Below are positions 1 to 64,000 of a stretch of DNA of 64,000 bases, in pieces. The DNA is from Methyloceanibacter sp. wino2. Lineage in GTDB: Bacteria > Pseudomonadota > Alphaproteobacteria > Rhizobiales > Methyloligellaceae. The stretch is from assembly GCF_003071365.1 (NCBI RefSeq), contig NZ_CP028960.1:1426001-1490000 (forward strand), written 5' to 3'. Both the position numbers and the translations under genes were made by a program. The notes below the pieces were generated by a model. It made no database searches. It was not told the DNA's origin and was given only the letters and a program-made list of their open reading frames with translations. How positions within the stretch are numbered: the first letter of the stretch is position 1; each line of letters opens with the position of its first letter.

Positions 1-509
1 CACGCCGCGCCAATATCCTGCAGTCCTTCGCCGAGGTGACCGGCGTGCTGGAACTGCCCTCCGGCTTTCGCCTGACGGCGCGTGCAGACCGCATCGATGC
101 GGCGGACGACGGGACGCTCGTGATCTACGACTACAAGACCGGGCCGCCGCCGAGCCAAAGCCACGTCAAGGATCTCTATCGGCCGCAATTGCCGTTGGAA
201 GCCGCCATTGCCAAAGACGGCGGCTTCGAAGGACTGGGAGCCCGCGCGGTGACGGGGCTCGAATATATCCGCGCCTCGGGACGAGGCGAGGGAGGCGAGC
301 AGCAAGCGGCGAGCAAGGAAAGCCCAGAGGTCCTGGCCAAGCTCGCGCTCGAACAGCTCGAAGCGCTGGTCGCCTATTTCGACGATCCCAAGACGCCCTA
401 CGAGGTGAAACGGCGCGCTAACGCCGGCTTCACGGACGCCTACAGGTTCGACGACTACGAGCAACTCGCCCGCGTGCCCGAATGGCTGACCGAGGGAGAC
501 GGGTCATGA
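1..509 (+). CDS. addB: AddB, double-strand break repair nuclease subunit (3' end only)
   Basis: The gene enters from the left edge; the open frame runs from base 3 to the TGA at 507-509 and no start lies in the window. What is visible is the C-terminal RecB-type PD-(D/E)XK nuclease domain, with the core ARADRID followed by LVIYDYKTG, which holds the metal-binding Asp and the D-x-K. In the family AddB pairs with the helicase AddA to resect broken DNA ends before recombination. The stop overlaps the addA start as ATGA, so the two are translationally coupled. Identification rests on this nuclease domain plus the neighbouring addA. Confidence 0.88.
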   Translation, partial: RRANILQSFAEVTGVLELPSGFRLTARADRIDAADDGTLVIYDYKTGPPPSQSHVKDLYRPQLPLEAAIAKDGGFEGLGARAVTGLEYIRASGRGEGGEQQAASKESPEVLAKLALEQLEALVAYFDDPKTPYEVKRRANAGFTDAYRFDDYEQLARVPEWLTEGDGS

Positions 510-3500
510 ATGAACCGTCCGAGCTCGTTCACACCGCCGATGCCAACCAGGCACGCGCGTCGGAACCCGAGGCCTCCGTCTGGGTGTCCGCCAACGCAGG
601 GACCGGCAAGACGGCCGTGCTCGTGCAGCGCTTCTTGCGGCTGTTGCTGGCTGGGGCGTCGCCCGAAAGTATCTTGTGTCTCACCTACACGAAGACGGCC
701 GCAGCGGAGATGCAGAACCGTCTCCTCAAGACCCTGTCGGGCTGGGCGTTGATGCCGGAGGAGAAGCTGCGCGAGACGCTCGGGAAACTTCTCCGCAAGC
801 CCTTCGACGAGGAGGACATGCGGACCGCGCGGCGGCTCTTCGCGCGCGTGCTCGAAGCACGTGGCGGATTGAAGATCCATACCATCCACGGCTTCTGCGA
901 GCGGCTGCTGCAACGCTTCCCCTTGGAAGCGACGGTGACACCGAACTTCACCGTGCTCGACGAGACGACCGCCAAACAGACGCGCAACGAGGCCTTCGAC
1001 ACAGTTGCGATGAAGGCTACGTCGAATCCCGGCAGCCCGCTGGGGCACGCCCTCACCAAGGTCGTCGCCCTGACGAGCGAGGACCAGTTCCGCGATGTCG
1101 TGGGCGAGATCCTTGCGAAGCGCGCGGAGTTGCATCGGATCGTGCGGCGGCACATGGAAACAGCCCCCGCGGCCGACTGGCCAGCCGCGGAAGCCGAAGC
1201 GCTCAAGGCCCTCTTCGACGTCGCTGGGAAAGAAGCGGCCCTGCTCGTCACCGAACAAGCCAACGTGCTCTCGGACGAACAGCTCGACACCACACTTGTA
1301 GCGCTCGCCGCGTTCGGCAAGGCCAAGACCGACAAGAGTACGGAAGACACCTTGCGGCACGCGCGACATGCGACGGGAGCGGCCCGTGCCGCCTTGTTCA
1401 ACGCGCTGTTCCTGACTCAGAAGGGCACGCCACGCGCGCGGCTCGTGACGAACGCCGTCGCCGACAACGTGCCTCAGATTGTGGACATGCTCGACGCGGC
1501 CAAGATGACGTTCGCAGATCTCGAAACGGATCTCGCACACTTGCGCGTGGTGGAAGCGACGGGCGCGGTCCTGACCTTTGCTGACGCCGTGCAGACAGAA
1601 TACGACGCGGCCAAGCGGCGTGAGGCCGCCCTCGACTACGACGACTTGATCGTCAAGACGCTCGATCTTCTGTCGCGCAGCAACGCGGCTGCCTGGGTGC
1701 TCTACAAAATCGACGGCGGCATCGATCACATCCTCGTCGACGAAGCCCAGGACACGAATCCGGAACAATGGTCCATCGTCGAGGCGCTGGCGGCGGAGTT
1801 CTTCGCCGGCGCGAGCGCGCGGCCGCAACCGCGCACGCTGTTCGCCGTGGGCGACGAGAAGCAATCGATCTACAGCTTTCAGGGTGCCAACCCCGTGCGC
1901 TTCGGCGAAACCGGACGCCTGTTCAGCAGAGCGGCGCGCGAAGCGCAGATGACTTGGCATGACGTGCCGCTCAATGTGTCGTTCCGCTCGACCGTCCCGG
2001 TGCTGGAGGCTGTCGATCGCGTGTTCGCACAGGACGAGGCCGCGCGCGGGCTGACATTCCTGGAAGGCGCGCAGATTACGCACTACGCCGCGCGCCAGGG
2101 ACAGGCCGGTCTCGTCGAACTGTGGGAGGTGGAGGAGACAAAGCAGCCTCTGGACAGCGCGCCCTTCGAGCCCTGGAACGAAGATGAAAGCGGGGCCGAT
2201 GCGCTGGAGGCACTTTGCTCGCGCCTCGCGCGGCAGATTCGCCACTGGCTGGATACGGACGAACTCTTGGAGTCCCAGGACCGGCCGATCCGGCCAGGCG
2301 ATATCCTCATTCTCGTCCGGAGGCGGCAGCCCTTCACCGCGCCGATGATTCGTGCGCTGAAACGGGCGGGCATTCCCGTCGCCGGCGCCGACCGCATGCG
2401 CCTGCTCGAGCAACTCGCCGTGCAGGACCTAATGGCGCTGGCCGATGTGCTGTTGATGCCCGAGGACGATCTGGCGCTCGCCGTCGTGCTGCGAAGCCCG
2501 CTGTTCGGGCTCGAGGAGGACGCGCTGTTCGACCTGGCCTATGGCCGCGAGGGCTCTCTCTGGTCGGCGCTGCTCGCAAAAGCCGAGAGCGATACCCGTT
2601 GTGCGGAGGCCGCGACGGAGCTGCGCGCTCTTCTGGGGCAAGCCGACATGCTGCCGCCCTTCGAGTTCTACGCCGCGTTCCTCGGTGAGAAGTCCATGCG
2701 CATGCGCAAGCGGATGTTGACGCGGCTTGGGCCCGAAGCCGCCGAGGCCATCGATGAGTTTCTGGATGCGGCACTCGCCTACGAACGCGAGCACCCGCCG
2801 TCCTTACAAGGCTTCATCACCGCCTTGCGCGAGGGGGACATCGACGTCAAACGCGACATGGAGCAGGACCGCGACGAAGTACGCATCATGACCGTGCATG
2901 GGGCGAAGGGCCTGCAGGCCCCGATCGTGATCATGCCCGACACGTGCTCGGTGCCGCAGGGCCAGGGCCCGCAAGTCTACCTCCCGCCCCGCGCCGGCGG
3001 CATTCCGGACGATGCCCCGCATCTCGTCTGGCCGCCCGCCGGGCATTCGGGAGTGCCTGGTCTCGACGACGCCAAAGCCGCCGTGAAGCGCGCCGCGCAG
3101 GAGGAATACCGGCGGCTCCTCTATGTGGCCATGACGCGCGCCGAGGACCGGCTCTATGTGTGCGGCTGGCAGGGCGTGAAAAAGCGCAGTGAGGGGTGCT
3201 GGTACGACCTGATCGAAGCCGGTCTGCGCGGGCAACTGACTGTGATGGAGGACGCGGAGGGCCGCACCGTCCACCGGATGTCGTGTCCGCAGGAAGCGAC
3301 GCCGAAGAAGGAGAGCGTCACGACGGCGCAAAGCGCCCCCGCCCCATTGCCCGCCTGGGCGCGGAAGCCCGCTCCGCAGGAACGGACCGGCGCAAAGCTC
3401 TCGCCGTCCAGGCTGGCGCAGAACGCAACGGGCGAAGGGCCCTTCGGGACCGAACAGCCCCCGCTTGGGCCGAGCGCCCTGGCCGAAGACATGCGCTTCG

Positions 3501-4045
3501 TCCGCGGCCGGCTCATCCACGCGCTGCTTCAGCATCTGCCGCAGGTCCCGGAAGACGAGCGCCGGTCCGCGGCCGAGCGCTTCGTGTCGGCGCGGGGCGA
3601 CATGCTGTCTGCGGAAGCGCGAACGGAGATCGTCTCCGAAGCCCTCGAAATCGTCGGCGATGCGCGCTTCGCGCCGCTGTTCGCGGGCGACAGCCTGGCC
3701 GAGGTGCCCGTGGTGGCGCGGATTGGCGAGGGCGACAGTTCCTTCGACCTGGAGGGGCAGATCGACCGCCTCGCCATTCTGGACGACGGCCTGCTGATTC
3801 TCGACTACAAGACCAACCGCCCGCCCCCGACGAAGGAGGAAGACGTGGCCCCGGCCTATATCGGGCAGCTCGCTGCCTATCGGCTGGCGCTCCGGACCAT
3901 GTTTCCCGGAAAACCGGTCCGCGCAGCGTTGCTCTGGACCGACGGGCCGCGCCTCATGGAGATCTCTTCAACTTTGCTTGAGAGGGCCGAACGCGACATC
4001 TTGCGGGCCCGGGGCGGCCTTGACGCACATGAGGGGCGCACCTAG
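506..4045 (+). CDS. addA: AddA, UvrD-family helicase-nuclease for double-strand break repair
   Basis: About 1179 residues, the usual AddA length. The Walker A motif ANAGTGKT is at residues 29-36, the Walker B-like ILVDEAQDTN near 410, and the UvrD motif QSIYSFQGANP near 455. A C-terminal RecB-type nuclease domain has its LILDYKTN core near residue 1097. It unwinds and resects DNA ends together with AddB. I start it at the ATG at 506, in the ATGA overlap with addB; an in-frame ATG at 482 would add eight residues lying wholly inside addB. The next gene, trxA, starts 65 bases downstream. Confidence 0.95.
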   Translation: MNEPSELVHTADANQARASEPEASVWVSANAGTGKTAVLVQRFLRLLLAGASPESILCLTYTKTAAAEMQNRLLKTLSGWALMPEEKLRETLGKLLRKPFDEEDMRTARRLFARVLEARGGLKIHTIHGFCERLLQRFPLEATVTPNFTVLDETTAKQTRNEAFDTVAMKATSNPGSPLGHALTKVVALTSEDQFRDVVGEILAKRAELHRIVRRHMETAPAADWPAAEAEALKALFDVAGKEAALLVTEQANVLSDEQLDTTLVALAAFGKAKTDKSTEDTLRHARHATGAARAALFNALFLTQKGTPRARLVTNAVADNVPQIVDMLDAAKMTFADLETDLAHLRVVEATGAVLTFADAVQTEYDAAKRREAALDYDDLIVKTLDLLSRSNAAAWVLYKIDGGIDHILVDEAQDTNPEQWSIVEALAAEFFAGASARPQPRTLFAVGDEKQSIYSFQGANPVRFGETGRLFSRAAREAQMTWHDVPLNVSFRSTVPVLEAVDRVFAQDEAARGLTFLEGAQITHYAARQGQAGLVELWEVEETKQPLDSAPFEPWNEDESGADALEALCSRLARQIRHWLDTDELLESQDRPIRPGDILILVRRRQPFTAPMIRALKRAGIPVAGADRMRLLEQLAVQDLMALADVLLMPEDDLALAVVLRSPLFGLEEDALFDLAYGREGSLWSALLAKAESDTRCAEAATELRALLGQADMLPPFEFYAAFLGEKSMRMRKRMLTRLGPEAAEAIDEFLDAALAYEREHPPSLQGFITALREGDIDVKRDMEQDRDEVRIMTVHGAKGLQAPIVIMPDTCSVPQGQGPQVYLPPRAGGIPDDAPHLVWPPAGHSGVPGLDDAKAAVKRAAQEEYRRLLYVAMTRAEDRLYVCGWQGVKKRSEGCWYDLIEAGLRGQLTVMEDAEGRTVHRMSCPQEATPKKESVTTAQSAPAPLPAWARKPAPQERTGAKLSPSRLAQNATGEGPFGTEQPPLGPSALAEDMRFVRGRLIHALLQHLPQVPEDERRSAAERFVSARGDMLSAEARTEIVSEALEIVGDARFAPLFAGDSLAEVPVVARIGEGDSSFDLEGQIDRLAILDDGLLILDYKTNRPPPTKEEDVAPAYIGQLAAYRLALRTMFPGKPVRAALLWTDGPRLMEISSTLLERAERDILRARGGLDAHEGRT

Positions 4046-4110
4046 GTTCCGGGGGGACAGCAGATTAGTCCGGTCGGACGCTTCCGGCTGGCCATGAGGA
4101 GAGACGATCG

Positions 4111-4443
4111 ATGGCGACCGACAAGGTTTCAGACGACACATTCGAGGCGGAAGTTCTCAAGTCCTCGACGCCGGTAGTGGTGGATTTTTGGGCCGAATGG
4201 TGCGGCCCGTGCCGTCAGATCGCGCCCGCGCTCGAAGAGATCGCCAAGGACCTCGGCGACAAGGTGAAGATCACCAAGCTCAACATCGACGAGAATCCGA
4301 ACGCCCCGGCCAAGTACAATGTACGAGCCATCCCTACGCTCATCATCTTCAAGGATGGCGAAGTGGTGGACACGCTTCGCGGCGCCTACCCCAAGAATCA
4401 GCTCGCGGCCTGGATCGGCGGCGCTGTCGACGGGGTTGCGTAG
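4111..4443 (+). CDS. trxA: Thioredoxin 1
   Basis: 110 residues with the thioredoxin fold signature. The active site WCGPC lies at residues 30-34, preceded by VVVDFWAE, and the cis-proline loop RAIPTLI follows later. It is a cytosolic dithiol reductase for ribonucleotide reductase, sulfate assimilation and general disulfide reduction. A GAGGAGAG Shine-Dalgarno sequence lies about 9 bases before the ATG. It follows addA in the same direction. Only 12 bases separate its stop from that of the convergent folC, and a short 6-bp hairpin (4442-4456) spans this junction. Confidence 0.97.
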
Positions 4444-4455
4444 CGCGCTCCGCGC

Positions 4456-5757
4456 TTATCGGCCAGAATGAAGCTTGAGGACGTGGCCCGCGAGATACAG
4501 CGAGCCGCAGATGAGGACGCGTGCGGGTTCCTCGCCTGACGCCGAGCGTAACAAGGCTTCCTGCACGCTGCTCGCCGGCACCGCGTCGAATCCAGCGGCT
4601 TGCGCAACCTCCGCCAATGGCCCTGCGTCGAACGCATTCGGCTCACCGGGGATCGGCACCGTATAGACGCGTTCAACAAGCCCCTTGAACGGCGCGATGA
4701 AGCGCTCGGCGTCCTTCGTTTCCATCATGCCCCAGATGACATGCACGGGTCGCGGCACGCGCTCGTCGAGTTCGGCGAGCGTGTTGGCCACCACCTGGCC
4801 GCCCGCCTCGTTGTGGCCGCCGTCGAGCCAGATCTCGGTGCCCTCGCTTGCATAGGCGTGAAGGGCGCCAACCGCGAGGCGCTCAAGCCGTGCCGGCCAG
4901 TGGGCGCTCGTGACGCCCTCCTCGAGCGCGCTTTGCGTCAGCGCATCGCCGAACACCACGCTGGCGGCGGCAATCGCCATCCCCGCATTGTCGATCTGAT
5001 GCCGGCCGGCCAAACGCGGCAGCGGCAGATCGAGCAGACGCGACGTGGTCTGAAAGATCAGCCGGCCCTGCTGTTCGAACGTGTCGTAGTCCCGGCCCGC
5101 CACGTGAAGAGGCGCGCCGACCTCCGCCGCACGCGCTTCGATCACTTCCAAGGCCTCGGGCTCCTGGCGACCGACGACACAGGGCACGCCGGGCTTCATG
5201 ATGCCCGCCTTCTCGCCTGCGATCTTCGCAAGGGTATCGCCGAGGAACGACACATGGTCGATGGCGATCGGGGTGATGATCGTGAGGGCGGGCTTCTTGA
5301 CCAAGTTGGTCGCGTCGAGGCGGCCGCCGAGGCCCGTCTCCAGCAACAGCAGATCAGCCGGCGCCTCGGAAAACGCGAGGAACGCCGCGGCCGTCGTGAT
5401 CTCGAACAGGGTAATCAGCGCGCCGCCATTGGCCGCCTCCGTGCGTTCCAGGCAATCGACCAGCCGCGCCTCGCTGATCGGAGCCGCGCCATGGGGGCCC
5501 GCCAGAACGATCCGCTCGTGGAAGTCCACGAGATGGGGCGAGGTGTAGACGTGCACGCGTTTGGATAGCGCCTCTGCGATCGCGCGCACAAACGCCAGCG
5601 TCGAGCCCTTGCCGTTCGTGCCGGCGATATGCACGACGGGCGGCAGGTGGTCCTGGGGATCTCCGAGACGGTGCAGCAGCGCCTCGATGCGACCCAGCGA
5701 CAGGTCGATCGATTGCGGGTGAAGCGATTTCAGCCGCTCGAGAAGCGTCGAGCTCAT
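4456..5757 (-). CDS. folC: Bifunctional folylpolyglutamate / dihydrofolate synthase
   Basis: Mur-ligase-family ATPase. The P-loop HIAGTNGKGST lies near residues 44-53, and the substrate motif SPHLVDFHERI follows. It adds glutamate to dihydropteroate and to folates in the cytoplasm. I use the ATG at 5757 (433 residues). The frame also extends upstream to a TTG at 5811 (451 residues), and neither start has a strong ribosome-binding site. It is the last gene of the long leftward block and follows accD after about 140 bases, an order common in alphaproteobacteria. Confidence 0.93.
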   Translation of the reverse strand: MSSTLLERLKSLHPQSIDLSLGRIEALLHRLGDPQDHLPPVVHIAGTNGKGSTLAFVRAIAEALSKRVHVYTSPHLVDFHERIVLAGPHGAAPISEARLVDCLERTEAANGGALITLFEITTAAAFLAFSEAPADLLLLETGLGGRLDATNLVKKPALTIITPIAIDHVSFLGDTLAKIAGEKAGIMKPGVPCVVGRQEPEALEVIEARAAEVGAPLHVAGRDYDTFEQQGRLIFQTTSRLLDLPLPRLAGRHQIDNAGMAIAAASVVFGDALTQSALEEGVTSAHWPARLERLAVGALHAYASEGTEIWLDGGHNEAGGQVVANTLAELDERVPRPVHVIWGMMETKDAERFIAPFKGLVERVYTVPIPGEPNAFDAGPLAEVAQAAGFDAVPASSVQEALLRSASGEEPARVLICGSLYLAGHVLKLHSGR

Positions 5758-5894
5758 GACCTCGGATGGGTCCGGCGACGCGCCACGGGCACTATCGGGT
5801 AGACTGGTCAATCCTCAATCGGCCTTATCGAAGGAACCTTGCTCCAGGTGCCAAGCATGGCCGGTCTTCATCGAAGGGGCCAGCCCTACGCAGC

Positions 5895-6962
5895 TTACGC
5901 ATTCTGAGACGTTTCTTGATTAGCGCCATTGCTTGGGGCTTGCGTCAAGACCTCCTCCGCCTCTGGCTCCTCGTGGTGGCTCTTGTCGAGGCCGTTACCG
6001 CTGTGCTTCGCGGGCGCATCCTGCGCCTGGACCGGCGCCTGTTCCTCGGGAGACGCCGCAATGGCGGGACGATGCACGAGAGCCTTCACTTGGTCTTCGG
6101 CGGTTGCGTCGAGGCGGCGATGGAGGAGCAGATTGCAGATGCGTGCCAGCGTGGCGCGCAGGTCGTGGCGATGGACCACCATATCGACCATGCCGTGTTC
6201 GAGAAGATACTCGGACCGCTGAAAGCCCGCCGGAAGCTGTTCGCGAATGGTCTGCTCGATGACGCGCGGGCCTGCGAAGCCGATCAGCGCTCCGGGCTCG
6301 GCGATGTGGATGTCGCCCAGCATGGCGTAGGAAGCGGTCACGCCACCCGTCGTCGGATTGGTGAGCACGACGATGTAGGGAAGATTGGCCTCGCGCAGTT
6401 CCTCCACGGCCACCGTGGTCCGCGGCATCTGCATGAGCGAAAGAATGCCTTCCTGCATGCGGGCGCCCCCGGACGCGGCGAACAGGATGAACGGGGCATT
6501 GCGCACGAGCGCCGCCCGCATCGATGAGATCACCGCCTCGCCGGCAGCCGTGCCGAGCGAGCCGCCCATGAAGTCGAAGTCCTGAACCGCGGCCACGACC
6601 GTATCGCCATGCAGCTTGCCGATGCCCGAATGGACCGCATCGTTAAGGCCGGTCTTGCTGCGGGCATCCTTGAGGCGTTCGGAATAGCGCCGCTCGTCGC
6701 GGAACTTCAGCGGATCGTGGGGCACGTCCGGCAGATGCAGTGCCGCGTATTTCCCGTCGTCGAACAGCGCCTTCAGCCGGGCCGGGCCCGTCATGCGCAT
6801 ATGAAAATCGGACCCGGGGACGACGAACTGATTGGCCTCGAGATCCTTGTAGTAGATCATCTGGCCGGTCTCGGGGCACTTGACCCAAAGATTGTCCGGG
6901 ATCTCCTTCTTGCGAAGGAAGCTGCGGATTTTTGGTCTGACGACGCTATTGATCCAGTTCAC
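5895..6962 (-). CDS. accD: Acetyl-CoA carboxylase, carboxyltransferase subunit beta
   Basis: 355 residues with the crotonase-type carboxyltransferase core. Visible motifs are [26 protein letters not shown] and [14 protein letters not shown], which build the oxyanion hole for carboxyl transfer from biotin-BCCP to acetyl-CoA, the first step of fatty-acid synthesis. The N-terminal zinc-ribbon region keeps one Cys (C29 in KCPETG) of the four present in E. coli AccD. A low-complexity tail of about 55 residues follows the domain. It lies 28 bases downstream of trpA and is probably cotranscribed. Confidence 0.95.
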
Positions 6963-6990
6963 TGGTCCAACTCTCTACGCTGCTGCCGCT

Positions 6991-7827
6991 CTAGATCGCC
7001 GACGCTTCGGCTCGCTCATGGAGTGCCTCGGCGAGGTACTCCACAAAACCCAAAAGCTTCGGTTTGGTCTCCGCCGTCGCCTGACCGTTCTCGTCGAGCG
7101 ACTCCTCGATCGACGAAACCAGGGCCGACCCGACAACCACGCCCTCCGCGAGGGCCGCAAGATCGCGAACCTGCTGGGGCGACTTGACGCCGAAGCCGAT
7201 CGCGATCGGAAGGTCGGTATGGGCCTTGATGCGGGCCACGTGTGCGCCGACCGACGAAACGTCGGGCGCCGCGGTTCCGGTAATCCCGGCTATCGAGACA
7301 TAATAGACAAAACCCGACGTGTTCGCGAGCACGGCGGGAAGCCGCCTCGCATCCGTCGTGGGCGTTGCCAACCGGATGAAATTCAACCCTTTTTCGGCTG
7401 CGGCGGGACGCAACTCCTCGTCCTCTTCGGGCGGCATGTCGACGATGATCAGCCCGTCGGCGCCCGCTTCGCTCGCATCGGTCACGAACCGGTCGACGCC
7501 GTAAATGTAGATGGGATTGTAGTAGCCCATCAGCACAATCGGGGTGTCCTGGTTCTCGGTCCGGAACTCCCGCACCATGGCCAGGGTCTTTTTCATGTTC
7601 TGGCCGCCCTTCAAGGCACGAAGCGATGAGGCCTGGATGGCCGGACCGTCGGCCATGGGATCGGAGAACGGCATGCCGAGTTCGACGATGTCGGCGCCCG
7701 CCCCGGGCAACCCCTTCAGCAAGGAGAGCGAGGTGTCGTAGTCGGGATCGCCCGCCGTGATGAACGTGACGAGACCGCCACGGCCTTCCGCCTTCAGCCT
7801 TGCGAATGTCTGATCGATCCTGGTCAT
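6991..7827 (-). CDS. trpA: Tryptophan synthase alpha chain
   Basis: 278 residues, a TIM barrel that cleaves indole-3-glycerol phosphate to indole, which is then channelled to TrpB. The catalytic Glu and Asp sit in [15 protein letters not shown], and the phosphate-binding loops GFGV and VVGSA are visible. The ATG is 2 bases after the trpB stop. The trpF-trpB-trpA-accD order on one strand is the standard alphaproteobacterial arrangement. No trpC, trpD or trpE is present in the window. Confidence 0.97.
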
Positions 7828-7829
7828 GA

Positions 7830-9056
7830 CTACATTTCCATCGAGAGGTGTTCGGCGACGGCGAAGATGTCCTTATCGCCGCGACCGCACATGTTCATGA
7901 CCAACAAATTGTCCTTCGGCAGCTCGGGTGCAAGCTTCCGCACATAGGCCAGCGCATGGGACGGTTCGAGGGCTGGAATAATGCCTTCGAGCTTCGTGCA
8001 GAGCTGGAAGGCCTCGAGCGCCTCCTTGTCCGTCACGGCCACATAGGTGACGCGGCCCGAGTCCTTGAGCCAGGAATGCTCGGGGCCAACGCCGGGATAA
8101 TCCAGCCCCGCCGAAATGGAGTGGCCCTCGAGAATTTGTCCGTCGTCGTCCTGTAGCAGATAGGTGCGGTTGCCGTGCAGAACGCCGGGCTCACCGCCAG
8201 TCATGGAGGCGGCATGGCCGTTCGGCACGTCGATGCCGTGACCGCCCGCCTCGACGCCGTAGATCGCCACGGAGCGGTCGTCGAGGAAGGGGTGAAACAG
8301 CCCCATCGCGTTGGAGCCGCCGCCGATGCAGGCAACCAGCGTGTCCGGCAGACGCCCCTCACGCTCCATCATCTGCTCGCGCGTTTCCTTGCCGATGACG
8401 GACTGAAAATCGCGCACCATAGCGGGATAGGGGTGCGGTCCGGCGACGGTCCCGATGATGTAGAACGTGTCGTGGACGTTCGCGACCCAGTCGCGCAAGG
8501 CGTCGTTCATGGCGTCCTTGAGCGTGCCTGATCCGGACGTGACCGGATTGACCTTGGCGCCGAGCAGACGCATGCGGAACACGTTCGGCTTTTGCCGCTC
8601 GATGTCGGTTGCGCCCATGTAGATCTCGCACGGCAGTCCGAAACGCGCCGCCACGGTCGCCACCGCCACACCATGCTGGCCGGCGCCCGTCTCGGCGATG
8701 ATGCGCGTCTTGCCCATGCGCCGCGCGAGTTGAATCTGTCCCAGGCAATTGTTGATCTTGTGCGAGCCCGTGTGATTGAGCTCGTCGCGCTTGAAGTAGA
8801 TCTTGGCGCCGCCGAGATGCTCCGTGAGCCGCTCAGCGAAATAGAGTGGGCTGGGGCGTCCCGAGTAGTGCGCGTTCAGGGAGTCGAGTTCGGCCTGAAA
8901 GGAAGGGTCGGCCTTCGCCTCGGTATAGGCCTGCTCCAAATCCAGGATCAGCGGCATCAGGGTCTCGGCCACGTAGCGGCCACCGAACAGGCCGAAATGG
9001 CCATGCTCGTCTGGGCCGCCGCGATAGGTATTCAAGGCATCCGTCATCGTGCTCAT
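7830..9056 (-). CDS. trpB: Tryptophan synthase beta chain
   Basis: 408 residues, PLP-dependent. The catalytic Lys lies in [10 protein letters not shown], the phosphate-binding loop is [10 protein letters not shown], and the N-terminal [12 protein letters not shown] is typical. It condenses indole from TrpA with serine to give tryptophan. Its start overlaps the end of trpF by 4 bases (ATGA) and trpA follows after 2 bases, so the three genes are translationally coupled. Confidence 0.98.
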
Positions 9057-9712
9057 GAGGCTTTCTTATGCTCTGGCGCCGTGCCCCGCGCCGCTTGAAC
9101 AAATTGCGCGATAAGGCCTGGATCCTTCTCGCCCGGCGCGGTTTCCACCCCGGACGAGACGTCGACCAGCGACGCGCCCGACAGGCGGATCGCTTCGGCG
9201 ACGTTGGATGCAGCGAGCCCGCCCGACAGCGCGAACGGCGCGGATGCGCCTTCGAGGATCGCCCAGTCGAAACGCAGACCGTTGCCGCCGGGCAAGTCGG
9301 CGCCGGCCGGTGCCTTGGCATCGAACAGGATCCGGTCCGCGATACCCTCGTAGCGCGCGGCGGCGTTCACGTCGGCGCGCTCCGCAACCGGAACGGCCTT
9401 GAAAACGGTGAGGCCCGTCGTCGCCTTGATGGCGGCAGCGCGCTCAGGCGTCTCGGAGCCGTGAAGCTGCAGCACATCCGGACGTACATCGGCGGCAATC
9501 GTGTCGATCAGCGCATCGTCGGGATCGACGAGCACCGCAACCGTCTTGACCCGCCCGCGCGCGGCCGTCGCGAGACGCGCTGCATCCGCGGGCGACAGAT
9601 TGCGCGGGCTCTTCGCGAAGAAGACCAAGCCGACGAAATCGGCGCCTGCAGCAATCGCGGCATCGAGACTGGCGGGCGTCCGCACACCACAAATTTTAAC
9701 TTCGACCGTCAC
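9053..9712 (-). CDS. trpF: Phosphoribosylanthranilate isomerase
   Basis: 219 residues, a TIM barrel. The signature strands [21 protein letters not shown] and FALSGGL contain the catalytic Cys and Asp positions of the family. It catalyses the Amadori rearrangement of PRA to CdRP in tryptophan synthesis. It heads the trpFBA group and overlaps trpB by 4 bases. The next gene upstream on this strand ends 109 bases away, so a promoter for the trp genes may lie at 9713-9821. No leader peptide rich in Trp codons was seen there. Confidence 0.95.
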
Positions 9713-9821
9713 GGGAGCTCTTCAAAAAGGTTGTGACACGGGGGCCGCCGGACCGGGGCCCCGAGCGGCGCTCACCCTATGAAATCCAGGCGCTTAAGTC
9801 CATCGCACCGCAACATAGAGG

Positions 9822-10040
9822 TTACCGGGCGACCCGGCTGCGCCAGCGATAGGCCGCGACGCCAGCCCAGATTGCCTCGAGGACACCGAAGGGCCAAGCA
9901 CCCTGCAGGAAGCCATACGCCGACCCGAGGAGACACGCAAACGCGAACGCTAGGATGAACCAGGGGCTGCGGTCCTCGAGCGCGTAGGTGACCAGCATCG
10001 CGGTCACGGCAATGAGACCGAAAACGGTCAAGGGGTCCAT
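9822..10040 (-). CDS. Small inner-membrane protein of unknown function
   Basis: 72 residues, with two hydrophobic segments (about residues 4-20 and 28-62, the second possibly a hairpin), no Cys, and a positively charged C-terminus (RWRSRVAR). I do not recognise a named family. It lies 10 bases downstream of the LapA-domain gene in the same direction, probably as part of the ihfB-lapA transcript. Confidence 0.65.
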   Translation of the reverse strand: MDPLTVFGLIAVTAMLVTYALEDRSPWFILAFAFACLLGSAYGFLQGAWPFGVLEAIWAGVAAYRWRSRVAR

Positions 10041-10050
10041 GGGGAAAGGC

Positions 10051-10395
10051 CTATTGGGCGGGAAGCTGCGGCCGCTGCTGCGCGGTGTTGGCCGATTCCA
10101 GCTCTCGTTCCAGCCGGTCCGCCTGCCGGCGCCAGTCGCGTGCTTCGCGCGCCTCGGCCCGGGCCGTCCGGCGCCATTTGCCCTGGTTGATCCAGGAAGC
10201 GAAGCCTCCGATCAGGAGGCCGAGCGCAAAGGCGCAGAGGAGGAACAGAAACAGCGGGGCCTCGACCATATAGCCCTGGTCGCCGCCGAACGGATCGAGA
10301 ATGAGTTCGGCCGGTCCACGATTGACGACGGCTAGCGCGATCAGCGCCAGGCCGAGCGGGATGATCACAAGTCCCAGGACGAGCTTCCGCGTCAC
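10051..10395 (-). CDS. LapA-domain (DUF1049) inner-membrane protein
   Basis: About 114 residues from a GTG at 10395, which has a GGGGAG Shine-Dalgarno sequence 6 bases ahead. The frame continues upstream to another GTG at 10428, which has none. Two transmembrane helices (LVLGLVIIPLGLALIALAVV and a second around residues 45-65) are followed by a basic, coiled-coil-like tail rich in Arg and Glu. This matches the lipopolysaccharide-assembly protein A domain, whose E. coli member helps regulate LPS synthesis. It follows ihfB, a common neighbour in alphaproteobacteria. Confidence 0.75.
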   Translation of the reverse strand: MTRKLVLGLVIIPLGLALIALAVVNRGPAELILDPFGGDQGYMVEAPLFLFLLCAFALGLLIGGFASWINQGKWRRTARAEAREARDWRRQADRLERELESANTAQQRPQLPAQ

Positions 10396-10440
10396 GTCTC
10401 GCTCCCCAAGCGGCCCGTTCGGGGCCACACGCCGTCAGCG

Positions 10441-10740
10441 CTATGCGCCACCCTGGTTATCATCCGGGTTGAGGCGCTCGCGCAATTCCTTGCCGGTCTT
10501 GAAGAAGGGCACAAACTTGTCCTCGACGAATACCGTGTCACCCGTCCGCGGGTTACGGCCCTGCCGCGCCGCGCGATGCTTGACGGTGAAGGCGCCGAAG
10601 CCGCGCAACTCGACACGATCCCCGCGCGACAGCGCACCGGTGATCTCATCGAGGATGATATTGATGATGCGCTCAACATCACGATGGAACAAATGCGGAT
10701 TGGCGGCGGCCACCCGCTGAATCAACTCGGATTTTATCAT
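10441..10740 (-). CDS. ihfB: Integration host factor subunit beta
   Basis: 99 residues from the ATG at 10740 (MIKSELI). The longer frame to 10785 adds 15 unlikely residues. It is an HU/IHF-family DNA-bending protein with the conserved arm [20 protein letters not shown] and the core [14 protein letters not shown]. The beta rather than HU assignment rests on the [15 protein letters not shown] ending and on the location after rpsA-sppA, where ihfB is usually found. IHF bends DNA at sigma-54 promoters and in phage-type recombination. Confidence 0.9.
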
Positions 10741-10791
10741 TGGCACGCCCCAAAGGGACCGCAGCCCTGTACCGCCGCGATCCAAGCCCCA

Positions 10792-11754
10792 CTAATTGGA
10801 CGCAGGGTGCCAAACAGAGACCAGACCGTCAAGTTCAAGGACCGCACTGGCCTCGTCCAACAGCCCTGCAAACTTGCTGCCGGACAAGCCGAACATTGCT
10901 GCGATGGACTGTGTCGCAAACCCGAGAAAACCCGTGTCCTCGGTCGGGGGCTTCCACTGCCGCACCCGCAAACCCGGCTGAATACCGCGTTCCGTCGCAA
11001 GCCACGTGCGCGCTGCGAGTTCGTCTCCGATCTGGTCCACCAGCTTGTAGTCGACGGCCTGACGACCCGAATAGATGCGTCCTTCGGTGAGCCCCGGAAT
11101 TGTGTCCGGCGTGATTTTGCGGCGCGCCTTCACGAGGCCGACGAACCACTCCATGGCATCGTCGACCATCTCTTCGGTCACCTTGCGGGCTTCTTCCGTG
11201 GTCGGCTCAAACGGGCTTGGCACCGCCTTCAGGGTTCCGCTCTTCACGTCCTCGAACTGGATGCCGAGACTCTTCATCAACTCGGTCACGTTGGCCCATT
11301 GGAAAATCACGCCGACCGAGCCCGTGATCGTGTTGCCGTAGACGAAAATCCGGTCCGAGGCGAGGGCGACGATATAGGCGGCGGAGGTCGCCAGGGTCCC
11401 GCAGGTCGCGACCACGGGCTTCTTCTTCGACAGGCGCCGGATGGCGTCGTAGAGCGCTTCGCCGCCCGTCGTCGTCCCGCCGGGGCTGTTGACCTCGATG
11501 ATCACCGCCTTGACCTGGTCAGCCTTACGGACCCTATCGATCAGATTGATCATCTTGCGATCGTTGGTGATCACGCCATCGATGGTGATCCGCGCCACAT
11601 GGGGCAGGATTCCGCCCGTGCCGCTGGAGTCCGAGTCGCTCATGACGAGCGAGCCCACGAACAGCACGGCCAGCAGCACCGCAGCGATGCGCCAGATGGA
11701 AACACGCCGCTTGAGGCGGCGCCGTTCGACTACGCGTTCTGCGTCAAGGCTCAT
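10792..11754 (-). CDS. sppA: Signal peptide peptidase SppA, short (36-kDa) type
   Basis: 320 residues: an Arg-rich cytoplasmic start, one membrane anchor near residues 22-40, then a ClpP/crotonase-fold peptidase domain. VNSPGGT is the oxyanion-hole motif. The Ser nucleophile is in LATSAAYIVA, and the Lys base is probably in KSGTLKAVPSPFEPT. It degrades cleaved signal peptides at the membrane. It lies between rpsA and ihfB, separated from rpsA by an intrinsic terminator. Confidence 0.92.
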   Translation of the reverse strand: MSLDAERVVERRRLKRRVSIWRIAAVLLAVLFVGSLVMSDSDSSGTGGILPHVARITIDGVITNDRKMINLIDRVRKADQVKAVIIEVNSPGGTTTGGEALYDAIRRLSKKKPVVATCGTLATSAAYIVALASDRIFVYGNTITGSVGVIFQWANVTELMKSLGIQFEDVKSGTLKAVPSPFEPTTEEARKVTEEMVDDAMEWFVGLVKARRKITPDTIPGLTEGRIYSGRQAVDYKLVDQIGDELAARTWLATERGIQPGLRVRQWKPPTEDTGFLGFATQSIAAMFGLSGSKFAGLLDEASAVLELDGLVSVWHPASN

Positions 11755-11787
11755 AAGGGTGCGACTCGAGAGTTGTAACTCAGGCTC

Positions 11788-11828
11788 AAATGAAACACGG
11801 GCCGCAGTCTAATCGACCGCAGCCCGTG
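11788..11828 (-). terminator. Rho-independent terminator after rpsA
   Basis: The arms CACGGGC (11796-11802) and GCCCGTG (11822-11828) pair, and the inner bases extend this to a 14-bp stem with two G-U pairs and a 5-base loop. On the minus strand it is followed by TTTCATTT. It lies 38 bases past the rpsA stop and just before the sppA start. Confidence 0.75.
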
Positions 11829-11865
11829 AGACATCGAAAATCAGGCAGCCGTGAGGCGTGCCGGA

Positions 11866-13722
11866 CTATTCCTCCGCGGAGGCCTCGTCCGCACTCTCGC
11901 TGTCGGCCGCAGCCTTGGCAGCGCGCTTGGTCTTGGCCTTCGACGCAGCCTTGGCCTTCGGAGCCTCTTCGGCGTCGGCCGCAGCGTCCGCCTCGGCCGG
12001 CTCCTCGTCCGCATCCTTGGCCTTGTTCAAGGCCGCTCCGAGAATGTCGCCGAGCGAGGCGCCGGAGTCGGTCGAACCGTACTGGGCCACCGCTTCCTTC
12101 TCCTCGGCGATCTCGAGCGCCTTGATGGAGGCGGAGATCTTGCGCGTCTTCTGATCCACCTGGGTCACGACGGCATCGAACTTCTCGCCCACGCCGAAGC
12201 GGTCGGGACGCTGCTCGGAGCGATCGCGGGAAAGATCGGAACGGCGGATGAAGGTCGTGAGGTCATGGTCGAGAAGCTTGGCCTCGATCCCATTGTCCTT
12301 AACGGCCGTCACTTCGCAGGTCACGCGGGCACCCTTGCCGAGCTTGTCGGAGGAAGCCGCACCCTCGAACGGGTCAGCCGCAAGCTGCTTGATGCCGAGG
12401 CTGATGCGCTCCTTCTCGGAGTCTGCCTCAAGGACAACGGCCTTCACCGTGTCGCCCTTCTTGTAGTCTTTGAGAGCTTCCTCGCCAGACTTGGACCAGT
12501 CCAGATCGGACAGATGGACCATGCCGTCGATACCGCCATCGAGGCCGACAAACAGGCCGAACTCGGTGATGTTGCGGATCTGACCTTCAATCTCGGTCCC
12601 CGGCTGGTATGCCGCCGCGAACGCGACCCACGGGTTCTCCTGGGTCTGCTTGAGACCGAGCGAAATGCGGCGCTTGTCCGGATCGACTTCCAGAACCTGC
12701 ACCTCGACCTCCTGGCTCGTGGAGATGATTTTGCCGGGGTGAATGTTCTTCTTGGTCCAGCTCATCTCGGAAACGTGGATCAGACCTTCGACGCCGGGCT
12801 CCAGCTCCACGAACGCACCGTAATCGGTAATGTTCGTGACCGTGCCCTTGAAGCGCGCATCGACCGGGTACTTGGCGGCTATGCCTTCCCACGGATCGGC
12901 CTCGAGCTGCTTGATGCCAAGGCTGATGCGCTGCGTATCCGGATTGATGCGGATGATCTGCACCTTCACCGTGTCGCCGACATTGACGATCTCGCTCGGG
13001 TGGTTGACCCGGCGCCACGCCATGTCCGTGACGTGAAGCAGGCCGTCGATACCGCCAAGATCGATAAAGGCACCGTAATCGGTGATGTTCTTGACGACAC
13101 CGTCGACCACTTCGCCTTCCTTGAGACGGGCGACAATCTCGCCACGCTTCTCGGCGCGGCTCTCTTCCAGAACCGAGCGGCGGGATACGACGATATTGCC
13201 GCGGCGGCGGTCCATCTTGAGAATCTGGAAGGGCTGCGGGGAATTCATGAGCGGGCCGACATCGCGGATCGGACGGATGTCGACCTGGCTGCCCGGAAGG
13301 AAGGCCACGGCGCCGTCGAGATCGACGGTGAAGCCGCCCTTGACGCGATTGAATATCTGGCCCTCGACCTTCTCGTTGTTCTTGTACTTCTCCTCGAGAC
13401 GGACCCAGCTCTCTTCGCGGCGGGCCTTCTCGCGGGACAGGACTGCCTCGCCGGCAGCATTCTCGACACGCTCGAGATAGACGTCGACTTCGTCGCCTTC
13501 GACAAGCGTGGAGGGGGCGCCAGGGACGCCGAATTCCTTGAGGGGGACGCGGCCTTCGGTCTTAAGGCCCACATCGATGATCGCCACATCTTTCTCGATG
13601 CTGACGACAGTTCCTTTGACCACACTGCCTTCCTGGAGCGCTGCGCCGGTCAGAGATTCTTCGAGAAGCGCTGCAAACTCGTCGTGGCTCGGCTGGCTGA
13701 TGCTGGTCTGCGGTTCGGACAT
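11866..13722 (-). CDS. rpsA: 30S ribosomal protein S1
   Basis: 618 residues with six S1/OB-fold repeats. Recurrent signatures such as ITDYGAFVELEPGVEGLIHVSE and RRISLGLKQ mark each repeat. S1 recruits mRNA to the 30S subunit and is essential. The protein is longer than the roughly 570 residues usual in alphaproteobacteria, because about the last 55 residues are a low-complexity Ala/Glu/Lys tail. It is followed by its own intrinsic terminator; cmk lies 194 bases upstream on the same strand. Confidence 0.97.
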   Translation of the reverse strand: MSEPQTSISQPSHDEFAALLEESLTGAALQEGSVVKGTVVSIEKDVAIIDVGLKTEGRVPLKEFGVPGAPSTLVEGDEVDVYLERVENAAGEAVLSREKARREESWVRLEEKYKNNEKVEGQIFNRVKGGFTVDLDGAVAFLPGSQVDIRPIRDVGPLMNSPQPFQILKMDRRRGNIVVSRRSVLEESRAEKRGEIVARLKEGEVVDGVVKNITDYGAFIDLGGIDGLLHVTDMAWRRVNHPSEIVNVGDTVKVQIIRINPDTQRISLGIKQLEADPWEGIAAKYPVDARFKGTVTNITDYGAFVELEPGVEGLIHVSEMSWTKKNIHPGKIISTSQEVEVQVLEVDPDKRRISLGLKQTQENPWVAFAAAYQPGTEIEGQIRNITEFGLFVGLDGGIDGMVHLSDLDWSKSGEEALKDYKKGDTVKAVVLEADSEKERISLGIKQLAADPFEGAASSDKLGKGARVTCEVTAVKDNGIEAKLLDHDLTTFIRRSDLSRDRSEQRPDRFGVGEKFDAVVTQVDQKTRKISASIKALEIAEEKEAVAQYGSTDSGASLGDILGAALNKAKDADEEPAEADAAADAEEAPKAKAASKAKTKRAAKAAADSESADEASAEE

Positions 13723-13916
13723 TTGTACTCCTACTCGGCGTTCGTTGGTTGTGGTTTGCCTTGTGCGGCCGAACCCGAGGCTAGATGTTGTAGCAATGCG
13801 ACGAACGCGCCCCGGACCGCCGCCATCTCCAAATGGCCTGGTCCGCTTCGCCTCGCCGCGCGAAATTCTTTCAAGCTTGCTTCAAGATGATGGGCCAACG
13901 CCAAACGGGCACGGCC

Positions 13917-14558
13917 TCAACCGGCCCGCCCTGCGCGGCTCATCGCAGCCTCGATCAAATCGAGAGCTGCCCTGAACGCCGCGTCTATACTCAAATTTGT
14001 GGTTTCGAGCAAGACCGCGTCGGAGGCCTGCACGAGCGGAGCGGCGCCCCGGGTCGAATCGCGCTCGTCCCTGGCCCTGATATCGGCCAGCACCGTCGCC
14101 TCCGTGATGGCGACGCCACGGCCCGTCAATTCCAGAAACCGCCGCATGGCGCGGACTTCCGGAGTCGCGGTGACGAACAACTTCGCATCCGCCTCGGGGC
14201 AAATCACCGTGCCGATATCGCGGCCGTCGAGGACCGCGCCGAGTTCGCCTTGGGCGAAGTTCCGCTGATAGGCGAGAAGCGCCGTGCGCACGGCCGGATG
14301 CCGGGCCACCTGGGAGGCCGCTTCGCCAGCCCCCGCCGTCCGCAGCGCGGGATCATCGAGCGTGGCGATTTCGAGCGTAGAGGCGACCTCGGCCGTGGCC
14401 TCCGCGTTGTCCAGGGCGATGCCTCGGGCCAGAGCATCCCGGCCCACAGCCCGGTAGAGCAGCCCCGTGTCGAGATGGGGCAGTCCATAGTGTGCGGCGA
14501 CCCGCTTGGCCAAAGTGCCCTTGCCCGACGCGGCCGGCCCGTCAATCGCGATAATCAT
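13917..14558 (-). CDS. cmk: Cytidylate kinase
   Basis: 213 residues. The N-terminal P-loop IDGPAASGKGTLAKR and the CMP-binding LDTGLLYRAVGRDAL are followed by the DGRDIGTVICPEADAKLFVTA segment. It phosphorylates CMP and dCMP. The ATG overlaps the end of aroA by 4 bases, giving the conserved aroA-cmk-rpsA order. Confidence 0.97.
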   Translation of the reverse strand: MIIAIDGPAASGKGTLAKRVAAHYGLPHLDTGLLYRAVGRDALARGIALDNAEATAEVASTLEIATLDDPALRTAGAGEAASQVARHPAVRTALLAYQRNFAQGELGAVLDGRDIGTVICPEADAKLFVTATPEVRAMRRFLELTGRGVAITEATVLADIRARDERDSTRGAAPLVQASDAVLLETTNLSIDAAFRAALDLIEAAMSRAGRAG

Positions 14559-15868
14559 ACGAGGTGCGCTCCCAAACCGGTCATCAATGGCACGAAGGCC
14601 GGGAAACTGGTGGCGATCATGGCGATATCGTCCACGGCGACGGGTTCCTCGGCGCCGAGGCCCAGCGTCAGGAAGGCCATGGCGATGCGGTGATCCATCT
14701 CCGTCGCCACGGTACCGCCACCCCGCACAACGCCCGTGCCCGTGACGATCAGATCGTCACCTTCGATGCGCGCGGTTACGCCACAAGCCGCGAGCCCGGC
14801 GGCGGTCGCGGCCAGGCGGTCGCTTTCCTTCACCTTCAACTCGGCGAGCCCTTCCATCCGGGTCTCTCCTTGAGCAAAGGCCGCGAGCGCGGCCAGGACC
14901 GGATATTCATCGATCATGGACGGCGCCCGCTCAGGGGGTACGCGCACGCCCCTCAGCGCACTCGACCGGATCCGCAGATCGCCCACGGGCTCGCCGGCCG
15001 CATCGCGCTGATCGAGCACCGCGATATCGGCCCCCATCTCCTGCAACGTGTCGAAGAAGCCGGTGCGTGTGGGATTGAGAAGCACATTCTCGATCGTGAG
15101 GTCGGAGCCGGGACAGATGAGGGCGGCGGCGACGAGGAATGCCGCCGAACTCGGGTCACCCGGCACGGTCACATGGGCGCCCCGCAACTCCGCATCGCCG
15201 GCGACGCTGACGGCCCGCGAGCCGTCCGCGCGCGTCTCCACGTCAACCTCGGCGCCGAAATAACGCAGCATACGTTCGGTGTGGTCGCGTGTCGGGAGAG
15301 GCTCGATCACCGTGGTGCGTCCCGGCGCATGGAGCCCCGCCAGCAGAATTGCCGACTTCACTTGGGCGGACGGCACCGGCAGCTCATATACGATCGGCAA
15401 AAGATCCTGGGTGCCCACGACCGAGAGCGGCAAGGTCTCCCTGTCGTCCTCCACCAACAGCCCCATCTCCATCAGCGGCTTCAACACGCGGCTCATGGGG
15501 CGCCGGCACAAGGACGCATCCCCCGTGAGAGAAACAGGCATCGGATAGCCAGCCAGCACGCCGAGCATCAGCCGGCTGGCCGTACCGGAGTTGCCGAAAT
15601 CGAGAACGCCCTCGGGAGCACTGAGACCGCCAACGCCTTGCCCCAAAACCTCGAAGACGTCTCCGTCTCGGACGACGGAGGCGCTGAGCGCCTCGACGGC
15701 CCGCGCCGTCGCCAGAACATCATCGGCCTCGAGCAATCCCTCGATGCGCGTTCGTCCCGTGGCCAGGCCGGCCAAGATGAGCGCGCGGTGCGAGATCGAC
15801 TTGTCGCCGGGAACTTTCACACGGCCGGAAATAGCTGCGGATCGGCGAGCGGTTAGAGGCTGCGGCAT
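14555..15868 (-). CDS. aroA: EPSP synthase (3-phosphoshikimate 1-carboxyvinyltransferase), class II type
   Basis: 437 residues from the ATG at 15868 (MPQPLTARR), whose length matches the family. The frame runs on to a TTG at 15931 (458 residues). Motifs VPGDKSISHR, DFGNSGTASR, RRPMSRVLKPL, RDHTERML, APSMIDEYP and LKVKESDRL are all present; it makes EPSP in the shikimate pathway. The sequence follows the class II (Agrobacterium CP4-like) pattern, but it has Gly in NSGT where CP4 has its Ala100. Confidence 0.95.
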   Translation of the reverse strand: MPQPLTARRSAAISGRVKVPGDKSISHRALILAGLATGRTRIEGLLEADDVLATARAVEALSASVVRDGDVFEVLGQGVGGLSAPEGVLDFGNSGTASRLMLGVLAGYPMPVSLTGDASLCRRPMSRVLKPLMEMGLLVEDDRETLPLSVVGTQDLLPIVYELPVPSAQVKSAILLAGLHAPGRTTVIEPLPTRDHTERMLRYFGAEVDVETRADGSRAVSVAGDAELRGAHVTVPGDPSSAAFLVAAALICPGSDLTIENVLLNPTRTGFFDTLQEMGADIAVLDQRDAAGEPVGDLRIRSSALRGVRVPPERAPSMIDEYPVLAALAAFAQGETRMEGLAELKVKESDRLAATAAGLAACGVTARIEGDDLIVTGTGVVRGGGTVATEMDHRIAMAFLTLGLGAEEPVAVDDIAMIATSFPAFVPLMTGLGAHLV

Positions 15869-15967
15869 GGGGATCAGATTGCTGTTTGAGGATGTTTGAT
15901 AGCTTTTGACACTACGCATGAGGCGTGGCAATGGGGAGTCACGCTTAGACTATGTTTGAGGAGAGTC

Positions 15968-16360
15968 ATGTCGAAACCCGCACGGGGAACCAAGCGCGTG
16001 TGCGCGAGCTGTGACGCGCGGTTTTACGATCTGGGTCGTTCGCCGATTGTCTGCCCCGTCTGCCAAGCCGTGTACCACGTCGCGACGCCGACGCGGCGCG
16101 GTGCAGCTGCGCAGCCGGCCGCCAAGCCTGAGGTTGAGGAAGAAGAGGACAAGCCCGTCTTGGGCGGCGCCGAGGTTATCAGCCTGGACGAGGCGGAGGA
16201 GGCCGAGGAAGCGGCAGCCGACGACGAGGAAATCGCCGATATCGGAGATGACGATGAAGACATCCCCGACAGCGACGACGAGGATACGTTCCTGGAGGAC
16301 GACGAAGAGGAAGACGACGTCACCGACATCGTCAAGAACGAACGGGAAGACGAAAGCTAG
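15968..16360 (+). CDS. TIGR02300 family protein (zinc-ribbon-like, acidic tail)
   Basis: 130 residues from the ATG at 15968 (MSKPARGTKR), with a GAGGAGAG ribosome-binding site just ahead. The N-terminal half has two Cys pairs, CASC and CPVC, around FYDLGRSPI, suggesting a small metal-binding ribbon. The C-terminal half is almost entirely Asp and Glu. This is the alphaproteobacterial TIGR02300 family, whose function is unknown; it is typically divergent from aroA, as here. Confidence 0.88.
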   Translation: MSKPARGTKRVCASCDARFYDLGRSPIVCPVCQAVYHVATPTRRGAAAQPAAKPEVEEEEDKPVLGGAEVISLDEAEEAEEAAADDEEIADIGDDDEDIPDSDDEDTFLEDDEEEDDVTDIVKNEREDES

Positions 16361-16364
16361 GACA

Positions 16365-16391
16365 TTGCCGGAGGCGCACGACCCCCGGCAA
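16365..16391 (+). terminator. Possible terminator after the TIGR02300 gene
   Basis: A perfect 7-bp inverted repeat TTGCCGG...CCGGCAA with a 13-base loop starts 4 bases after the stop codon. There is no clear T-tract, so this is only a candidate. Confidence 0.35.
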
Positions 16392-16522
16392 CCCGTCCTG
16401 TTCCAATGGATCCGTCGCGCCGAGTCGCATTTCGCTTGAACGAACGGGCCGCTCAGCCTAAACGATGCGGTCTGGAATCGACGGCGCTGCTCGGCAGCCC
16501 GGATTCACAACAATTCCTTTAA

Positions 16523-16598
16523 GGGGCCATAGCTCAGTTGGGAGAGCGCGTGAATGGCATTCACGAGGTCGTCGGTTCGATCCCGTCTGGCTCCACCA
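16523..16598 (+). tRNA. tRNA-Ala (anticodon GGC)
   Basis: 76 bases including the encoded CCA. The acceptor arms GGGGCCA and TGGCTCC pair, with one G-T pair. The D-arm is GCTCAGTTGGGAGAGC. The anticodon stem CGTGA/TCACG encloses the loop ATGGCAT with anticodon GGC, and the T-arm contains GGTTCGATCC. The 3' half, from 16550, is the left attachment site of the integrated element: the tRNA remains intact because the element brought an identical 3' end. Confidence 0.95.
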
Positions 16599-16599
16599 A
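16550..16599 (+). repeat. attL, left 50-bp attachment repeat
   Basis: Identical over 50 bases to 28207-28256. It begins in the anticodon stem of tRNA-Ala and ends one base past the CCA. The bases before it (C here, T at the right copy) and after it (A here, T at the right copy) differ, which fixes the limits. Confidence 0.93.
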
Positions 16600-16646
16600 A
16601 CAAATCAATGACATAGCGGCATTCCTCGCCGTCCACCTGGTTCCCG

Positions 16647-16666
16647 ATGCAATGCAGATGCAATGC
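16647..16666 (+). promoter_or_regulatory. Left arm-type repeats, ATGCAATGC x2
   Basis: Two exact copies of ATGCAATGC, at 16647-16655 and 16658-16666, are spaced 11 bases apart, about one helical turn. A partial inverted copy, GCATTGC, is at 16688-16694. The same motif occurs as an 11-bp tandem pair at the opposite end of the element, which suggests integrase (or Xis) arm sites. Confidence 0.6.
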
Positions 16667-16818
16667 GGGGGCGCCTGTGGAATGTTTGCATTGCCTGGGG
16701 CTACCTAATATACAAGTCTGAGGTGCTGCGCACGTGCAGCCTCGGAGGGCGTGCTCCTGTTCAACCGCGGTCGGACCCACACTCGGGATCGGCCTGTTGC
16801 GTTGACAGGAGTTTTTTC

Positions 16819-17133
16819 ATGCCCAAAGCCAGAGGCAGAGCCAGGGCTGCCCAGTCCCCCGACATTGGCGCGAATGATGCCTCGCCCTTCGTTGATGCGC
16901 TAGCTGAGATCCCTCCCCTCGATAACGCCATAGCTGATGTCCCGGCATCGGCACTCGACATGATCCGAAAAAAGGATCTCGCGAAGCGTCTCGGCGTCAA
17001 TCCGTGGACGCTCGACAACTGGCGACGAAGAGGGCTCATGCCTCCCCCGATCAAGATCACCGAGAACATGCTCTTCTGGCGCGTGTCGGATATCGACGCG
17101 TGGCTCCGTGAGAAGGAGGCCGCCCATGGCTAG
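16819..17133 (+). CDS. AlpA-like helix-turn-helix regulator / excisionase candidate
   Basis: 104 residues from the ATG at 16819, with ACAGGAG 7 bases ahead. After about 50 disordered residues comes a MerR/AlpA-type winged helix: KDLAKRLGVNPWTLDNWRRR, then MPPPIKITENMLFWRVSDIDAWL. In P4-like satellites and many islands such proteins activate int or act as Xis. It is the first gene inside the left end and overlaps the next gene by 8 bases. Function as regulator or excisionase is inferred from the domain and position. Confidence 0.75.
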   Translation: MPKARGRARAAQSPDIGANDASPFVDALAEIPPLDNAIADVPASALDMIRKKDLAKRLGVNPWTLDNWRRRGLMPPPIKITENMLFWRVSDIDAWLREKEAAHG

Positions 17134-17326
17134 ACTCGCTCTCAATAACAGCGCCGAGATCGTCGACCTCGCGGAGTATCGTCGCGTCAAGGACACCGAA
17201 CTCGAGGACTACCAGCGGCGCTACCAGGAGTTCCTGTCGAGGTACTTCTACCTCTGGGCCTACGAGTACCTTCCGCCCGACCTCGCCTATGCGCAAGCGT
17301 GGACGGAAGCGTTCGGCTTTGACTAG
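17126..17326 (+). CDS. Small hypothetical protein
   Basis: 66 residues from an ATG at 17126 preceded by a strong AAGGAGG. It overlaps the AlpA-like gene by 8 bases, so translation is probably coupled. The sequence is rich in Tyr and Glu (EFLSRYFYLWAYEYLPPD) with no recognised domain. Confidence 0.6.
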   Translation: MARLALNNSAEIVDLAEYRRVKDTELEDYQRRYQEFLSRYFYLWAYEYLPPDLAYAQAWTEAFGFD

Positions 17327-17337
17327 TCGAGAAGGAG

Positions 17338-17368
17338 GGACCCCCGTGATTGGCCGTCACGAGGGTCC
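17338..17368 (+). terminator. Strong hairpin after the first two element genes
   Basis: GGACCC and CGTGA pair with TCACG and GGGTCC, giving an 11-bp stem with one internal mismatch and a 7-base loop, 12 bases after the stop codon. No T-tract follows, so it could be an RNA stabiliser or another cis element rather than a terminator. Confidence 0.4.
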
Positions 17369-17427
17369 TGGAAGAAGCGAAGTGATGATGGACATCTGCA
17401 AAACACGCCGCCGCAGCGGAGGGCGCC

Positions 17428-18297
17428 TTGCCAAATGGTGACCTAAGGCAGCAGGGAGGGATTTGCAATCCTTTCTGCTTCTACGATGTCCTGGGGGTTT
17501 GGTTGCAGCATCCTGTCTCGCCTCGTCAACTCGCATGGCTGAGCGGTCATTGCGGCGCGCCGCTGCAAGGTCCGCCATTTGTCGTCAACAGGACGGCACG
17601 GTTCAGCTCGGCCTACCGGCAATATCTCCGGCTGCTCCAGCCGCAAGCGGCAGTCCTCGCGTGGCTTGCGAAGCGTGACGACGCGCTGCTCACCTACGTC
17701 GAGGTCGCGCAGGACGTCATCATGCCGGGCGAGGATGAGCTTTGTGCGTTCGCGGAACAGTTCAATCGGTCGTTCGTTCAGCACCGGCACCGCTCGCGGC
17801 AGATGACGATTTTCGAAAACGGCAACGCCAGGTCGGGCGCTCGCACGCCCGGCGTCACGTTCCAATGGTACAGCGACAGGCACAGCAAACTGACGGGCGA
17901 AGTCGACTGCTTCCATTTCGAAGCCCGCGTCTCAGGATCGAAGGCGATCAAGCGGCATGGCTTCACGTGCGGCAATCTAAGTCAGGTCGATCTCGAGGAT
18001 TGGTTCGCCCGCCTGTGGTCGTCGAAAGCCATCGGCCTCTACCGCAAGGACCTGGAGCGCCTAGGACGCTGGTTAGACAATCGGCGCAAACGAACACGAC
18101 GGCGCGCGTCCATCATCACGGACAGCGGCTACAACGAAGACCTCTCTCGGGGGTGCATCGCCTACCGCGCTGTCGGCAGCACCGCGCAAGGTCTAATCGA
18201 CAGTTTCGGTAGGGGACCTTTTGTATACACGATTAAGCCGACTTTTGATGAACACGCACATGAACACGTCCCCGAATTGGTGGAGAAGGTTGCATGA
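17428..18297 (+). CDS. Hypothetical protein, possible replication initiator
   Basis: Up to 289 residues; the first start is a TTG at 17428, and the real one may lie somewhat downstream. Features seen: LLTYVEVAQDVIMP in the middle, VTFQWYSDRHSKLTGE, FHFEARVSGSKAIKRHG, and a basic stretch RRKRTRRRAS near residue 225. The pattern of an acidic strand followed by a His-x-Glu strand recalls single-strand replication initiators. I cannot confirm catalytic Tyr or HUH residues, so that reading is a guess from pattern and position (early gene after the AlpA-like regulator). It overlaps the next gene by 4 bases (ATGA). Confidence 0.55.
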   Translation: MPNGDLRQQGGICNPFCFYDVLGVWLQHPVSPRQLAWLSGHCGAPLQGPPFVVNRTARFSSAYRQYLRLLQPQAAVLAWLAKRDDALLTYVEVAQDVIMPGEDELCAFAEQFNRSFVQHRHRSRQMTIFENGNARSGARTPGVTFQWYSDRHSKLTGEVDCFHFEARVSGSKAIKRHGFTCGNLSQVDLEDWFARLWSSKAIGLYRKDLERLGRWLDNRRKRTRRRASIITDSGYNEDLSRGCIAYRAVGSTAQGLIDSFGRGPFVYTIKPTFDEHAHEHVPELVEKVA

Positions 18298-18668
18298 GTA
18301 GTTCGCATGTTCCCGGATGTGAAAAGGCGATCAAGGTTGTCCTGACCTATGAACCTGATCTGCCTACGGATCAGTTGATGCAAAGGCTACATGCCATTGG
18401 CTATAAGCCAACAGCCTTCGCCGTTTCAACAGTCCGTTCCTCCTTTAGACAGGACCTCCGCATTCTCTCCGAGGAAGGTCTACTCCACACGTTGCCCCCG
18501 AAGCATGAACCTCCAGCATGGTTGTCACGTGCGCAATCGGCAGCGGTGGAAGCCAAAACCAAATCGTCATCTCGTGGTCGGCGCAGCCTCAGACACAGAC
18601 AGGCGATGCGCAAAGGCAAGGGGAAGCCGAAACCCTATCGGAACTGGTGGCGGGAGGACGATGGGTGA
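18294..18668 (+). CDS. Hypothetical basic protein
   Basis: 124 residues whose ATG overlaps the stop of the upstream gene (ATGA). The N-terminal 70 residues contain AIGYKPTAFAVSTVRSSFR and QDLRILSEEGLL, compatible with a small winged-helix-like DNA-binding domain. The C-terminal third is very basic (RGRRSLRHRQAMRKGKGKPK). No family recognised. Coupling to the upstream gene suggests a shared role, perhaps in replication. Confidence 0.55.
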   Translation: MSSSHVPGCEKAIKVVLTYEPDLPTDQLMQRLHAIGYKPTAFAVSTVRSSFRQDLRILSEEGLLHTLPPKHEPPAWLSRAQSAAVEAKTKSSSRGRRSLRHRQAMRKGKGKPKPYRNWWREDDG

Positions 18669-18808
18669 ACGGCGGTAGCAAAGCCGTCGCCGTCATGAGG
18701 CTGTACGGCATCGGAGAAGTCCCCTCGCCACAGCCCGTCCCCTCACCACCAAGGCACACGGCGTCAGTATGATCGCCAGGACCCCGCCGTCACGCACAGG
18801 AGTGGAGA

Positions 18809-19126
18809 ATGAGACCATGTCGAAGCAGAAGTTCGTTTACCGAGGAAGCGGAGCAGAGATTGCACGCCGCGGTCGCCAAGCGGCTCACCTCGCTGAATGG
18901 AGACGAGATAGCGACACAGCACGAGACCGCGAAGCTGGAGAGCATCGTCGGGCACTTGCAGAGGCTCGGGCTAAAAGAGCATCAGATCGTCAAACACATT
19001 GAACTGATGCCGAAGCCGAAGCCGCTACCGAAGATGAAGATTGATAACCGGACGGGTAAGCCAATCGAGGTCACAAGATTGAGATCGTTCAAGAGACGTG
19101 CGTCGTCATCGTGCGCAGACGGGTGA
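18809..19126 (+). CDS. Hypothetical protein
   Basis: 105 residues from an ATG at 18809 with AGGAG about 7 bases ahead. The middle FTEEAEQRLHAAVAKRLTSL and IVGHLQRLGLKEHQIVKHIE segments are amphipathic helices, and PKPKPLPKMKIDNRTGKPI follows. An overlapping frame starting at 18769 is Arg-rich and looks like a shadow. The function is unknown. Confidence 0.5.
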   Translation: MRPCRSRSSFTEEAEQRLHAAVAKRLTSLNGDEIATQHETAKLESIVGHLQRLGLKEHQIVKHIELMPKPKPLPKMKIDNRTGKPIEVTRLRSFKRRASSSCADG

Positions 19127-19624
19127 GCAAAAGAGACGATCAAGCGCGCAAACGAGGCAATCCACATGACCGCAAAATCGCATCTCGCTTAATATGGTCA
19201 CGAGGACAGCACGCCAGCCATTCCCCCTCGCCATATCGCAATCGTGGTTCCTGTCGCTGTCGCAATCGTGGTACCGGCCATATGCAGCGAATGGGTATAT
19301 GCCGTTAGTTTATGCGCTACCTACCGAAACCCAGTAGTAGGCACATGCTGTCAGTTTATGGGTGCACCCCTTGGATCGTGGTGATGGGTACCCCACAAGC
19401 AAACCCCTCCCTGCATCGAATTAGTTGATGCACGCGCGCAGCATCCACGAGTAACGCGTCGAAACGCCTACGATGGACAATTGCGCATGTGGATGTGATT
19501 TCGTTTCACGTCCCATTCCCCCGGACACCCTTCTAAACAGGTAGGTACTCACCAAAGGGATTGCGTCCCTGCAAGGTCAATGCAATTTCGCTGCCTCGAA
19601 CAGGCCGTTTTCGAGCGTGTGGTG
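19127..19624. other. Repeat-bearing gap before terS (candidate packaging, replication or control site)
   Basis: No convincing gene lies here. TCGCAATCGTGGT occurs twice (19236-19248 and 19260-19272, 24 bases apart), with its core ATCGTGGT a third time at 19375-19382. ATGCYGTYAGTTTATGSG occurs twice (19299-19316 and 19345-19362, 46 bases apart). In many phages cos/pac or operator repeats lie directly before terS, so this is a reasonable place for such a site, but its role is inferred. Confidence 0.45.
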
Positions 19625-20071
19625 ATGAGACCGAAAAAGAAGTCAGGTCGTCCAACGACCAAAGACATTGCATCCAGTAAATTGCGCACGCGGCTAAAGG
19701 CTGGCCGCGATATTCTCCCATTAGTTGACGGCCGCTCTGTTATCGCTCGCCGTTACCGCGAACTCCAAGAAGACATGGCGAATGATCTAGGCGGCTGGGA
19801 CACGCTGTCCGAAGCCCAGCGTCAGTTGGTGCGATCATGCACGGGCCTCACGATCCTGCGAGAGAACCTCGACGCCAAGTCGGTCATGGGCGAACCCGTT
19901 GATGTTGGCGACTACACCCGATTGACGGGTGCCCTTGGTCGCACGCTGCGTCTCCTCGGGATAGACCGCAAGGCCAAGGACGTGACGCCTCCCGATCCGC
20001 TCTCCTATGCGCGCCGACGCTCCCGCAATGCAGACGACATTGAGGAGGTGGACGATGAAAGCCCGTCCTAA
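19625..20071 (+). CDS. Putative terminase small subunit
   Basis: 148 residues from the ATG at 19625 (163 if the ATG at 19580 is used, which has AAGG ahead). A basic start (MRPKKKSGRP) is followed by helices around RDILPLVDGRSVIARRYREL and LSEAQRQLVRSCTGL, and by an acidic tail (DDIEEVDDESPS). This shape (basic N-terminal DNA-binding part, helical oligomerisation core, acidic C-terminus) and the position 105 bases before the large terminase support TerS. No sequence motif proves it. Confidence 0.6.
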   Translation: MRPKKKSGRPTTKDIASSKLRTRLKAGRDILPLVDGRSVIARRYRELQEDMANDLGGWDTLSEAQRQLVRSCTGLTILRENLDAKSVMGEPVDVGDYTRLTGALGRTLRLLGIDRKAKDVTPPDPLSYARRRSRNADDIEEVDDESPS

Positions 20072-20176
20072 CCGTCCTGGCGGTCGGATGCAGAGTGGTT
20101 GTTACTCCTCTGTGTGCCTCGGTACGCCTGTTGGCCAACGTCGCTGTATCGCCCTCTCACCAAGGGAGGGCTCGCG

Positions 20177-21643
20177 GTGAACATTCTCGACGCCGTAGCC
20201 GACCGCAAGGTGTTTGCGAGCCTCTTCCGTGACAAGAGCACGTGGACAGCATGGTTCGCATTCCTCGCCGCACTATTCGGGCTACCGATGGACCGCGACA
20301 TGCGGCGCATCTACAGGCAGTGCACCAACCGCAGCGACAGGCCACGTCAACAAGCACAAGAGGCATGGCTGGTCATCGGGAGACGCGGGGGCAAGTCGTT
20401 CGTGCTGGCGTTGATCGCATGCTTCCTAGCCTGCTTCCGCGATTGGCGTCCCTATCTAGGCCCCGGCGAACGTGCCACCGTGATGGTGATTGCCGCCGAC
20501 CGTAAGCAGGCCAAGACGATCATTCGATACGTCAAGGGCATCCTGCACGCCGTCCCCATGTTGAAAGCGTGTGTGGAAGGCGAGACGCAGGAGTCGGTCA
20601 ACCTCAAGCGTTCGGTGACCATCGAGGTCCACAGTTGCAGCTTCCGCACCGTCCGTGGCTACACCATCGTCGCCGCGCTATGTGACGAGATCGCGTTCTG
20701 GCGTTCCGACGACAGCGCCAATCCCGACAGTGAAGTCATTGCGGCTATCCGTCCGGCTATGGCGACCATTCCCGACGGGCTGTTGCTCTGCGCATCCTCG
20801 CCATACGCAAGACGTGGCGTCCTGTGGGACACGTATCAGCGGCACTTCGGCAAGGACGGCGACAGCGTGTTGGTGTGGCAAGCACCGACCAAGCGGATGA
20901 ACCCGGCCATCCGGCAATCGTTCCTTGACGACGAGTACGACAAGGACCCGGTCAGTGCCGCCGCCGAGTACGGTGCAGAGTTCCGCACGGACATCGAATC
21001 CTTCGTGTCCCGCGAAGCCGTAGACGCATGCGTGTCGGTCGGCGTGCACGAACGGCCTTACGACGCGCGCTTTAACTATGCCGCCTTCGTCGACCCATCC
21101 GGTGGTTCGTCCGACAGCTTCACTTTGGGTATCGGACACAACGAAGACGACCGCCGCGTCCTCGATTGTCTGCGCGAGGTGCGGCCACCGTTCTCGCCGT
21201 CCGACGTGGTTGCAGAGTTTGCCCGCACGTTGAAAGCGTACCGCATCACGAAGGTGAACGGCGACCGCTACGCCGGAGAGTGGCCCGTTGAACAGTTCGA
21301 CAAGTGCGGCATCGAGTACGTGCAGAACGCGCGTCCGAAGTCAGACATCTACCGCGATGCGCTGCCGCTGTTGAACTCGGGGCAGGTGCAGCTCCTCGAG
21401 CACAAGAAGCTATTCAACCAAATCGTCGGCCTTGAAAGACGCACGGCGCGTGGTGGCCGTGACAGCATCGACCATGCACCAGGCGCGCATGACGACTGCG
21501 CCAACGCTGCACTCGGCGTCCTCGTGGAGCTTGAACACGGCGGCTACGACATCTCCAGGATGGGCAAAGGTATGCCGAAGTTGCTCGGCGGAATCGCTGG
21601 CGATCAAGGCCTTGGTTTGGGACTCGGGAGAACGTTCAAATGA
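20177..21643 (+). CDS. Phage terminase large subunit (ATPase-nuclease)
   Basis: 488 residues from a GTG at 20177, which has AGGGAGG 7 bases ahead; the frame extends upstream without a better start. The Walker A motif GRRGGKS is at about residues 68-74, and the Walker B motif VAALCDE ends at Asp170-Glu171. Then comes an RNase H-like nuclease with FVDPSGG (Asp306), a second Asp in VNGDRYAGEW and a late HDDCANA. All the ATPase and nuclease acids needed for DNA packaging appear intact. It would cut and translocate DNA into a procapsid, but no capsid genes follow. Its stop overlaps the next ATG (ATGA). Confidence 0.87.
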   Translation: MNILDAVADRKVFASLFRDKSTWTAWFAFLAALFGLPMDRDMRRIYRQCTNRSDRPRQQAQEAWLVIGRRGGKSFVLALIACFLACFRDWRPYLGPGERATVMVIAADRKQAKTIIRYVKGILHAVPMLKACVEGETQESVNLKRSVTIEVHSCSFRTVRGYTIVAALCDEIAFWRSDDSANPDSEVIAAIRPAMATIPDGLLLCASSPYARRGVLWDTYQRHFGKDGDSVLVWQAPTKRMNPAIRQSFLDDEYDKDPVSAAAEYGAEFRTDIESFVSREAVDACVSVGVHERPYDARFNYAAFVDPSGGSSDSFTLGIGHNEDDRRVLDCLREVRPPFSPSDVVAEFARTLKAYRITKVNGDRYAGEWPVEQFDKCGIEYVQNARPKSDIYRDALPLLNSGQVQLLEHKKLFNQIVGLERRTARGGRDSIDHAPGAHDDCANAALGVLVELEHGGYDISRMGKGMPKLLGGIAGDQGLGLGLGRTFK

Positions 21644-21834
21644 CGAAACTGAATGTCGACGACAAGGTCAACGGTCATCGCATCGTGCATCTCGGACGTG
21701 ATCACCGACAGCCGCCGCCGAAGCCAAAGCCGCCGGACGAGATGAGTTACGAGCAGCAGTACGTTGCGAGACAGCTCGGTCTCATAGGCCCCGTGCACGA
21801 ACTCCTCGCGAGGAAGTCGCCCTGGCGACTGTAA
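21640..21834 (+). CDS. Small hypothetical protein coupled to the terminase
   Basis: 64 residues starting in the ATGA overlap with terL. It has a Pro/Lys-rich linker (QPPPKPKPPDE) and a C-terminal helix (YEQQYVARQLGLIG). No family recognised. The tight coupling suggests production with the terminase. Confidence 0.55.
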   Translation: MTKLNVDDKVNGHRIVHLGRDHRQPPPKPKPPDEMSYEQQYVARQLGLIGPVHELLARKSPWRL

Positions 21835-21876
21835 GGAATCCCGCGAGAGCGGGTGTTGGTTAGAAGGAGAGTAACG

Positions 21877-22167
21877 ATGGAACGGAATTGGAAAGCAAAG
21901 GACGTGGGGCCGGACGAGATTGAGGGCTCATTCGTCACGGTGCGCAGCCCGCAAGGCTCGCTGTGCGCAATCGAGGTCAAGACGGCAGACGGGTACCGCT
22001 ACTACCCGTGCCCGCATGACGAAGCGGTGATGAACGAACTCGCCGCTGAGAAAACGCCGTGGAAGCGGGCGCACGATTGGCGTCCGCATACCCTCGGTGA
22101 AGTCGCCGCACTCATCAAGCCCGCCGAGGTGGTTCACCGCCACGTCGTGGAAGTTCAACGGAGATAG
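21877..22167 (+). CDS. Hypothetical protein
   Basis: 96 residues from the ATG at 21877, with AAGGAGAG about 6 bases ahead. It looks like a small beta-rich fold (GSFVTVRSPQGSLCAIEVKT, then DGYRYYPCP). The function is unknown. It lies 42 bases after the preceding gene and 2 bases before the next. Confidence 0.55.
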   Translation: MERNWKAKDVGPDEIEGSFVTVRSPQGSLCAIEVKTADGYRYYPCPHDEAVMNELAAEKTPWKRAHDWRPHTLGEVAALIKPAEVVHRHVVEVQRR

Positions 22168-22169
22168 CT

Positions 22170-22466
22170 ATGCAGAAACACGACAACTACGAGATCGTTC
22201 TCGACGAACACGGCAACAAGGTCATGCGCGTCCGCATGACGGCGATGGACGGCGACCGTGACGGCCAGCGCATCCTTCACCGTCCCGGCGCTGTCTCGGG
22301 AGATGACATTCCCGAAGGCGTGACCGCCGCCTATGAGCAAAACGAAACTGCCCTTGCCAATGCGTGGAAGCACGGTGACGACGCACCGACCGTCCCGAAG
22401 GTAACGGGCGAACCTTACGAGGACCACCGTCTGTGGCTCTCGAATGCATGGAGGAGTAACGAGTAA
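22170..22466 (+). CDS. Hypothetical protein
   Basis: 98 residues with ACGGAGA ahead of the ATG. The N-terminus YEIVLDEHGNKVMRVRMTAMD is strand-rich and the remainder is acidic. No family recognised. Its TAA shares one base with the ATG of the following coiled-coil gene (TAATG), so the two are coupled. Confidence 0.55.
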   Translation: MQKHDNYEIVLDEHGNKVMRVRMTAMDGDRDGQRILHRPGAVSGDDIPEGVTAAYEQNETALANAWKHGDDAPTVPKVTGEPYEDHRLWLSNAWRSNE

Positions 22467-23341
22467 TGCTGCCCATCGAAGCCAAATCCAAACTGGACGA
22501 CCTCACGCAGGAAGCCGCGGACAGCGACGCGCTGCTACGGTCGATCCCCGGTCGTATCGACAACATTGGTCGCCAGATCATCCAACTGGCGCAACGCCGG
22601 AGCACGTTCGATGAACGTGACAAGCGGTACGAAGAACTGCGCCAGGAGATTGACGCCGCGCAGCGCAAGCAGGAGCATTTGCGTGAAGTCGCGGGACGGC
22701 GCAAGGCGCGTGCCGTCAACGACCTCGACACCCTCAAGGCCATCAATGTGTGGATGGCGCGGTTGCCGCAGGGGACCAAGCTCGTCTCCGTCGAGACGCC
22801 GCTTCCGAACGTCACCGACCTGCAAGCCGCAATCACGTCAACGCGTGATGAGATCGGTACTCTCAAGCAGCGCATCCGAGAGATGAAGGGCACGCACCTG
22901 CCGAAAGATGAACTGCGGGACAAGGCGGCGTACTACGTCAAGCGGTTGGGTGCGGCGGCAAAGCCGGTGCTGGAAGGTACGGCGCGGGACAAGAAGTTCG
23001 GCCTGTCGTTCGACACGCGGGACCCGCTGTCCATCGTCGCCGCCGTTGCGCCGGATACGCTCCTCGAAAGTCTGGAGCGCATGATTGACGAACAGGTGCC
23101 CGACGACGGCTTGCCCGCCGACGAGCGCAAGGCCCAGGTGGCCGAATTGGAAAGGCTGCTCCTTGAGTGTGAACGCTCCGAGGAGGCGCTTGTGATCGAA
23201 GCCCGGTCACGTGGCATGGACGTGCTGCGGCGGCCTCGCGCCGATGCACGCGCCATTCTGGGTGTCGCTGTCTCGGACAAGACGGCAGCGAAGCCGAAGC
23301 CTGTCGCGGTCGAAGAGACGCCGCTGGAGATGGCCGGATGA
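22466..23341 (+). CDS. Coiled-coil protein of unknown function
   Basis: 291 residues. Heptad-like segments cover roughly residues 10-85 (DNIGRQIIQLAQRRSTF, YEELRQEIDAAQRKQEHLRE) and 115-145 (AAITSTRDEIGTLKQRIREM). The C-terminal part has another helical pair (ERKAQVAELERLLLECERSEE). No catalytic motif was seen. In a full prophage the portal or a scaffold would be expected near here; a scaffolding-like or capsid-redirecting role is only speculation from shape and position. Confidence 0.6.
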   Translation: MLPIEAKSKLDDLTQEAADSDALLRSIPGRIDNIGRQIIQLAQRRSTFDERDKRYEELRQEIDAAQRKQEHLREVAGRRKARAVNDLDTLKAINVWMARLPQGTKLVSVETPLPNVTDLQAAITSTRDEIGTLKQRIREMKGTHLPKDELRDKAAYYVKRLGAAAKPVLEGTARDKKFGLSFDTRDPLSIVAAVAPDTLLESLERMIDEQVPDDGLPADERKAQVAELERLLLECERSEEALVIEARSRGMDVLRRPRADARAILGVAVSDKTAAKPKPVAVEETPLEMAG

Positions 23342-23460
23342 AATCGCATTCCTCGACGCCGGAGCTTGAGGAAGGCGCACGGAGCTACCTTTCACTCCTG
23401 TTGCCGACTTCTAGGAAGCGGGGTCGAGTGTCGGTGGCGGGTCGTAAGGTCCCCGCGTGA
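23338..23460 (+). CDS. Possible 40-aa protein, ATGA-coupled
   Basis: The ATG at 23338 overlaps the stop of the coiled-coil gene (ATGA) and the frame stays open for 40 codons. The product is basic (TSRKRGRVSVAGRKVPA at the end). The only support is the overlap, a geometry used several times in this element. Confidence 0.35.
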   Translation: MKSHSSTPELEEGARSYLSLLLPTSRKRGRVSVAGRKVPA

Positions 23461-23467
23461 CCGGGAC

Positions 23468-23503
23468 TGGGGTTCGGCACCTTTGCTCGGGTGTCGAACC
23501 CCA
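23468..23503 (+). other. 14-bp hairpin before the 130-aa gene
   Basis: TGGGGTTCGGCACC (23468-23481) pairs with the segment 23490-23503 over 14 base pairs, with one G-T pair and an 8-base loop. It starts 8 bases after the preceding stop and ends 21 bases before the next ATG. No T-tract follows, so it may be an RNA control element or a weak terminator. Confidence 0.45.
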
Positions 23504-23524
23504 ATTGGTTTGAAGAGGTGACGA

Positions 23525-23917
23525 ATGAGTACGCTGAACGGAACGCTCCCTCTCCTGACCGGCGCGTGCACGAATGCCGTGCCCGTCATCCCGACATTCC
23601 AGCCCGGCGCGTTTCAGTTCGGCGCGTTCCAGATGGAGCAGCCGGGCTACCTAGTCGGCGTGCTACCTCGGCTTGGCGGCGCGTTCGCATCAGTTGGTGC
23701 AGGCCCCGATGTTGAACTTCGTGGCGGCGGATCGGCGTGGTGGCTTCCGCCGCTCCCGAAGCTCGAACCTCGTTGGTGGGAGCCGCAGCCTGTCGACCCC
23801 GTCGTCGGAGAATTCGCTGCGGCGTTGCCGGTTCCCCTCGCAGCGTTTGACGATGACCTGACCGATGACGAAATCGAGGCCGCCATTCTGGCGGCGGTCA
23901 CGTCGATTGCCGCCTAG
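23525..23917 (+). CDS. Hypothetical protein
   Basis: 130 residues from an ATG with GAAGAGGTG ahead. Low in charge and rich in Pro, Gly, Trp and Phe (QPGAFQFGAFQMEQPGYLVG, then PKLEPRWWEPQPVDP), ending in an acidic helix (DDDLTDDEIEAAILAAV). No family recognised. It is the last rightward gene of the terminase cluster. Confidence 0.5.
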   Translation: MSTLNGTLPLLTGACTNAVPVIPTFQPGAFQFGAFQMEQPGYLVGVLPRLGGAFASVGAGPDVELRGGGSAWWLPPLPKLEPRWWEPQPVDPVVGEFAAALPVPLAAFDDDLTDDEIEAAILAAVTSIAA

Positions 23918-24080
23918 CTCCCCCCAATCACGGCTTGGTCAGCGCCCCGTGCAGGGTGATTTGGTTCTCTCCGGCCCTTGGTATGGACACCCCTCGAAAC
24001 CGCCCGGTAGGGGGCCCTCACCCCGTTCTGGCGGCGCCAACTAGGGCGTTCCGCGGAGTCGGATGCGTTCGGCGTGGGGA

Positions 24081-24773
24081 TCAGTCCGCATTTTCGAAGG
24101 TGATAGCGAATGGCAGGTGCAGCGTCTCTTTGTAGGCCTTCGCGAGGCCCTCTACCAGCTTGCGGTATGTTTCCGAGTCCTCAGAAGCTTCGGTGCGAAG
24201 CTGTTCGATCAGCGAGTTGACTTGTATCATTTGGGGCCTGAGCCCCGCATATTCGTCGTGAGGCAATTCAACCCAACCGCTGTCACCCTCCACGCGCACA
24301 GGAGGAACCTTGGCAATCAAGTCAAAGATGAGCCGATTGAGTGTGCTCAGTGACTCCACGAAATGGTAGTGCCGCGGCTCCAGCAGGAGCGTTTCGTTCA
24401 TCAGCTTGGCGTTCTTCAGCTCGAGCAGCGTAGCCTTCTCGTCGGGTGAAAAGTGAAAATGAGTGAGGTTGCTGGAGAACGGTTTGAAGAAACGCCACGG
24501 ATCGTCAACCAAGCCCCTTTGATTTGCCTCCGCGAACTGTTCCTCGAAAGCACGTCGTGACTGGGCGTAGTTGCCGTGCATGTCGCGCACTTTGAAGAGC
24601 AGCGATGTGGCTAATGCTTGCTTTTCGCGGAACCTATCTTCGTCGCGCTGCTTGCGCTGAGCCCTCAACGCGAGCGCTTGAGCAAAGAGTGCCATGAGGC
24701 CGCCCACGACAGCGCCTACGATCGCGGCCCAAAACTCCGTCGATACAGCGATCTGACACAATGGTTTAAACAA
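24081..24773 (-). CDS. Membrane-anchored helical protein of unknown function (cargo)
   Basis: 230 residues. One N-terminal transmembrane helix (about 13-33, FWAAIVGAVVGGLMALFAQAL) is followed by a charged helix (RAQRKQRDEDRFREKQALA) and a long helical cytoplasmic part. Base composition is visibly lower in GC than the surrounding genes. It lies 12 bases downstream of the 380-aa gene in the same direction, forming a separate leftward unit between the terminase cluster and the integrase, a place where satellites usually carry cargo. The function is unknown. Confidence 0.65.
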   Translation of the reverse strand: MFKPLCQIAVSTEFWAAIVGAVVGGLMALFAQALALRAQRKQRDEDRFREKQALATSLLFKVRDMHGNYAQSRRAFEEQFAEANQRGLVDDPWRFFKPFSSNLTHFHFSPDEKATLLELKNAKLMNETLLLEPRHYHFVESLSTLNRLIFDLIAKVPPVRVEGDSGWVELPHDEYAGLRPQMIQVNSLIEQLRTEASEDSETYRKLVEGLAKAYKETLHLPFAITFENAD

Positions 24774-24785
24774 GCCGCGCCTCCC

Positions 24786-25928
24786 CTATCCCGTGACTGC
24801 TTCTCGAAACGCCATGAACGGTTCACGCGATGGGACGCGATAATTCGAGGGGAAACGGAGCAAGATGTCATCGTCGCGGTCCGGCGCAGCTATGAACGTC
24901 CCTTGCTCAGTTCGGTAACGCGTGCCGTCTTTCGAGATGCTGTTCGCCCACTGTGCTAGCCACGATAGGTTGTGTGGTGCGAACGCTGCCGACAGCGCAT
25001 CGAGACGGTCAATCTCACCGATGACACCGTCCACGATTTCGGTAAGGCCCTTTAGCCTGTTCCGGAGCATCTCTAGGTACTCGTGGTCGTCACCCAACTG
25101 TCGGAGCCCTGAGATAGCCCGCTTCTCGTACTCGCTGACGCGCAAGCCAATTGGTTCGGTGCCTCCACCAAAGAAGTCCTGGCCTTCGAGCATGCCCAAC
25201 TGGGTTTGTATGGTCGTGTAGATGGGATTGAGTTGCTTCTTCGGCTCGTCCTTTTGGCCACCCATGGCTTGGAGATACCGCTTGGCGGCTTGGGTACGGA
25301 TAGGAGGGCCTTCTTCGTTGGCCTTCTCCGCGCGGCGCTGTTCAGCCATGAGATCGCGAACGCGTTCATCGCGGAACAACATGCCGTCGCGTTCGTAAAT
25401 CAGGTCATCGATATCCGACGCCAATCCGGGAAGGCGTCTGCGAAAATCACTCTTTAGGTTCTGGTACAGGCCAATGGCGGGCGCCTGCCTTAGCTCCGCA
25501 AGTGACGCCAGGAAATTGGGGCCAGCATCGCGGGCCGCATTGCGCCGCCTCAAATAGTAAGCCGTGTCCTTGGCGAGATCGAAGTCCTTGATGAGCAGGT
25601 CGAAGTTTACGCCCCATATCTTCCTCGCGCAGTCGCGACCTACCAGGATGCGCCTACCATCGCGGTACCTCATGACGATACCGCGTTGATGGTTGTCGTA
25701 CCGGTCGTGGACGCAGCGAACTTTTTTGTCGGTGCCGCGAAGGTCGTAGAGCATCTCCACAATGGGGATTTCTTCGGTCTCGGGACGCTCTTCCACCAAG
25801 CCGGCTAACTCTGTCGGGTTGTTGGTGGTGAACTCCGTGGCCAGCAGATCTTGTTCGGTGAGTCGTGTCCAATAGCGCTCAACCGCTTGCACTGGTAGCG
25901 CTACCTCCTCTTGGGGGTCATCGCACAT
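24786..25928 (-). CDS. Hypothetical protein with a possible Cys/His metal site (cargo)
   Basis: 380 residues. Near the N-terminus, RCVHDRYDNHQRGIV and ILVGRDCARKIWG place Cys72, His74, His80 and Cys100 where they could bind a metal ion. The rest is helical, with coiled-coil-like parts (MLRNRLKGLTEIVDGVIGEI) and a C-terminal strand region. I recognise no named family. Lower GC than its surroundings suggests a separate origin. It is probably cotranscribed with the 230-aa membrane protein downstream. Confidence 0.65.
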   Translation of the reverse strand: MCDDPQEEVALPVQAVERYWTRLTEQDLLATEFTTNNPTELAGLVEERPETEEIPIVEMLYDLRGTDKKVRCVHDRYDNHQRGIVMRYRDGRRILVGRDCARKIWGVNFDLLIKDFDLAKDTAYYLRRRNAARDAGPNFLASLAELRQAPAIGLYQNLKSDFRRRLPGLASDIDDLIYERDGMLFRDERVRDLMAEQRRAEKANEEGPPIRTQAAKRYLQAMGGQKDEPKKQLNPIYTTIQTQLGMLEGQDFFGGGTEPIGLRVSEYEKRAISGLRQLGDDHEYLEMLRNRLKGLTEIVDGVIGEIDRLDALSAAFAPHNLSWLAQWANSISKDGTRYRTEQGTFIAAPDRDDDILLRFPSNYRVPSREPFMAFREAVTG

Positions 25929-26008
25929 TCTGTGCCTCGCATGTAAGGATGTTCACTCTACGTTCTACATGCTGGTTGTGCTCAAAGCAAGAGGAAGTGG
26001 CCCTGTTA

Positions 26009-26140
26009 TCAACGAGAAAGTTCGGCGAAGAGCTGCCAGAGGATGGCCCCTCCGAACGCCATACAACCAATTAGAATTGCGACGGCTACTAGGCGCAGGT
26101 CGCGATGGAATGGCGGGTCTGGTCTGTCTTCGTTGCTCAT
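26009..26140 (-). CDS. Possible 43-aa single-pass membrane protein
   Basis: An ATG at 26140 opens 43 codons ending at the TGA (26009-26011). The product has a charged start (MSNEDRPDPPFHRD), one good transmembrane helix (LVAVAILIGCMAFGGAILW) and a short tail. No clear ribosome-binding site was found. It lies 80 bases upstream of the 380-aa gene on the same strand and could be the first gene of that unit. Confidence 0.4.
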   Translation of the reverse strand: MSNEDRPDPPFHRDLRLVAVAILIGCMAFGGAILWQLFAELSR

Positions 26141-26251
26141 GACGCCAAATTAGCACGGCGGGAGAAATCAGCGCATAGGTGAACAGGAGAGCGGTGCCGT
26201 CCTCAATTGTCGGCGCGCAGGTCTGCTTAGTTTGAGGAGGAGCTTTTGACG

Positions 26252-26779
26252 ATGCCAACACCACCAAAGGGCACGAAGCGGTACAAGGAGTGGCGGCGGC
26301 GCTATGAGCCCGAGGTGGCCAAGCTGATCATCGTGGCGGAGTCGCCGCCGATCTCCGGGCTGTATCTATACAATCCCGATGGAAGCGTGAGTGAGCCACT
26401 GTTCGCCGCGTTGATGAAGGCGCTCGGACTTTCGCCGACCACGAAGGCGTCCGGGCTGCGCGCATTGCAGCAACGAGGCTGGGTGCTGGTCGACAGCACA
26501 TACGAACCCGTGAATGAACTATCCGGCACGGCGCGCAACGCTGTCATTCGCCGGGACTACCCGCTGCTTCGTGACGACCTCGCGGGACTAACACAGGGTC
26601 GGGCGGTGCCCCTCGTGCTCATCAAGGCCAATGTGTGTCGGCTTCTGGAGTCGAGCCTCGTCGCGGATGGCTTCCACGTGCTCAACGGTGGTCGAAAGAT
26701 CTACTTTCCTGCGAACGGGTGGCAGGGCGATTTTCAACGCCAGTTCGCTGACGTCTTGAGGTCGGCAGAGACCGAATAG
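26252..26779 (+). CDS. Hypothetical protein, weak resemblance to uracil-DNA-glycosylase-like proteins
   Basis: 175 residues from the ATG at 26252 (a TTG at 26246 is nearer to the GAGGAGG at 26234-26240). The motif LIIVAESPPISGLYLYN near the N-terminus resembles the first active-site loop of UDG-superfamily-like proteins of unknown role. The rest includes VLIKANVCRLLESSLVADGF. The assignment to that superfamily is tentative. It stands alone, facing the convergent integrase gene. Confidence 0.6.
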   Translation: MPTPPKGTKRYKEWRRRYEPEVAKLIIVAESPPISGLYLYNPDGSVSEPLFAALMKALGLSPTTKASGLRALQQRGWVLVDSTYEPVNELSGTARNAVIRRDYPLLRDDLAGLTQGRAVPLVLIKANVCRLLESSLVADGFHVLNGGRKIYFPANGWQGDFQRQFADVLRSAETE

Positions 26780-26833
26780 AACGGCACGCAAGCTGAGGCG
26801 GTGCCAATCGAGGTGCCGCCTTTCGTGTCTCCG

Positions 26834-28054
26834 CTATCGGAGCAGCGCCGCGCCCTTCGCCGTCACGATGCTGGCGACATGATCGGCCCACTTTTCGAGG
26901 AGCGCCCGTTTGCGGTCCAGCGCATAGCCATGTGAGTAGCCCGCCGTCACGCCGGACCGCGCATGATTGAGCACAAGTCCCCTGTCGAAATCGTCATGCC
27001 CCTCGTTCTCGAACCACGTGGCGACGGTGTGGCGAACGGCGTGGTAGTTGAAGTCGGCCGGGGCACCCGCCTTCGTCAGTTTGCGCTGGAGCTTCGTGCC
27101 CGGGTAGTGGAAGGCAAAGTCCTCGGGGAGCCCCTTGATGATGCGTTGGGCCAGCGGCGCTAGAGGCGTCAGATACACCCGCCTCCGTTTCGCCGTCTTC
27201 TTGGACTTCGTCCGCTCGTGCGGTGTCGTCCACACGCCGTCCTTGATCTCCGATAGCGACATGCCCGCCAGTTCGCTCTTCCGCGCCGCCGTCAACAGTA
27301 GGAGCTTGATGTATGCGCCGGAGAGCAGGTCGATGTTATCCGCCGCGGTCCAGATCGCTTTCAGTTCATCGGGTGTGTAGACGCGTTCGCGTTCGCGGCC
27401 TTCGAACACGACTTCCAGATCGTTCATAATCGGCGCGTCGGCATACTTGCGGATCGGCTTCGATGCCCAGCCCCACAGCGACCTTAGCTGAACGCGGGTT
27501 ATGTTCGCCTTGTAGATGTGGCCCGCTGCCATGAATGTGTTGAGTAGCCGCTGAGCCTCTAGTGCCGTGATGCTCGAGAACGGTCGCTTGAGAAATTCGG
27601 CGCACGTCGTTTTGAGGACGCGCTGCGTCTGCTTCCAGGTGCGCTGTCGCAGCTGGGCGTACTCTTTGATGAAGAGGTCCACGACCTGCTCGTAGCTCAT
27701 GTCGGCGGCCTTTGCCTTCCGCTCCTCCTCCTCCGCCTTCCGCTCTTCCTCAATTGGATCTTTGCCGAGGCCGGCCACGCCCCGTAGCTGCTTGGTCTTG
27801 TCCCGCGCATCGCCTAGCGGCAGTTCACCGACGCGGCCAATTCGTTTCGAGACGGCCTTGCCGTCGAGGTAGTAGGTCGCGAAGAATGATCTGGTGCCCG
27901 ATGGCGACACGAGCACCGATAGGCCCAGCACGCCGCCCTCACTCCTCGAGTCGTCCCAAACGCGGTACTGCTTCGCCTTCGGTTTAAGTCGCCGGAGCGC
28001 CAAATCGGTGAACGCTTTTCGAAGTGGTGCGCGCTTCTTGGGTTTCTCCCCCAT
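26834..28054 (-). CDS. int: Tyrosine site-specific integrase
   Basis: 406 residues. The N-terminal DUF4102-type arm-binding domain (about 12-110) includes WDDSRSEGGVLGLSVLVSPSG. A charged linker (EEERKAEEEERKAKA) and a core-binding helix domain follow. In the catalytic domain R258 (TAARKSE), H338-x-x-R341 (HAVRH), H364 and the nucleophile Y373 (AGYSHG) are all present. It catalyses recombination between attP and the tRNA-Ala attB. It reads inward from the right end, with two tandem ATGCAATGC copies just upstream of its start. Confidence 0.95.
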   Translation of the reverse strand: MGEKPKKRAPLRKAFTDLALRRLKPKAKQYRVWDDSRSEGGVLGLSVLVSPSGTRSFFATYYLDGKAVSKRIGRVGELPLGDARDKTKQLRGVAGLGKDPIEEERKAEEEERKAKAADMSYEQVVDLFIKEYAQLRQRTWKQTQRVLKTTCAEFLKRPFSSITALEAQRLLNTFMAAGHIYKANITRVQLRSLWGWASKPIRKYADAPIMNDLEVVFEGRERERVYTPDELKAIWTAADNIDLLSGAYIKLLLLTAARKSELAGMSLSEIKDGVWTTPHERTKSKKTAKRRRVYLTPLAPLAQRIIKGLPEDFAFHYPGTKLQRKLTKAGAPADFNYHAVRHTVATWFENEGHDDFDRGLVLNHARSGVTAGYSHGYALDRKRALLEKWADHVASIVTAKGAALLR

Positions 28055-28069
28055 GCCATCCCCCTCAGT

Positions 28070-28091
28070 TTATGCAATGCTTATGCAATGC
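28070..28091 (+). promoter_or_regulatory. Right arm-type repeats, TTATGCAATGC x2 in tandem
   Basis: Two perfect, directly adjacent 11-bp copies of TTATGCAATGC (28070-28080 and 28081-28091), plus a related CTGCAATGC at 28108-28116. They match the left-end pair and lie 16 bases upstream of the integrase start, so integrase binding here could also repress its own promoter. Confidence 0.6.
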
Positions 28092-28154
28092 AGGGACCGA
28101 TTATAGGCTGCAATGCCCTCCCATCAAATTACAACTGCTCACACAAAAAGATAG

Positions 28155-28167
28155 GGTTATCATAACC
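28155..28167. promoter_or_regulatory. Palindrome GGTTATcATAACC inside the right end
   Basis: A perfect 6+1+6 inverted repeat in the AT-rich stretch between the integrase and attR, 40 bases from attR. It could be a binding site for a recombination directionality factor or a repressor. Confidence 0.35.
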
Positions 28168-28206
28168 TTACATTCGTGAAAGCGTTGCAGAGGAAGGGGT
28201 AGGTGT

Positions 28207-28256
28207 GTGAATGGCATTCACGAGGTCGTCGGTTCGATCCCGTCTGGCTCCACCAA
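28207..28256 (+). repeat. attR, right 50-bp attachment repeat
   Basis: Identical to 16550-16599, the 3' part of tRNA-Ala(GGC) from the anticodon stem through CCA plus one base. There is no 5' half here, so this is not a second tRNA gene. Confidence 0.93.
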
Positions 28257-28485
28257 TTCCCACAACGTCGATTGCCGGTTCTAGTTTGCTCGAGTCACTG
28301 ATGCCTTAAGTGACCGCCGACACGCCTGCGCCGCGAGGCTTGGACGTGCGGTCGAAACAGGCTACCCAACGCTTCCATGACCGAATGGGCACACAAGGTC
28401 CGCAGCAGTGGCAGCAAGCGTTTTGATCCGCTCGCAGCCCCTGACACGCTTCTCCGTAGCGCCGCCGCTCACTCGGAAGAAAGAC

Positions 28486-28797
28486 TTAGCAGTTCTGATC
28501 GATGAGTTGCTGAGACAGCGACTTGATCGTGGCGTCCTCGGCAAGCGCCAGCGACTTTTTGGCATCGGCACAGTTCTGGGCCGCGTCGGTGTTGTTCGCC
28601 GCCCGAAGGCCGTAGAACATGCCGGTCACCGAATTCTCGACCGCCGCGTTGTCGATCAAACGCGTACAGGCCGAGACGACAGCGCCGCTGTCGTTGCTCT
28701 GCGTGCAGGTGGCGAAATCCGCCTCGAGCCCGTCATAGGCGACCGCCTGCACGGATGCGAGAAGCACTACGGCAGGCACAATTCTGAACACGACCAT
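28486..28797 (-). CDS. Small exported protein of unknown function
   Basis: 103 residues with an N-terminal signal peptide (VPAVVLLASVQAVA, likely cut before YDGLEA). The mature part has four Cys, which could form disulfides, and a CTRLIDN...YGLRAANN segment reminiscent of one TPR/SEL1-like helical repeat. No family assigned. It is the last leftward gene before the element and may be the end of the metallohydrolase-SoxYZ-TetR-DUF4242 unit, 91 bases after the DUF4242 gene. Confidence 0.6.
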   Translation of the reverse strand: MVVFRIVPAVVLLASVQAVAYDGLEADFATCTQSNDSGAVVSACTRLIDNAAVENSVTGMFYGLRAANNTDAAQNCADAKKSLALAEDATIKSLSQQLIDQNC

Positions 28798-28888
28798 CGC
28801 TGTCTCCAGTTCCCCTCAAGGACAGATGCGCTGGATCGTAGCCGCCTTTTGCGACGCAATCGATACTCACGAACGCGGTGATCGACTG

Positions 28889-29170
28889 CTAGGCCGCCGT
28901 GGTCGGGTCAATGACCGTCACGATTTCCGTGATGTTGCTCGCAGGGAATCCGCTCAGCTCCGCGTGCTTCTCGATGGCAGCCCTGTCGGTTGCCAGGTAG
29001 ATGCAGAATGTCTTGTCCCCGGCGACGTAGCTTTGGACCCACTGGATATCCTTGGCCCCAATTTGGCAGAGGGCTCCGTTCGACACCTCCGCGGCGCCCG
29101 AAAGTTCCTGCGGGCCCAACTCGCCCACATCAGGAATTTCCCGTTCAATAACAAATCTCTTTAGACTCAC
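28889..29170 (-). CDS. DUF4242 domain protein
   Basis: 93 residues. The hallmark segments RFVIEREIPDVGELGPQEL, IQWVQSYVAGDKTFCIYLA and ITEIVTVIDPTTA match the DUF4242 ferredoxin-like family; an actinobacterial member binds nickel. The cellular role is unknown. It lies 33 bases after the TetR gene, probably in the same transcript. Confidence 0.8.
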   Translation of the reverse strand: MSLKRFVIEREIPDVGELGPQELSGAAEVSNGALCQIGAKDIQWVQSYVAGDKTFCIYLATDRAAIEKHAELSGFPASNITEIVTVIDPTTAA

Positions 29171-29203
29171 TGTCGCGTTCCCTGCTGCGTTTCCAAAATC
29201 AAT

Positions 29204-29782
29204 TCATTGCGTGCCGGTCTCGGAAAGGCTGGCAACGGCCTGTCCGAATGTCGGTTTGATGCGCGCGCTGTCCTTTAGCGCCCATGCGACGAGGCTGGCG
29301 CCTTCGAGAACACTCAAGAGCATGGTCGCCGTCTGGCGCACGTCGAGATCGGCGCGGAACTCACCGTCGGCAATCCCATCCCGGACGACGCCGGAGAGCC
29401 AGTCGAGGTGAAGCTCGAAAAAGGTCGACACCTGTGCGCGCATCGACTGCGGCAGGGCGGCGGTCTCGGCCGACAGCGCCGCGCAGAGCGGCATCAATCC
29501 GTCCCGGAGGCTGTCGATGAAGAACCCGCTATAGACAGCAAGACGGGCCTCGGCCGACCTCTCCTCCTCGAGGACCTTCGCAAGCGCCCTCTTGAACTCG
29601 GCGAGATAGCCGTCGATCAGGGCGACGCCCAGAACCTCTTTCGTCGGGAAGTGGTGATGGACGCTCGCCTTGCGAATACCGACCCGTTCGGCCAAATCCG
29701 CGTAACTGAACGCCGCATAGCCGCGGGTTCGGGTGAGCGTCTCCGCCTCCTTCAACAGGAGATCTCGTGTTCCGATCGACAT
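29204..29782 (-). CDS. TetR family transcriptional regulator
   Basis: 192 residues from the ATG at 29782; the longer frame to 29980 overlaps the upstream gene and looks spurious. N-terminal helix-turn-helix: YADLAERVGIRKASVHHHFPTK, the TetR signature. The C-terminal ligand domain has FFELHLDWLSGVV and SVLEGASLVAWAL. It lies 34 bases downstream of the SoxYZ gene. A perfect palindrome in the promoter of this gene group (31699-31716) is its most likely operator, which would make the unit self-repressing; this is inference. Confidence 0.9.
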   Translation of the reverse strand: MSIGTRDLLLKEAETLTRTRGYAAFSYADLAERVGIRKASVHHHFPTKEVLGVALIDGYLAEFKRALAKVLEEERSAEARLAVYSGFFIDSLRDGLMPLCAALSAETAALPQSMRAQVSTFFELHLDWLSGVVRDGIADGEFRADLDVRQTATMLLSVLEGASLVAWALKDSARIKPTFGQAVASLSETGTQ

Positions 29783-29816
29783 TTGCCGCACCTCGACAGC
29801 GTTACCCGTTCTCGGC

Positions 29817-30644
29817 CTAGGACCCGCCCTGGGGCTTGCTCGTCCCGTTGAACTTCTCGCCGTCCGTATCCACCACCGACACGTCGAGCTCGTTGTGGTC
29901 GCCCTTCGCGAAGGTGAAGCGGAAATTCGGATTGGTCGAAACGGAGAACGTGCTGTCCAGCTTGAACACCAGCTCACCATCCCGCTCGACGGTCACCTCT
30001 TTGACGTAGCGGGCGGGAATGAACTTGGCAGTGTTGATGTCGAGCTGCATGCCGTTGTGGTTCGGATGCTTGATCATGACCTGCCCCTGCCAGATCGGAT
30101 TGCTGCTGAGAGCTGGGGGGAAGGTCCGAACGATCGTCTTGCCCATTCCGGCCGTGTCCGCATCCGGGTCCTTGGCCTGCATGGCGGCGCATCCTCCGGC
30201 GGCGGACAAAAACTTCGTCGCCATGTGGAGGCTGCCGTCTTCAAGCTCGAGCACGGCCCGGGCATGGGAGAAATTGTCAACACGGACACGCGTGGCGAAG
30301 CTGCGCTCGCCGCCGGAACCGGCCGCCGGACCGAACGTGAGAGTCGCGACCTTCGGATCCGGGTTCTTGTCGATGAAGATCGACAGAGATTTGACCTTGT
30401 CTTTCACGTGAGGCGGGATCCGCACCGTGATCGGCACGATGGCGGCATCCTCAATCTTCTGAGGCGTTTCGAGAACGACTGCACCGTCCTCCTCCGTGAT
30501 CGGACGGTCGCCAAAGGCCTGCTCGCGCAGGATCGGCCACACGTCTTCCTCGGCATGCGCCGGCACCGTCGCGAGAGCGCCGATACTGGCTGCGAGCACG
30601 GCGCCGCAGAGCGTCCGGCTGAGCGTGTTGAAAGCGTATGTCAT
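29817..30644 (-). CDS. Quinoprotein dehydrogenase-associated SoxYZ-like carrier protein
   Basis: 275 residues. A signal peptide (1-31, cut after AHA) is followed by a SoxY-like domain ending in the carrier Cys152 (SAAGGCAAMQ), and then by a SoxZ-like domain (VMIKHPNHNGMQLD, VEVTVERDGEL-type strands) in one chain. In this family the Sox carrier fusion occurs beside PQQ-dependent alcohol dehydrogenases, with a metallohydrolase partner that is indeed the upstream gene. Its exact chemistry is not established. It is periplasmic. Confidence 0.85.
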   Translation of the reverse strand: MTYAFNTLSRTLCGAVLAASIGALATVPAHAEEDVWPILREQAFGDRPITEEDGAVVLETPQKIEDAAIVPITVRIPPHVKDKVKSLSIFIDKNPDPKVATLTFGPAAGSGGERSFATRVRVDNFSHARAVLELEDGSLHMATKFLSAAGGCAAMQAKDPDADTAGMGKTIVRTFPPALSSNPIWQGQVMIKHPNHNGMQLDINTAKFIPARYVKEVTVERDGELVFKLDSTFSVSTNPNFRFTFAKGDHNELDVSVVDTDGEKFNGTSKPQGGS

Positions 30645-30678
30645 GGCCTTGGAGTTCCTCTTCTCACGTCGTTCTCAG

Positions 30679-31686
30679 CTATTCCCATTCGAGTTCAGCA
30701 TAGGCGGCAGTGACGTTGCGCACATGATACTGGTCAAACAGCTTCCAGGCATCCTTTTCAGTGAAGCCGGCCGACTTCGTCGCCTGCTCCAACGTCTTGC
30801 CCTCGGCGATTTGGCGCCGCACGTCGTCCGCAATGGTGGATAGGTATTCCTGCTCCGGAACCAACGCTTGCGGCAGTTCCATCGTCTTCGGCCCATGGCC
30901 GGGAACCACGCGGGCCGCCTTTCGCTTCCCCATCTCGTCGAGCACCGCGAGCCAACCCTTGATCGACCCGTCGATGGTCGGGACGTGGACGGAAAACAGC
31001 AGATCGCCCAGGAAGAGCGTATTGGTCTTCAGGTCCGTCACGATCATATCGTTGTCGGTGTGGGCCGTGGGCTGCGGCTCCAGCAGCAATTCCCGGTCGC
31101 CGAGGTCCAGCTTCGTCGGCTCCTTGATGCCAAGCGTCGGCAGGATGATTTCGCTGCCGGCGAAGCCGTCGGCGCCGATCATCTGTTCGTTCGCGATGAG
31201 ATAGCTGTCTTTGCGGGTGCCCAGCGCCCGCGCGAGCTTGTAGTGACCGACGAATTCGGGATTGTCCTGCTTAAAGGCGGCATTCCCGAAGACATGGTCG
31301 GGATGCATATGCGTGTTGATCACGTATTTGATGGGCTTGTCGGTGACGGACCGAATGGCGTCGCGCAGGTCGGCGCCGAGCTTCGCGCTCCCTGACGTAT
31401 CGATGACGGCGACGGCTTCGGATCCGACCACGAAACTCGCATTGGCGATGTCCCCGCCATTGGCGGCGGACTGAACTTCGTAGCGTCCCTGATGCACGAA
31501 GACGCCGGGCGCAACCTCGCTCACATCGCTGGTGGACGCATGCGCGGAGCTGTAGCGCAGGAGCGGGGTGGAGGCCATCGCCAGGCCTGCCAGGATCACA
31601 TTCCGGCGCGAGAGCACATGGACCCCGCAGCCGCAGCTGTGTGGAACCCTGCTCCCTGTGGGATGACTGTGAGGGCCGTTCGACAT
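30679..31686 (-). CDS. Quinoprotein relay system zinc metallohydrolase (MBL fold)
   Basis: 335 residues. A Tat-type signal (LSRRNVILAGLAMA) is near residues 25-38 and the MBL zinc motif THMHPDH near 125-131, followed by downstream His and Asp ligands (PTAHTDND, LFLGDLLF, VVPGHGP). It belongs with the SoxYZ-like carrier 34 bases downstream. The predicted -10 is so close that transcripts would begin near the ATG at 31686; a GTG at 31617 with GGGG ahead would give a normal short Tat signal and is a real alternative start. Confidence 0.85.
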   Translation of the reverse strand: MSNGPHSHPTGSRVPHSCGCGVHVLSRRNVILAGLAMASTPLLRYSSAHASTSDVSEVAPGVFVHQGRYEVQSAANGGDIANASFVVGSEAVAVIDTSGSAKLGADLRDAIRSVTDKPIKYVINTHMHPDHVFGNAAFKQDNPEFVGHYKLARALGTRKDSYLIANEQMIGADGFAGSEIILPTLGIKEPTKLDLGDRELLLEPQPTAHTDNDMIVTDLKTNTLFLGDLLFSVHVPTIDGSIKGWLAVLDEMGKRKAARVVPGHGPKTMELPQALVPEQEYLSTIADDVRRQIAEGKTLEQATKSAGFTEKDAWKLFDQYHVRNVTAAYAELEWE

Positions 31687-31695
31687 CTGATCAGC

Positions 31696-31725
31696 ATTCT
31701 ACCTATCACTAGGTAGGTGCGTCAA
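31696..31725 (-). promoter_or_regulatory. Promoter with embedded palindromic operator for the metallohydrolase-SoxYZ-tetR unit
   Basis: On the minus strand, TTGACG (31720-31725) and TAGAAT (31696-31701) are 18 bases apart. The perfect inverted repeat CTACCTA-TCAC-TAGGTAG (31699-31716) fills most of the spacer and overlaps the -10. This is the usual position for a TetR-type repressor site. Confidence 0.65.
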
Positions 31726-31808
31726 GTTGTCATGCATCGGGGCGACCTCGGTCACGAAAAAGTTGCCGCTCCCAGCCCTCGGGGCGCCGCGCAGATCGGT
31801 GGGTACAA

Positions 31809-31836
31809 CTTGATTTCGGCCGCCGAACACCCATAT
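31809..31836 (+). promoter_or_regulatory. RpoH (sigma-32)-like promoter of hsp20
   Basis: CTTGAT (31809-31814) and CCCATAT (31830-31836) are separated by 15 bases, close to the sigma-32 consensus CTTGAA-N13-15-CCCATNT. It leaves a leader of about 65 bases before the Hsp20 ATG. Confidence 0.55.
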
Positions 31837-31908
31837 CGAGATTGATTTTTTGGAGATTTCCGGCACGCCCGATGGCGGCGGAAGAAGAGGCTCCTTGCCG
31901 GATACTGG

Positions 31909-32322
31909 ATGACACGTCTCGACGGCAGTCTATGGATCAGCGTCGGCGCCGCTCACAATGGCCCCGCAACGAAGCTGGCCGAAGGCGGCTATCCGCCCTA
32001 CAACGTTGAAATCCTGCCTGCGGAGGCTCAGCGTCCCGAGCGATTGCGGATTACCCTGGCCGTGGCCGGGTTCTCCCGGGAAGAGCTGGACGTGACCGTC
32101 GCAGACGGAGCGCTGCATATCCGCGGTGAAAAACCGGAAGAAGGCAGCAGGGACTATTTGCACCGCGGCCTCGCCAGCCGCCGCTTCAAGAGAACGTTTG
32201 CGCTTGTCAACGGCGTCGAAGTGCGTAAAGCGGAGTTGGACAACGGGCTCCTGGCCATCGAGCTCGAACGGCTTCCGCAGGAGACGCGCGCCTTCAAGGT
32301 CGGGATCAAGTCCGCTGGCTGA
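31909..32322 (+). CDS. Small heat-shock protein, Hsp20 family
   Basis: 137 residues with the alpha-crystallin domain: YNVEILPAEA, ITLAVAGFSREELDVTV, LHIRGEK and FKRTFALVNGVEVRKAELDNGLL. It is an ATP-independent holdase against protein aggregation. The N-terminal arm is short. A sigma-32-like promoter precedes it and the DUF1150 gene follows, the conserved alphaproteobacterial pair. Confidence 0.9.
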   Translation: MTRLDGSLWISVGAAHNGPATKLAEGGYPPYNVEILPAEAQRPERLRITLAVAGFSREELDVTVADGALHIRGEKPEEGSRDYLHRGLASRRFKRTFALVNGVEVRKAELDNGLLAIELERLPQETRAFKVGIKSAG

Positions 32323-32342
32323 GATGTTTGGAAACGAGTTTG

Positions 32343-32609
32343 ATGAATAAGCACGAAGACGACGAATTTGACACGGCGATGAGCCCCAAGGAGCTTGCTC
32401 TGCTTGGGGAAGGCGAAGTCGCGTATATCAAGCAGGTCGATTTCGACGATGCGGAGCGGCTCTTTCCGGCCCTCGACGATACGCCGGAAGGGATCGATCT
32501 GTTCGCCGTGCTGGGCGCCGACGGCACGCCGATCGCGTTGACCGACAGCCGCAACGCCGCCATCGCCAACGCGATCGAGAACGACCTCGTTCCCTTGAGC
32601 GTCCACTAA
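32343..32609 (+). CDS. DUF1150 family protein
   Basis: 88 residues from the ATG at 32343. LALLGEGEVAYIKQVD, LFAVLGADGTPIALTDSRNAA and the final ENDLVPLSVH are the family signature. The function is unknown; the gene commonly follows hsp20 in alphaproteobacteria, as here 20 bases downstream, suggesting a role in heat stress. Confidence 0.85.
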   Translation: MNKHEDDEFDTAMSPKELALLGEGEVAYIKQVDFDDAERLFPALDDTPEGIDLFAVLGADGTPIALTDSRNAAIANAIENDLVPLSVH

Positions 32610-32683
32610 TCACTAATTCCGAAAACGTACTCGCAGCGCTTGCTGGAAGCGCGCGAAGCGCCGCCCTTCGAAGGCGAAGACGG

Positions 32684-33151
32684 CTACGCGGCGTGTGAGG
32701 CCGTGTCGTCCTGCGTGAGCACGGCGTAGAGCGCCTCGGCGTCGGCACTGGACTTCAGCTTCTTCACCGACGGACGATCTCGCAACAGGCGCGAGATGCG
32801 CGCCAGGGCCTTCAGATGGTCCGCGCCGGCGCCCTCCGGCGCCAAGAGCAGCACAACAATCGTCACCGGCTCTGCGTCGGCCGCATCGAAGTCGATCGGC
32901 TCCGCCAGCCGCGCGAACACCCCGACGATCCTGTTCAGGCCCGGCATTTTGCCATGGGGGATTGCGACGCCCTGACCAAGCCCCGTGGATCCGAGCCGCT
33001 CCCGCTGCAACAGGACGTCGAAAATATCCCGTTCTTGGAGGTCACAGATCTCCGAAGCGTGCGCGGAAAGCGCCGCCAAGAGCTGCTTCTTGTCCACCGC
33101 ATTGAGCGAAGGCAGTACGGCTTCGGGCGCAATGAAATCAGCTAGGGTCAT
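32684..33151 (-). CDS. ptsN: PTS IIA-like nitrogen regulatory protein PtsN
   Basis: 155 residues from the ATG at 33151; the longer frame to 33250 adds an unlikely Cys-rich leader. It is a EIIA-Ntr/mannitol-type domain with the phospho-acceptor His in GVAIPHGKMPGL. It also has ERDIFDVLLQRERLGSTGLG and the LLLAPEGAGADHLKALARIS helix. It receives phosphate from the PTS-Ntr chain and tunes nitrogen and potassium metabolism. It follows rpoN in the same direction, but without the usual hpf gene between. Confidence 0.92.
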   Translation of the reverse strand: MTLADFIAPEAVLPSLNAVDKKQLLAALSAHASEICDLQERDIFDVLLQRERLGSTGLGQGVAIPHGKMPGLNRIVGVFARLAEPIDFDAADAEPVTIVVLLLAPEGAGADHLKALARISRLLRDRPSVKKLKSSADAEALYAVLTQDDTASHAA

Positions 33152-33570
33152 TTCGAATACCTGTGTGCCTCCCATCCGGCACGGTCCACATGGACCAACA
33201 AACACTTTCCGTTCCGCGTGTGTTCCAACCAGCATGCGCGGGCCGGTCATTTCTGCCTCGCACGCGTAGCCCGGGGCCCGAGACCACCGGAAACGCTATA
33301 GAACGCAAATCAGGACGAAAACGCGGAACGCTTTTGACGAGTTCTAGAAGTCTATCTGGTATTTGGCTGCGCTGTTTTTCCCGTAGGCGACCCGCTCACG
33401 TTTTGCGGCGGCGCACCATCCGGCACTAAGTCCACAAGAAACGAGGCCAGCATCGGGATCTGTACGTCCCGGCCCAAACAACATTGACCTCTGTAGCGGA
33501 GGCCGGAAGCTAGCTCTGTGCTTGGAGGGTGTCAAATCCAAACCTCCACAAATGTCGAAAAGCCCGGCAG
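33152..33570. other. Gap between rpoN and ptsN, no gene seen
   Basis: 419 bases without a credible reading frame. In most alphaproteobacteria and gammaproteobacteria hpf (ribosome hibernation factor) sits here; no translation in either direction resembles it. On the minus strand a TTGACA (33530-33535) followed after 17 bases by TAGCTT could be a weak promoter for ptsN. Confidence 0.5.
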
Positions 33571-35112
33571 CTAAGCGCTTACCGTCAGCGCCATGCGCTT
33601 TTGCCGGCGCCGCTGGACCGAGGACGGGATACCCAACGCCTCGCGATATTTTGCGACGGTCCGGCGCGCGATATCGATGCCATCCACCTTGAGGCGCTCG
33701 ACAATCTTGTCGTCGGATAGGACGTCTTCCGCAGGCTCCCCGTCGATCATTTCACGAATCCGGTGCCGCACGGCTTCCGAGGAGTGGAAATCGCCCTCAC
33801 CCGTGGCGGCAATCGCGGATGTGAAGAAGTATTTCAACTCAAACAGACCGCGATTCGTCGCCATGTATTTGTTGGCCGTCACGCGGCTCACGGTCGATTC
33901 GTGCATCGAAATCGCATCGGCGACGGTCTTGAGATTGAGCGGCCGCAAATGCCGGACGCCGTAGGTGAAGAACGCGTCCTGCTGGCGCACGATTTCCTGC
34001 GACACTTTCAGGATCGTGCGCGCGCGCTGATCGAGACTCTTCACCAGCCAGTTCGCCGTCTGCAGACAATCGACAAGGTAGCTCTTGTCGTCCTTCGCGA
34101 GCGGCGACTTGCTGACCCTCGCATAATAGGTCTGGTTGACGAGAACGCGGGGCAGCGTGTCCGAATTGAGCTCCACGTGATAACTGCCGTCCGGCAACGT
34201 CCGCAGCAGCACGTCCGGCACGATGGGTTGCGCCGGCGCCGCGCCGAACTCCAAGCCGGGCTTCGGATTGAGCCTCTTCAGCTCGGCGATCATGTCGAGC
34301 AGATCCTCGTCGCTCACGCTCGTGGCGCGTTTCAAGGCGACGAGATCGTGGGCCGCAAGGAGGTGCAGGTTGTCGACCAGCGCGGCCATGGCGGGATCGC
34401 AGCGATCACGCTCTTTCAGCTGGATCGTCAGACACTCGCGCAGATCGCGCGCGAAGACACCGCACGGATCGAAGTTCTGCATCTGCCGCAACGTGTCTTC
34501 GACCAAGTCGATTGGCGCCCCAAGCTGGCTGGCGAGCAGATCCAACTCGCCGCGCAGATAGCCGGATTCATCCGTCAGATCGATGATGTGCTGGCCGATC
34601 ATGCGTTGCGCGGGATCGGCGAAGGCCAGCGCAAGCTGCTCCGATAGATGGAGCCGCAACGTCTTTTCCTCGGCCACATAGGCTTCGAGGTCGGCGCCGT
34701 CCTCGGATACGCCGGGGCCGGACTGCGTCAGCCCGCTCCAGCCGCTGTCCATCACGGCGCCCGGTACAAAATCTTCCGAGTCGGGAAACATGTCGCGAGG
34801 ATCGGCGTCGAGATCCTCCGTACGGTTGTTGTCGCCGCCGGATTCGAGATCGACCCAATTGTCGGAGTCGCGCGCATCCGCCGCGCTGTCGTTCTTCTCA
34901 TCCGACCCTTCAGGGGCATTATCATCCGTTGTCGGACTAGCCGGACCGTCCCCGTCGCTGCGCTCAAGCAATGGATTGCGCTCAAGCTCCCCCTCCACAA
35001 ACGCGCTCAGCTCCATGTTCGACAGCTGCAGGAGTTTGATGGCCTGCTGCAACTGAGGCGTCATGACCAGACTCTGGGTCTGGCGCATTTCGAGCTTTGC
35101 GTTGATCGCCAT
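33571..35112 (-). CDS. rpoN: RNA polymerase sigma-54 factor
   Basis: 513 residues. Gln-rich region I (QTQSLVMTPQLQQAIKLLQL) binds activators, an acidic region II follows, and then come the core-binding and helix-turn-helix parts. The RpoN box ARRTVAKYREALGI lies near the C-terminus. It directs transcription of nitrogen and other sigma-54 promoters that need AAA+ activators. It follows lptB after 26 bases, the standard order. Confidence 0.97.
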   Translation of the reverse strand: MAINAKLEMRQTQSLVMTPQLQQAIKLLQLSNMELSAFVEGELERNPLLERSDGDGPASPTTDDNAPEGSDEKNDSAADARDSDNWVDLESGGDNNRTEDLDADPRDMFPDSEDFVPGAVMDSGWSGLTQSGPGVSEDGADLEAYVAEEKTLRLHLSEQLALAFADPAQRMIGQHIIDLTDESGYLRGELDLLASQLGAPIDLVEDTLRQMQNFDPCGVFARDLRECLTIQLKERDRCDPAMAALVDNLHLLAAHDLVALKRATSVSDEDLLDMIAELKRLNPKPGLEFGAAPAQPIVPDVLLRTLPDGSYHVELNSDTLPRVLVNQTYYARVSKSPLAKDDKSYLVDCLQTANWLVKSLDQRARTILKVSQEIVRQQDAFFTYGVRHLRPLNLKTVADAISMHESTVSRVTANKYMATNRGLFELKYFFTSAIAATGEGDFHSSEAVRHRIREMIDGEPAEDVLSDDKIVERLKVDGIDIARRTVAKYREALGIPSSVQRRRQKRMALTVSA

Positions 35113-35138
35113 CTACGAAGTCACTCGCGATCACATAG

Positions 35139-36233
35139 TCAGATTTTGAAATCGTCGCCCAGATAGACGCGTCTGACGTCCTCATTGTTGACGATCTCGT
35201 GGGTGGTTCCGTGGGTCAAAACAGTCCCGTCATGAATAATATAGGCCCGGCCCACGAGGTCGAGCGTCTCGCGAACATTGTGATCGGTGATCAGGACGCC
35301 GATGCCGCGCTGGGTGAGGTGCCGTACGAGCGCACGAATGTCGTTGACCGCGATCGGATCGATGCCTGCGAAAGGCTCGTCGAGCAGCATGTAGGACGGA
35401 CGCGTGGCAAGGGCACGCGCGATCTCGACACGGCGGCGCTCACCACCAGACAAGCGCATGGACGGCGAGGTTCTAAGCCGCGTGATCCGGAATTCCTCGA
35501 GCAAGGCATCCAGCTGCTCCCGGCGGGCCTTTTTGTTCGGCTCCACCGTTTCCAAGACCGCCAGGATATTCTCCTCGACCGTCAGACCGCGAAAGATGGA
35601 TGCTTCCTGCGGCAAATAACCGATTCCGAGCCGGGCGCGGCGGTACATCGGCAGGCGCGTAACATCCTGCCCATCGATCTTGATCGAGCCCTCGTCCGCG
35701 GGAATGAGCCCGGTAATCATGTAGAACGTCGTCGTCTTACCCGCACCGTTGGGGCCGAGCAGCCCCACGGCTTCGCCGCGCTGGACATCGAGGCTGACAC
35801 CGCGGACGACCGTACGCTTCTTGAAACTTTTGACGATCGACCGGATGGTCAGCCAGCCCTCGCCTGGCTCATGCAGTCCTTGCGCACCTGCCTGGGCCTG
35901 TTCCGCATGCGGCGGCAGTGGCGGCGGCGCAGCCTGTGCTGGCGGAACCCTATGAGGCTGCGGTGCCGGCTGCGCGACTGGCTGCCGCTGGGGCACTGGC
36001 TGCCCCTGAGGCGCCGGCATGGCCGGGCGCTGCGCTTGGCTTGGATAAGCAGGCTGGACTTGATGGATGCGTTGGTCGGGTTGCGTCGGGGCGCTCGGGC
36101 GCCCCTGGTCGTGACGTGGCACGTGCGCAGGCTGCGCCCCAGCGGACGCACCTTGCGGAGCGGAAACCGCTCCTTGTCCCGGTATCGAGACCACCTTGCC
36201 CACCGCTCGTGTCACCCTTCGGTTGAAACGCAC
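35139..36233 (-). CDS. lptB: LPS export ABC transporter ATP-binding protein LptB, with a Pro/Gln-rich N-terminal extension
   Basis: 364 residues. The last 240 are a normal LptB: Walker A GPNGAGKTT, signature LSGGERRR, Walker B LLDEPFAGIDP and the H-loop ITDHNVRETLD. It powers LPS transport from the inner membrane through LptC and LptA. The first 120 residues or so are low complexity, rich in Pro, Gln and Ala, and unlike other LptB proteins. Either they are a real extension or the start lies nearer GEGWLTIRSIVKSF; no good internal start with a ribosome-binding site was identified. Confidence 0.93.
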   Translation of the reverse strand: MRFNRRVTRAVGKVVSIPGQGAVSAPQGASAGAQPAHVPRHDQGRPSAPTQPDQRIHQVQPAYPSQAQRPAMPAPQGQPVPQRQPVAQPAPQPHRVPPAQAAPPPLPPHAEQAQAGAQGLHEPGEGWLTIRSIVKSFKKRTVVRGVSLDVQRGEAVGLLGPNGAGKTTTFYMITGLIPADEGSIKIDGQDVTRLPMYRRARLGIGYLPQEASIFRGLTVEENILAVLETVEPNKKARREQLDALLEEFRITRLRTSPSMRLSGGERRRVEIARALATRPSYMLLDEPFAGIDPIAVNDIRALVRHLTQRGIGVLITDHNVRETLDLVGRAYIIHDGTVLTHGTTHEIVNNEDVRRVYLGDDFKI

Positions 36234-36407
36234 CGCCGTTAATATCGGCTAAAGTGTACGCAGAATACCTGCAGAAATCCCTGACATTCCAATTCTGCGA
36301 CAATCACGGCCACAGCGGGGCGCGGCACACGGACGCGCGCAAAGAGCGCATGTGCGACGTGGTGGCACGCCGTGGCGACGCCGGCCGGCCGGGGAAACAT
36401 CCCAGGG

Positions 36408-37166
36408 TCAGGGCTGCGCGGCCTCTTTCGCTTTCTTCTTCTCCTTGCCGGGCTTTTTCTTCTCTTCCTTCGGGAGAAGCAAAGCACGGATCCGGCGGCT
36501 GCCGTCCTGTGTCGTGCCGGTGTTCTCGAACCGGCTCTCGCCCGTGGCCAGGTCGATATTGAGCCGGTCTCCCTTTAGCACGTTCTGCCCTTGGGATAGT
36601 ACCACATTGCCGCCGACGAGAGCCTTCTGCCCGGCCACGTCGTAGATGGCCCAATCGCTGGTCGTCGTCTGATCTTCGTCACTGTTGATGACCACGTTGC
36701 CGCTCACGGTGACCTTCTGACTGGGGACGTCATAGACGAGGTGATCGCAGGTCGTCGTCTGGTTGTCTTCTCCGCTGATCACGACGCTGCCGCGCGCCTC
36801 GATCTTTTCGATCTGACCGTCGGGGCCAGAGTCGCCCGCGGCCGGGGGCTGCGCTTCAGCGGCGACCTGCTGCTGATCGGGTTGTCCCGTGAGCTTGTTC
36901 GCCCCGCCGACATAATGCACGTCGAGTTGCGCCGCCCGCAGGGTCGAGGAGCCCTGGCTGGCCCGGACATTGCCCTTGAACACGGCCAGCTTCTTCTCGT
37001 CGTAGACGGTGAGCGTGTCGGACAGAATGTCGATGGGCTTGTCGGAATTCTTGGATAGGCCCTTGAAGGCGCTCTTGACCTCCTCGGCGACAGCCGGGAT
37101 CGGCGCGAACGCGCCCAGTAGGACCACAGCGGCCACCGGGATCCAAGAGACGGGCGCCAGTCTCAT
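36408..37166 (-). CDS. lptA: LptA/OstA family periplasmic LPS-transport protein
   Basis: 252 residues with a signal peptide (about 1-27, ending AVAEE), then an OstA beta-jellyroll: KPIDILSDTLTVYDEKKLAVFKG, VVISGEDNQTTTCDHLVYD, VTVSGNVVINSDED and VLKGDRLNIDLATGES. A Lys/Glu-rich tail follows. It bridges LPS from LptC to LptD across the periplasm. Its start overlaps lptC by 4 bases. Confidence 0.9.
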   Translation of the reverse strand: MRLAPVSWIPVAAVVLLGAFAPIPAVAEEVKSAFKGLSKNSDKPIDILSDTLTVYDEKKLAVFKGNVRASQGSSTLRAAQLDVHYVGGANKLTGQPDQQQVAAEAQPPAAGDSGPDGQIEKIEARGSVVISGEDNQTTTCDHLVYDVPSQKVTVSGNVVINSDEDQTTTSDWAIYDVAGQKALVGGNVVLSQGQNVLKGDRLNIDLATGESRFENTGTTQDGSRRIRALLLPKEEKKKPGKEKKKAKEAAQP

Positions 37167-37930
37167 TGCGCCGGCCCCGTCTGAGTTTCGGCCGGGGCGG
37201 CCGATGGCGCAGGTGCAGATGCGCCGGCGGCGGCCGGCTGGGTTGAAGGCGCCGAGGCCTTGCCCTTCCGAGGCTTCAGATGAACGGCCACCTTCCCGCG
37301 AAAGACGATCTCGTTCTTGTCCGAATAGAGGGTCATCGCGTTCGCTCGGACGGTCCCGGACGGCAGATCGAGTTTGACCGGGTTATGCGACCGAAGAATC
37401 TGGTTCTTCATGTCGATCGTGGCGTAGGAGAGTTCTCCGGTCAGACCGGCGCTGGTGGCGAGCGTGATCCGGTCCTTGAGGATGAGCCGCTCCTTCTTCG
37501 AGTCGAACTTGCCCCGCACCGCGCGCATCCGCGACCAGCTTGCATTGGCCTTGTTGGTCACGTCGGCCTCAATCTTGTTCAATGCGACGAGGTTGGGGTT
37601 CGTGACATCCTGATCGGCGTAGTCGGCCCGGATGACGTAGTCCCCATTCTTCTTGTCGGTCCCGCGCATGGTCGGATTGAGCATCCGCAAGGCGCCGTCG
37701 GTCACCTGGAGGCCGTCGATGCTGGCGGTGATGCCGCCGACATGGACGTTCATACGCGTCGAGAAGAAGTAGGCGCCCAGCACGAGAATGGCGAGCACGG
37801 GCAGCGCCTTTCGCAGGACACGAACCACCATGCTGTGGCGCTTGGCATTGCGCATCGCCCGGGCGCGCTCTTCAGGCGTCCGTATCCGGTGGCGCGACCG
37901 TGCGCCCGCGATGTTCGCCTCATATGCCAT
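37163..37930 (-). CDS. lptC: LPS export ABC transporter periplasmic protein LptC
   Basis: 255 residues from the ATG at 37930 (a GTG at 37963 would add 11). After a basic cytoplasmic start comes one membrane anchor (ALPVLAILVLGAYFFS), then a periplasmic beta-jellyroll with repeated strands such as LTGELSYATIDMKNQILRSH and GTVRANAMTLYSDKNEIVFR. It links the LptB2FG pump to LptA. The C-terminus is Ala/Pro-rich. It is in the rnd-lptC-lptA-lptB-rpoN order. Confidence 0.9.
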   Translation of the reverse strand: MAYEANIAGARSRHRIRTPEERARAMRNAKRHSMVVRVLRKALPVLAILVLGAYFFSTRMNVHVGGITASIDGLQVTDGALRMLNPTMRGTDKKNGDYVIRADYADQDVTNPNLVALNKIEADVTNKANASWSRMRAVRGKFDSKKERLILKDRITLATSAGLTGELSYATIDMKNQILRSHNPVKLDLPSGTVRANAMTLYSDKNEIVFRGKVAVHLKPRKGKASAPSTQPAAAGASAPAPSAAPAETQTGPAQ

Positions 37931-38060
37931 TACATTCGCCAACTTCCGCGCTCCTGGCTCCACGTACGATTGGACAGGCCGGAACCGTTAGGTAGCTAGC
38001 CGCAGGACTTTGATCAGATTGCGACCGGGGCCCTTGATTTCCTGCGGTTTTTCGCGGGCC

Positions 38061-38681
38061 TCAATGGGCGAAGATATCCATTTCGGACCAGCCTTTGAGG
38101 TCCAATTCGGCCCGCACCGGCAGAAACGCGAAACAGGCGCGCGCGAGATGAGCGCGACCTTCGCGATCAAGCATCGTATCCAGCCGCTCCTTGAGCGCAT
38201 GCAGATACAGCACGTCACTGGCCGCATAGCTGAGCTGTTCTGGGCTCAACGTCTCCGCGCCCCAGTCGGAGGATTGCTGCTGCTTGGACAGCTCGACGCC
38301 CAGGAGTTCCCGGCACAAATCCTTCAGGCCGTGCCGGTCGGTATAGGTGCGGGTCAGCTTCGAGGCGATCTTGGTGCAGTAGATCGGGGCCGTGTCGACA
38401 CCAAGATACTGCTTCAGCACGGCCACGTCGAAACGGGCATAGTGGAAGATCTTGAGAACGCTGTCGTCCGCCAGCAGGCGCTTCAACTCGGGTGCCTCGT
38501 CGCCCGGCGAAATCTGCACCAGCACCGCCCGTCCGTCACCGTCGGAGAGTTGCACGAGGCAGAGCCGGTCGCGGTGAGGATTGAGGCCGAGCGTCTCGGT
38601 ATCGACCGCGATCGCCTTGGCCTTGAAGCGGCCCGGCGGCAAGTCACCCTTGAAGAGTTCAACGGTCGAGGACTGGCTCAA
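38061..38681 (-). CDS. rnd: Ribonuclease D-type 3'-5' exonuclease
   Basis: 206 residues, DEDDy exonuclease fold: AIAVDTETLGLNPHRDRL (motif I Asp and Glu), FHYARFDVAVL (motif II Asp), and LSYAASDVLYLHAL (motif III Tyr and Asp). The HRDC domain of E. coli RNase D is absent, as in many short alphaproteobacterial homologues. It trims 3' ends of small RNAs. It is upstream of lptC in the same direction. Confidence 0.9.
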   Translation of the reverse strand: MSQSSTVELFKGDLPPGRFKAKAIAVDTETLGLNPHRDRLCLVQLSDGDGRAVLVQISPGDEAPELKRLLADDSVLKIFHYARFDVAVLKQYLGVDTAPIYCTKIASKLTRTYTDRHGLKDLCRELLGVELSKQQQSSDWGAETLSPEQLSYAASDVLYLHALKERLDTMLDREGRAHLARACFAFLPVRAELDLKGWSEMDIFAH

Positions 38682-38763
38682 TTGCGCCTTTCCGGAAGGA
38701 CCTCGTCAGACCCTTCTTGCCGACTGAGACGCTCGCCGTACCATTGCACGGCGAGACGAGAGA

Positions 38764-38850
38764 TGGTGCCCAGGAGAAGACTCGAACTTCCACACCCATA
38801 CGGGCACTAGCACCTGAAGCTAGCGCGTCTACCAATTCCGCCACCTGGGC
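38764..38850 (-). tRNA. tRNA-Leu (anticodon CAG)
   Basis: 87 bases with encoded CCA on the minus strand. The acceptor arms GCCCAGG and CCTGGGC pair, the D-arm is GGCGGAATTGGTAGACGC, and the anticodon stem CTAGC/GCTAG encloses TTCAGGT (anticodon CAG). A long class II variable arm and the T-loop GTTCGAGTC follow. Confidence 0.95.
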
Positions 38851-38996
38851 TTGAACGCGTTCAGGTACGATTGGCGCTGCGCAATGTCAATTCTTTCGAC
38901 AGCGGGAATTGAGACGAAGAACCGCCTTCAAGGCGGCCTGTGTTCGTGGCATGTTGCATCTGCGAAATTCAGCGCCGTGAGAGATGAGGCACTGCC

Positions 38997-39971
38997 GTGG
39001 GCGTCACACTGAACAATCGAGCATTGGTAACCGTTTATGGCGGCTCCGGATTTCTGGGACGCCACCTGGTGAGGGCCATAGCCCGCACCGGCGCGCGCGT
39101 GCGGGTCCCCTGCCGCCGTCCGGATCTTGCCGGTCATTTGCAGCCGCTCGGCGGTGTCGGTCAGATCGTGCCGGTCCAGGCGAATGTGCGGTTCCCCGAC
39201 TCGCTCGTGACCGCGGCCGAGGATGCGGACGCGGTGGTGAACCTCGTCGGGATCCTGTTCGCTTCCGGCAAGCAGACCTTCAAGACGGTGCAGGACGAGG
39301 GCGCACGGAATGTCGCCGAGGCCGCCAAGGCGGCCGGTGTCGGCACCTTCGTCCATGTCTCGGCCATCGGCGCCGACGCGGACTCGCCGTCGGTCTATGC
39401 CCAGAGCAAGGCAGCCGGCGAAGCGGCCGTTCGCGACGTATACCCCGATGCCACGATCGTCCGCCCGTCGGTGGTGTTCGGCCCGGAAGACGAGTTCTTC
39501 AACCGGTTCGGCGCGATGGCGCAGCTGTTCCCGGCGCTCCCCCTGATCGGCGGCGGGCACACTAAGTTCCAGCCGGTGTTCGTCGGCGACGTGGCGCAGA
39601 CCCTCGTCGCGGCGATCGAAGGCCGGACCAAGACGGATGCGCCGTACGAACTCGGCGGACCCGAAGTCCTGACCATGAAAGAGGTGATGGAGCGCGTGCT
39701 CGCCTACACGATGCGCTCGCGCCCGCTGATCTCGATGCCGTTCTGGCTAGCGAAACTGCAGGGTGCCTTCCTGCAATGGCTGCCCAACCCGCCGCTGACC
39801 ATCGACCAGGTCCGGCTTCTCGAAACCGACAATGTCGTCAGCGAGGGCGCTGTGAAGGACGGGCGCACGCTGCAGGGGCTCGGCATCGAACCGGTGCAGG
39901 TCGCCAGCGTCGTCCCGGACTATCTGGAGCAGTTCCGCCCGCGCGGGCAGTTCTCGGTCTACAAAGCCTGA
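38997..39971 (+). CDS. NDUFA9-like NAD(P)-binding SDR protein (complex I-associated type)
   Basis: 324 residues from a GTG start. The N-terminal Rossmann motif VYGGSGFLGRHLVRAIA is followed by NLVGILF, HVSAIGAD, YAQSKAAGEAAV (Tyr-x3-Lys) and RPSVVFGPED. This is the atypical extended SDR group related to the mitochondrial NDUFA9 subunit, common in alphaproteobacteria. Its substrate is unknown; a role near complex I or quinones is suggested by the family only. Confidence 0.85.
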   Translation: MGVTLNNRALVTVYGGSGFLGRHLVRAIARTGARVRVPCRRPDLAGHLQPLGGVGQIVPVQANVRFPDSLVTAAEDADAVVNLVGILFASGKQTFKTVQDEGARNVAEAAKAAGVGTFVHVSAIGADADSPSVYAQSKAAGEAAVRDVYPDATIVRPSVVFGPEDEFFNRFGAMAQLFPALPLIGGGHTKFQPVFVGDVAQTLVAAIEGRTKTDAPYELGGPEVLTMKEVMERVLAYTMRSRPLISMPFWLAKLQGAFLQWLPNPPLTIDQVRLLETDNVVSEGAVKDGRTLQGLGIEPVQVASVVPDYLEQFRPRGQFSVYKA

Positions 39972-39980
39972 GCCGACGCC

Positions 39981-40133
39981 CTACTGCGGCACGGCCAATT
40001 TCGGCATGCCTTGGCACACTTCGAGGCCCGCAGGCACTGTCAGCCAATCGGGCTCCGTGCGCGCGAGCCCGAACCGTTGCAGCTTGTGCCAGAACGCATC
40101 CGCCGTGATGAGCCTCAGGCGTCCGATCCTCAC
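39981..40133 (-). CDS. Possible 50-aa protein coupled to uppP
   Basis: A GTG at 40133 overlaps the uppP stop (GTGA) and opens 50 codons. The product has RIGRLRLITADAFWHKLQRF and then WLTVPAGLEVCQGMPKLAVP, ordinary soluble-protein composition rather than a shadow pattern. No family known to me. Support: the 4-base overlap and codon composition. Confidence 0.5.
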   Translation of the reverse strand: MRIGRLRLITADAFWHKLQRFGLARTEPDWLTVPAGLEVCQGMPKLAVPQ

Positions 40134-40927
40134 ATGTAGATCATGAACAGCAGGAAGCCGCCGAGGACCATGCGGTAGAGCACGAAAGGCAGGAAGCTGA
40201 TACGGCGGACGAGCGCCATCAGGAAGGCGATGGCCGCAAGACCGGCGAAGAAGGTGAGGATCGCGCAATACACCGAATCCATGGTGATCGTGGCGCCGGC
40301 CGCGAGTGCTTCGCCCACGGTCAGCACGCCGGCGCCCGCGATCGCGGGAATGCCCAAGAGAAACGAGAACCGAGCCGCATCGGGGCGCGTGTAGTTCAAG
40401 AAGCGGGCGGCGGTCATGGTCACGCCCGAGCGGCTCGTGCCCGGAATGAGAGCCAGCGCCTGCGCTACGCCGATTATCATGGCGCTCTTGAGCGTCATGT
40501 TCTCGATGGTCTTCTCCTGTCGGCCGATCATGTCGGCGATCAGCATGAGGATGCCGTAGATCACGGTGTTCCAGGCGACGATCGTGACGCTGCGTTCCAG
40601 ATCGCCGAAGCCGAATTTCTTGAGAAACAGACCGAATGCGACCGCAGGGATCGTGGCCAGAAGGATGTAGATCGCCAGCTTGCCGTCCTGCGTGACCTTG
40701 CCCCGAAAAAGCTCCAAGGCGCCGACGATCAGCTTCCAGACATCACGCCAGAAATAGATCAGAATCGCGAACAGGGTGCCGACATGCACCATGACGTCGA
40801 CGAACTGGCCTTGGTCCGGCCAATGAAAAAGGTAAGGAACGAGGACCAGATGGCCCGAGGAGGAAATGGGCAGGAACTCCGTGATTCCCTGAACCACCGC
40901 GATGACGATGATCTGCTCTATGGTCAT
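40130..40927 (-). CDS. uppP: Undecaprenyl-diphosphatase
   Basis: 265 residues, a polytopic membrane protein of the BacA type. The two active-site loops are present: EFLPISSSGHLVLVP near the N-terminus and PGTSRSGVTMTAARFLN in the second half. It dephosphorylates undecaprenyl pyrophosphate to recycle the lipid carrier for cell-wall and surface polysaccharide synthesis. Confidence 0.96.
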   Translation of the reverse strand: MTIEQIIVIAVVQGITEFLPISSSGHLVLVPYLFHWPDQGQFVDVMVHVGTLFAILIYFWRDVWKLIVGALELFRGKVTQDGKLAIYILLATIPAVAFGLFLKKFGFGDLERSVTIVAWNTVIYGILMLIADMIGRQEKTIENMTLKSAMIIGVAQALALIPGTSRSGVTMTAARFLNYTRPDAARFSFLLGIPAIAGAGVLTVGEALAAGATITMDSVYCAILTFFAGLAAIAFLMALVRRISFLPFVLYRMVLGGFLLFMIYM

Positions 40928-41062
40928 GGTCCCAATCCCCAGACGCGGCGTGCCCGTGCCGCTTGTTCGCCTTGGCCGCAGGTTCTATACGAGGCTCATG
41001 CGTTTGGCGCGATTCATTTTCCGCCCGATTACCTTCCGAACGAATAGCGATCGAAGCCCCTC

Positions 41063-41749
41063 ATGGCGAATCTTCTTCACCATCCGCTATGCGCCTTCTC
41101 CCGGTCAATTCGTCTCGCCTTTGCCGAGTGTAGGGTCGAGTACGAGCTGAACGAAGAGAGGCCGTGGGAGTGGAGACCCGAGTTTCTGACTCTCAACCCA
41201 GCGGGAACATTGCCGGTCTTCATCCCCGACGACGGGGTCCCGATCGCCGGCGCCTACGCCATCTCTGAATGGCTTTCCGACACGATGGACGAGCGCGCGG
41301 CGACCGCTTTCCAGCCCTTCCCGGGGAATGCTGCGGCCCGTGCCGAGACGCGCCGCCTCGTGGAGTGGTTCCATCAAAAGTTCTACGAGGAAGTCACCGA
41401 TTACCTCGTGGTGGAGAAAGTCTTCCGGCGCTTCGGCCCCCAAAGCTCTTCGCCCGATATGGCGGCAATGCGGGCCGGGCACGACAATTTGCGCTATCAT
41501 ATGACCTATATCGGCCATTTGACGGAAACGCGCAGCTGGCTCGCAGGCGACGCAATGAGCTTTGCGGACTTGGCGGCGGCGGCGCATCTGTCGGCCCTGG
41601 ACTATCTCGGCGAGGTGCCGTGGGAAGAGTTCGAACCTGCCAAGAACTGGTATGCGCTGGTGAAGTCCCGGCCTTCCTTCCGCCCGCTGCTACAAGACCG
41701 GATCGCCGGATTCGTCCCGGCGGGGACCTATGCCGATCTGGACTTCTGA
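41063..41749 (+). CDS. Glutathione S-transferase family protein, FzlA-like
   Basis: 228 residues. The thioredoxin-like N-terminal domain (HHPLCAFSRSIRLAFAE, LNPAGTLPVFI, ISEWL) is followed by an all-helical C-terminal domain with SFADLAAAAHLSALDYLGE and a conserved SRPSFRPLLQDR end. The whole pattern resembles FzlA, the Caulobacter FtsZ-binding GST relative needed for constriction. That specific assignment is from memory of the family and not certain; a detoxifying GST is possible. Confidence 0.8.
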   Translation: MANLLHHPLCAFSRSIRLAFAECRVEYELNEERPWEWRPEFLTLNPAGTLPVFIPDDGVPIAGAYAISEWLSDTMDERAATAFQPFPGNAAARAETRRLVEWFHQKFYEEVTDYLVVEKVFRRFGPQSSSPDMAAMRAGHDNLRYHMTYIGHLTETRSWLAGDAMSFADLAAAAHLSALDYLGEVPWEEFEPAKNWYALVKSRPSFRPLLQDRIAGFVPAGTYADLDF

Positions 41750-41807
41750 ACTGGAAGCGCGCCGCCGGGAGCCTGCCCACCCTGCCACGAACGGACGGTC
41801 GCCCGTG

Positions 41808-42938
41808 ATGGGACACTCCCTGAAACGGACCATCGCCGAACGCGCGGAGGCGCTTGGCTTCGATGCCGTGCGGTTCGCAAGCGCCGATGCGCCGGACGGA
41901 ATGGGACCCGCGCTCGATGCGTTCCTTGGGCAGGGGCGCGAGGGCGATATGGGCTGGCTCAAGGACACGGCCGAGCGCCGTAAGAGCCCTCGTGCGCTGT
42001 GGCGCGACGTGCGCAGCATCATCTTGCTCGGGATGAACTACGGGGGCCCTGACGACCCGCTGAAAGCCTTGGAGAACACCTCGCACGGGGCGGTCTCTAT
42101 CTACGCAAAGCGCCCCGACTACCATGAGGTCATCAAGGGCAAGCTCAAACAACTCGCGGGACAGATCCATGCGCTGGCCGGCGGTGACGTGAAAGTGTTC
42201 GTCGATACCGCGCCCGTGATGGAGAAGCCGCTTGCGGCGAAGGCCGGGCTCGGGTGGCAGGGCAAGCACACGAACTTGGTTTCGCGCGACTTCGGCTCGT
42301 GGCTTTTCCTAGGTTGCATCTTCACCACGGCAGATATCGAAGCGGACGCGCCCGAGATCGACCATTGCGGCGCCTGCCGCCGCTGCCTCGACGCCTGCCC
42401 GACGAAGGCGTTCACCGCGCCATACGAGATCGACGCGCGCCGCTGCGTCTCCTATCTGACCATCGAGCACAAGGGGCACATCGCCCGCGAGTTCCGCGCG
42501 GCGATGGGGAACCGCATCTATGGCTGCGACGATTGTCTCGCCGTCTGCCCTTGGAACAAATTCGCGCAAGCGAGCCATGAGACGAAGCTCGCCATTCGTC
42601 CGGAGACGGACGACCCGCCGCTCGCCGAGATCCTGGCGCTGGACGATGCGGCGTTTCGAGAACGTTTTCGCCGCACGCCGATCAAACGCGGAGGACGTGA
42701 CCGCCTCGTCCGCAATGCCCTCATTGCAGCCGGCAATTCGGCGGACGCATCGCTCGTGCCACATGTCGAAGCGTTGATCGATGACGCCTCCCCGCTCGTG
42801 CGCGCCATGGCGGCATGGGCGCTTCAACGCCTCGATCCTGCCAAATCGGACATGCTGCGTGCGGAACGGCTTGCCGCCGAGACAGACACTGCCGTCCGGG
42901 CGGAATGGCAGGAGACCGAGGGAGCGCTCGTGCCATGA
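41808..42938 (+). CDS. queG: Epoxyqueuosine reductase
   Basis: 376 residues from the ATG at 41808; the frame extends to 41730, overlapping the GST gene. An N-terminal cobalamin-binding region (GMNYGGP, VFVDTAPVMEKPLAAKAGLG) is followed by two [4Fe-4S] motifs: CGACRRCLDACPTKAF, and CDDCLAVCPWNKFA together with an upstream Cys. A HEAT-like C-terminal part follows. It performs the last step of queuosine formation in tRNA. It overlaps the next gene as ATGA. Confidence 0.95.
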   Translation: MGHSLKRTIAERAEALGFDAVRFASADAPDGMGPALDAFLGQGREGDMGWLKDTAERRKSPRALWRDVRSIILLGMNYGGPDDPLKALENTSHGAVSIYAKRPDYHEVIKGKLKQLAGQIHALAGGDVKVFVDTAPVMEKPLAAKAGLGWQGKHTNLVSRDFGSWLFLGCIFTTADIEADAPEIDHCGACRRCLDACPTKAFTAPYEIDARRCVSYLTIEHKGHIAREFRAAMGNRIYGCDDCLAVCPWNKFAQASHETKLAIRPETDDPPLAEILALDDAAFRERFRRTPIKRGGRDRLVRNALIAAGNSADASLVPHVEALIDDASPLVRAMAAWALQRLDPAKSDMLRAERLAAETDTAVRAEWQETEGALVP

Positions 42939-43810
42939 GCAGGCTCTTCGCATTCGGATTTGGCTATTCCGCGCAGGAACTCGCGAGCCGCCTCACGGCC
43001 CGCGGCTGGACCGCCGCCGGCACCGCACGTGACGAGACCAAGTGTGATGCCTTACGGGCGCGCGGATTCGAGGCCGCCGAGTTCACGGGCGATGCGCCCC
43101 ATCCGGACGTGGACCGGCTGCTGGCCGGGACCACGCATCTGGTCCATTCGATACCACCCGAACGCCACGAAGACGGTGGCCACGGCGACCATGTGCTGAC
43201 CCACTATGGCGACGCGTTGGCGAACCTCGGCAGCCTGCAATGGATCGGCTATCTCTCGACCGTTGGCGTCTATGGCGATCAGCACGGAGAGTGGGTGAGC
43301 GAGGACACGCCGCCCAAGCCCAACAGCGCCCGCACCGAGGCGCGTGTTCTCGCCGAGCAGGCCTGGCTCGATTTCGGCGCCAAGACCGGCGTGCCGGTGC
43401 ACATCTTCCGTCTGGCCGGCATTTACGGCCCGGGACGCAGCGTGTTCGACAAGCTCGCGGCGGGCACGGCGCGGCGCATCAACAAGCAAGGCCAGGTCTT
43501 CAGCCGCATCCACGTCGACGACATCGCCACAGTGCTGGAAGCGTCCATCGCGTCACCGCGCGCGGGCGCGATCTACAACGTCGCCGACGACGAACCGGCG
43601 GCGCCCGGCGACATCGTGGCCCATGCCGCCCGGATGATCGGGGTCGAACCCCCGCCGGAAATCGATTTCGAGGAAGCCAATCTGTCGCCCATGGTCCGCA
43701 GCTTCTACGAAGGCAGCCGCAGAATAGGCAATGCCCGCATCAAATCGGAACTCGGCGTGGCGCTGCGCTACCCGACCTTCCGCGAAGGACTGGCGTCGCT
43801 CAAGCCGTAA
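42935..43810 (+). CDS. SDR family NAD(P)-dependent epimerase-like protein
   Basis: 291 residues from the ATG at 42935 (ATGA overlap with queG). It is an extended short-chain dehydrogenase fold with the nucleotide motif FGFGYSAQELASRL, a YLSTVGVYGDQHG region, and FRLAGIYGPGR. The usual Tyr-x3-Lys is not obvious, so catalytic activity is uncertain; YeeZ-like proteins share this build. It is coexpressed with queG by overlap. Confidence 0.82.
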   Translation: MSRLFAFGFGYSAQELASRLTARGWTAAGTARDETKCDALRARGFEAAEFTGDAPHPDVDRLLAGTTHLVHSIPPERHEDGGHGDHVLTHYGDALANLGSLQWIGYLSTVGVYGDQHGEWVSEDTPPKPNSARTEARVLAEQAWLDFGAKTGVPVHIFRLAGIYGPGRSVFDKLAAGTARRINKQGQVFSRIHVDDIATVLEASIASPRAGAIYNVADDEPAAPGDIVAHAARMIGVEPPPEIDFEEANLSPMVRSFYEGSRRIGNARIKSELGVALRYPTFREGLASLKP

Positions 43811-43813
43811 GGC

Positions 43814-44605
43814 TTAGACGGCCGCCGGATCGATCAACGACTCGATCGTACGCGCCAGACGGGCCAAGTCTTCCGGCTCCGACAGACGGTGGCCGGCCGC
43901 TTTCACCAGCGTGAGATCGACATCGTCGGTCGCGAGAAGATCGACCAGCTGAGCGCTGTGCTCCCACGGCACGTCTTCGTCGCGCATGCCCTGAAGGATG
44001 CGCACGGGCGCGTTCACCGGAATGTTGCCGGCCGCCAGGAGGTGATTGCGACCCTCTTCGATGAGGATCTTAGTGATGGGATACGGATCGTCGTAGTTGG
44101 ATGGGGCGTAGTACACGCCTTCCGTGAGCACGATATTGCGCGTCTTCTCGGACATCTTTTCCCACATGAGCTTCTCGGTCATGTCCCAAGCGGGCGCGAT
44201 GAGCACGAGGCCCTTGAGGCGCGTGTCGCGGCGTTCAGCGAGTTGCCGCGCAAGCAGCAGCGATATCCAGCCGCCAAGCGAGGAGCCAACGAGGATGACG
44301 GGCCGTGTCCCCACAAGCGCGAGCATTTCTTGCGCTTCTTCCAGCCAGGCGCCGGTCGAGGCCTTCTCGATGTCGCCACCGGCCAGGCCGTGACCCGAAT
44401 AGTCGAAGCGCAGCATGGCGTAGCCCTTCCGGGCCGCCCACTCGCTCAAGAACACGACCTTCGTGCTCGCCATGTCGGAAAGGAAACCGGACAGCCAAAC
44501 GACGGCCGGAGCATCGCCGGATGCGCCCGCATCGAAGCGATAGGCGATGCGGCGGCCATGATCCCCTTGGCCAATCTCCATAAAATGTGGTTCTTGCTGG
44601 TCCAT
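43814..44605 (-). CDS. Alpha/beta hydrolase
   Basis: 263 residues from the ATG at 44605; the upstream extension of the frame to 44908 runs antisense through the glycosyltransferase gene and is not credible. Nucleophile elbow GSSLGGW, oxyanion region VWLSGFLSDM, acid near GMRDEDVP and a late His in KAAGHRLSEPEDL. It resembles carboxylesterase/ABHD10-like hydrolases; the substrate is unknown. It converges with the SDR gene (3-base gap). Confidence 0.85.
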   Translation of the reverse strand: MDQQEPHFMEIGQGDHGRRIAYRFDAGASGDAPAVVWLSGFLSDMASTKVVFLSEWAARKGYAMLRFDYSGHGLAGGDIEKASTGAWLEEAQEMLALVGTRPVILVGSSLGGWISLLLARQLAERRDTRLKGLVLIAPAWDMTEKLMWEKMSEKTRNIVLTEGVYYAPSNYDDPYPITKILIEEGRNHLLAAGNIPVNAPVRILQGMRDEDVPWEHSAQLVDLLATDDVDLTLVKAAGHRLSEPEDLARLARTIESLIDPAAV

Positions 44606-44651
44606 CTTGAGAGCTGCCCGCAGTTTGGGATTCGAGGATAGAAGCGACGCG

Positions 44652-45848
44652 ATGTCGGACGTGACCATATTGCAGGTCGTGCCGCGGCTTGAAACCGGCG
44701 GCAGCGAACAGTCGACCGTCGAGATCGCCGCAGCGCTCACCCAAGCCGGAGCGAAAGCTCTGGTTGCCACCGAAGGCGGGCGCTTGGCAACTGCCCTCGA
44801 GGATGCCGGCGGCGAAATCATCGAGCTCCCCGTGGCGAGCAAGAACCCGCTGACCATCCTCGCCAATGCCCGGCACCTGGCGCAGATCGTCGAAGACCGC
44901 AATGTCACGCTGCTCCATGCGCGCAGCCGCGCGCCCGCCTGGAGCGCCTATCTCGCGGCTCGCAAGACGCAGCGGCCCTTCGTGACCACCTATCACGGGG
45001 CCTATAGCGGCAGGAGCGGGCTGAAGACCTTCTACAACAGCGTCATGGCGCGCGGCGACCGGGTGATCGCGAATTCCCGCTTCACGGCGGGACTGATCAC
45101 GAGCCAATACACGGTGCCGCCGGAACATCTGCACGTCATCTATCGCGGCTTCGACGTCTCGGCGTTCGACGCCGACAACGTGGCGCCGGAGCGCATCGCG
45201 CGGCTGCGCGAGGCGTGGGGGATCACACCGGACCAGCGCGTCGTCCTGCAGGCCGCGCGGCTGACACGCTGGAAGGGGCATCCCTACACGATCGAGGCGG
45301 CGCGTCTCCTGAAGGAGCGGGATCAACTCGGCGACGCAGTCTTCGTCTTCGCGGGCGACACGCAAGGACGCGAGGACTACCGCGCCGAGCTTCAGGCCGA
45401 GATCGACGCGGCGGGTCTCACCGGCATCGTGCGCCTCGTCGGCCACTGCGACGATATTCCGGCGGCCTTCACACTGGCGGACCTCGCCGTAGTGGCTTCG
45501 ACGCGCGCGGAGACATTTGGACGCACCAGCATTGAGTCTCAGGCGGCTGGATGCCCGGTCATCGTCAGTGATGTCGGCGCGGCCAGCGAGAACGTGGTGC
45601 CCCAAAGCGACCCCGACGCATTTACCGGATGGGTTGTGCCAACCGCCGACGCACACGCCCTCGCCAATTGCCTGGCCGAGGCGTTAACCCTTTCCCCCCA
45701 AGCCCTTGCGGAAATCGGACAGCGCGCGAGGCGCAACGCTCGCGAACGCTTCGCGCTGCATGACATGCAGCGGGCCACGCTCGCCGTTTACGACGAACTG
45801 CTGGGCACGGGGCTGGCTGCGACCTTCTGTCCCGCCAAACACCTCTAA
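44652..45848 (+). CDS. Glycosyltransferase family 4 protein
   Basis: 398 residues from the ATG at 44652. The N-terminal acceptor domain has VVPRLETGGSEQSTVEIA, and the C-terminal nucleotide-sugar domain has VVLQAARLTRWKGH, VRLVGHCDDIPAAF and the late E-x7-E-like ETFGRTSIESQAAGCPVI. It is a GT-B retaining transferase for a surface polysaccharide or LPS sugar. It is followed by a sulfotransferase and an O-antigen ligase, suggesting a small surface-glycan cluster. Confidence 0.9.
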   Translation: MSDVTILQVVPRLETGGSEQSTVEIAAALTQAGAKALVATEGGRLATALEDAGGEIIELPVASKNPLTILANARHLAQIVEDRNVTLLHARSRAPAWSAYLAARKTQRPFVTTYHGAYSGRSGLKTFYNSVMARGDRVIANSRFTAGLITSQYTVPPEHLHVIYRGFDVSAFDADNVAPERIARLREAWGITPDQRVVLQAARLTRWKGHPYTIEAARLLKERDQLGDAVFVFAGDTQGREDYRAELQAEIDAAGLTGIVRLVGHCDDIPAAFTLADLAVVASTRAETFGRTSIESQAAGCPVIVSDVGAASENVVPQSDPDAFTGWVVPTADAHALANCLAEALTLSPQALAEIGQRARRNARERFALHDMQRATLAVYDELLGTGLAATFCPAKHL

Positions 45849-45993
45849 TCGTTCAAAAAATCGTGTGCCGGCTTTCGGCCCGGTTGCCCAGATTTTGCCT
45901 CGGTTCCGCCGCGTGATCCTGGAACGAATTGTTCTTGCTGGCGCCGAGCAGCTTCTTCTTGAGGGAACCAACATCCTAAAGGAGTTGTTAAGT

Positions 45994-46014
45994 ATGGCGG
46001 TGCCAATCTCTTAA
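45994..46014 (+). CDS. Possible six-codon leader minigene before the sulfotransferase
   Basis: ATG at 45994 has a strong AAAGGAG 8 bases ahead and ends at a TAA two bases before the sulfotransferase ATG. The only good ribosome-binding site of the region therefore serves this minigene, suggesting reinitiation. Confidence 0.3.
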   Translation: MAVPIS

Positions 46015-46016
46015 AA

Positions 46017-46952
46017 ATGTACCCAGGCGTTTCGACACATATGCAGGCACGAGCGACTTCGGCGCGGGGCGTGGATACGCCGCCGGTGCACTTCGTCTAT
46101 CACGTGCCCAAATGTGCGGGCCGGACGATCGACCGGCACCTGGCTAGCGCCTTGCCGGCGAACGCCTACCATCGTTTGCGCCGGCGCCGTGGCCTGGGCC
46201 GGCTCGCGACCGGCTACGACACGTCGCATCTGCCCGATCCGAACGAGACGCAAGTCGTCAGCAGCCATTATCTCGGCATCTCAATCGACTCGCTGTTTCA
46301 GGATCGGCTCATCAAGCGCAGCATGCTGCTGCGCGATCCGGCGAGCCATTTCGTGTCGTACTACAACTACCGCATGACCCGTTACATCAACGAGGGTCTG
46401 CAGCCCTACGGCATCGACATCGCTTACGGGGCCATGCGGCGCAACTTCATCACGCATTACATCCTCAACAACTTCCTCGAGTTGAATTGGGTGCAGATCG
46501 CCAGCCTGTCCGACGAGGACAAGTACGACCTGGCGAACGCGTTCCTGTCCATGTTCTGGTTCGTCGGCGACTACACGCTATGCGACGACCTGCTGGGTGC
46601 TCTCGGCGACCGGCTCGACATCTCGGCCAATGCACGGCTCCACAATGGGCTCGCGGACTTGTCGCGGGGCGCGGGTTGGACTCCGCTGACGCTGGATTTG
46701 CTTCCCCAGTCGACGGTGGCGCGCATCCAGGACGACAACAGGATCGATCAGAGACTGTGGGAGACTTGGCGCGAGGCTCGGCACGAGACCGGCGCGGTAC
46801 GACCCGCTGCCCTGGAGAACGGGGCAGCGAGCTTCGTCGGCGGTGAAGCCATTCGCTTCGTGCACCAGATCGTCCGGCGCTTGCAGCGGCGCTGGGGACA
46901 CTTCGACACCGGCGTGGCCGTCCCACAGCGCGACCCTGCGACAATCGTCTAA
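46017..46952 (+). CDS. Sulfotransferase family protein
   Basis: 311 residues. The PAPS 5'-phosphosulfate loop is YHVPKCAGRTIDRHL, and the 3'-phosphate segment is MLLRDPASHFVSYYNYR. These two motifs define the cytosolic-type sulfotransferase fold. It probably sulfates a surface glycan or lipid, given the neighbouring glycosyltransferase and O-antigen ligase; the acceptor is unknown. It has no ribosome-binding site of its own (see the minigene just ahead). Confidence 0.85.
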   Translation: MYPGVSTHMQARATSARGVDTPPVHFVYHVPKCAGRTIDRHLASALPANAYHRLRRRRGLGRLATGYDTSHLPDPNETQVVSSHYLGISIDSLFQDRLIKRSMLLRDPASHFVSYYNYRMTRYINEGLQPYGIDIAYGAMRRNFITHYILNNFLELNWVQIASLSDEDKYDLANAFLSMFWFVGDYTLCDDLLGALGDRLDISANARLHNGLADLSRGAGWTPLTLDLLPQSTVARIQDDNRIDQRLWETWREARHETGAVRPAALENGAASFVGGEAIRFVHQIVRRLQRRWGHFDTGVAVPQRDPATIV

Positions 46953-47142
46953 TCGGCCGTCCCTTTAGCTGACCGTCCCTCGCCTCACGTCTATCCGGCC
47001 GCCGGGGACGTCCCAGTTTGCCCCTCAACATGTCCTGGCGGGCGCTTCCGGGTGCGCCTGCGAGGTGCTATGGACTAGGCACTGACCTCGTCCACCAACG
47101 GCCTCTCGGGACCCGCGCCCAAGCCCAGACACCGGAATCTCT

Positions 47143-48462
47143 ATGCGGCAGCTTGCCAAACTCGCGCTCCGGCGAGAGCTCGCGATCATCCGTTCGCTGT
47201 TTTTCCTTGGCCCCCTCATCACGCTGCTGATCCCGAAGACGACGGTCGCGATCCTGGTCGCGCTGTTCCTCTGCTGCGTGGGTCTGGACTTGGCACGAGG
47301 CGGCAAGCTCAAGGATTTGTTTCGCATCGATGCGACACTCGCCTTGTTCGGCCTGACGGCCGCGTATCTCTTCATCAACGCGACGTGGTCGCTCGACCCG
47401 CAACGCGCCATCACGGCGGCCATCTGGTTCGTCCTGGTCGCCGTCATGTCTTTTAGTTCGGCCCGCGCGCTTGCACGCTGGCCGGCGCCCGCGTTGCGCG
47501 CGGCGTCGACGGCCTTCGCCATCGGGATCGGGATCGGCATTGCCATTATTCTGTTCGAAGCGGCCACGGGGCGGCTTGCGACCCTGACCCTCTATCACAC
47601 CCTTCCCGTCACGCAGCCGGACAGCCTCAAGGGATTTGTCGTGCGCGACGGCAAGATCGTGCGGATCGCTCCGGGCGAACTGAATGCCATGATCGCCGTC
47701 ATGCTGTTGGCCCTGTGGCCAATGCTGCTGTGCGTGTTGACGCGGCTCGGCGGTCAGCGGCGCTATCTCGTCGCGGGCGCGCTGTTCATCGCCGCAACCG
47801 CGGCAATCTTTCTGTCGAATCACGATTCGTCGAAGGTCGGTCTCGTCGCCAGCCTCGTCGTGTTCGCGCTTGCGATCCCGTGGCCGGCCGGGACGCGAAA
47901 GGGATTGTGGCTCGTCTGGTGCCTGATGTTCGCGCTGGTGGTGCCGGTGGCGACGGCCGCCTACAAGGCTGAGCTCCACAAGTCCGAATACCTCCCGCTC
48001 TCGGCGCAAGCCCGGGTGACACTCTGGGCCTATACCGCTGAACATGTCCGTGCGACCCCGTTCCTCGGCATCGGCGGTTCGTCCACGCGCAAGATCGATC
48101 AGTCGCCGGACAATCGGCGGATGGAATGGAGGAAGAAGCTCAAGACCGAGGGCTTCGGCTGGCGCGCAGGGGCCCATGCGCACAACGTCTTCCTGCAAAC
48201 CTGGTACGAACTGGGCGCCGTCGGCGTCATCCTGTTCGTGGTGACGGGATCCGCCGTGATCCTGTCTCTCGGCCGTCTGCCGCGCGATACGCAACGTTTC
48301 GCGCTGGCCCAAGTGGCCGCCTTCTTCGCAATTATCGCGTTTGCATGGGGCATGTGGCAGGGATGGCTCATGGCGCTGACGGGCCTGGCGGGGCTCTATG
48401 TCGTGCTCGCCGTAAACGCCTATCGCGCAAGCCGCCCCGAGACCGTTGCCGCTTCGCCTTGA
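47143..48462 (+). CDS. O-antigen ligase family membrane protein
   Basis: 439 residues, about 10-12 transmembrane segments. A long periplasmic loop sits before the C-terminal helices, with the family motif AHAHNVFLQTWYELGAVGVILF carrying the conserved His. This is the Wzy_C/WaaL superfamily, which joins or polymerises surface polysaccharide on a lipid carrier. The specific role (ligase or polymerase) cannot be told from sequence. Confidence 0.88.
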   Translation: MRQLAKLALRRELAIIRSLFFLGPLITLLIPKTTVAILVALFLCCVGLDLARGGKLKDLFRIDATLALFGLTAAYLFINATWSLDPQRAITAAIWFVLVAVMSFSSARALARWPAPALRAASTAFAIGIGIGIAIILFEAATGRLATLTLYHTLPVTQPDSLKGFVVRDGKIVRIAPGELNAMIAVMLLALWPMLLCVLTRLGGQRRYLVAGALFIAATAAIFLSNHDSSKVGLVASLVVFALAIPWPAGTRKGLWLVWCLMFALVVPVATAAYKAELHKSEYLPLSAQARVTLWAYTAEHVRATPFLGIGGSSTRKIDQSPDNRRMEWRKKLKTEGFGWRAGAHAHNVFLQTWYELGAVGVILFVVTGSAVILSLGRLPRDTQRFALAQVAAFFAIIAFAWGMWQGWLMALTGLAGLYVVLAVNAYRASRPETVAASP

Positions 48463-48598
48463 TCCGAAAGCCGATTCCGGCGTGACTTGTCAGGCATTGC
48501 CGCCTTCTTGTAGAACTTTTCGCTTATAACTTTGTTTTACTGTCGCGCCCCGTGCCTCGCCGCGGCGAGGGCGCTTCAAAACCTAAGGAGACTGAGAC

Positions 48599-49135
48599 AT
48601 CGCAAGACGGCCCATGAAGATGGCCCCCAACCGGGGCGGCCCACGCACCAACGAGGGTATAGACACTCCGCAAATCCAGCTCATTGACGCAACCGGCGAA
48701 AATGTCGGCGTCGTTGATATTGAAGACGCGCTCGCGCGCGCCAGCGAGGCCGGGCTCGACCTCGTCGAGATTTCGCCGAACACGGACCCGCCCGTTTGCA
48801 AGATCCTGGACTACGGGAAATACAAATATCAGGCTCAGAAGAAAGCGGCCGAGGCGCGCAAGAAGCAGCGCACCGTCGAGATCAAAGAGATCAAGATGCG
48901 GCCCAACATCGACACGCACGACTATGACGTGAAGATGCGGTCCATGAACCGGTTCTTCGAGGAGGGCGACAAGGTCAAGGTGACCTTGCGTTTCCGCGGC
49001 CGCGAAATGGCCCATCAGGACCTAGGCATGCAGTTGCTCAACAAGGTCAAGGTCGACACCACCGAAATCGCCAAGGTGGAGTCGGAGCCTCGGCTGGAAG
49101 GGCGCCAGATGGTCATGGTGCTCGCACCCCGCTAG
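48599..49135 (+). CDS. infC: Translation initiation factor IF-3 (probable AUC start)
   Basis: About 178 residues. In the frame, ATC-GCA-AGA-CGG-CCC precedes the first ATG (48614), and AAGGAG lies 8 bases before the ATC at 48599. Most alphaproteobacterial IF-3 proteins begin just like this (IARRP), and E. coli infC uses the related AUU for autoregulation, so I place the start there. Domains: N-terminal [19 protein letters not shown], linker rich in Lys, C-terminal [18 protein letters not shown]. It heads infC-rpmI-rplT-pheS-pheT. Confidence 0.93.
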
Positions 49136-49322
49136 GCGGCGGCCCCGGATCGCGCCGACAGCGCTTGCGCTATGGGCGCAATTCCCTTTATAACCCGCCG
49201 TTCAAGGAGCCGCCCGGCAGGGCATGCCGTGGCGGCTCGCATGCTTTCCAGCATATTTGTTCGAAAACTGTTCAAGAACGTGGGCCTGGAACCCTCCAGC
49301 GCCTGCCGAAGAAGGAAGCCAA

Positions 49323-49526
49323 ATGCCCAAGCTCAAGACGAAGAGCGGTGCCAAGAAGCGATTCAAGGTCACGGCCAAAGGCAAGGTGAAATGCCTCGCC
49401 GCCGGTAAGCGTCACGGCATGATCAAGCGGACCAACAAGTTCATCCGGAATGCCCGGGGGACCATGGTCCTTGCCGACGAAGACGCAAAAGTCGTGAAGA
49501 AGAATTTTCTCCCGTATGCCCGGTAG
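49323..49526 (+). CDS. rpmI: 50S ribosomal protein L35
   Basis: 67 residues: [20 protein letters not shown] at the start, then [14 protein letters not shown] and the end [16 protein letters not shown] lies ahead of the ATG. It lies between infC and rplT, the universal order. Confidence 0.97.
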
Positions 49527-49568
49527 GGCGACGACTTGCGCCCGATAGGGCGAAGGCTTGCGCCCGAC
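49525..49568 (+). repeat. Tandem 22-bp repeat forming two hairpins between rpmI and rplT
   Basis: Two imperfect 22-base copies (49525-49546, 49547-49568) each hold GGGCG, an 8-base loop and CGCCC. The first copy overlaps the rpmI stop codon. They could shape an RNA structure in the L20-controlled region, or be a chance duplication. Confidence 0.5.
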
Positions 49569-49608
49569 AGGGCCGAGTATCGAGAACAACGCTTAAAGGA
49601 GCACCGAA

Positions 49609-49965
49609 ATGTCCCGCGTTAAACGTGGCGTTACCGCCCATGCCCGTCACCGCAAGGTGATCAAGCAGGCCAAGGGCTATTACGGACGCCGTAAGAACAC
49701 CATCCGCGTCGCCAAGCAGGCCGTGGAGAAGGCCGGTCAGTACGCCTATCGCGACCGCAAGGTGAAGAAGCGCACCTTCCGCTCATTGTGGATCCAGCGC
49801 ATCAACGCCGCCGCGCGCTTGCATGGCGTGACCTACGGCCAGCTCATCGACGGTCTCAAGAAGGCCGGCATCGAGCTCGACCGCAAGGTCCTGGCGGATA
49901 TCGCAGTACGCGAGCCGCAAACGTTCCAGGGATTGGTCGAAGCAGCCTCTGCCGCCCGGGCGTAA
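49609..49965 (+). CDS. rplT: 50S ribosomal protein L20
   Basis: 118 residues: [39 protein letters not shown], and [21 protein letters not shown]20 nucleates 50S assembly and in several bacteria represses its own operon by binding leader RNA. It has AAAGGAG ahead of the ATG. Confidence 0.98.
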
Positions 49966-49998
49966 GGCCCGGCCTCGAACGGCAAAGGAGCAAGACCG

Positions 49999-51084
49999 AT
50001 GAGCGCGTCAGAGCTCGACACCCTCAAAGCAGAGCTGCTTGAGGCGGTCGCGGCTGCGTCCGATTTGGCGAGCCTCGAAGAGGTACGCGTGGGCGCACTC
50101 GGCAAGAAGGGCCGCGTGTCGGCCCTGATGCAGCGTCTCGGCTCCATGCCACCGGAAGAGCGGCGCGACTTCGGCCAGGCGGTCAATGCCGTCAAGGTGG
50201 CAGTCTCGGATGCGCTCGAAGCCAAGCGCGAAACGCTCGCCCGCGCGGCCACGACGGCGAAGCTCGCGGCCGAGCGTGCCGACGTGACCCTGCCGGTCCG
50301 CGAAGGACCGCTGGCCGAGGGCCGCGTTCATCCGGTCAGCCAGGTCACCGACGAGATCACGGAGATCTTCGCCGACATGGGCTTCTCGATCGCCGAAGGC
50401 CCGGACATCGAGACCGACTTCAACAATTTCACGGCGCTGAACATCCCGCCCGAGCATCCGGCCCGGCAGGATCACGACACGTTCTATTTCGCCGAAGGGC
50501 CGGACGGCACGCGGCCTGTCCTGCGCACCCATACGAGCCCGGTGCAGATCCGCACGATGCTCAACAACAAGCCGCCCTTGCGCATCATCGCACCGGGGCG
50601 CGTCTACCGTTGCGACTCGGACCAGACCCACACGCCCATGTTCCACCAAGTGGAAGGGCTGGTGATCGACGAGGAGGCCCATCTCGGCCACCTGAAATGG
50701 GTGCTCGAGGAGTTCTGCAAGGCCTTCTTCGAGGTGCCCGAGGTCAAGATGCGGTTCCGCGCGAGCCACTTTCCCTTCACTGAGCCTTCGATGGAAGTCG
50801 ATATCGGCTACGCCAAGGTGGGCGACGAGATCCGCATCGGCGAGGGCGATCAGTGGCTGGAGATCCTCGGCTGCGGCATGGTCCATCCCAACGTGCTGAC
50901 CGCCGTCCATCTCGACCCCAAGAAGTATCAAGGCTTTGCCTTCGGTGTCGGCATCGACCGCCTGACCATGCTGAAATACGGCGCGCCGGACTTGCGCGCG
51001 TTCTTCTCAGGCGATTTGCGCTGGCTGAAGCATTACGGCTTCGCTCCGCTCTCCGTGCCGACCCTTGCAGGGGGGCTGAGCTAG
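49999..51084 (+). CDS. pheS: Phenylalanine--tRNA ligase alpha subunit
   Basis: 361 residues. An N-terminal coiled coil for tRNA binding is followed by a class II catalytic core: motif 2 region [12 protein letters not shown] and [20 protein letters not shown], and motif 3 [17 protein letters not shown]. It charges tRNA-Phe with PheT. A GGCAAAGGAGC site precedes it, 33 bases after rplT. Confidence 0.98.
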
Positions 51085-51087
51085 ACC

Positions 51088-53499
51088 ATGAAGTTCACCC
51101 TGTCCTGGCTGAAAGAGCATCTCGATACGGACGCGTCCGTCGAGGAGATCGCCGACACGCTCACCCTGATCGGGCTCGAGATCGAAGAGGTCGTCGACCC
51201 GGCCAAGGCACTCGCGGATTTCCGCGTGGCCGAAGTCGTCACGGCTGAGAAGCACCCGGACGCCGACAAGCTGCAGGTGCTCCAGGTCAACACGGGCAAA
51301 GAGACTCTTCAGGTCGTTTGCGGTGCGCCGAACGCGCGCGCAGGCATGAAGGGCGTGTTTGCTCCCGTGGGCGCTTACGTGCCCGGAATCGATCTCACCC
51401 TGACCAAGGCCAACATCCGCGGCGTCGAATCGAACGGCATGATGGCCTCCGAACGGGAGCTGGAACTCTCCGACGAGCATACGGGCATCATCGAACTCCC
51501 GGCGAAGGCGCGCGTCGGCAGTTCGGCAGCGAAAGCGCTCGGCCTCGACGACGTCGTCTTTGATATCGCCATTACGCCGAACCGGCCCGACTGTCTCGGT
51601 GTGCGTGGCGTGGCTCGCGATCTCGCGGCGGCCGGCCTCGGCAAGCTGAAGAAGGACACGGTCAAGCCGGTCAAGGGCAGCTTCGACAATCCGGTTCCGG
51701 TCAAGCTTACGTTCGACAAGGAAACGAAGGACGCTTGTCCCGTCTTCGCAGGCCGCCTCGTGCGCGGTGTCAAGAACGGGCCGAGCCCGGCTTGGCTGCA
51801 GGCGCGACTCAAGTCGATCGGGCTCCGGCCCATCAATGCGCTGGTCGATATCACGAACTACATCTCGTTCGATCGCGCGCGGCCTTTGCACGTCTATGAC
51901 GCCGACAAGCTTGCCGGCGCGGTCCGCGCCCGGCTCGGCAGGATCGGCGAGAGCTTCGAAGCCCTCGACAAAAAAATCTATAAAGTCGACGAGGAGATGT
52001 GCGTGATCGCCGACGAACGGGCCGTACTCGGCCTCGGCGGCGTAATGGGCGGCGAAGAAACGGGCTGCACCGAGGAGACCACCAATGTCTTCATCGAGTC
52101 GGCCTATTTCGATCCGAAGCGCACGGCGCGCACGGGCCGCACCCTGAACATCATTTCCGACGCCCGCTTCCGGTTCGAGCGCGGGATCGACCCCCAGTCC
52201 GCGGAGCACGGCATCGAGCAGGCTACGGCCATGGTGCTCGACCTTTGCGGCGGCGAGGCCAGTACGGTCACGGTGGCCGGCCGCGCGCCGAAAGCCAACA
52301 AGCCGTTCCGCTTCGACCTGCGGCTGGTTGGCCGTTTGAGTGGGCTCTCGCTGCTTCACCGCGGCATCGAACGCAAACTCAAGCTGCTCGGCGTCACGCT
52401 CGAAGGTGAGGGCCACGTGTTGAAAGCCGTGCCGCCGTCCTGGCGCCCCGATCTTTCCATGCCGGCCGACCTCGTCGAGGAAATCGTACGGCTGACCGGG
52501 GTCGACCGCATTCCGGCCGAGCCGCTGCCGCGCCTATCGGGCGTCGCGAGGCCGGTTCTGACGCCAGCGCAAAAAAGGGCGCGCACCGCACGCCGCCTCC
52601 TCGCCGCGCGCGGTTTCGTCGAGGCCGTCACTTGGTCGTTCATTCCGAAGAACGAAGCCGCCCTCTTCGGCGGCGGCGGCGAAGCCCTTGCGCTGGACAA
52701 CCCGATCTCCACGGAGATGTCGCAGATGCGTCCGAGCCTCCTGCCCGGTCTCATCAGTGCGGCCAAGCGCAACCGGGACCGTGGTTTTGCCGACGGCGCC
52801 CTGTTCGAGCTCGGTCAGGCCTATCGCGGCCTCGAACCGGAAGATCAGTATACGGCAGCCAGCGGCGTGCGCTTCGGGCAGTCCTCGCTCGACGGCGCGG
52901 GCCGCCATTGGTCGGGCGCCGCGCCCGAGGCCGGCTGGGCCGCTGTGAAGGCCGACGCCATCGCTGTGCTGGAAGCGCTGGGCCTCAGTCAGAGCAATGT
53001 GCAGATCGTGCGCGAAGCGCCGGACTGGTTCCATCCGGGCCGCTCGGGTGCCATCAAGCTTGGACCGAAAATGACACTCGGCGTGTTCGGCGAGCTTCAT
53101 CCCGACACGCTTGCAAGCCTCGATGCGGACGGCCCCATGGCGGCGTTCGAGCTCTATCTCGACAATCTGCCGCCGTCGAAACGCAAAGGCACCGCCAAGC
53201 CGGCGCTGGATGCGTCGGACCTTCAGGCCGTCACGCGCGACTTCGCCTTCCTCGTCGATGCGGACACGGACGCTGGCCTGCTCGTTCGCTCCGCGTCCGG
53301 TGCCGACCGCTCTCTGATCACCAATGTCAGCGTGTTCGACGAGTTCACCGGCCAAGGCGTGCCTGAGGGCAAGAAGTCGCTCGCTATAGAGGTGACGCTG
53401 CAGCCGCGCGACAAGACGCTGACGGACGAAGAGATCGACGCAGTGGCCGAAAAGGTCGTCGTGGGCGTCGCCAAAGCCACCGGCGGCACGCTCCGCTAG
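51088..53499 (+). CDS. pheT: Phenylalanine--tRNA ligase beta subunit
   Basis: 803 residues. An EMAP-type tRNA-binding fold comes first (residues about 40-150, VVTAEKHPDADKLQVLQV). B3/B4 editing follows (DITNYISFDRARPLHVYDAD), then a catalytic-like core (RFRFERGIDPQS) and a C-terminal FDX-ACB anticodon-binding domain (AVTRDFAFLVDADTDAGLLV). It partners PheS; 3 bases separate the genes. Confidence 0.98.
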   Translation: MKFTLSWLKEHLDTDASVEEIADTLTLIGLEIEEVVDPAKALADFRVAEVVTAEKHPDADKLQVLQVNTGKETLQVVCGAPNARAGMKGVFAPVGAYVPGIDLTLTKANIRGVESNGMMASERELELSDEHTGIIELPAKARVGSSAAKALGLDDVVFDIAITPNRPDCLGVRGVARDLAAAGLGKLKKDTVKPVKGSFDNPVPVKLTFDKETKDACPVFAGRLVRGVKNGPSPAWLQARLKSIGLRPINALVDITNYISFDRARPLHVYDADKLAGAVRARLGRIGESFEALDKKIYKVDEEMCVIADERAVLGLGGVMGGEETGCTEETTNVFIESAYFDPKRTARTGRTLNIISDARFRFERGIDPQSAEHGIEQATAMVLDLCGGEASTVTVAGRAPKANKPFRFDLRLVGRLSGLSLLHRGIERKLKLLGVTLEGEGHVLKAVPPSWRPDLSMPADLVEEIVRLTGVDRIPAEPLPRLSGVARPVLTPAQKRARTARRLLAARGFVEAVTWSFIPKNEAALFGGGGEALALDNPISTEMSQMRPSLLPGLISAAKRNRDRGFADGALFELGQAYRGLEPEDQYTAASGVRFGQSSLDGAGRHWSGAAPEAGWAAVKADAIAVLEALGLSQSNVQIVREAPDWFHPGRSGAIKLGPKMTLGVFGELHPDTLASLDADGPMAAFELYLDNLPPSKRKGTAKPALDASDLQAVTRDFAFLVDADTDAGLLVRSASGADRSLITNVSVFDEFTGQGVPEGKKSLAIEVTLQPRDKTLTDEEIDAVAEKVVVGVAKATGGTLR

Positions 53500-53642
53500 G
53501 CTCTTTTCCAGGTTCAAACTGCCAACTCATTGAAGTTGTGGCGGTTTCCGCTCTTCACGTTCCCCTTGCGTTCCACGCAAATTGGGATCAATTTTTCGAG
53601 TCGATGCACCGATCGTGGTGCATCTCTCATGGAGAAACTCAA

Positions 53643-53801
53643 ATGCCAAAGGGCAAAACAAGTGCATCCGGCAGCGCTGCCAAAACAGGCCGTGTCACTC
53701 CGGTGAAACAGACCAAAGGTCGTTCCAGCACCTCCGCAGCGGGAAGCATGTCCAAAGCCGGACAGGGCGCCGCCAAGGCCGGTCGGGCGCGAAAAAAATA
53801 G
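53643..53801 (+). CDS. Small Lys/Ser/Ala-rich basic protein
   Basis: 52 residues from the ATG at 53643 with GGAG 8 bases ahead. Nearly all Lys, Ser, Ala, Gly and Thr (MPKGKTSASGSAAKTGRVTP at the start, KAGRARKK at the end), like a histone H1-type tail. It has its own strong intrinsic terminator just downstream, which supports a real short transcript. The function is unknown; nucleic-acid binding is a guess from charge. Confidence 0.6.
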   Translation: MPKGKTSASGSAAKTGRVTPVKQTKGRSSTSAAGSMSKAGQGAAKAGRARKK

Positions 53802-53825
53802 TCCCAACTCTCATTTGATCTCTCT

Positions 53826-53853
53826 CGAGGGCCACGCTCGTGGCCCTCGTTTT
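53826..53853 (+). terminator. Rho-independent terminator
   Basis: Perfect 10-bp stem CGAGGGCCAC/GTGGCCCTCG with loop GCTC, followed by TTTT. It ends the small basic-protein transcript and lies just before the convergent CapA-like gene. Confidence 0.85.
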
Positions 53854-53890
53854 CCCGCCAAGCCCCATCAGCGTCGCAAGCGCATCGGCG

Positions 53891-55309
53891 CTAGAACTGC
53901 CCGAACCCGAAAATCGAATTCGTCCTGCGCTTCTTCTTGCGGCCCGCGCCATAGAAGGGCTTGTCCGCGCACGCGCTGGCGAGTGTCGCGGCGAGTTGCG
54001 CGGGGATCGGCGGCGCCGGTGTCCACGATGCGCATAGCGCGCCGATCTTCCCGCCGAGCTCTCCGGCGCCGGCTGCGCAGTAGAGTCCCGTCCCGTCTGC
54101 GCGCGGCGTGAAGGTGATGCCTTCGGCGGCGGCGTTATCCCCTAAACGCTGACCGAGATAGTTAAGCGCATAGATGCGCCGTGTCCCCTCTTGGGGCGCA
54201 AACCGTGCGGGGCGGATATGGGTATCCGTGACGGGGATCACCTCGATCGCGCCGACGGTCCACGAACCGTCCGCCTGCGCCAGATGCACCTTCGCCATGA
54301 GGCCGTAGTCGCGGCACACGCCGAAGCGTTTCATCTCCGCCGTGCCCGGATGCAGGAAATTGCCGAGCCCATAGAAGATGAGCGAGTCGCCCACGCGTTC
54401 GACGCCTTGGGCCACATGCGGGTGATGGCCGACGATCAGGTCGATGCCTTTCTCGCGCGCGGCGAAGTCTCGCCAATCGTCGAGTTGCCGCTTGTCGGGC
54501 ACGACGCGGCCCTCGAGCCCATAGTGAACCGACAAAATGCGATAATCCGCCGGAACCTCGCGCAGCCGATTGACGACGATCTCAAAATCTCCCCGCCGGC
54601 GGTAGGCCGCCTGACCGGGTTTGTTGTCGCCGGCGCGATGCTCCGTCCGCTGACCTGTGACGATCCCCGTAGCGGCGAAGCCGAGCTTCATTCCCTCGAT
54701 ATCGAGACAGCCCGGCCGTGTGGCTTCCTCGAAATCGGCGCCGAGACCGGCATAGGCGATCGTCTTGCCTTCCCCTCGCGCCGCATTGGCGAGGGCAAAA
54801 TGATAGAGCGTCTCCTCCGCGCCCTTCGGGCCGTAGTCCATGGAGTGGTTGTTGGCGAGGGAGAACAGGTTGAAGCCCGCACCGAGAAGCGCGTCGAGCC
54901 CGGCCGGATGGCTGCGGAAATTATAGGGCGATGTCTGCCCTTTCATGTCGGGCGGCAAATCGTTGCGGTCGGTCAGCACGGTCTCGAGATTGAGAAAGGC
55001 GACGTCGCCGTTCATCTCGTCCGCGATGCCGCCGAGGCTCTGGTCGAAGGTGAGGCTGCGCCGGTCCTTCGTGAAGCCCTTCGGGTCGACCGGGGCCGCT
55101 TTCGGATTGAAGCCCGTATCGCCTGCCAGCACGAGCGTGAGCTGCGTTGGCCCTGCAAGCTTGGGAGCGCTTGCCAGCTTCGGTGTGGCGCCGATGGCGG
55201 CTGTATACTCCGTGCTCGCACAGGGGCCGATGCGCATCTCGGCCCGTGCTTGCCCGCCAGCGCCAATCCCCGCCAGGAGAAAGGCTGTGGTGCAAGCAAC
55301 GAGGCGCAT
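53891..55309 (-). CDS. CapA family protein (PgsA-like metallophosphatase)
   Basis: 472 residues with a signal peptide (about 1-23, GGQARA). Metallophosphatase-like motifs: LVLAGDTGFN, FLNLETVLTD, SLANNHSMDYG, VHYGLEG, IVGHHPHVAQGVE and FYGLGNFLHPG. These are typical of the CapA/PgsA proteins first known from poly-gamma-glutamate capsule synthesis. No capsule synthetase genes are adjacent, so the substrate is unknown. Confidence 0.88.
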   Translation of the reverse strand: MRLVACTTAFLLAGIGAGGQARAEMRIGPCASTEYTAAIGATPKLASAPKLAGPTQLTLVLAGDTGFNPKAAPVDPKGFTKDRRSLTFDQSLGGIADEMNGDVAFLNLETVLTDRNDLPPDMKGQTSPYNFRSHPAGLDALLGAGFNLFSLANNHSMDYGPKGAEETLYHFALANAARGEGKTIAYAGLGADFEEATRPGCLDIEGMKLGFAATGIVTGQRTEHRAGDNKPGQAAYRRRGDFEIVVNRLREVPADYRILSVHYGLEGRVVPDKRQLDDWRDFAAREKGIDLIVGHHPHVAQGVERVGDSLIFYGLGNFLHPGTAEMKRFGVCRDYGLMAKVHLAQADGSWTVGAIEVIPVTDTHIRPARFAPQEGTRRIYALNYLGQRLGDNAAAEGITFTPRADGTGLYCAAGAGELGGKIGALCASWTPAPPIPAQLAATLASACADKPFYGAGRKKKRRTNSIFGFGQF

Positions 55310-55322
55310 CCGTCTTTGTCCC

Positions 55323-56987
55323 TTAGGCGGTGGCTTCGAGTTCGGCTTGAGGCCGAATCGGTTCGGTGTCGAATCCTAGATTATGGTCGCGGGCAAAGTG
55401 AACCATGGCGCGCTCCGCCAGCGCGCTGATCGTCAGGAGCGGGTTGCAGCCGAGCGACCGCGGCATCACCGACCCGTCGCAGACATAGAGCCCCGCATGG
55501 GTCTCCTCGCCTGTCGCGCTCGCGAAGACCTGGCACTTGTGATTGACGGTGCCGGTCTCGGCCGTCTCGCCCATGCCGCAACCGCCGAGCGGGTGGGCTG
55601 TCGCGGGCTTTGAGCCCATATTGGTGGCGGACAGCGGGTTCTTGATATAGCGCCCGCCGACGAACTCCGCTGCCTTGGTCAGCGCGTCGTCAACGCGGGC
55701 GTAAACGTCTTGCTTGGCGACGTCCGGCCAATCGACGGCGATCGCATCGTCCTTCAATACGAGGCGGCCGAGCGCGTCGTCGTGGGACACGCAGAAGAAG
55801 CTTTGCAAATGCGAGAGCGGGCCTTTGTAGACGCCCTTGATCAGGCTCTGTGCCGCACCCAGCAGCCGTCCGCCCGCGATGAAGAACACCGGCAGCAGCG
55901 GCGCGACCGAGGACGGCATCGTACCTTCCTGAATGATCATGCTGGCGTTGAGATCATCGTCGTCCGGCAGTTCGATCTGTCCCGCCACGGACGTCCCCAC
56001 GGGATCCTCGGTGAATTTGGGCGGCTCGCCGACGCCGACCGCGTTTGCGCGGTTCTTCCCACCCAAGGCAAAGGCGATGATGTCGCCATTGGCCGAGAAA
56101 CCCATGCCGAGCCGATCGGAGGTGCCGAGGCCCCTCTCACGCGAGCGCAGCAAGATCTCGGTGGAGCCCAGCGTCCCTGCCCCGAGGAACACGGTCTTCG
56201 CGTCGACCGTAGCCGCCTCGCCGCCGTCGGCCGTGGGGCGGAAGTGCACGCGCCAGCCGCCGCTCAGCTTCTCGACATGGCTGACGGAAAGTTCGGTGAA
56301 GATCTCGGCGCCATGCATTTTGGCGTCGGCGAGATAGGTGACGGCGACGGAGTTCTTCGCACCCACATTGCAGCCCGAGCAGCAATCGCCGCAGAGTGTA
56401 CAGGCGCGCTGCTCAAGGCCGGCAGGGTTCACCACGTCGTCGAAGCTGACCGTGATGGGCGCCGTGACCGGCGCCTTGCCGAAAACGCCGCTGGCCGCTT
56501 CCAGCGCGCGATACTTGGTGAGTTCCGGCGCGCCCGCATAGCGCGTCGGCCGCAGCATGTCCGCGGCCCGGGCAAAGCCCAGATCGAGCAGCCCATCGTC
56601 GCGGATTGCATCCGGCCAGGCATGATCGGCAAATACGCGCGCATCGGGCCGCAGGGCGACGCCGGCGTTGATCAGTGAACCGCCGCCAAGGCCGCACCCG
56701 ACCACGACGTTGATATCCGAGCCCAAGCGAACGTCGTAAAGACCCGTTCCGGACCCGGAGCGTTTGTTGCCGCTGTGGACCTGAAGCTCGCGCCGCAGCT
56801 CGGGCATGCGCGAGGGGAACCCGCCGACCGGCACCTCCCGGCCCCGCTCCAGGACACAGACGCGCTGGCCCGCGCGCGCGAGCCTCGACGCGGCGATGCC
56901 GCCTCCATAGCCGGATCCGACCACGACCACGTCGTAGGCGGGCCGCATGGCCGCGCGGTCCAGGGATAGCGTTTCAGGCTGCTGCAT
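55323..56987 (-). CDS. GMC family FAD-dependent oxidoreductase (cholesterol-oxidase-like)
   Basis: 554 residues from the ATG at 56987 (GAGAGG ahead; a TTG at 56996 adds 3 residues). FAD motif [30 protein letters not shown], and C-terminal GLYVCDGSVMPRSLGCNPL. A Cys-rich segment CTLCGDCCSGCNVGAKNS is typical of this subgroup. It oxidises an alcohol or sterol-like substrate; which one is not known. It is 13 bases upstream of the CapA-like gene in the same direction. Confidence 0.88.
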   Translation of the reverse strand: MQQPETLSLDRAAMRPAYDVVVVGSGYGGGIAASRLARAGQRVCVLERGREVPVGGFPSRMPELRRELQVHSGNKRSGSGTGLYDVRLGSDINVVVGCGLGGGSLINAGVALRPDARVFADHAWPDAIRDDGLLDLGFARAADMLRPTRYAGAPELTKYRALEAASGVFGKAPVTAPITVSFDDVVNPAGLEQRACTLCGDCCSGCNVGAKNSVAVTYLADAKMHGAEIFTELSVSHVEKLSGGWRVHFRPTADGGEAATVDAKTVFLGAGTLGSTEILLRSRERGLGTSDRLGMGFSANGDIIAFALGGKNRANAVGVGEPPKFTEDPVGTSVAGQIELPDDDDLNASMIIQEGTMPSSVAPLLPVFFIAGGRLLGAAQSLIKGVYKGPLSHLQSFFCVSHDDALGRLVLKDDAIAVDWPDVAKQDVYARVDDALTKAAEFVGGRYIKNPLSATNMGSKPATAHPLGGCGMGETAETGTVNHKCQVFASATGEETHAGLYVCDGSVMPRSLGCNPLLTISALAERAMVHFARDHNLGFDTEPIRPQAELEATA

Positions 56988-57141
56988 GCCTCTCAATACC
57001 TCGGCTCCGGCAGGACTTCCAACACGTTATGGCCGCAGAAATGCGCCCGCTTCACTTCCAATCACACAACCGCGAGTGTCCCTACCGCCCACCTCCGCGA
57101 CTCCTTATCGTTCCAGACAGACAACAATGTGGAGACGTTCA

Positions 57142-57753
57142 ATGATCGCGCGATGGATATTCGCCAGCCTGACGGCCGCCTTCATGGCGCTGTTCGTGCT
57201 CGCCATGCATGGCCAAACTGCGATGGCGGAGGACGCGGCCGGGACCAAGACTGCCATCTTCGCCGGCGGCTGCTTCTGGTGCGTGGAGGATGCGTTCGAC
57301 AAGGTCGACGGCGTGACCGAAACGGTCTCCGGCTATGCGGGCGGCACCCTGAAGAACCCCACCTACGCCAACCACAAGACCCACGTGGAGGCACTCAAGG
57401 TCACCTACGATCCGGCGAAAGTGACCTACGCGGAGCTCCTCGACAATTACTGGCACAATATCGATCCGTTCGATGCGGAAGGGCAGTTCTGCGACAAGGG
57501 GCCGGCCTACCACACGGTCGTGTTCGTTTCGGACGATGCTGAAAAGGAGCTCGCCGAGAAGACAAAGAAGGAAATTGCGGAGCAGTTCGGCAAGAAGGTT
57601 GAGACCGAGATCCGCCCGACCACGACATTCACCGCGGCCGAGGAGTACCACCAGGATTACCACACCAAAAATCCGGTGAGTTACAAGTACTACAAATGGG
57701 GCTGCGGCCGCGCCCAGCGCCTATCGGAGATATGGGGCGACAAGCACAGCTGA
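57142..57753 (+). CDS. msrA: Peptide-methionine (S)-S-oxide reductase, exported
   Basis: 203 residues from the ATG at 57142 (GGAG ahead; an ATG at 57127 is possible). A clear signal peptide (FMALFVLAMHGQTAMA) precedes the MsrA domain: the catalytic Cys in FAGGCFWCVEDAFDKVDGV, GYAGG, YHQDYHTKNP and a C-terminal Cys (WGCGRA) for resolving. It repairs oxidised methionine, here probably in the periplasm. No msrB or msrPQ is next to it. Confidence 0.93.
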   Translation: MIARWIFASLTAAFMALFVLAMHGQTAMAEDAAGTKTAIFAGGCFWCVEDAFDKVDGVTETVSGYAGGTLKNPTYANHKTHVEALKVTYDPAKVTYAELLDNYWHNIDPFDAEGQFCDKGPAYHTVVFVSDDAEKELAEKTKKEIAEQFGKKVETEIRPTTTFTAAEEYHQDYHTKNPVSYKYYKWGCGRAQRLSEIWGDKHS

Positions 57754-57782
57754 TCCGACGCAGAGCAGATACGGCTGAAACG

Positions 57783-57816
57783 AAAATGGGGCGCGTGCGG
57801 ATGCACGGCGCCCCAT
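57783..57816 (-). terminator. Terminator for the 81-aa exported protein (possibly bidirectional)
   Basis: ATGGGGCGC (57786-57794) pairs with GCGCCCCAT (57808-57816), with an inner GTGC/GCAC extension. On the minus strand the stem is followed by TTTTCGTTT. It also lies 32 bases after msrA. Confidence 0.7.
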
Positions 57817-57840
57817 TCGCGTGTCTACTCAGGACTTCGG

Positions 57841-58086
57841 CTAGTAGCCGATCCAGACGCCGCGCTTGCGGGCCTTCTTCCAGGCCTTGCGGCGGTCCTG
57901 CCAGGCGTCGCGGCGATCCTTACAAGCCTGCTTGTAGGCTTTGCGCGACCACTTGTCGTACGGATACATCAACTTCGCGCGGTCGCCGCAACTGGGACCG
58001 GCGCTGGCCGGAGCCGGGGCTGCAACGAGCGTTGCGCCACCGGCGATCATCGCGGCGGCCATCGAACACAAAACAAGTTTCTTCAT
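57841..58086 (-). CDS. Small exported basic protein
   Basis: 81 residues from the ATG at 58086, with GGAGGAG ahead. A signal peptide (LVLCSMAAAMIAGGATLVAA, cut near ASA-GPS) is followed by a very basic mature part rich in Lys, Arg, Trp and Tyr (KDRRDAWQDRRKAWKKARKR), with two Cys. No family recognised. It has its own terminator and lies beside another small exported basic protein. Confidence 0.7.
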   Translation of the reverse strand: MKKLVLCSMAAAMIAGGATLVAAPAPASAGPSCGDRAKLMYPYDKWSRKAYKQACKDRRDAWQDRRKAWKKARKRGVWIGY

Positions 58087-58140
58087 CGCTAGTCTCCTCC
58101 AATTGAAAGGGATTTGACACGGCACCTCGGCCCAACAGGC

Positions 58141-58170
58141 AAAAAGAAAGGGGCCCAAATGAGCCCCTTT
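58141..58170 (-). terminator. Terminator for the 75-aa exported protein
   Basis: AAAGGGGC (58147-58154) pairs with GCCCCTTT (58163-58170), loop of 8. On the minus strand it is followed by CTTTTTGCC. Confidence 0.7.
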
Positions 58171-58213
58171 CTTGCATTTCTGATGTCAATCGACCGAAGG
58201 TCGATGTGCGCGC

Positions 58214-58441
58214 TTACGAGCGGTCCTTCAGGAAGTTCAGCTTCGAGAACCGGCCGCCGTCGGCCTTGGCCGACTTCATCGACTTCTTGCACTCGCGCTT
58301 GATCTTGACCCGCTCCATCATGCTGGTGGCCTTGACCTTCGCCACTTCCTGGCAGGTCTTTGCGGCCTGGGCCGGCGACGCAAGCGTGGCGCCGGCAATC
58401 AGAGCAGCCGCAGCAGTGGCGAGAAGGACATTCTTGTGCAT
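58214..58441 (-). CDS. Small exported basic protein
   Basis: 75 residues with a signal peptide (LLATAAAALIAGATLASPAQA, 21 residues with start region). The short basic mature part has two Cys and many Lys (KVKATSMMERVKIKRECKKS). It looks similar in plan to the neighbouring 81-residue protein but is not clearly homologous. Own terminator downstream. The function is unknown. Confidence 0.65.
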   Translation of the reverse strand: MHKNVLLATAAAALIAGATLASPAQAAKTCQEVAKVKATSMMERVKIKRECKKSMKSAKADGGRFSKLNFLKDRS

Positions 58442-58685
58442 GGATTCAATCCTTAAAGGCAGTCTCTGGATTCGAGACCAGGGGTTGGATGCGAGGCTTC
58501 GGTCTCTTTGCGAATCATCCGAATCCCCCGCGATCGGAAGAGCATTCCAATCGGCGAATTTCTACGCGCGGACAACTGCAAAATTACGGCAGTCGCGCAC
58601 ATGGTTTCGCCAAAATTAACAAGCGGCGAGACGCACCTCACTCCCAGCTTGACCTAAAGCCGTTTGCTCCCCTACGTAGCCGTCC

Positions 58686-60497
58686 ATGAGTGCGCCGACG
58701 CCCCTTTCCCATATCCGAAACTTCTCGATCATCGCCCATATCGACCATGGCAAATCGACCCTGGCCGACCGGCTAATCCAGCTTTGCGGCGGCCTCACGG
58801 CGCGGGAGATGAAGGAGCAAGTGCTCGACTCCATGGATATCGAGCGCGAGCGCGGCATCACCATCAAGGCTCAGACCGTGCGCCTGGACTATCGGGCCAA
58901 GGACGGGAAGCTCTACGAACTGAACCTGATCGACACGCCGGGCCACGTGGACTTCGCCTACGAGGTGAACCGATCGCTCGCCGCGTGCGAAGGCTCTCTC
59001 CTCGTCGTGGATGCGACCCAAGGCGTCGAAGCGCAGACCCTCGCCAATGTCTATCAGGCGCTGGACAACGATCACGAGATCGTCCCCGTCCTGAACAAGA
59101 TCGATCTGCCGGCCGCGGAGCCGGAGCGGGTCCGCACCCAGATCGAGGACGTGATCGGGCTGGACGCGTCCGACGCGGTCGAGATCTCGGCCAAGACCGG
59201 TCTCGGCGTCGAAGACGTGCTCGAGGCGATCGTGACACGCCTGCCGCCGCCGGAAGGGGATGTGGACGCCCCGCTCAAGGCCATGCTCGTGGACAGCTGG
59301 TACGACGCCTATCTCGGCGTCGTCGTGCTTATCCGCGTCATCGACGGCACGCTGCGGAAAGGCCAACGTATCCGGCTGATGTCGACCGGCGCAGGCTATC
59401 AGGTCGACCGTTGCGGCATCTTTCGCCCCAAGCAGGAGATGCGCGACAAGCTCGGCCCCGGCGAGATCGGTTTCTTCACCGCCGCGATCAAAGAGGTGGC
59501 CGACACCCGTGTCGGCGACACGGTGACGGACGAGAAGAAGCCTACCGCGAAGCCGCTGGCGGGCTTCCAGCCGGCGCAGCCCGTCGTGTTCTGCGGACTG
59601 TTCCCGGTCGACTCGGGAGACTTCGAGGATTTGCGCGAGGCCGTCGGCAAGCTGCGGCTGAACGATGCGAGCTTCGAGTACGAGATGGAGACATCCGCCG
59701 CGCTCGGCTTCGGCTTCCGCTGCGGCTTTCTCGGCCTCCTGCATCTCGAGATCATCCGCGAGCGGCTGGAGCGCGAGTTCGATATCGATCTCATCGCGAC
59801 GGCACCGTCGGTCGTCTATCACGTGTTCCTCACCGACGGCACGATGATCGAGTTGCATAACCCGGCCGACATGCCCGAGCCCCAGAAGATCGAGCATATC
59901 GAGGAGCCCTGGATCGAGGCCAGCATCCTCGTGCCGGACGAGCATCTGGGGGCCGTGCTAAAGCTGTGCGAGGACCGGCGCGGGCGGCAGAAGACGCTCA
60001 CCTATGCGGGCGCCCGCGCGATGATCGTCTACGACCTGCCGCTCAACGAAGTGGTGTTCGACTTTTACGACCGGCTGAAGTCGGTGACGCGCGGCTATGC
60101 GTCCTTCGACTATCACATCACCGGCTACGAGCAGGGAGACCTCGTTAAGATGTCCATGCTCGTGAATGCCGAACCCGTGGATGCGCTGTCGGTGATCGTG
60201 CATCGGGGCCGTGCCGAGGCGCGTGGGCGCGCCATGGTCGACAAGCTGAAGGATCTGATCCCGCGGCACATGTTCAAGATCCCGATCCAGGCCGCCATCG
60301 GCGGCAAGGTCATCGCGCGCGAGACCATCAGCGCCCTGCGCAAGGACGTGACCGCGAAATGCTATGGCGGCGACATCACCCGGAAGCGCAAACTGCTCGA
60401 GAAACAGAAGGCCGGTAAGAAGAAGATGCGCAGTTTCGGCAAGGTGGACATCCCTCAGGAAGCCTTCATCGCCGCCCTCAAGATGGACGCCGACTAG
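58686..60497 (+). CDS. lepA: Elongation factor 4 (LepA GTPase)
   Basis: 603 residues. G1 [15 protein letters not shown]2 region [11 protein letters not shown]3 [13 protein letters not shown]4 NKIDLPAA. The EF-G-like domains and the LepA-specific C-terminus ([20 protein letters not shown]) follow. It is a ribosomal GTPase acting in initiation or back-translocation under stress. It stands alone in its direction. Confidence 0.98.
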
Positions 60498-60808
60498 GCG
60501 CACCTCTCTTCCGACGAAACCAAATCGCTAGCCTCGCGTTATTGATGCGGCACCCCGCGCTCCGGGCGCGACTTCGCGTGCCTTGCATTGATGTCCAGAT
60601 AAAGAACGCAGAACACTTACATTCTGTGGCCGTATTTTCTTTGTCTATACTGTATATTTTCTGCCTTATTGCAGTCTAAGTTAGCCGTTTCCGAACACAA
60701 TCATGGCGCTTATGTGATTTTATCTCGATTTAGAATCATGTTTACTTGACAGATGCGAATCGATCACTTCCCATTCGGCGCGGGGGACGTTTGAATGAGG
60801 GATTTATC
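60498..60808. other. Intergenic region with an AT-rich stretch
   Basis: 311 bases without a gene. About 60590-60745 is strikingly AT-rich compared with everything around it. A perfect TTGACA lies at 60746-60751, but the -10 that would follow (TCCCAT) is weak. Probably the promoter region of the TAXI-protein gene. Confidence 0.5.
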
Positions 60809-61945
60809 ATGCGGATCGCTTTGGCCATTGGACTGGCCGGACTGTGTCTGCTGCTCCCCTACGGGGTCGCGAACAGCGCCGAAAGCGGCGCCGGCAATGA
60901 CGGGAGCCCGCTGAACGCCGGCACCGTGACGATCATGTCCGGCACCACGTTTGACGGGACCGCGGTCGTCGCCCGCGATATCGCGGCTATGATCAACAGG
61001 GCGGACTCGAGCAGCGGCGACGTGTCCCTCAGGGCCGTTCCCATGATCGGACAGGGCCCGGCGCAAACCCTCCGCGACGTTCTCAGCCTTGGCAGTGTCG
61101 ACATGGGCGTGACCCATTCGACGGTTCTCAATCACTATGCCCAGTCCGGCGAGCTCGGGCCGATCAAGGAGCGCCTCGTCTATGTGGCGAAGCTCTTCAA
61201 CGAAGACCTGCACCTTCTGGCTGGAGCGGACATCGCGACGGTGGAGGACCTGAACGGCAAGACGGTGAACGTCGGCCCCGAAGGAAGCGCCACGGAGATT
61301 GCGGCGCAGATCCTGTTCGACGCGCTCGGGCTCGAGGTCGAGGCGGCTCACCTCGACGAGGCCGATGCGGTGGCAAAGCTGAAGTCGGGCGAGATCGATG
61401 CCACGATCCTCATCGGAACGACGCCCATCGCCGGCCTGGCCCAGATCGGGGCGGACGCGAGCCTCAAACTTCTGCCGGTTCCCTATCCTCAAGGTCTCGA
61501 GGACGACACCTATCCCGCCGTCCTGACCCATGGCGACTACCCGGCCCTGATCGAGAGCGGCGCGCGGGTCGATACGGTCGGCATCTGCGCCGTGCTCGTC
61601 GCACTCGGCGACAAGGCCGATGCGGACCGCCAAGCGCAACTCGCTCTCTTCGTCGACCGCTTCTTCTCGAGGTTCGACACACTCCTGCAGCCGCCGAACC
61701 ACGCCAAATGGCGGGACGTAAATTTCGCCGCGACGCTCGAAGGCTGGCAGCGCGCACCGCAAGCGCAAGCCTGGATCGACGCGGCGCGCTCGACGGCCGT
61801 AGCGGATGCGCAAGAGCGAGAGAGCTTCAAGGCGTTCCTGACTCAGACCGGCGACGTGGTAGCCCCGGACTCTGTTTCCGATGCGGACCAGGAAAAGCTG
61901 TTCCGCGCCTTCAAGGCCTGGAGCAAGGCCCAACAATCGAACTGA
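60809..61945 (+). CDS. TAXI family TRAP transporter solute-binding protein
   Basis: 378 residues from the ATG at 60809 (GAGGG ahead). Signal peptide (IALAIGLAGLCLLLPYGVA) precedes a type II periplasmic-binding fold. Typical TAXI segments: TIMSGTTFDGTAVVARDIA, LGSVDMGVTHSTVL, LNGKTVNVGPEGSATEIAA, GEIDATILIGTTPI. It would deliver a small acid to a TRAP permease, but no membrane subunit genes are next to it. Confidence 0.83.
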   Translation: MRIALAIGLAGLCLLLPYGVANSAESGAGNDGSPLNAGTVTIMSGTTFDGTAVVARDIAAMINRADSSSGDVSLRAVPMIGQGPAQTLRDVLSLGSVDMGVTHSTVLNHYAQSGELGPIKERLVYVAKLFNEDLHLLAGADIATVEDLNGKTVNVGPEGSATEIAAQILFDALGLEVEAAHLDEADAVAKLKSGEIDATILIGTTPIAGLAQIGADASLKLLPVPYPQGLEDDTYPAVLTHGDYPALIESGARVDTVGICAVLVALGDKADADRQAQLALFVDRFFSRFDTLLQPPNHAKWRDVNFAATLEGWQRAPQAQAWIDAARSTAVADAQERESFKAFLTQTGDVVAPDSVSDADQEKLFRAFKAWSKAQQSN

Positions 61946-61987
61946 ACAAGTGTCAACCGCCACCGGCACGTTTACAGGGAGGTCCCC

Positions 61988-63262
61988 GTGGCACAGCCAG
62001 CACTGAGACAAAACGACATTCCGGACGAGGTCATGCGGCTCGCAGAGGAACTCAATGCCGCTTCGTCCTTCGGCTATAGACTGGCGGCAGCCAATACGGA
62101 CCAGACCGCGTCCTCCCTCGCCCGGCGTTTCGCACCTGATAGCGTCCGGCAACGCGCCTCTGCCGCCGATCCCACCCGGCTGGCGCCCGTTGAACCCTCG
62201 TCAAACCGTCCGGACACCAAGCCCCGGCGCTTTGTGCGGACAGCTGCCATCGGCCTTGCCTCTGTTGCGGCCTTGGCCGGCGGGATGATGTGGCTCGGGG
62301 GTCTCGGCGATCTCGACCTGGATCGCGCGTTCCACGATGCGGGCCTCGTCACGCAAACGGACTCCGCGCCGCGCACATCCGCGGCGCTATCGATCGACGT
62401 TCTTCCGCCTCGCTTCTCCGACCCGGCCCTCGCGCCGGACGGAGACGGCAAGGTCCGTACGGCGGCCCGGCCTGATGTGGCTCCCCCACTTTCGTCTGGG
62501 TTCGCCGTGCGGGCCGGGGAGTCCGATCGCGTCGAAGGCTTGATGGCGCACGGGCAGAAGATGATCGACGTGGGCTACCTCGCCGGCGCGCGGGCCTATT
62601 ACCGCCGGGCGGCGGAAGCCGGCAGCGGCGAGGCCGCCATCGCGGTGGGCGCCACCTACGATCCGAAGATCATCGCGCGCCTGGGCGTCCAGGGCATCAA
62701 GCCCGACAGAACGGAAGCCGCCAAATGGTATGCGCGGGCCGCGGGCCTCGGCATTGCCGATCGGGAGACGACGCTCCAGGCTCTGACCGAACACTGGGGC
62801 CAAGAGCCGCCAACTCCCAAGCAGACGGAGGTCATGGCGGCGGCCAGCCCCGCACTTGTCGTCTCCGCGCCCATCAAGAACCCTCTTGTGGGAACGCGGA
62901 AGCCGCAGGTTGCCGACGACGTTGCGGAGCGGCAGCGACTTGCCAGCAACAGCGCCGCCCGGGCGAGCTCGGTCAGGCCGCAATTGCTGGCGTCCGAGGA
63001 AGAGCCGAAACCGGGGCCCTTGACCATGCTCATGCGCGCGGCCACCGGCCAGTCGGCTCAGGAAGAGTGGATGGAGGTCGCCAGCCCCGTGAACATTCGC
63101 AAGGGGCCCTCCTCGACCGCCGGAACCGACAAGGTTGCCCCGAGGGGCGCCAAATTCCGCGTGGTCGGCCGCGAGGGGAATTGGATCCGAGTCGCGGACC
63201 CGAAAACGGCAAAGGAGGGCTACATCTACAACCGCTTCCTGAAAGAGAGCAGCGCGCCCTAG
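61988..63262 (+). CDS. SH3b-domain membrane protein with SEL1-like segment
   Basis: 424 residues. A cytoplasmic N-terminal part (about 80 residues) precedes one transmembrane helix (TAAIGLASVAALAGGMMWLG). A SEL1/TPR-like repeat region (AGARAYYRRAAEAGSGEAA, EAAKWYARAAGLG) and a C-terminal bacterial SH3 domain (ASPVNIRKGPSSTAGTDKVA, GNWIRVADPKTAKEGYIYN) follow. It may bind peptidoglycan or protein partners in the periplasm. It lies 42 bases after the TAXI gene and overlaps the convergent next gene by 4 bases. Confidence 0.75.
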   Translation: MAQPALRQNDIPDEVMRLAEELNAASSFGYRLAAANTDQTASSLARRFAPDSVRQRASAADPTRLAPVEPSSNRPDTKPRRFVRTAAIGLASVAALAGGMMWLGGLGDLDLDRAFHDAGLVTQTDSAPRTSAALSIDVLPPRFSDPALAPDGDGKVRTAARPDVAPPLSSGFAVRAGESDRVEGLMAHGQKMIDVGYLAGARAYYRRAAEAGSGEAAIAVGATYDPKIIARLGVQGIKPDRTEAAKWYARAAGLGIADRETTLQALTEHWGQEPPTPKQTEVMAAASPALVVSAPIKNPLVGTRKPQVADDVAERQRLASNSAARASSVRPQLLASEEEPKPGPLTMLMRAATGQSAQEEWMEVASPVNIRKGPSSTAGTDKVAPRGAKFRVVGREGNWIRVADPKTAKEGYIYNRFLKESSAP

Positions 63263-63849
63263 GCGTCCTTGACCGCAGGCGCCTTGTGCACCTGCCACGC
63301 GAGATAGGTGAGCGCGGCGCCTTCGCTGACGAGCAGTATGCCGAGCATCAATCCCAGGACCCAACTGGCCGTGAGCGGCATGTTCGCCCAAAGGATGAAG
63401 GCGAGGACGATGCCGACGACACCGCTTGCCAGCACCCATCCCCAATTGGGGAACGGGCGGATCGTCAGGGCGAAGATCACCTTCGCGATGCCTTCGACCA
63501 TGAAGTAGACGATCAGCAGCATCGTCATCACGAGAAGCCCGCTTTCGGGCGAGCGGAGCAGCAGCACGCCGATCAGGACCGCGAGCACGGCCGAGATCAG
63601 TTGCAGCCAGAAATGCGGGACGTTGGTAGCGCCGATCAAGCCGACCGCCTGCAGCACCCCGCTGATGATCAGCACCCATCCCAACAGGGACACGATCGCG
63701 ACGGACGCGAAGACGGGTGAAATGATCGCGAGCACGCCCGCGACGACGAGCAACACGCCCTGAATCAGGTACCAAAGGGAGTAACGCTTTACGGTCTCGC
63801 GCATCGCTTCGCGAAGCGCCGCAGCAGCTGCATCCACTGGAATAGCCAT
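63259..63849 (-). CDS. HdeD family (DUF308) membrane protein
   Basis: 196 residues, six transmembrane helices in three DUF308 repeats: LVVAGVLAIISPVFA, VLLLRSPESGLLVMTMLL and LMLGILLVSEGAAL. It is related to E. coli HdeD, an acid-stress membrane protein; the real function here is unknown. It converges on and overlaps the SH3b gene by 4 bases. Confidence 0.85.
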   Translation of the reverse strand: MAIPVDAAAAALREAMRETVKRYSLWYLIQGVLLVVAGVLAIISPVFASVAIVSLLGWVLIISGVLQAVGLIGATNVPHFWLQLISAVLAVLIGVLLLRSPESGLLVMTMLLIVYFMVEGIAKVIFALTIRPFPNWGWVLASGVVGIVLAFILWANMPLTASWVLGLMLGILLVSEGAALTYLAWQVHKAPAVKDA

Positions 63850-63924
63850 GGGTCGGGCCCTCCTCTAGGGTGTCGGTCGAATCACTCCTGTTCTTCACAG
63901 CAGCATACGCCAAGCGGAACCTCG

Positions 63925-64000
63925 ATGAAGCGTCATACAGACGAAGCCCTTGTGTCCGCGATCCGCAAAGCGACGTTCCGGCTGATTCCGTTCCTGTGCC
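63925..64000 (+). CDS. MFS transporter, N-terminal fragment (cut by the window edge)
   Basis: An ATG at 63925 opens a frame that stays open to the end: MKRHTDEALVSAIRKATFRL then IPFLC. The pattern of a basic helix then (R/W)RLIPFL is how many anion:cation-symporter-type MFS proteins begin. Only 25 residues are visible, so this is tentative. Confidence 0.5.
   Translation, partial: MKRHTDEALVSAIRKATFRLIPFLC

Follow-up and report, generated by a model that had tools for sequence, protein, structure and literature searches.

Do the genes that lie between the terminase cluster and the integrase of a small integrated element in Methyloceanibacter sp. wino2 make up an anti-phage system, or are they separate pieces of mobile cargo? 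The first-pass annotation of the 64,000-nt stretch of chromosome analysed here (the window) had described three minus-strand ORFs of 43, 380 and 230 aa at this place, which are indeed present (Table 1), and had likened this cargo unit, with its combination of a membrane tether and a soluble partner, to the design of abortive-infection systems. We slightly favour a different reading, in which the region would be the accessory end of a satellite-like element of ~11.7 kb, holding two genes that are probably translationally coupled and that function independently of each other.

The element spans ~11.66 kb and is marked at both ends by a direct repeat; the integrase gene occupies the right end and the large terminase gene (TerL) lies mid-element. 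TerL has relatives at 46-48% identity in four more genomes of its bacterial order, and in three related loci (L032, L033 and L034) tblastn detected counterparts of the 163-aa protein directly before TerL. The 163-aa protein has no family match; it is probably the small terminase subunit (TerS), a label derived from its position. The scan of the element's proteins, which took in part of the small ORFs, gave no clear match to a capsid, portal or tail family. Since attachment-site repeats, integrase and terminase are present in an element of small size that lacks a full structural gene set, the element is satellite-like, and the view of the 380- and 230-aa genes as its cargo stands: they are situated between the terminase cluster and the integrase, and their relatives occur in mobile elements. 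Their lower GC content is likewise confirmed, at 0.57-0.58 versus about 0.63, a modest difference shared by other parts of the element (for example 0.56-0.58 at 18001-20000). The element also encodes a 291-aa coiled-coil protein (22466-23341), whose only matches are weak ones to tape-measure proteins and SbcC/Rad50-like coiled coils. Two of the related loci (L032, 8200-13343; L033, 8194-13607) have related terminase genes with an integrase upstream, and in addition a tail tape-measure protein (phrog_3336, 1.2e-71; phrog_973, 2.3e-66); these loci may be satellites that encode a tape measure themselves, or what is left of prophages.

Table 1 Features of the satellite-like element and its accessory end (window coordinates).
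Feature	Position	Strand	Evidence
tRNA-Ala(GGC)	16523-16598		ARAGORN
attL-like repeat, 3′ half of tRNA-Ala(GGC)	16550-16599	+	50-bp perfect direct repeat with 28207-28256
Probable small terminase subunit, 163 aa	19580-20071	+	tblastn matches in L032, L033, L034
Large terminase (TerL)	20099-21643	+	phrog_2 3.1e-25
230-aa membrane-anchored, predicted mostly helical protein gene, TTG start	24081-24773	-	Relatives L007, L008, L022
Predicted transmembrane (N-terminal hydrophobic) segment of 230-aa protein	24666-24737	-	Maximum KD 2.17 at residue 18
Stop codon TAG of 380-aa gene (24788-24786) overlapping Shine-Dalgarno AGGGGAGG of 230-aa gene (24787-24780)	24780-24788	-	Direct reading
380-aa protein gene, distant PHROG 7003 member with predicted zinc-type motif	24786-25928	-	phrog_7003 8.5e-07
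C72-x-H74-x5-H80-x19-C100 motif of 380-aa protein	25629-25715	-	Alignment of 9 sequences
43-aa hydrophobic ORF, doubtful gene	26009-26140	-	No Shine-Dalgarno; unconserved upstream of 380-aa relatives
Tyrosine integrase, Arm-DNA-bind_3 + Phage_integrase	26834-28054	-	Pfam 9.7e-11 and 1.3e-10; phrog_1 6.9e-49
attR-like repeat, right end of element	28207-28256	+	50-bp perfect direct repeat with 16550-16599

The 380- and 230-aa genes have an operon-like layout. Their frames are 12 bp apart, GAGG lies just 5′ of the ATG of the 380-aa gene, and the 230-aa gene, which starts with TTG, is preceded by the Shine-Dalgarno-like sequence AGGGGAGG, itself overlapping the stop codon of the 380-aa gene. From this arrangement, the two genes are probably co-transcribed and translationally coupled. 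Because both have relatives over most of their length, Shine-Dalgarno-like sequences and a GC3 of 0.69 and 0.68, respectively, we consider them real. The third proposed gene, by contrast, fared poorly. The 43-aa ORF lacks a Shine-Dalgarno sequence, its GC3 is 0.57 and it gave no significant match in Pfam, PHROG, PADLOC or NCBIfam; tblastn against plasmids gave nothing convincing (matches at E=7 alone), and none of seven 380-aa relatives has a small hydrophobic ORF in the 500 bp before its gene. In its favour, only 0.07 such short hydrophobic ORFs are expected per shuffled element, and one is seen. Both as a gene and as a member of a unit it appears doubtful. On the plus strand, a 177-aa gene (26246-26779) with a strong Shine-Dalgarno sequence, GAGGAGG, diverges from the cargo; it yielded a marginal match to HTH_36 alone, and the N-terminal VAESPPISGLYLYNPDG of its product is one that we take to resemble uracil-DNA-glycosylase-like proteins.

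The 380-aa protein matched no Pfam, NCBIfam or PADLOC family. It is a weak member of PHROG 7003, a phage protein family with no assigned function and a profile of 309 positions, which it matches over residues 78-192 only. The same profile is matched by all eight members of our alignment, comprising the 380-aa protein and the seven relatives scanned (best 7.6e-17); a search of the PMC literature returned no paper naming phrog_7003. Relatives are rare: they were found in 3 of 397 genomes of the order, its own counted, and a profile search of the class gave 5 of 385 genomes, a figure that includes its own genome and one false hit; two plasmids and one Methylobacterium contig carry more. We rejected one candidate relative (locus L013 of genome G744, E 2.2e-4), a cytochrome P450-like ORF without the motif. 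Searches of phages by tblastn with the 380-aa protein, the 230-aa protein or a relative found no match, and the motif part alone at E≤10 gave only chance-level matches; scans of the viral_contigs collection found no member of the 380-aa family, and PDB profile searches gave nothing significant.

A Cys2His2-like site had been noted in this protein, and C72, H74, H80 and C100 are all there. In an alignment of nine sequences, C72, G83, G91, G97 and C100 alone are invariant. The histidine at position 80 is found in eight of the nine and lies one residue later in the other (P0005). At position 74 the window protein has a histidine, and most of the other sequences have a cysteine. Two members found with the PHROG 7003 profile, in addition to the seven relatives scanned, keep C72, C100 and a conserved histidine. 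This pattern of conservation supports a predicted zinc-type motif. The 380-aa protein shares with PHROG 7003 the conserved C-[C/H]-H-C motif together with G83, G91 and G97, and differs from it in having H74 for the second cysteine and in its divergent C-terminal half. An AlphaFold model made from a two-row alignment is poor (mean pLDDT 43.7, too low to assign a fold); in the motif region, at a pLDDT of about 42-64, it places a beta-hairpin (82-87, 93-97) that leads into a helix beginning at residue 98, an arrangement that would fit a treble-clef-like finger and to which we attach little weight. We suggest that the protein is a cytoplasmic binding protein in which a small zinc finger, built of a knuckle, a beta-hairpin and a helix with C100 at its start, would be followed by a long helical region. 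Its target would probably be a nucleic acid or a phage protein, and as nothing outside the motif is invariant, it is probably not an enzyme.

For the 230-aa protein the expected membrane anchor is also evident: it has one hydrophobic segment, which is N-terminal (E13-F-W-x2-I-x-GAVVGGL). E13, F14, A17 and G20-G25 of this segment are conserved in its relatives (core E-F-x2-A-x2-GAVVGG), which come from two genomes of the order (L007, 33% identity; L008, 26-27%) and one viral contig (L022; IMGVR_UViG_3300048848_000291; 25-27%). When 230 genomes of the class were searched with a profile, nothing but the window's own copy was recovered. The AlphaFold model, again from two rows, is all-helical, and with a mean pLDDT of 54.5, too low for a fold, it indicates a mostly helical body at low confidence. 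On the viral contig the relative is located downstream of lysis-type genes, which were named by eye. The likeness to this phage accessory gene near a lysis region extends to the same N-terminal anchor, but identity is only 25-27% and no 380-aa relative is present in the record, which may be a fragment. We suggest that the 230-aa product is a protein in its own right, helical and anchored in the inner membrane, like those encoded by accessory genes of phages; it might serve in superinfection exclusion or interfere with a competing phage.

If the two proteins worked as a conserved pair, their families should be found together. A profile of the 230-aa family found nothing in seven genome or plasmid records containing a 380-aa relative, with two known positives recovered alongside, or in two further such genomes (0/9 in total). 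In the reciprocal search, the 380-aa profile found no partner in three records with a 230-aa relative (0/3), its sole match, at E 0.45, being unconvincing. Few relatives are known, so that this comparison covers about a dozen genomes; the profile for the 230-aa family is shallow, with three to four rows. Within these small numbers, the two families were never together in the other genomes checked, which, by the refuting criterion set in the first-pass annotation, refutes the joint unit as a conserved system. A defence unit, whether of three genes or two, is also left without support by the lack of conservation of the 43-aa ORF and by the neighbours of the 380-aa relatives, which differ from locus to locus (a PIN toxin gene, an Mrr_N-like protein, a 331-aa unknown). 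The remark that no known system matches has held up, as the 380-, 230- and 43-aa proteins hit no family in PADLOC-DB 2.0.0 at E≤1.

These results bear directly on two-component abortive infection, whereby the zinc-motif protein would sense a phage product and trigger its membrane-anchored partner, damaging or depolarising the membrane. The probable translational coupling across a 12-bp gap fits such a scheme, as does the position of the cargo beside int, where known satellites have their defence hotspots (PMC9122126), and relatives do occur beside restriction-modification, nSTAND3 and PIN toxin genes. The families nonetheless do not co-occur, the pair has no PADLOC or significant NCBIfam match and the neighbours of the 380-aa relatives vary, and we regard such a two-component system as improbable. 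Tight coupling also fits a working pair, and to that extent it counts against independence; a so far undescribed two-gene anti-phage system, put together recently from two separate accessory families and using the PHROG 7003 zinc-motif protein as its sensor and the membrane-anchored helical protein as its effector, is in our judgement decidedly improbable.

The surroundings of the relatives are varied. In one locus (L017) an integrase, a 380-aa relative, an nSTAND3 protein (PDC-S73) and a type III methylase follow in a row. In another (L018) genes for an HTH_17 and a PIN_3 protein precede the 380-aa relative by 11 bp, and in a third (L014) the relative's start is overlapped by 4 bp by the gene for an Mrr_N-like protein, a weak match below the cut-off. 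The 230-aa relative of L019 stands 22 bp after a C5 methylase, Vsr and MvaI/BcnI nuclease series and is followed by a convergent integrase. Both families are therefore mobile-element cargo, sometimes in defence surroundings, and no homologue with an established function was found for either protein. On the other side of the L018 relative (9670-13526) there are endonuclease-like, OmpA-family and ZorA-like genes (the last at a weak E 3e-4), and OmpA-family and thermonuclease genes lie near the relative on a Sinorhizobium plasmid (L004); this neighbourhood is possibly a Zorya-like module. Ribonucleotide reductase genes close to two unrelated members of the PHROG 7003 family (L014, 11222-13306; L042, 9451-10719, the latter gene named by eye) were judged a coincidence, there being only these two cases. 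The close spacing in L018 and L014 could suggest that the 380-aa protein is an accessory of toxin-antitoxin or restriction operons, with the 230-aa gene an unrelated passenger. This is highly improbable, given that none of the genes in the window element was recognised as belonging to a toxin-antitoxin or restriction system and that several relatives stand alone (L015, L042).

A role in the life cycle of the satellite itself, for instance in controlling its excision or replication or in interfering with helper-phage packaging, rather than in defence, is somewhat unlikely for one or both genes. PHROG 7003 was built from phage proteins, a zinc motif would fit a regulator, and two 380-aa relatives are beside tail-type genes, one adjoining a tape-measure/lysozyme gene (L021) and one near a tail-like gene named by eye (L041). 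On the other hand, relatives also reside on plasmids and at chromosomal sites where no phage genes are visible (L015, L042), and neither gene was matched in the compared regions of the four same-order loci with related terminases, which makes the 380- and 230-aa genes accessory.

The reading as two independent accessory genes leaves room for a function in phage competition. In P4-like satellites, antiviral genes occupy a hotspot between psu and int (Rousset et al. 2022, PMC9122126). The window element similarly has variable cargo between conserved satellite genes and the integrase; it differs in that it pairs int with a terminase and is not P4-like by any test run, and in that no known defence gene was recognised in its cargo. 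Since antiviral genes are known from the interval between satellite core genes and the integrase, a role of the cargo in phage competition is plausible by analogy.

The co-occurrence result weakens the case for a conserved membrane-plus-soluble defence pair. For PHROG 7003, a family without a known function, a conserved cysteine/histidine core is now defined. Some of its members have restriction, nSTAND or PIN-toxin genes as neighbours on mobile DNA, so that the family may reasonably be considered for a part in phage competition.

Follow-up and report, generated by a model that had tools for sequence, protein, structure and literature searches.

A palindrome overlapping the promoter of a SoxH/SoxYZ-like operon is a putative operator of the operon's own AltR-related TetR regulator

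Does the TetR-family regulator encoded by a small operon of Methyloceanibacter sp. wino2 act on a palindrome in the promoter of that same operon and, if so, what kind of signal would release it? A first-pass annotation of the window (the whole stretch of DNA analyzed here, 64,000 nucleotides of a 3.21-Mb genome) had proposed that the TetR represses its own operon through the palindrome until a ligand, perhaps an alcohol or aldehyde, releases it. The features on which the question turns are listed below.

31725-31720, minus strand: –35 hexamer TTGACG; TTGAC(A/G) is kept in 8/8 related loci
31716-31699: candidate operator palindrome, 18 bp, CTACCTA-N4-TAGGTAG, with 7-bp arms; CTACCTAGTGATAGGTAG on the minus strand
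31701-31696, minus strand: –10 hexamer TAGAAT; TAGGAT in 5/8 loci
31684..31686, minus strand: metallohydrolase start codon (ATG), downstream of the –10 hexamer by 9 nt and of the palindrome by 12 nt
31686-30679, minus strand: SoxH-like metallo-β-lactamase-fold (MBL) hydrolase; TIGR04559, 397.9 bits, cut-off 280
30644-29817, minus strand: fused SoxYZ-like carrier; TIGR04557, 222.9 bits, cut-off 140
29782-29204, minus strand: AltR-like TetR (P0001), 192 aa; PF00440, PF16925
29170-28889, minus strand: ORF for a SCO4226-like small protein, GTG start, 33 bases 3' of tetR; PF14026

The operon, its promoter, and the palindrome

The order of metallohydrolase, SoxYZ-like, and TetR genes, with two 34-base gaps, had been read correctly in the first-pass annotation, from which the co-directional SCO4226-like ORF, a probable fourth gene of the operon, was absent. 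The description of the operon as quinoprotein-accessory is fair as a family label, with TIGR04557 and TIGR04559 both over cut-off, but no quinoprotein gene adjoins the operon, and the five TIGR03075 matches in the genome each lie at least 105 kb from it. The MBL hydrolase carries an HxHxDH motif, and its N-terminus (SRRNVILAGLA) resembles a twin-arginine signal by eye; the SoxYZ-like carrier has a GGC arm cysteine, Cys152. Judged by eye from their N-termini, both proteins look as though they carry export signals. The TetR scored over none of the listed NCBIfam cut-offs. SCO4226-like homologues were also found 3' of tetR in Methyloligella and M. marginalis, and none was found in ten other Methyloceanibacter-type operon loci (L035-L039 and L114-L118, some of them duplicates).

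Downstream of the operon, the window contains a gene for a phage-type integrase (26834-28054; Arm-DNA-bind_3 and Phage_integrase), and no tRNA was found near it at 18000-36000. A small ORF at 28486-28797 (103 aa) had no Pfam or NCBIfam match; L114, L115, L118, and L035, all congener loci, keep it at 78-95%, at a distance of ~100-160 bp from the end of tetR.

The predicted promoter is a good sigma-70-type match. Both the TTGACG-18-TAGAAT arrangement on the minus strand and the perfect 18-bp palindrome reported earlier are present, with a spacer of 18 nt. The palindrome had been placed inside this spacer; separated from TTGACG by the bases CAC, it fills 15 nt of the spacer, but its terminal TAG also forms the start of the –10 hexamer. 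An inverted repeat of this type is unremarkable on its own and ordinary for 64 kb: the window has 11 with perfect 7-bp arms and a 4-nt loop, and 20 dinucleotide shuffles gave 2-13 (mean 7.75). We rejected the repeat by itself as evidence. Of promoters that match 10 or more of 12 positions and have such a repeat within them, the window contains one and 40 shuffles contained none. An attenuator hairpin was considered and rejected, because the palindrome is located upstream of the expected transcription start.

We compared this region in eight loci, consisting of the window and L114, L115, L036, L117, L118, L035, and L038, with L117 and L038 nearly identical here. The palindrome arms were identical at 14/14 positions in all eight, and TTGAC(A/G) and TAG(A/G)AT were likewise kept throughout, whereas the flanks diverged both upstream of the –35 hexamer and between the –10 hexamer and the ATG. 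Comparison thus shows the palindrome to be under selection and to cover the predicted promoter. The ATG followed the palindrome by 10-12 nt and the –10 hexamer by 7-9 nt in 8/8 loci. From this ATG to the SRR/TRR motif, the frame was open and free of stops in all seven loci compared, with a length of 26 codons in one and 25 in the others; differences in this N-terminal extension numbered 121, 120, and 173 at codon positions 1, 2, and 3, a modestly codon-like pattern. Because only 7-9 nt separate the –10 hexamer from the ATG, few or no leader bases are predicted, and the mRNA may be leaderless or nearly leaderless. When MBL starts with and without the operator were compared by eye, neither set had a clear Shine-Dalgarno site.

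Linkage of the palindrome to TetR homologues

In a first sample of 61 genomes (our own and 60 relatives), the perfect palindrome occurred in 11, at one copy each, compared to 0/61 for a reversed control, and all 11 sites were within 2.2 kb of a homologue of the TetR on the same contig. Twenty of the 61 genomes contained a TetR homologue at E 1e-19 or better; the perfect palindrome was present in 11 of these 20 versus none of the 41 others. Among the nine homologue-bearing genomes lacking a perfect palindrome, six (G008, G017, G023, G049, G052, and G053) had a 12-13/14 site in the 1.5-kb flanks around the homologue, and no such site was found in these flanks in G024, G028, and G035. Seven of the genomes with the site are congeners and not independent; G018, G025, G026, and G047 represent other genera. 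In a second, order-level sample, the perfect palindrome was found in 9/199 genomes and the control in one. Four of these genomes were new, with the site no more than 2 kb from a homologue in G150, G069, and G138 and not so in G061. Across both samples, 15 genomes have a perfect site, and in 14 of them a TetR homologue lies no more than 2.2 kb away.

Among 79 homologue loci, which include several from one genome, a site matching at 12/14 or more positions was present within 300 bp before tetR in 26 (mean 0.235, largest 11, for 200 permuted arms) and anywhere in the locus in 59 (mean 1.91, largest 38, for 100 permuted arms); 53 loci had no such site in the 300 bp before tetR and 20 had none anywhere. 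The site–TetR co-occurrence, the conserved block with divergent flanks, and the presence of similar sites before tetR in other genera support assignment of the palindrome as a putative operator through which the TetR would regulate its own operon, a reading that is well supported by comparison. Of the circuit proposed in the first-pass annotation, the part that makes the palindrome an operator of the operon's own TetR is supported by site–TetR linkage, promoter overlap, and the conserved block, but the part that concerns the ligand is not.

The genome search for further copies that had been suggested as a way to reveal a regulon returned a single perfect site, with arms fixed and centre free, in the 3.21-Mb genome and no sign of a wider regulon. 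At three or fewer mismatches, the palindrome matched nine places compared to 65 for its reversed-pattern control, and we count these imperfect places as no evidence because they are fewer than those of the control. Patterns searched in this genome at up to 2-3 mismatches gave no indication of additional targets (9 versus 65 and 8 versus 45 for reversed controls).

G061 carries the palindrome 67 bp ahead of a gene for an MBL-fold protein (L232 6785-7919; TIGR04559, 94 bits versus a cut-off of 280), and no TetR homologue was found near it; one of the distant TetR homologues of this genome may act in trans on the palindrome as its operator. In eight congeners (G001, G002, G006, G009, G011, G013, G015, and G016), genes over cut-off for TIGR04559 and TIGR04557 lie side by side; the perfect palindrome was not found in these genomes, five of which are only 77-85% complete, and none of them gave a TetR homologue at an E value below 1e-4.

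The order of genes behind the operator also varies. Three Hyphomicrobium loci (L045, L046, and L047, whose sites match a degenerate pattern at 12-13/14 positions) and G150 (L231, perfect site) have the order site-tetR-MBL-SoxYZ. In L231 (4822-7800), the operon reads site-tetR-MBL-SoxYZ-AhpD-like, which joins an alt-type gene to the quinoprotein-associated pair; among the loci examined, only here was an AhpD-like gene seen together with MBL-SoxYZ. In L044, a fourth locus from Hyphomicrobium, an AhpD-like (CMD) gene is present and nothing matched MBL or SoxYZ. Methyloligella (L040 and L042) and M. marginalis (L041) have the order site-tetR-SCO4226-like, and the M. marginalis arrangement occupies the same hsp20/rpoN position as the window operon, pointing to an insertion of MBL-SoxYZ between the operator and tetR in the lineage of the window. 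Genes directly behind the sites in homologue loci include those for OsmC, CMD/AhpD-like, SDR, DsbA, thioredoxin, and GST family members.

Our genome has a second SoxYZ-like gene (C1:431815; L192 7708-8544), which is 63% identical to the first and has no MBL partner in an 18-kb stretch. Its place resembles that of MBL-SoxYZ in the TetR-less congeners L194 and L195, and the gene before it has an N-terminus like that of the gene before MBL-SoxYZ in those two loci. The SoxYZ-like gene of M. methanicus (L035 5141-5946) matched as two overlapping pieces in different frames with one stop inside and is a possible pseudogene or assembly error.

Could the palindrome exist for some other reason? The number of such repeats in the window (11 compared to the shuffle mean of 7.75) is what one would expect if it were a chance inverted repeat without function, but arms that are invariant in 8/8 loci between divergent flanks, and a reversed control found in 0/61 genomes versus 11/61 for the palindrome, leave this account with almost no credibility. 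The palindrome might instead belong to the divergent hsp20 gene (31909, plus strand) or to a different regulator, its nearness to tetR being incidental. Its position in the MBL-hsp20 intergenic region would fit such a role, as would G061, where it occurs without a nearby TetR homologue. However, the Hyphomicrobium, Lysobacter, and Pseudomonas loci, many of which have a similar site, contain no hsp20 match, 14/15 genomes with a perfect site have a TetR homologue no more than 2.2 kb away, and the ATG stands 10-12 nt from the palindrome in 8/8 MBL loci. We regard a role for another regulator or hsp20 as very unlikely.

The regulator and its predicted signal

The TetR has a single cysteine, Cys100. 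Of 103 aligned rows, among them ten distant TetRs and some duplicate loci, 99 have cysteine at this position; all members of a selected set of 24 homologues retain it, and it aligns with Cys106 of NemR. The Citrobacter row has Cys-Cys here, as in Cys100-Cys101 of P. ananatis. Equivalence to the P. ananatis Cys100 was drawn from the residue number, the Pseudomonas rows, the Citrobacter row, and the published account (PMC13178969), with the Pantoea sequence itself outside the alignment. In a quick tree with long branches, the TetR fell in an 82-row family with alt-type TetRs (SH-aLRT 92); in the same tree, where these supports are moderate, it belonged to a separate 15-row subclade (SH-aLRT 80), mostly from Hyphomicrobiales genera, outside a 56-row alt-type clade (91). 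Because it lies outside the main alt-type clade, its ligand may differ from that of AltR.

The predicted structure of the TetR had a mean pLDDT of 93, and a fold search with this model placed 2g7s and 3on4 nearest; NemR (4yze), at rank 7, was the highest-ranked entry to bear the name of a characterized regulator. Many relatives of the TetR adjoin OsmC, SDR, DsbA, Trx, AhpD-like (CMD), or OYE genes, and similar neighbors were found on a Citrobacter plasmid and a Paraburkholderia plasmid. The plasmid search, from which these two records were inspected, matched 1,616 records, all at less than 60% identity. We rejected filing the protein as AltR itself, as neither the altR box nor the alt-cluster context was found at this locus. 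By its sequence, it is an AltR-related TetR, a known kind of regulator, and as far as such evidence reaches, it would work like AltR.

In the mechanism that we propose, a TetR dimer on the palindrome would cover the –35/–10 spacer and the edge of the –10 hexamer, keeping RNA polymerase off. The MBL-SoxYZ-tetR(-SCO4226-like) operon would be repressed, and the TetR would limit its own level. Modification of Cys100 by a thiol-reactive sulfur compound, similar to the thiosulfinates that act on AltR, would alter the dimer so that it leaves the DNA. Once induced, the SoxYZ-like carrier and the SoxH-like hydrolase would handle reactive sulfur, perhaps protecting PQQ enzymes. We estimate a probability of about 0.62 for this explanation as a whole, comprising autoregulation via the palindrome, Cys100-mediated release by thiol-reactive sulfur, and sulfur handling by the carrier and hydrolase. 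Comparison supports operator identity, TetR linkage, promoter overlap, and the conserved Cys100; we infer binding, repression, the chemical signal, export, the enzyme roles, and the leaderless or nearly leaderless mRNA.

Autoregulation via the palindrome would also be compatible with a different signal, in which the ligand that binds non-covalently is an alcohol or aldehyde, as the first-pass annotation had envisaged, or some other metabolite. The operon encodes quinoprotein-associated families, the genome has five genes of the PQQ alcohol dehydrogenase type, and NemR is reported to answer electrophiles including aldehydes, all of which would suit such a ligand. It is less easily reconciled with a lone cysteine that is retained in 99/103 rows and aligned with Cys106 of NemR, with the thiol-redox genes that adjoin many relatives, or with the lack of a quinoprotein gene next to the operon, and we consider it improbable. 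The closest characterized regulators that we found are AltR, which responds to thiosulfinates through Cys100 (PMC13178969), and, further off, NemR; the alcohol or aldehyde ligand is unsupported, and release through Cys100 by a thiol-reactive sulfur compound is the reading that we prefer.

An AltR-like regulator favors a sulfur or disulfide role for the SoxYZ/SoxH pair, without deciding between them. A more specific proposal, which we advance tentatively and expect may well prove wrong, is that the pair is inducible and exported, traps and hydrolyzes reactive organosulfur compounds such as methyl thiosulfinate from methylated-sulfur metabolism, and so shields PQQ dehydrogenases, with the AltR-like Cys100 repressor as a dedicated sensor in methylotrophs. 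If this were true, the 'allicin' sensor family would be a family of general reactive-organosulfur sensors and not specific to plant defense.

Comparison with AltR, NemR, AcuR, and the P. putida pair

AltR of P. ananatis is described as repressing its own promoter through an inverted repeat. Allicin and dimethyl thiosulfinate release it, whereas NEM, diamide, H2O2, and two disulfides have no such effect, and the response requires Cys100 (PMC13178969). Clusters of the alt type are linked to allicin/thiosulfinate tolerance (PMC13178969; PMC7119367; PMC12306174). Our TetR resembles AltR in its fold, in a Cys100 of the same number, in an inverted repeat over the promoter, and in autoregulation, here predicted, and the genes that neighbor its relatives are like those described for PfAR-1 islands (PMC7119367; PMC12306174). 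It differs in belonging to a separate subclade, in having an MBL-SoxYZ operon, and in containing one cysteine compared to three in P. ananatis AltR. DsbA, AhpD-like, and OsmC genes adjoin altR, whereas the neighbors here are MBL, SoxYZ-like, and SCO4226-like genes. The published altR box is CAATCTAC-N6-GTAGATTG, unlike CTACCTA-N4-TAGGTAG; only the arms of a second Pantoea repeat, IR2 (TTACCAAC/GTTGGTAA), resemble our site, and the printed spacing of IR2 is N6 compared to N2 for our site when taken with 8-bp arms.

NemR of E. coli is likewise a TetR with a redox-active cysteine, Cys106, which aligns with Cys100, and is more distant from our TetR than AltR is. TAGACC-N4-GGTCTA, which we take to be the NemR operator, was seen upstream of nemR in L219. 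In that system, nemA and gloA follow nemR, but neither these genes nor TAGACC..GGTCTA is present at our locus.

The leaderless transcript and overlapping operator predicted here have a precedent in AcuR of Rhodobacter sphaeroides, whose operon is reported to be leaderless, with an operator that overlaps the promoter (PMC3017554). The two systems are alike as TetR operons with an operator, here a putative one, over the promoter, and ours may also have a leaderless transcript. They differ in that the AcuR operator, as given there, is TAATAGAC-N6-GTCTATTA and the ligand acrylate (PMC3017554), and our TetR scored 48 bits against the AcuR profile NF051457, which has a cut-off of 247.

Searches of the open-licence literature found no 14-mer match to the family palindrome as a printed operator and, judged by title or abstract start, no paper treating the SoxYZ/SoxH-like pair together with a TetR. 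Among the matches listed, none for CTACCTA with a TetR operator was on a relative and none for Methyloceanibacter, TetR, SoxYZ, and metallo-beta-lactamase was relevant, both by title or abstract start, and none for TetR, quinone, and operator was useful; no paper linking thiosulfinates with SoxYZ was found. One paper among the matches concerns sulfane-sulfur repressors of the ArsR type in Hyphomicrobium denitrificans (PMC12423496).

The SoxYZ/SoxH pair itself is known from P. putida, where PP_2677/PP_2678 encode a fused SoxYZ-like/SoxH-like pair (PMC12997753); both families are over cut-off in the window operon. According to this 2026 ped paper, the pair has no established role, and its disruption in P. 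putida had minimal effects under rare-earth-deficient conditions. The hypotheses offered there are that it forms disulfides or stabilizes the cofactor in PQQ dehydrogenases, or that it shields PQQ against sulfur species. Here the pair has an AltR-like repressor in its operon; the word TetR is absent from the main text of PMC12997753. What is new, then, is not the regulator, which is of a known kind, but its predicted target, the function-unknown SoxH/SoxYZ pair found in quinoprotein systems. A repressor from a thiosulfinate-sensing family hints at a condition under which this pair might be studied, the shared operator pattern offers a means to find such circuits, and an AltR-like circuit would extend from the alt clusters of plant-associated bacteria into methylotrophs.
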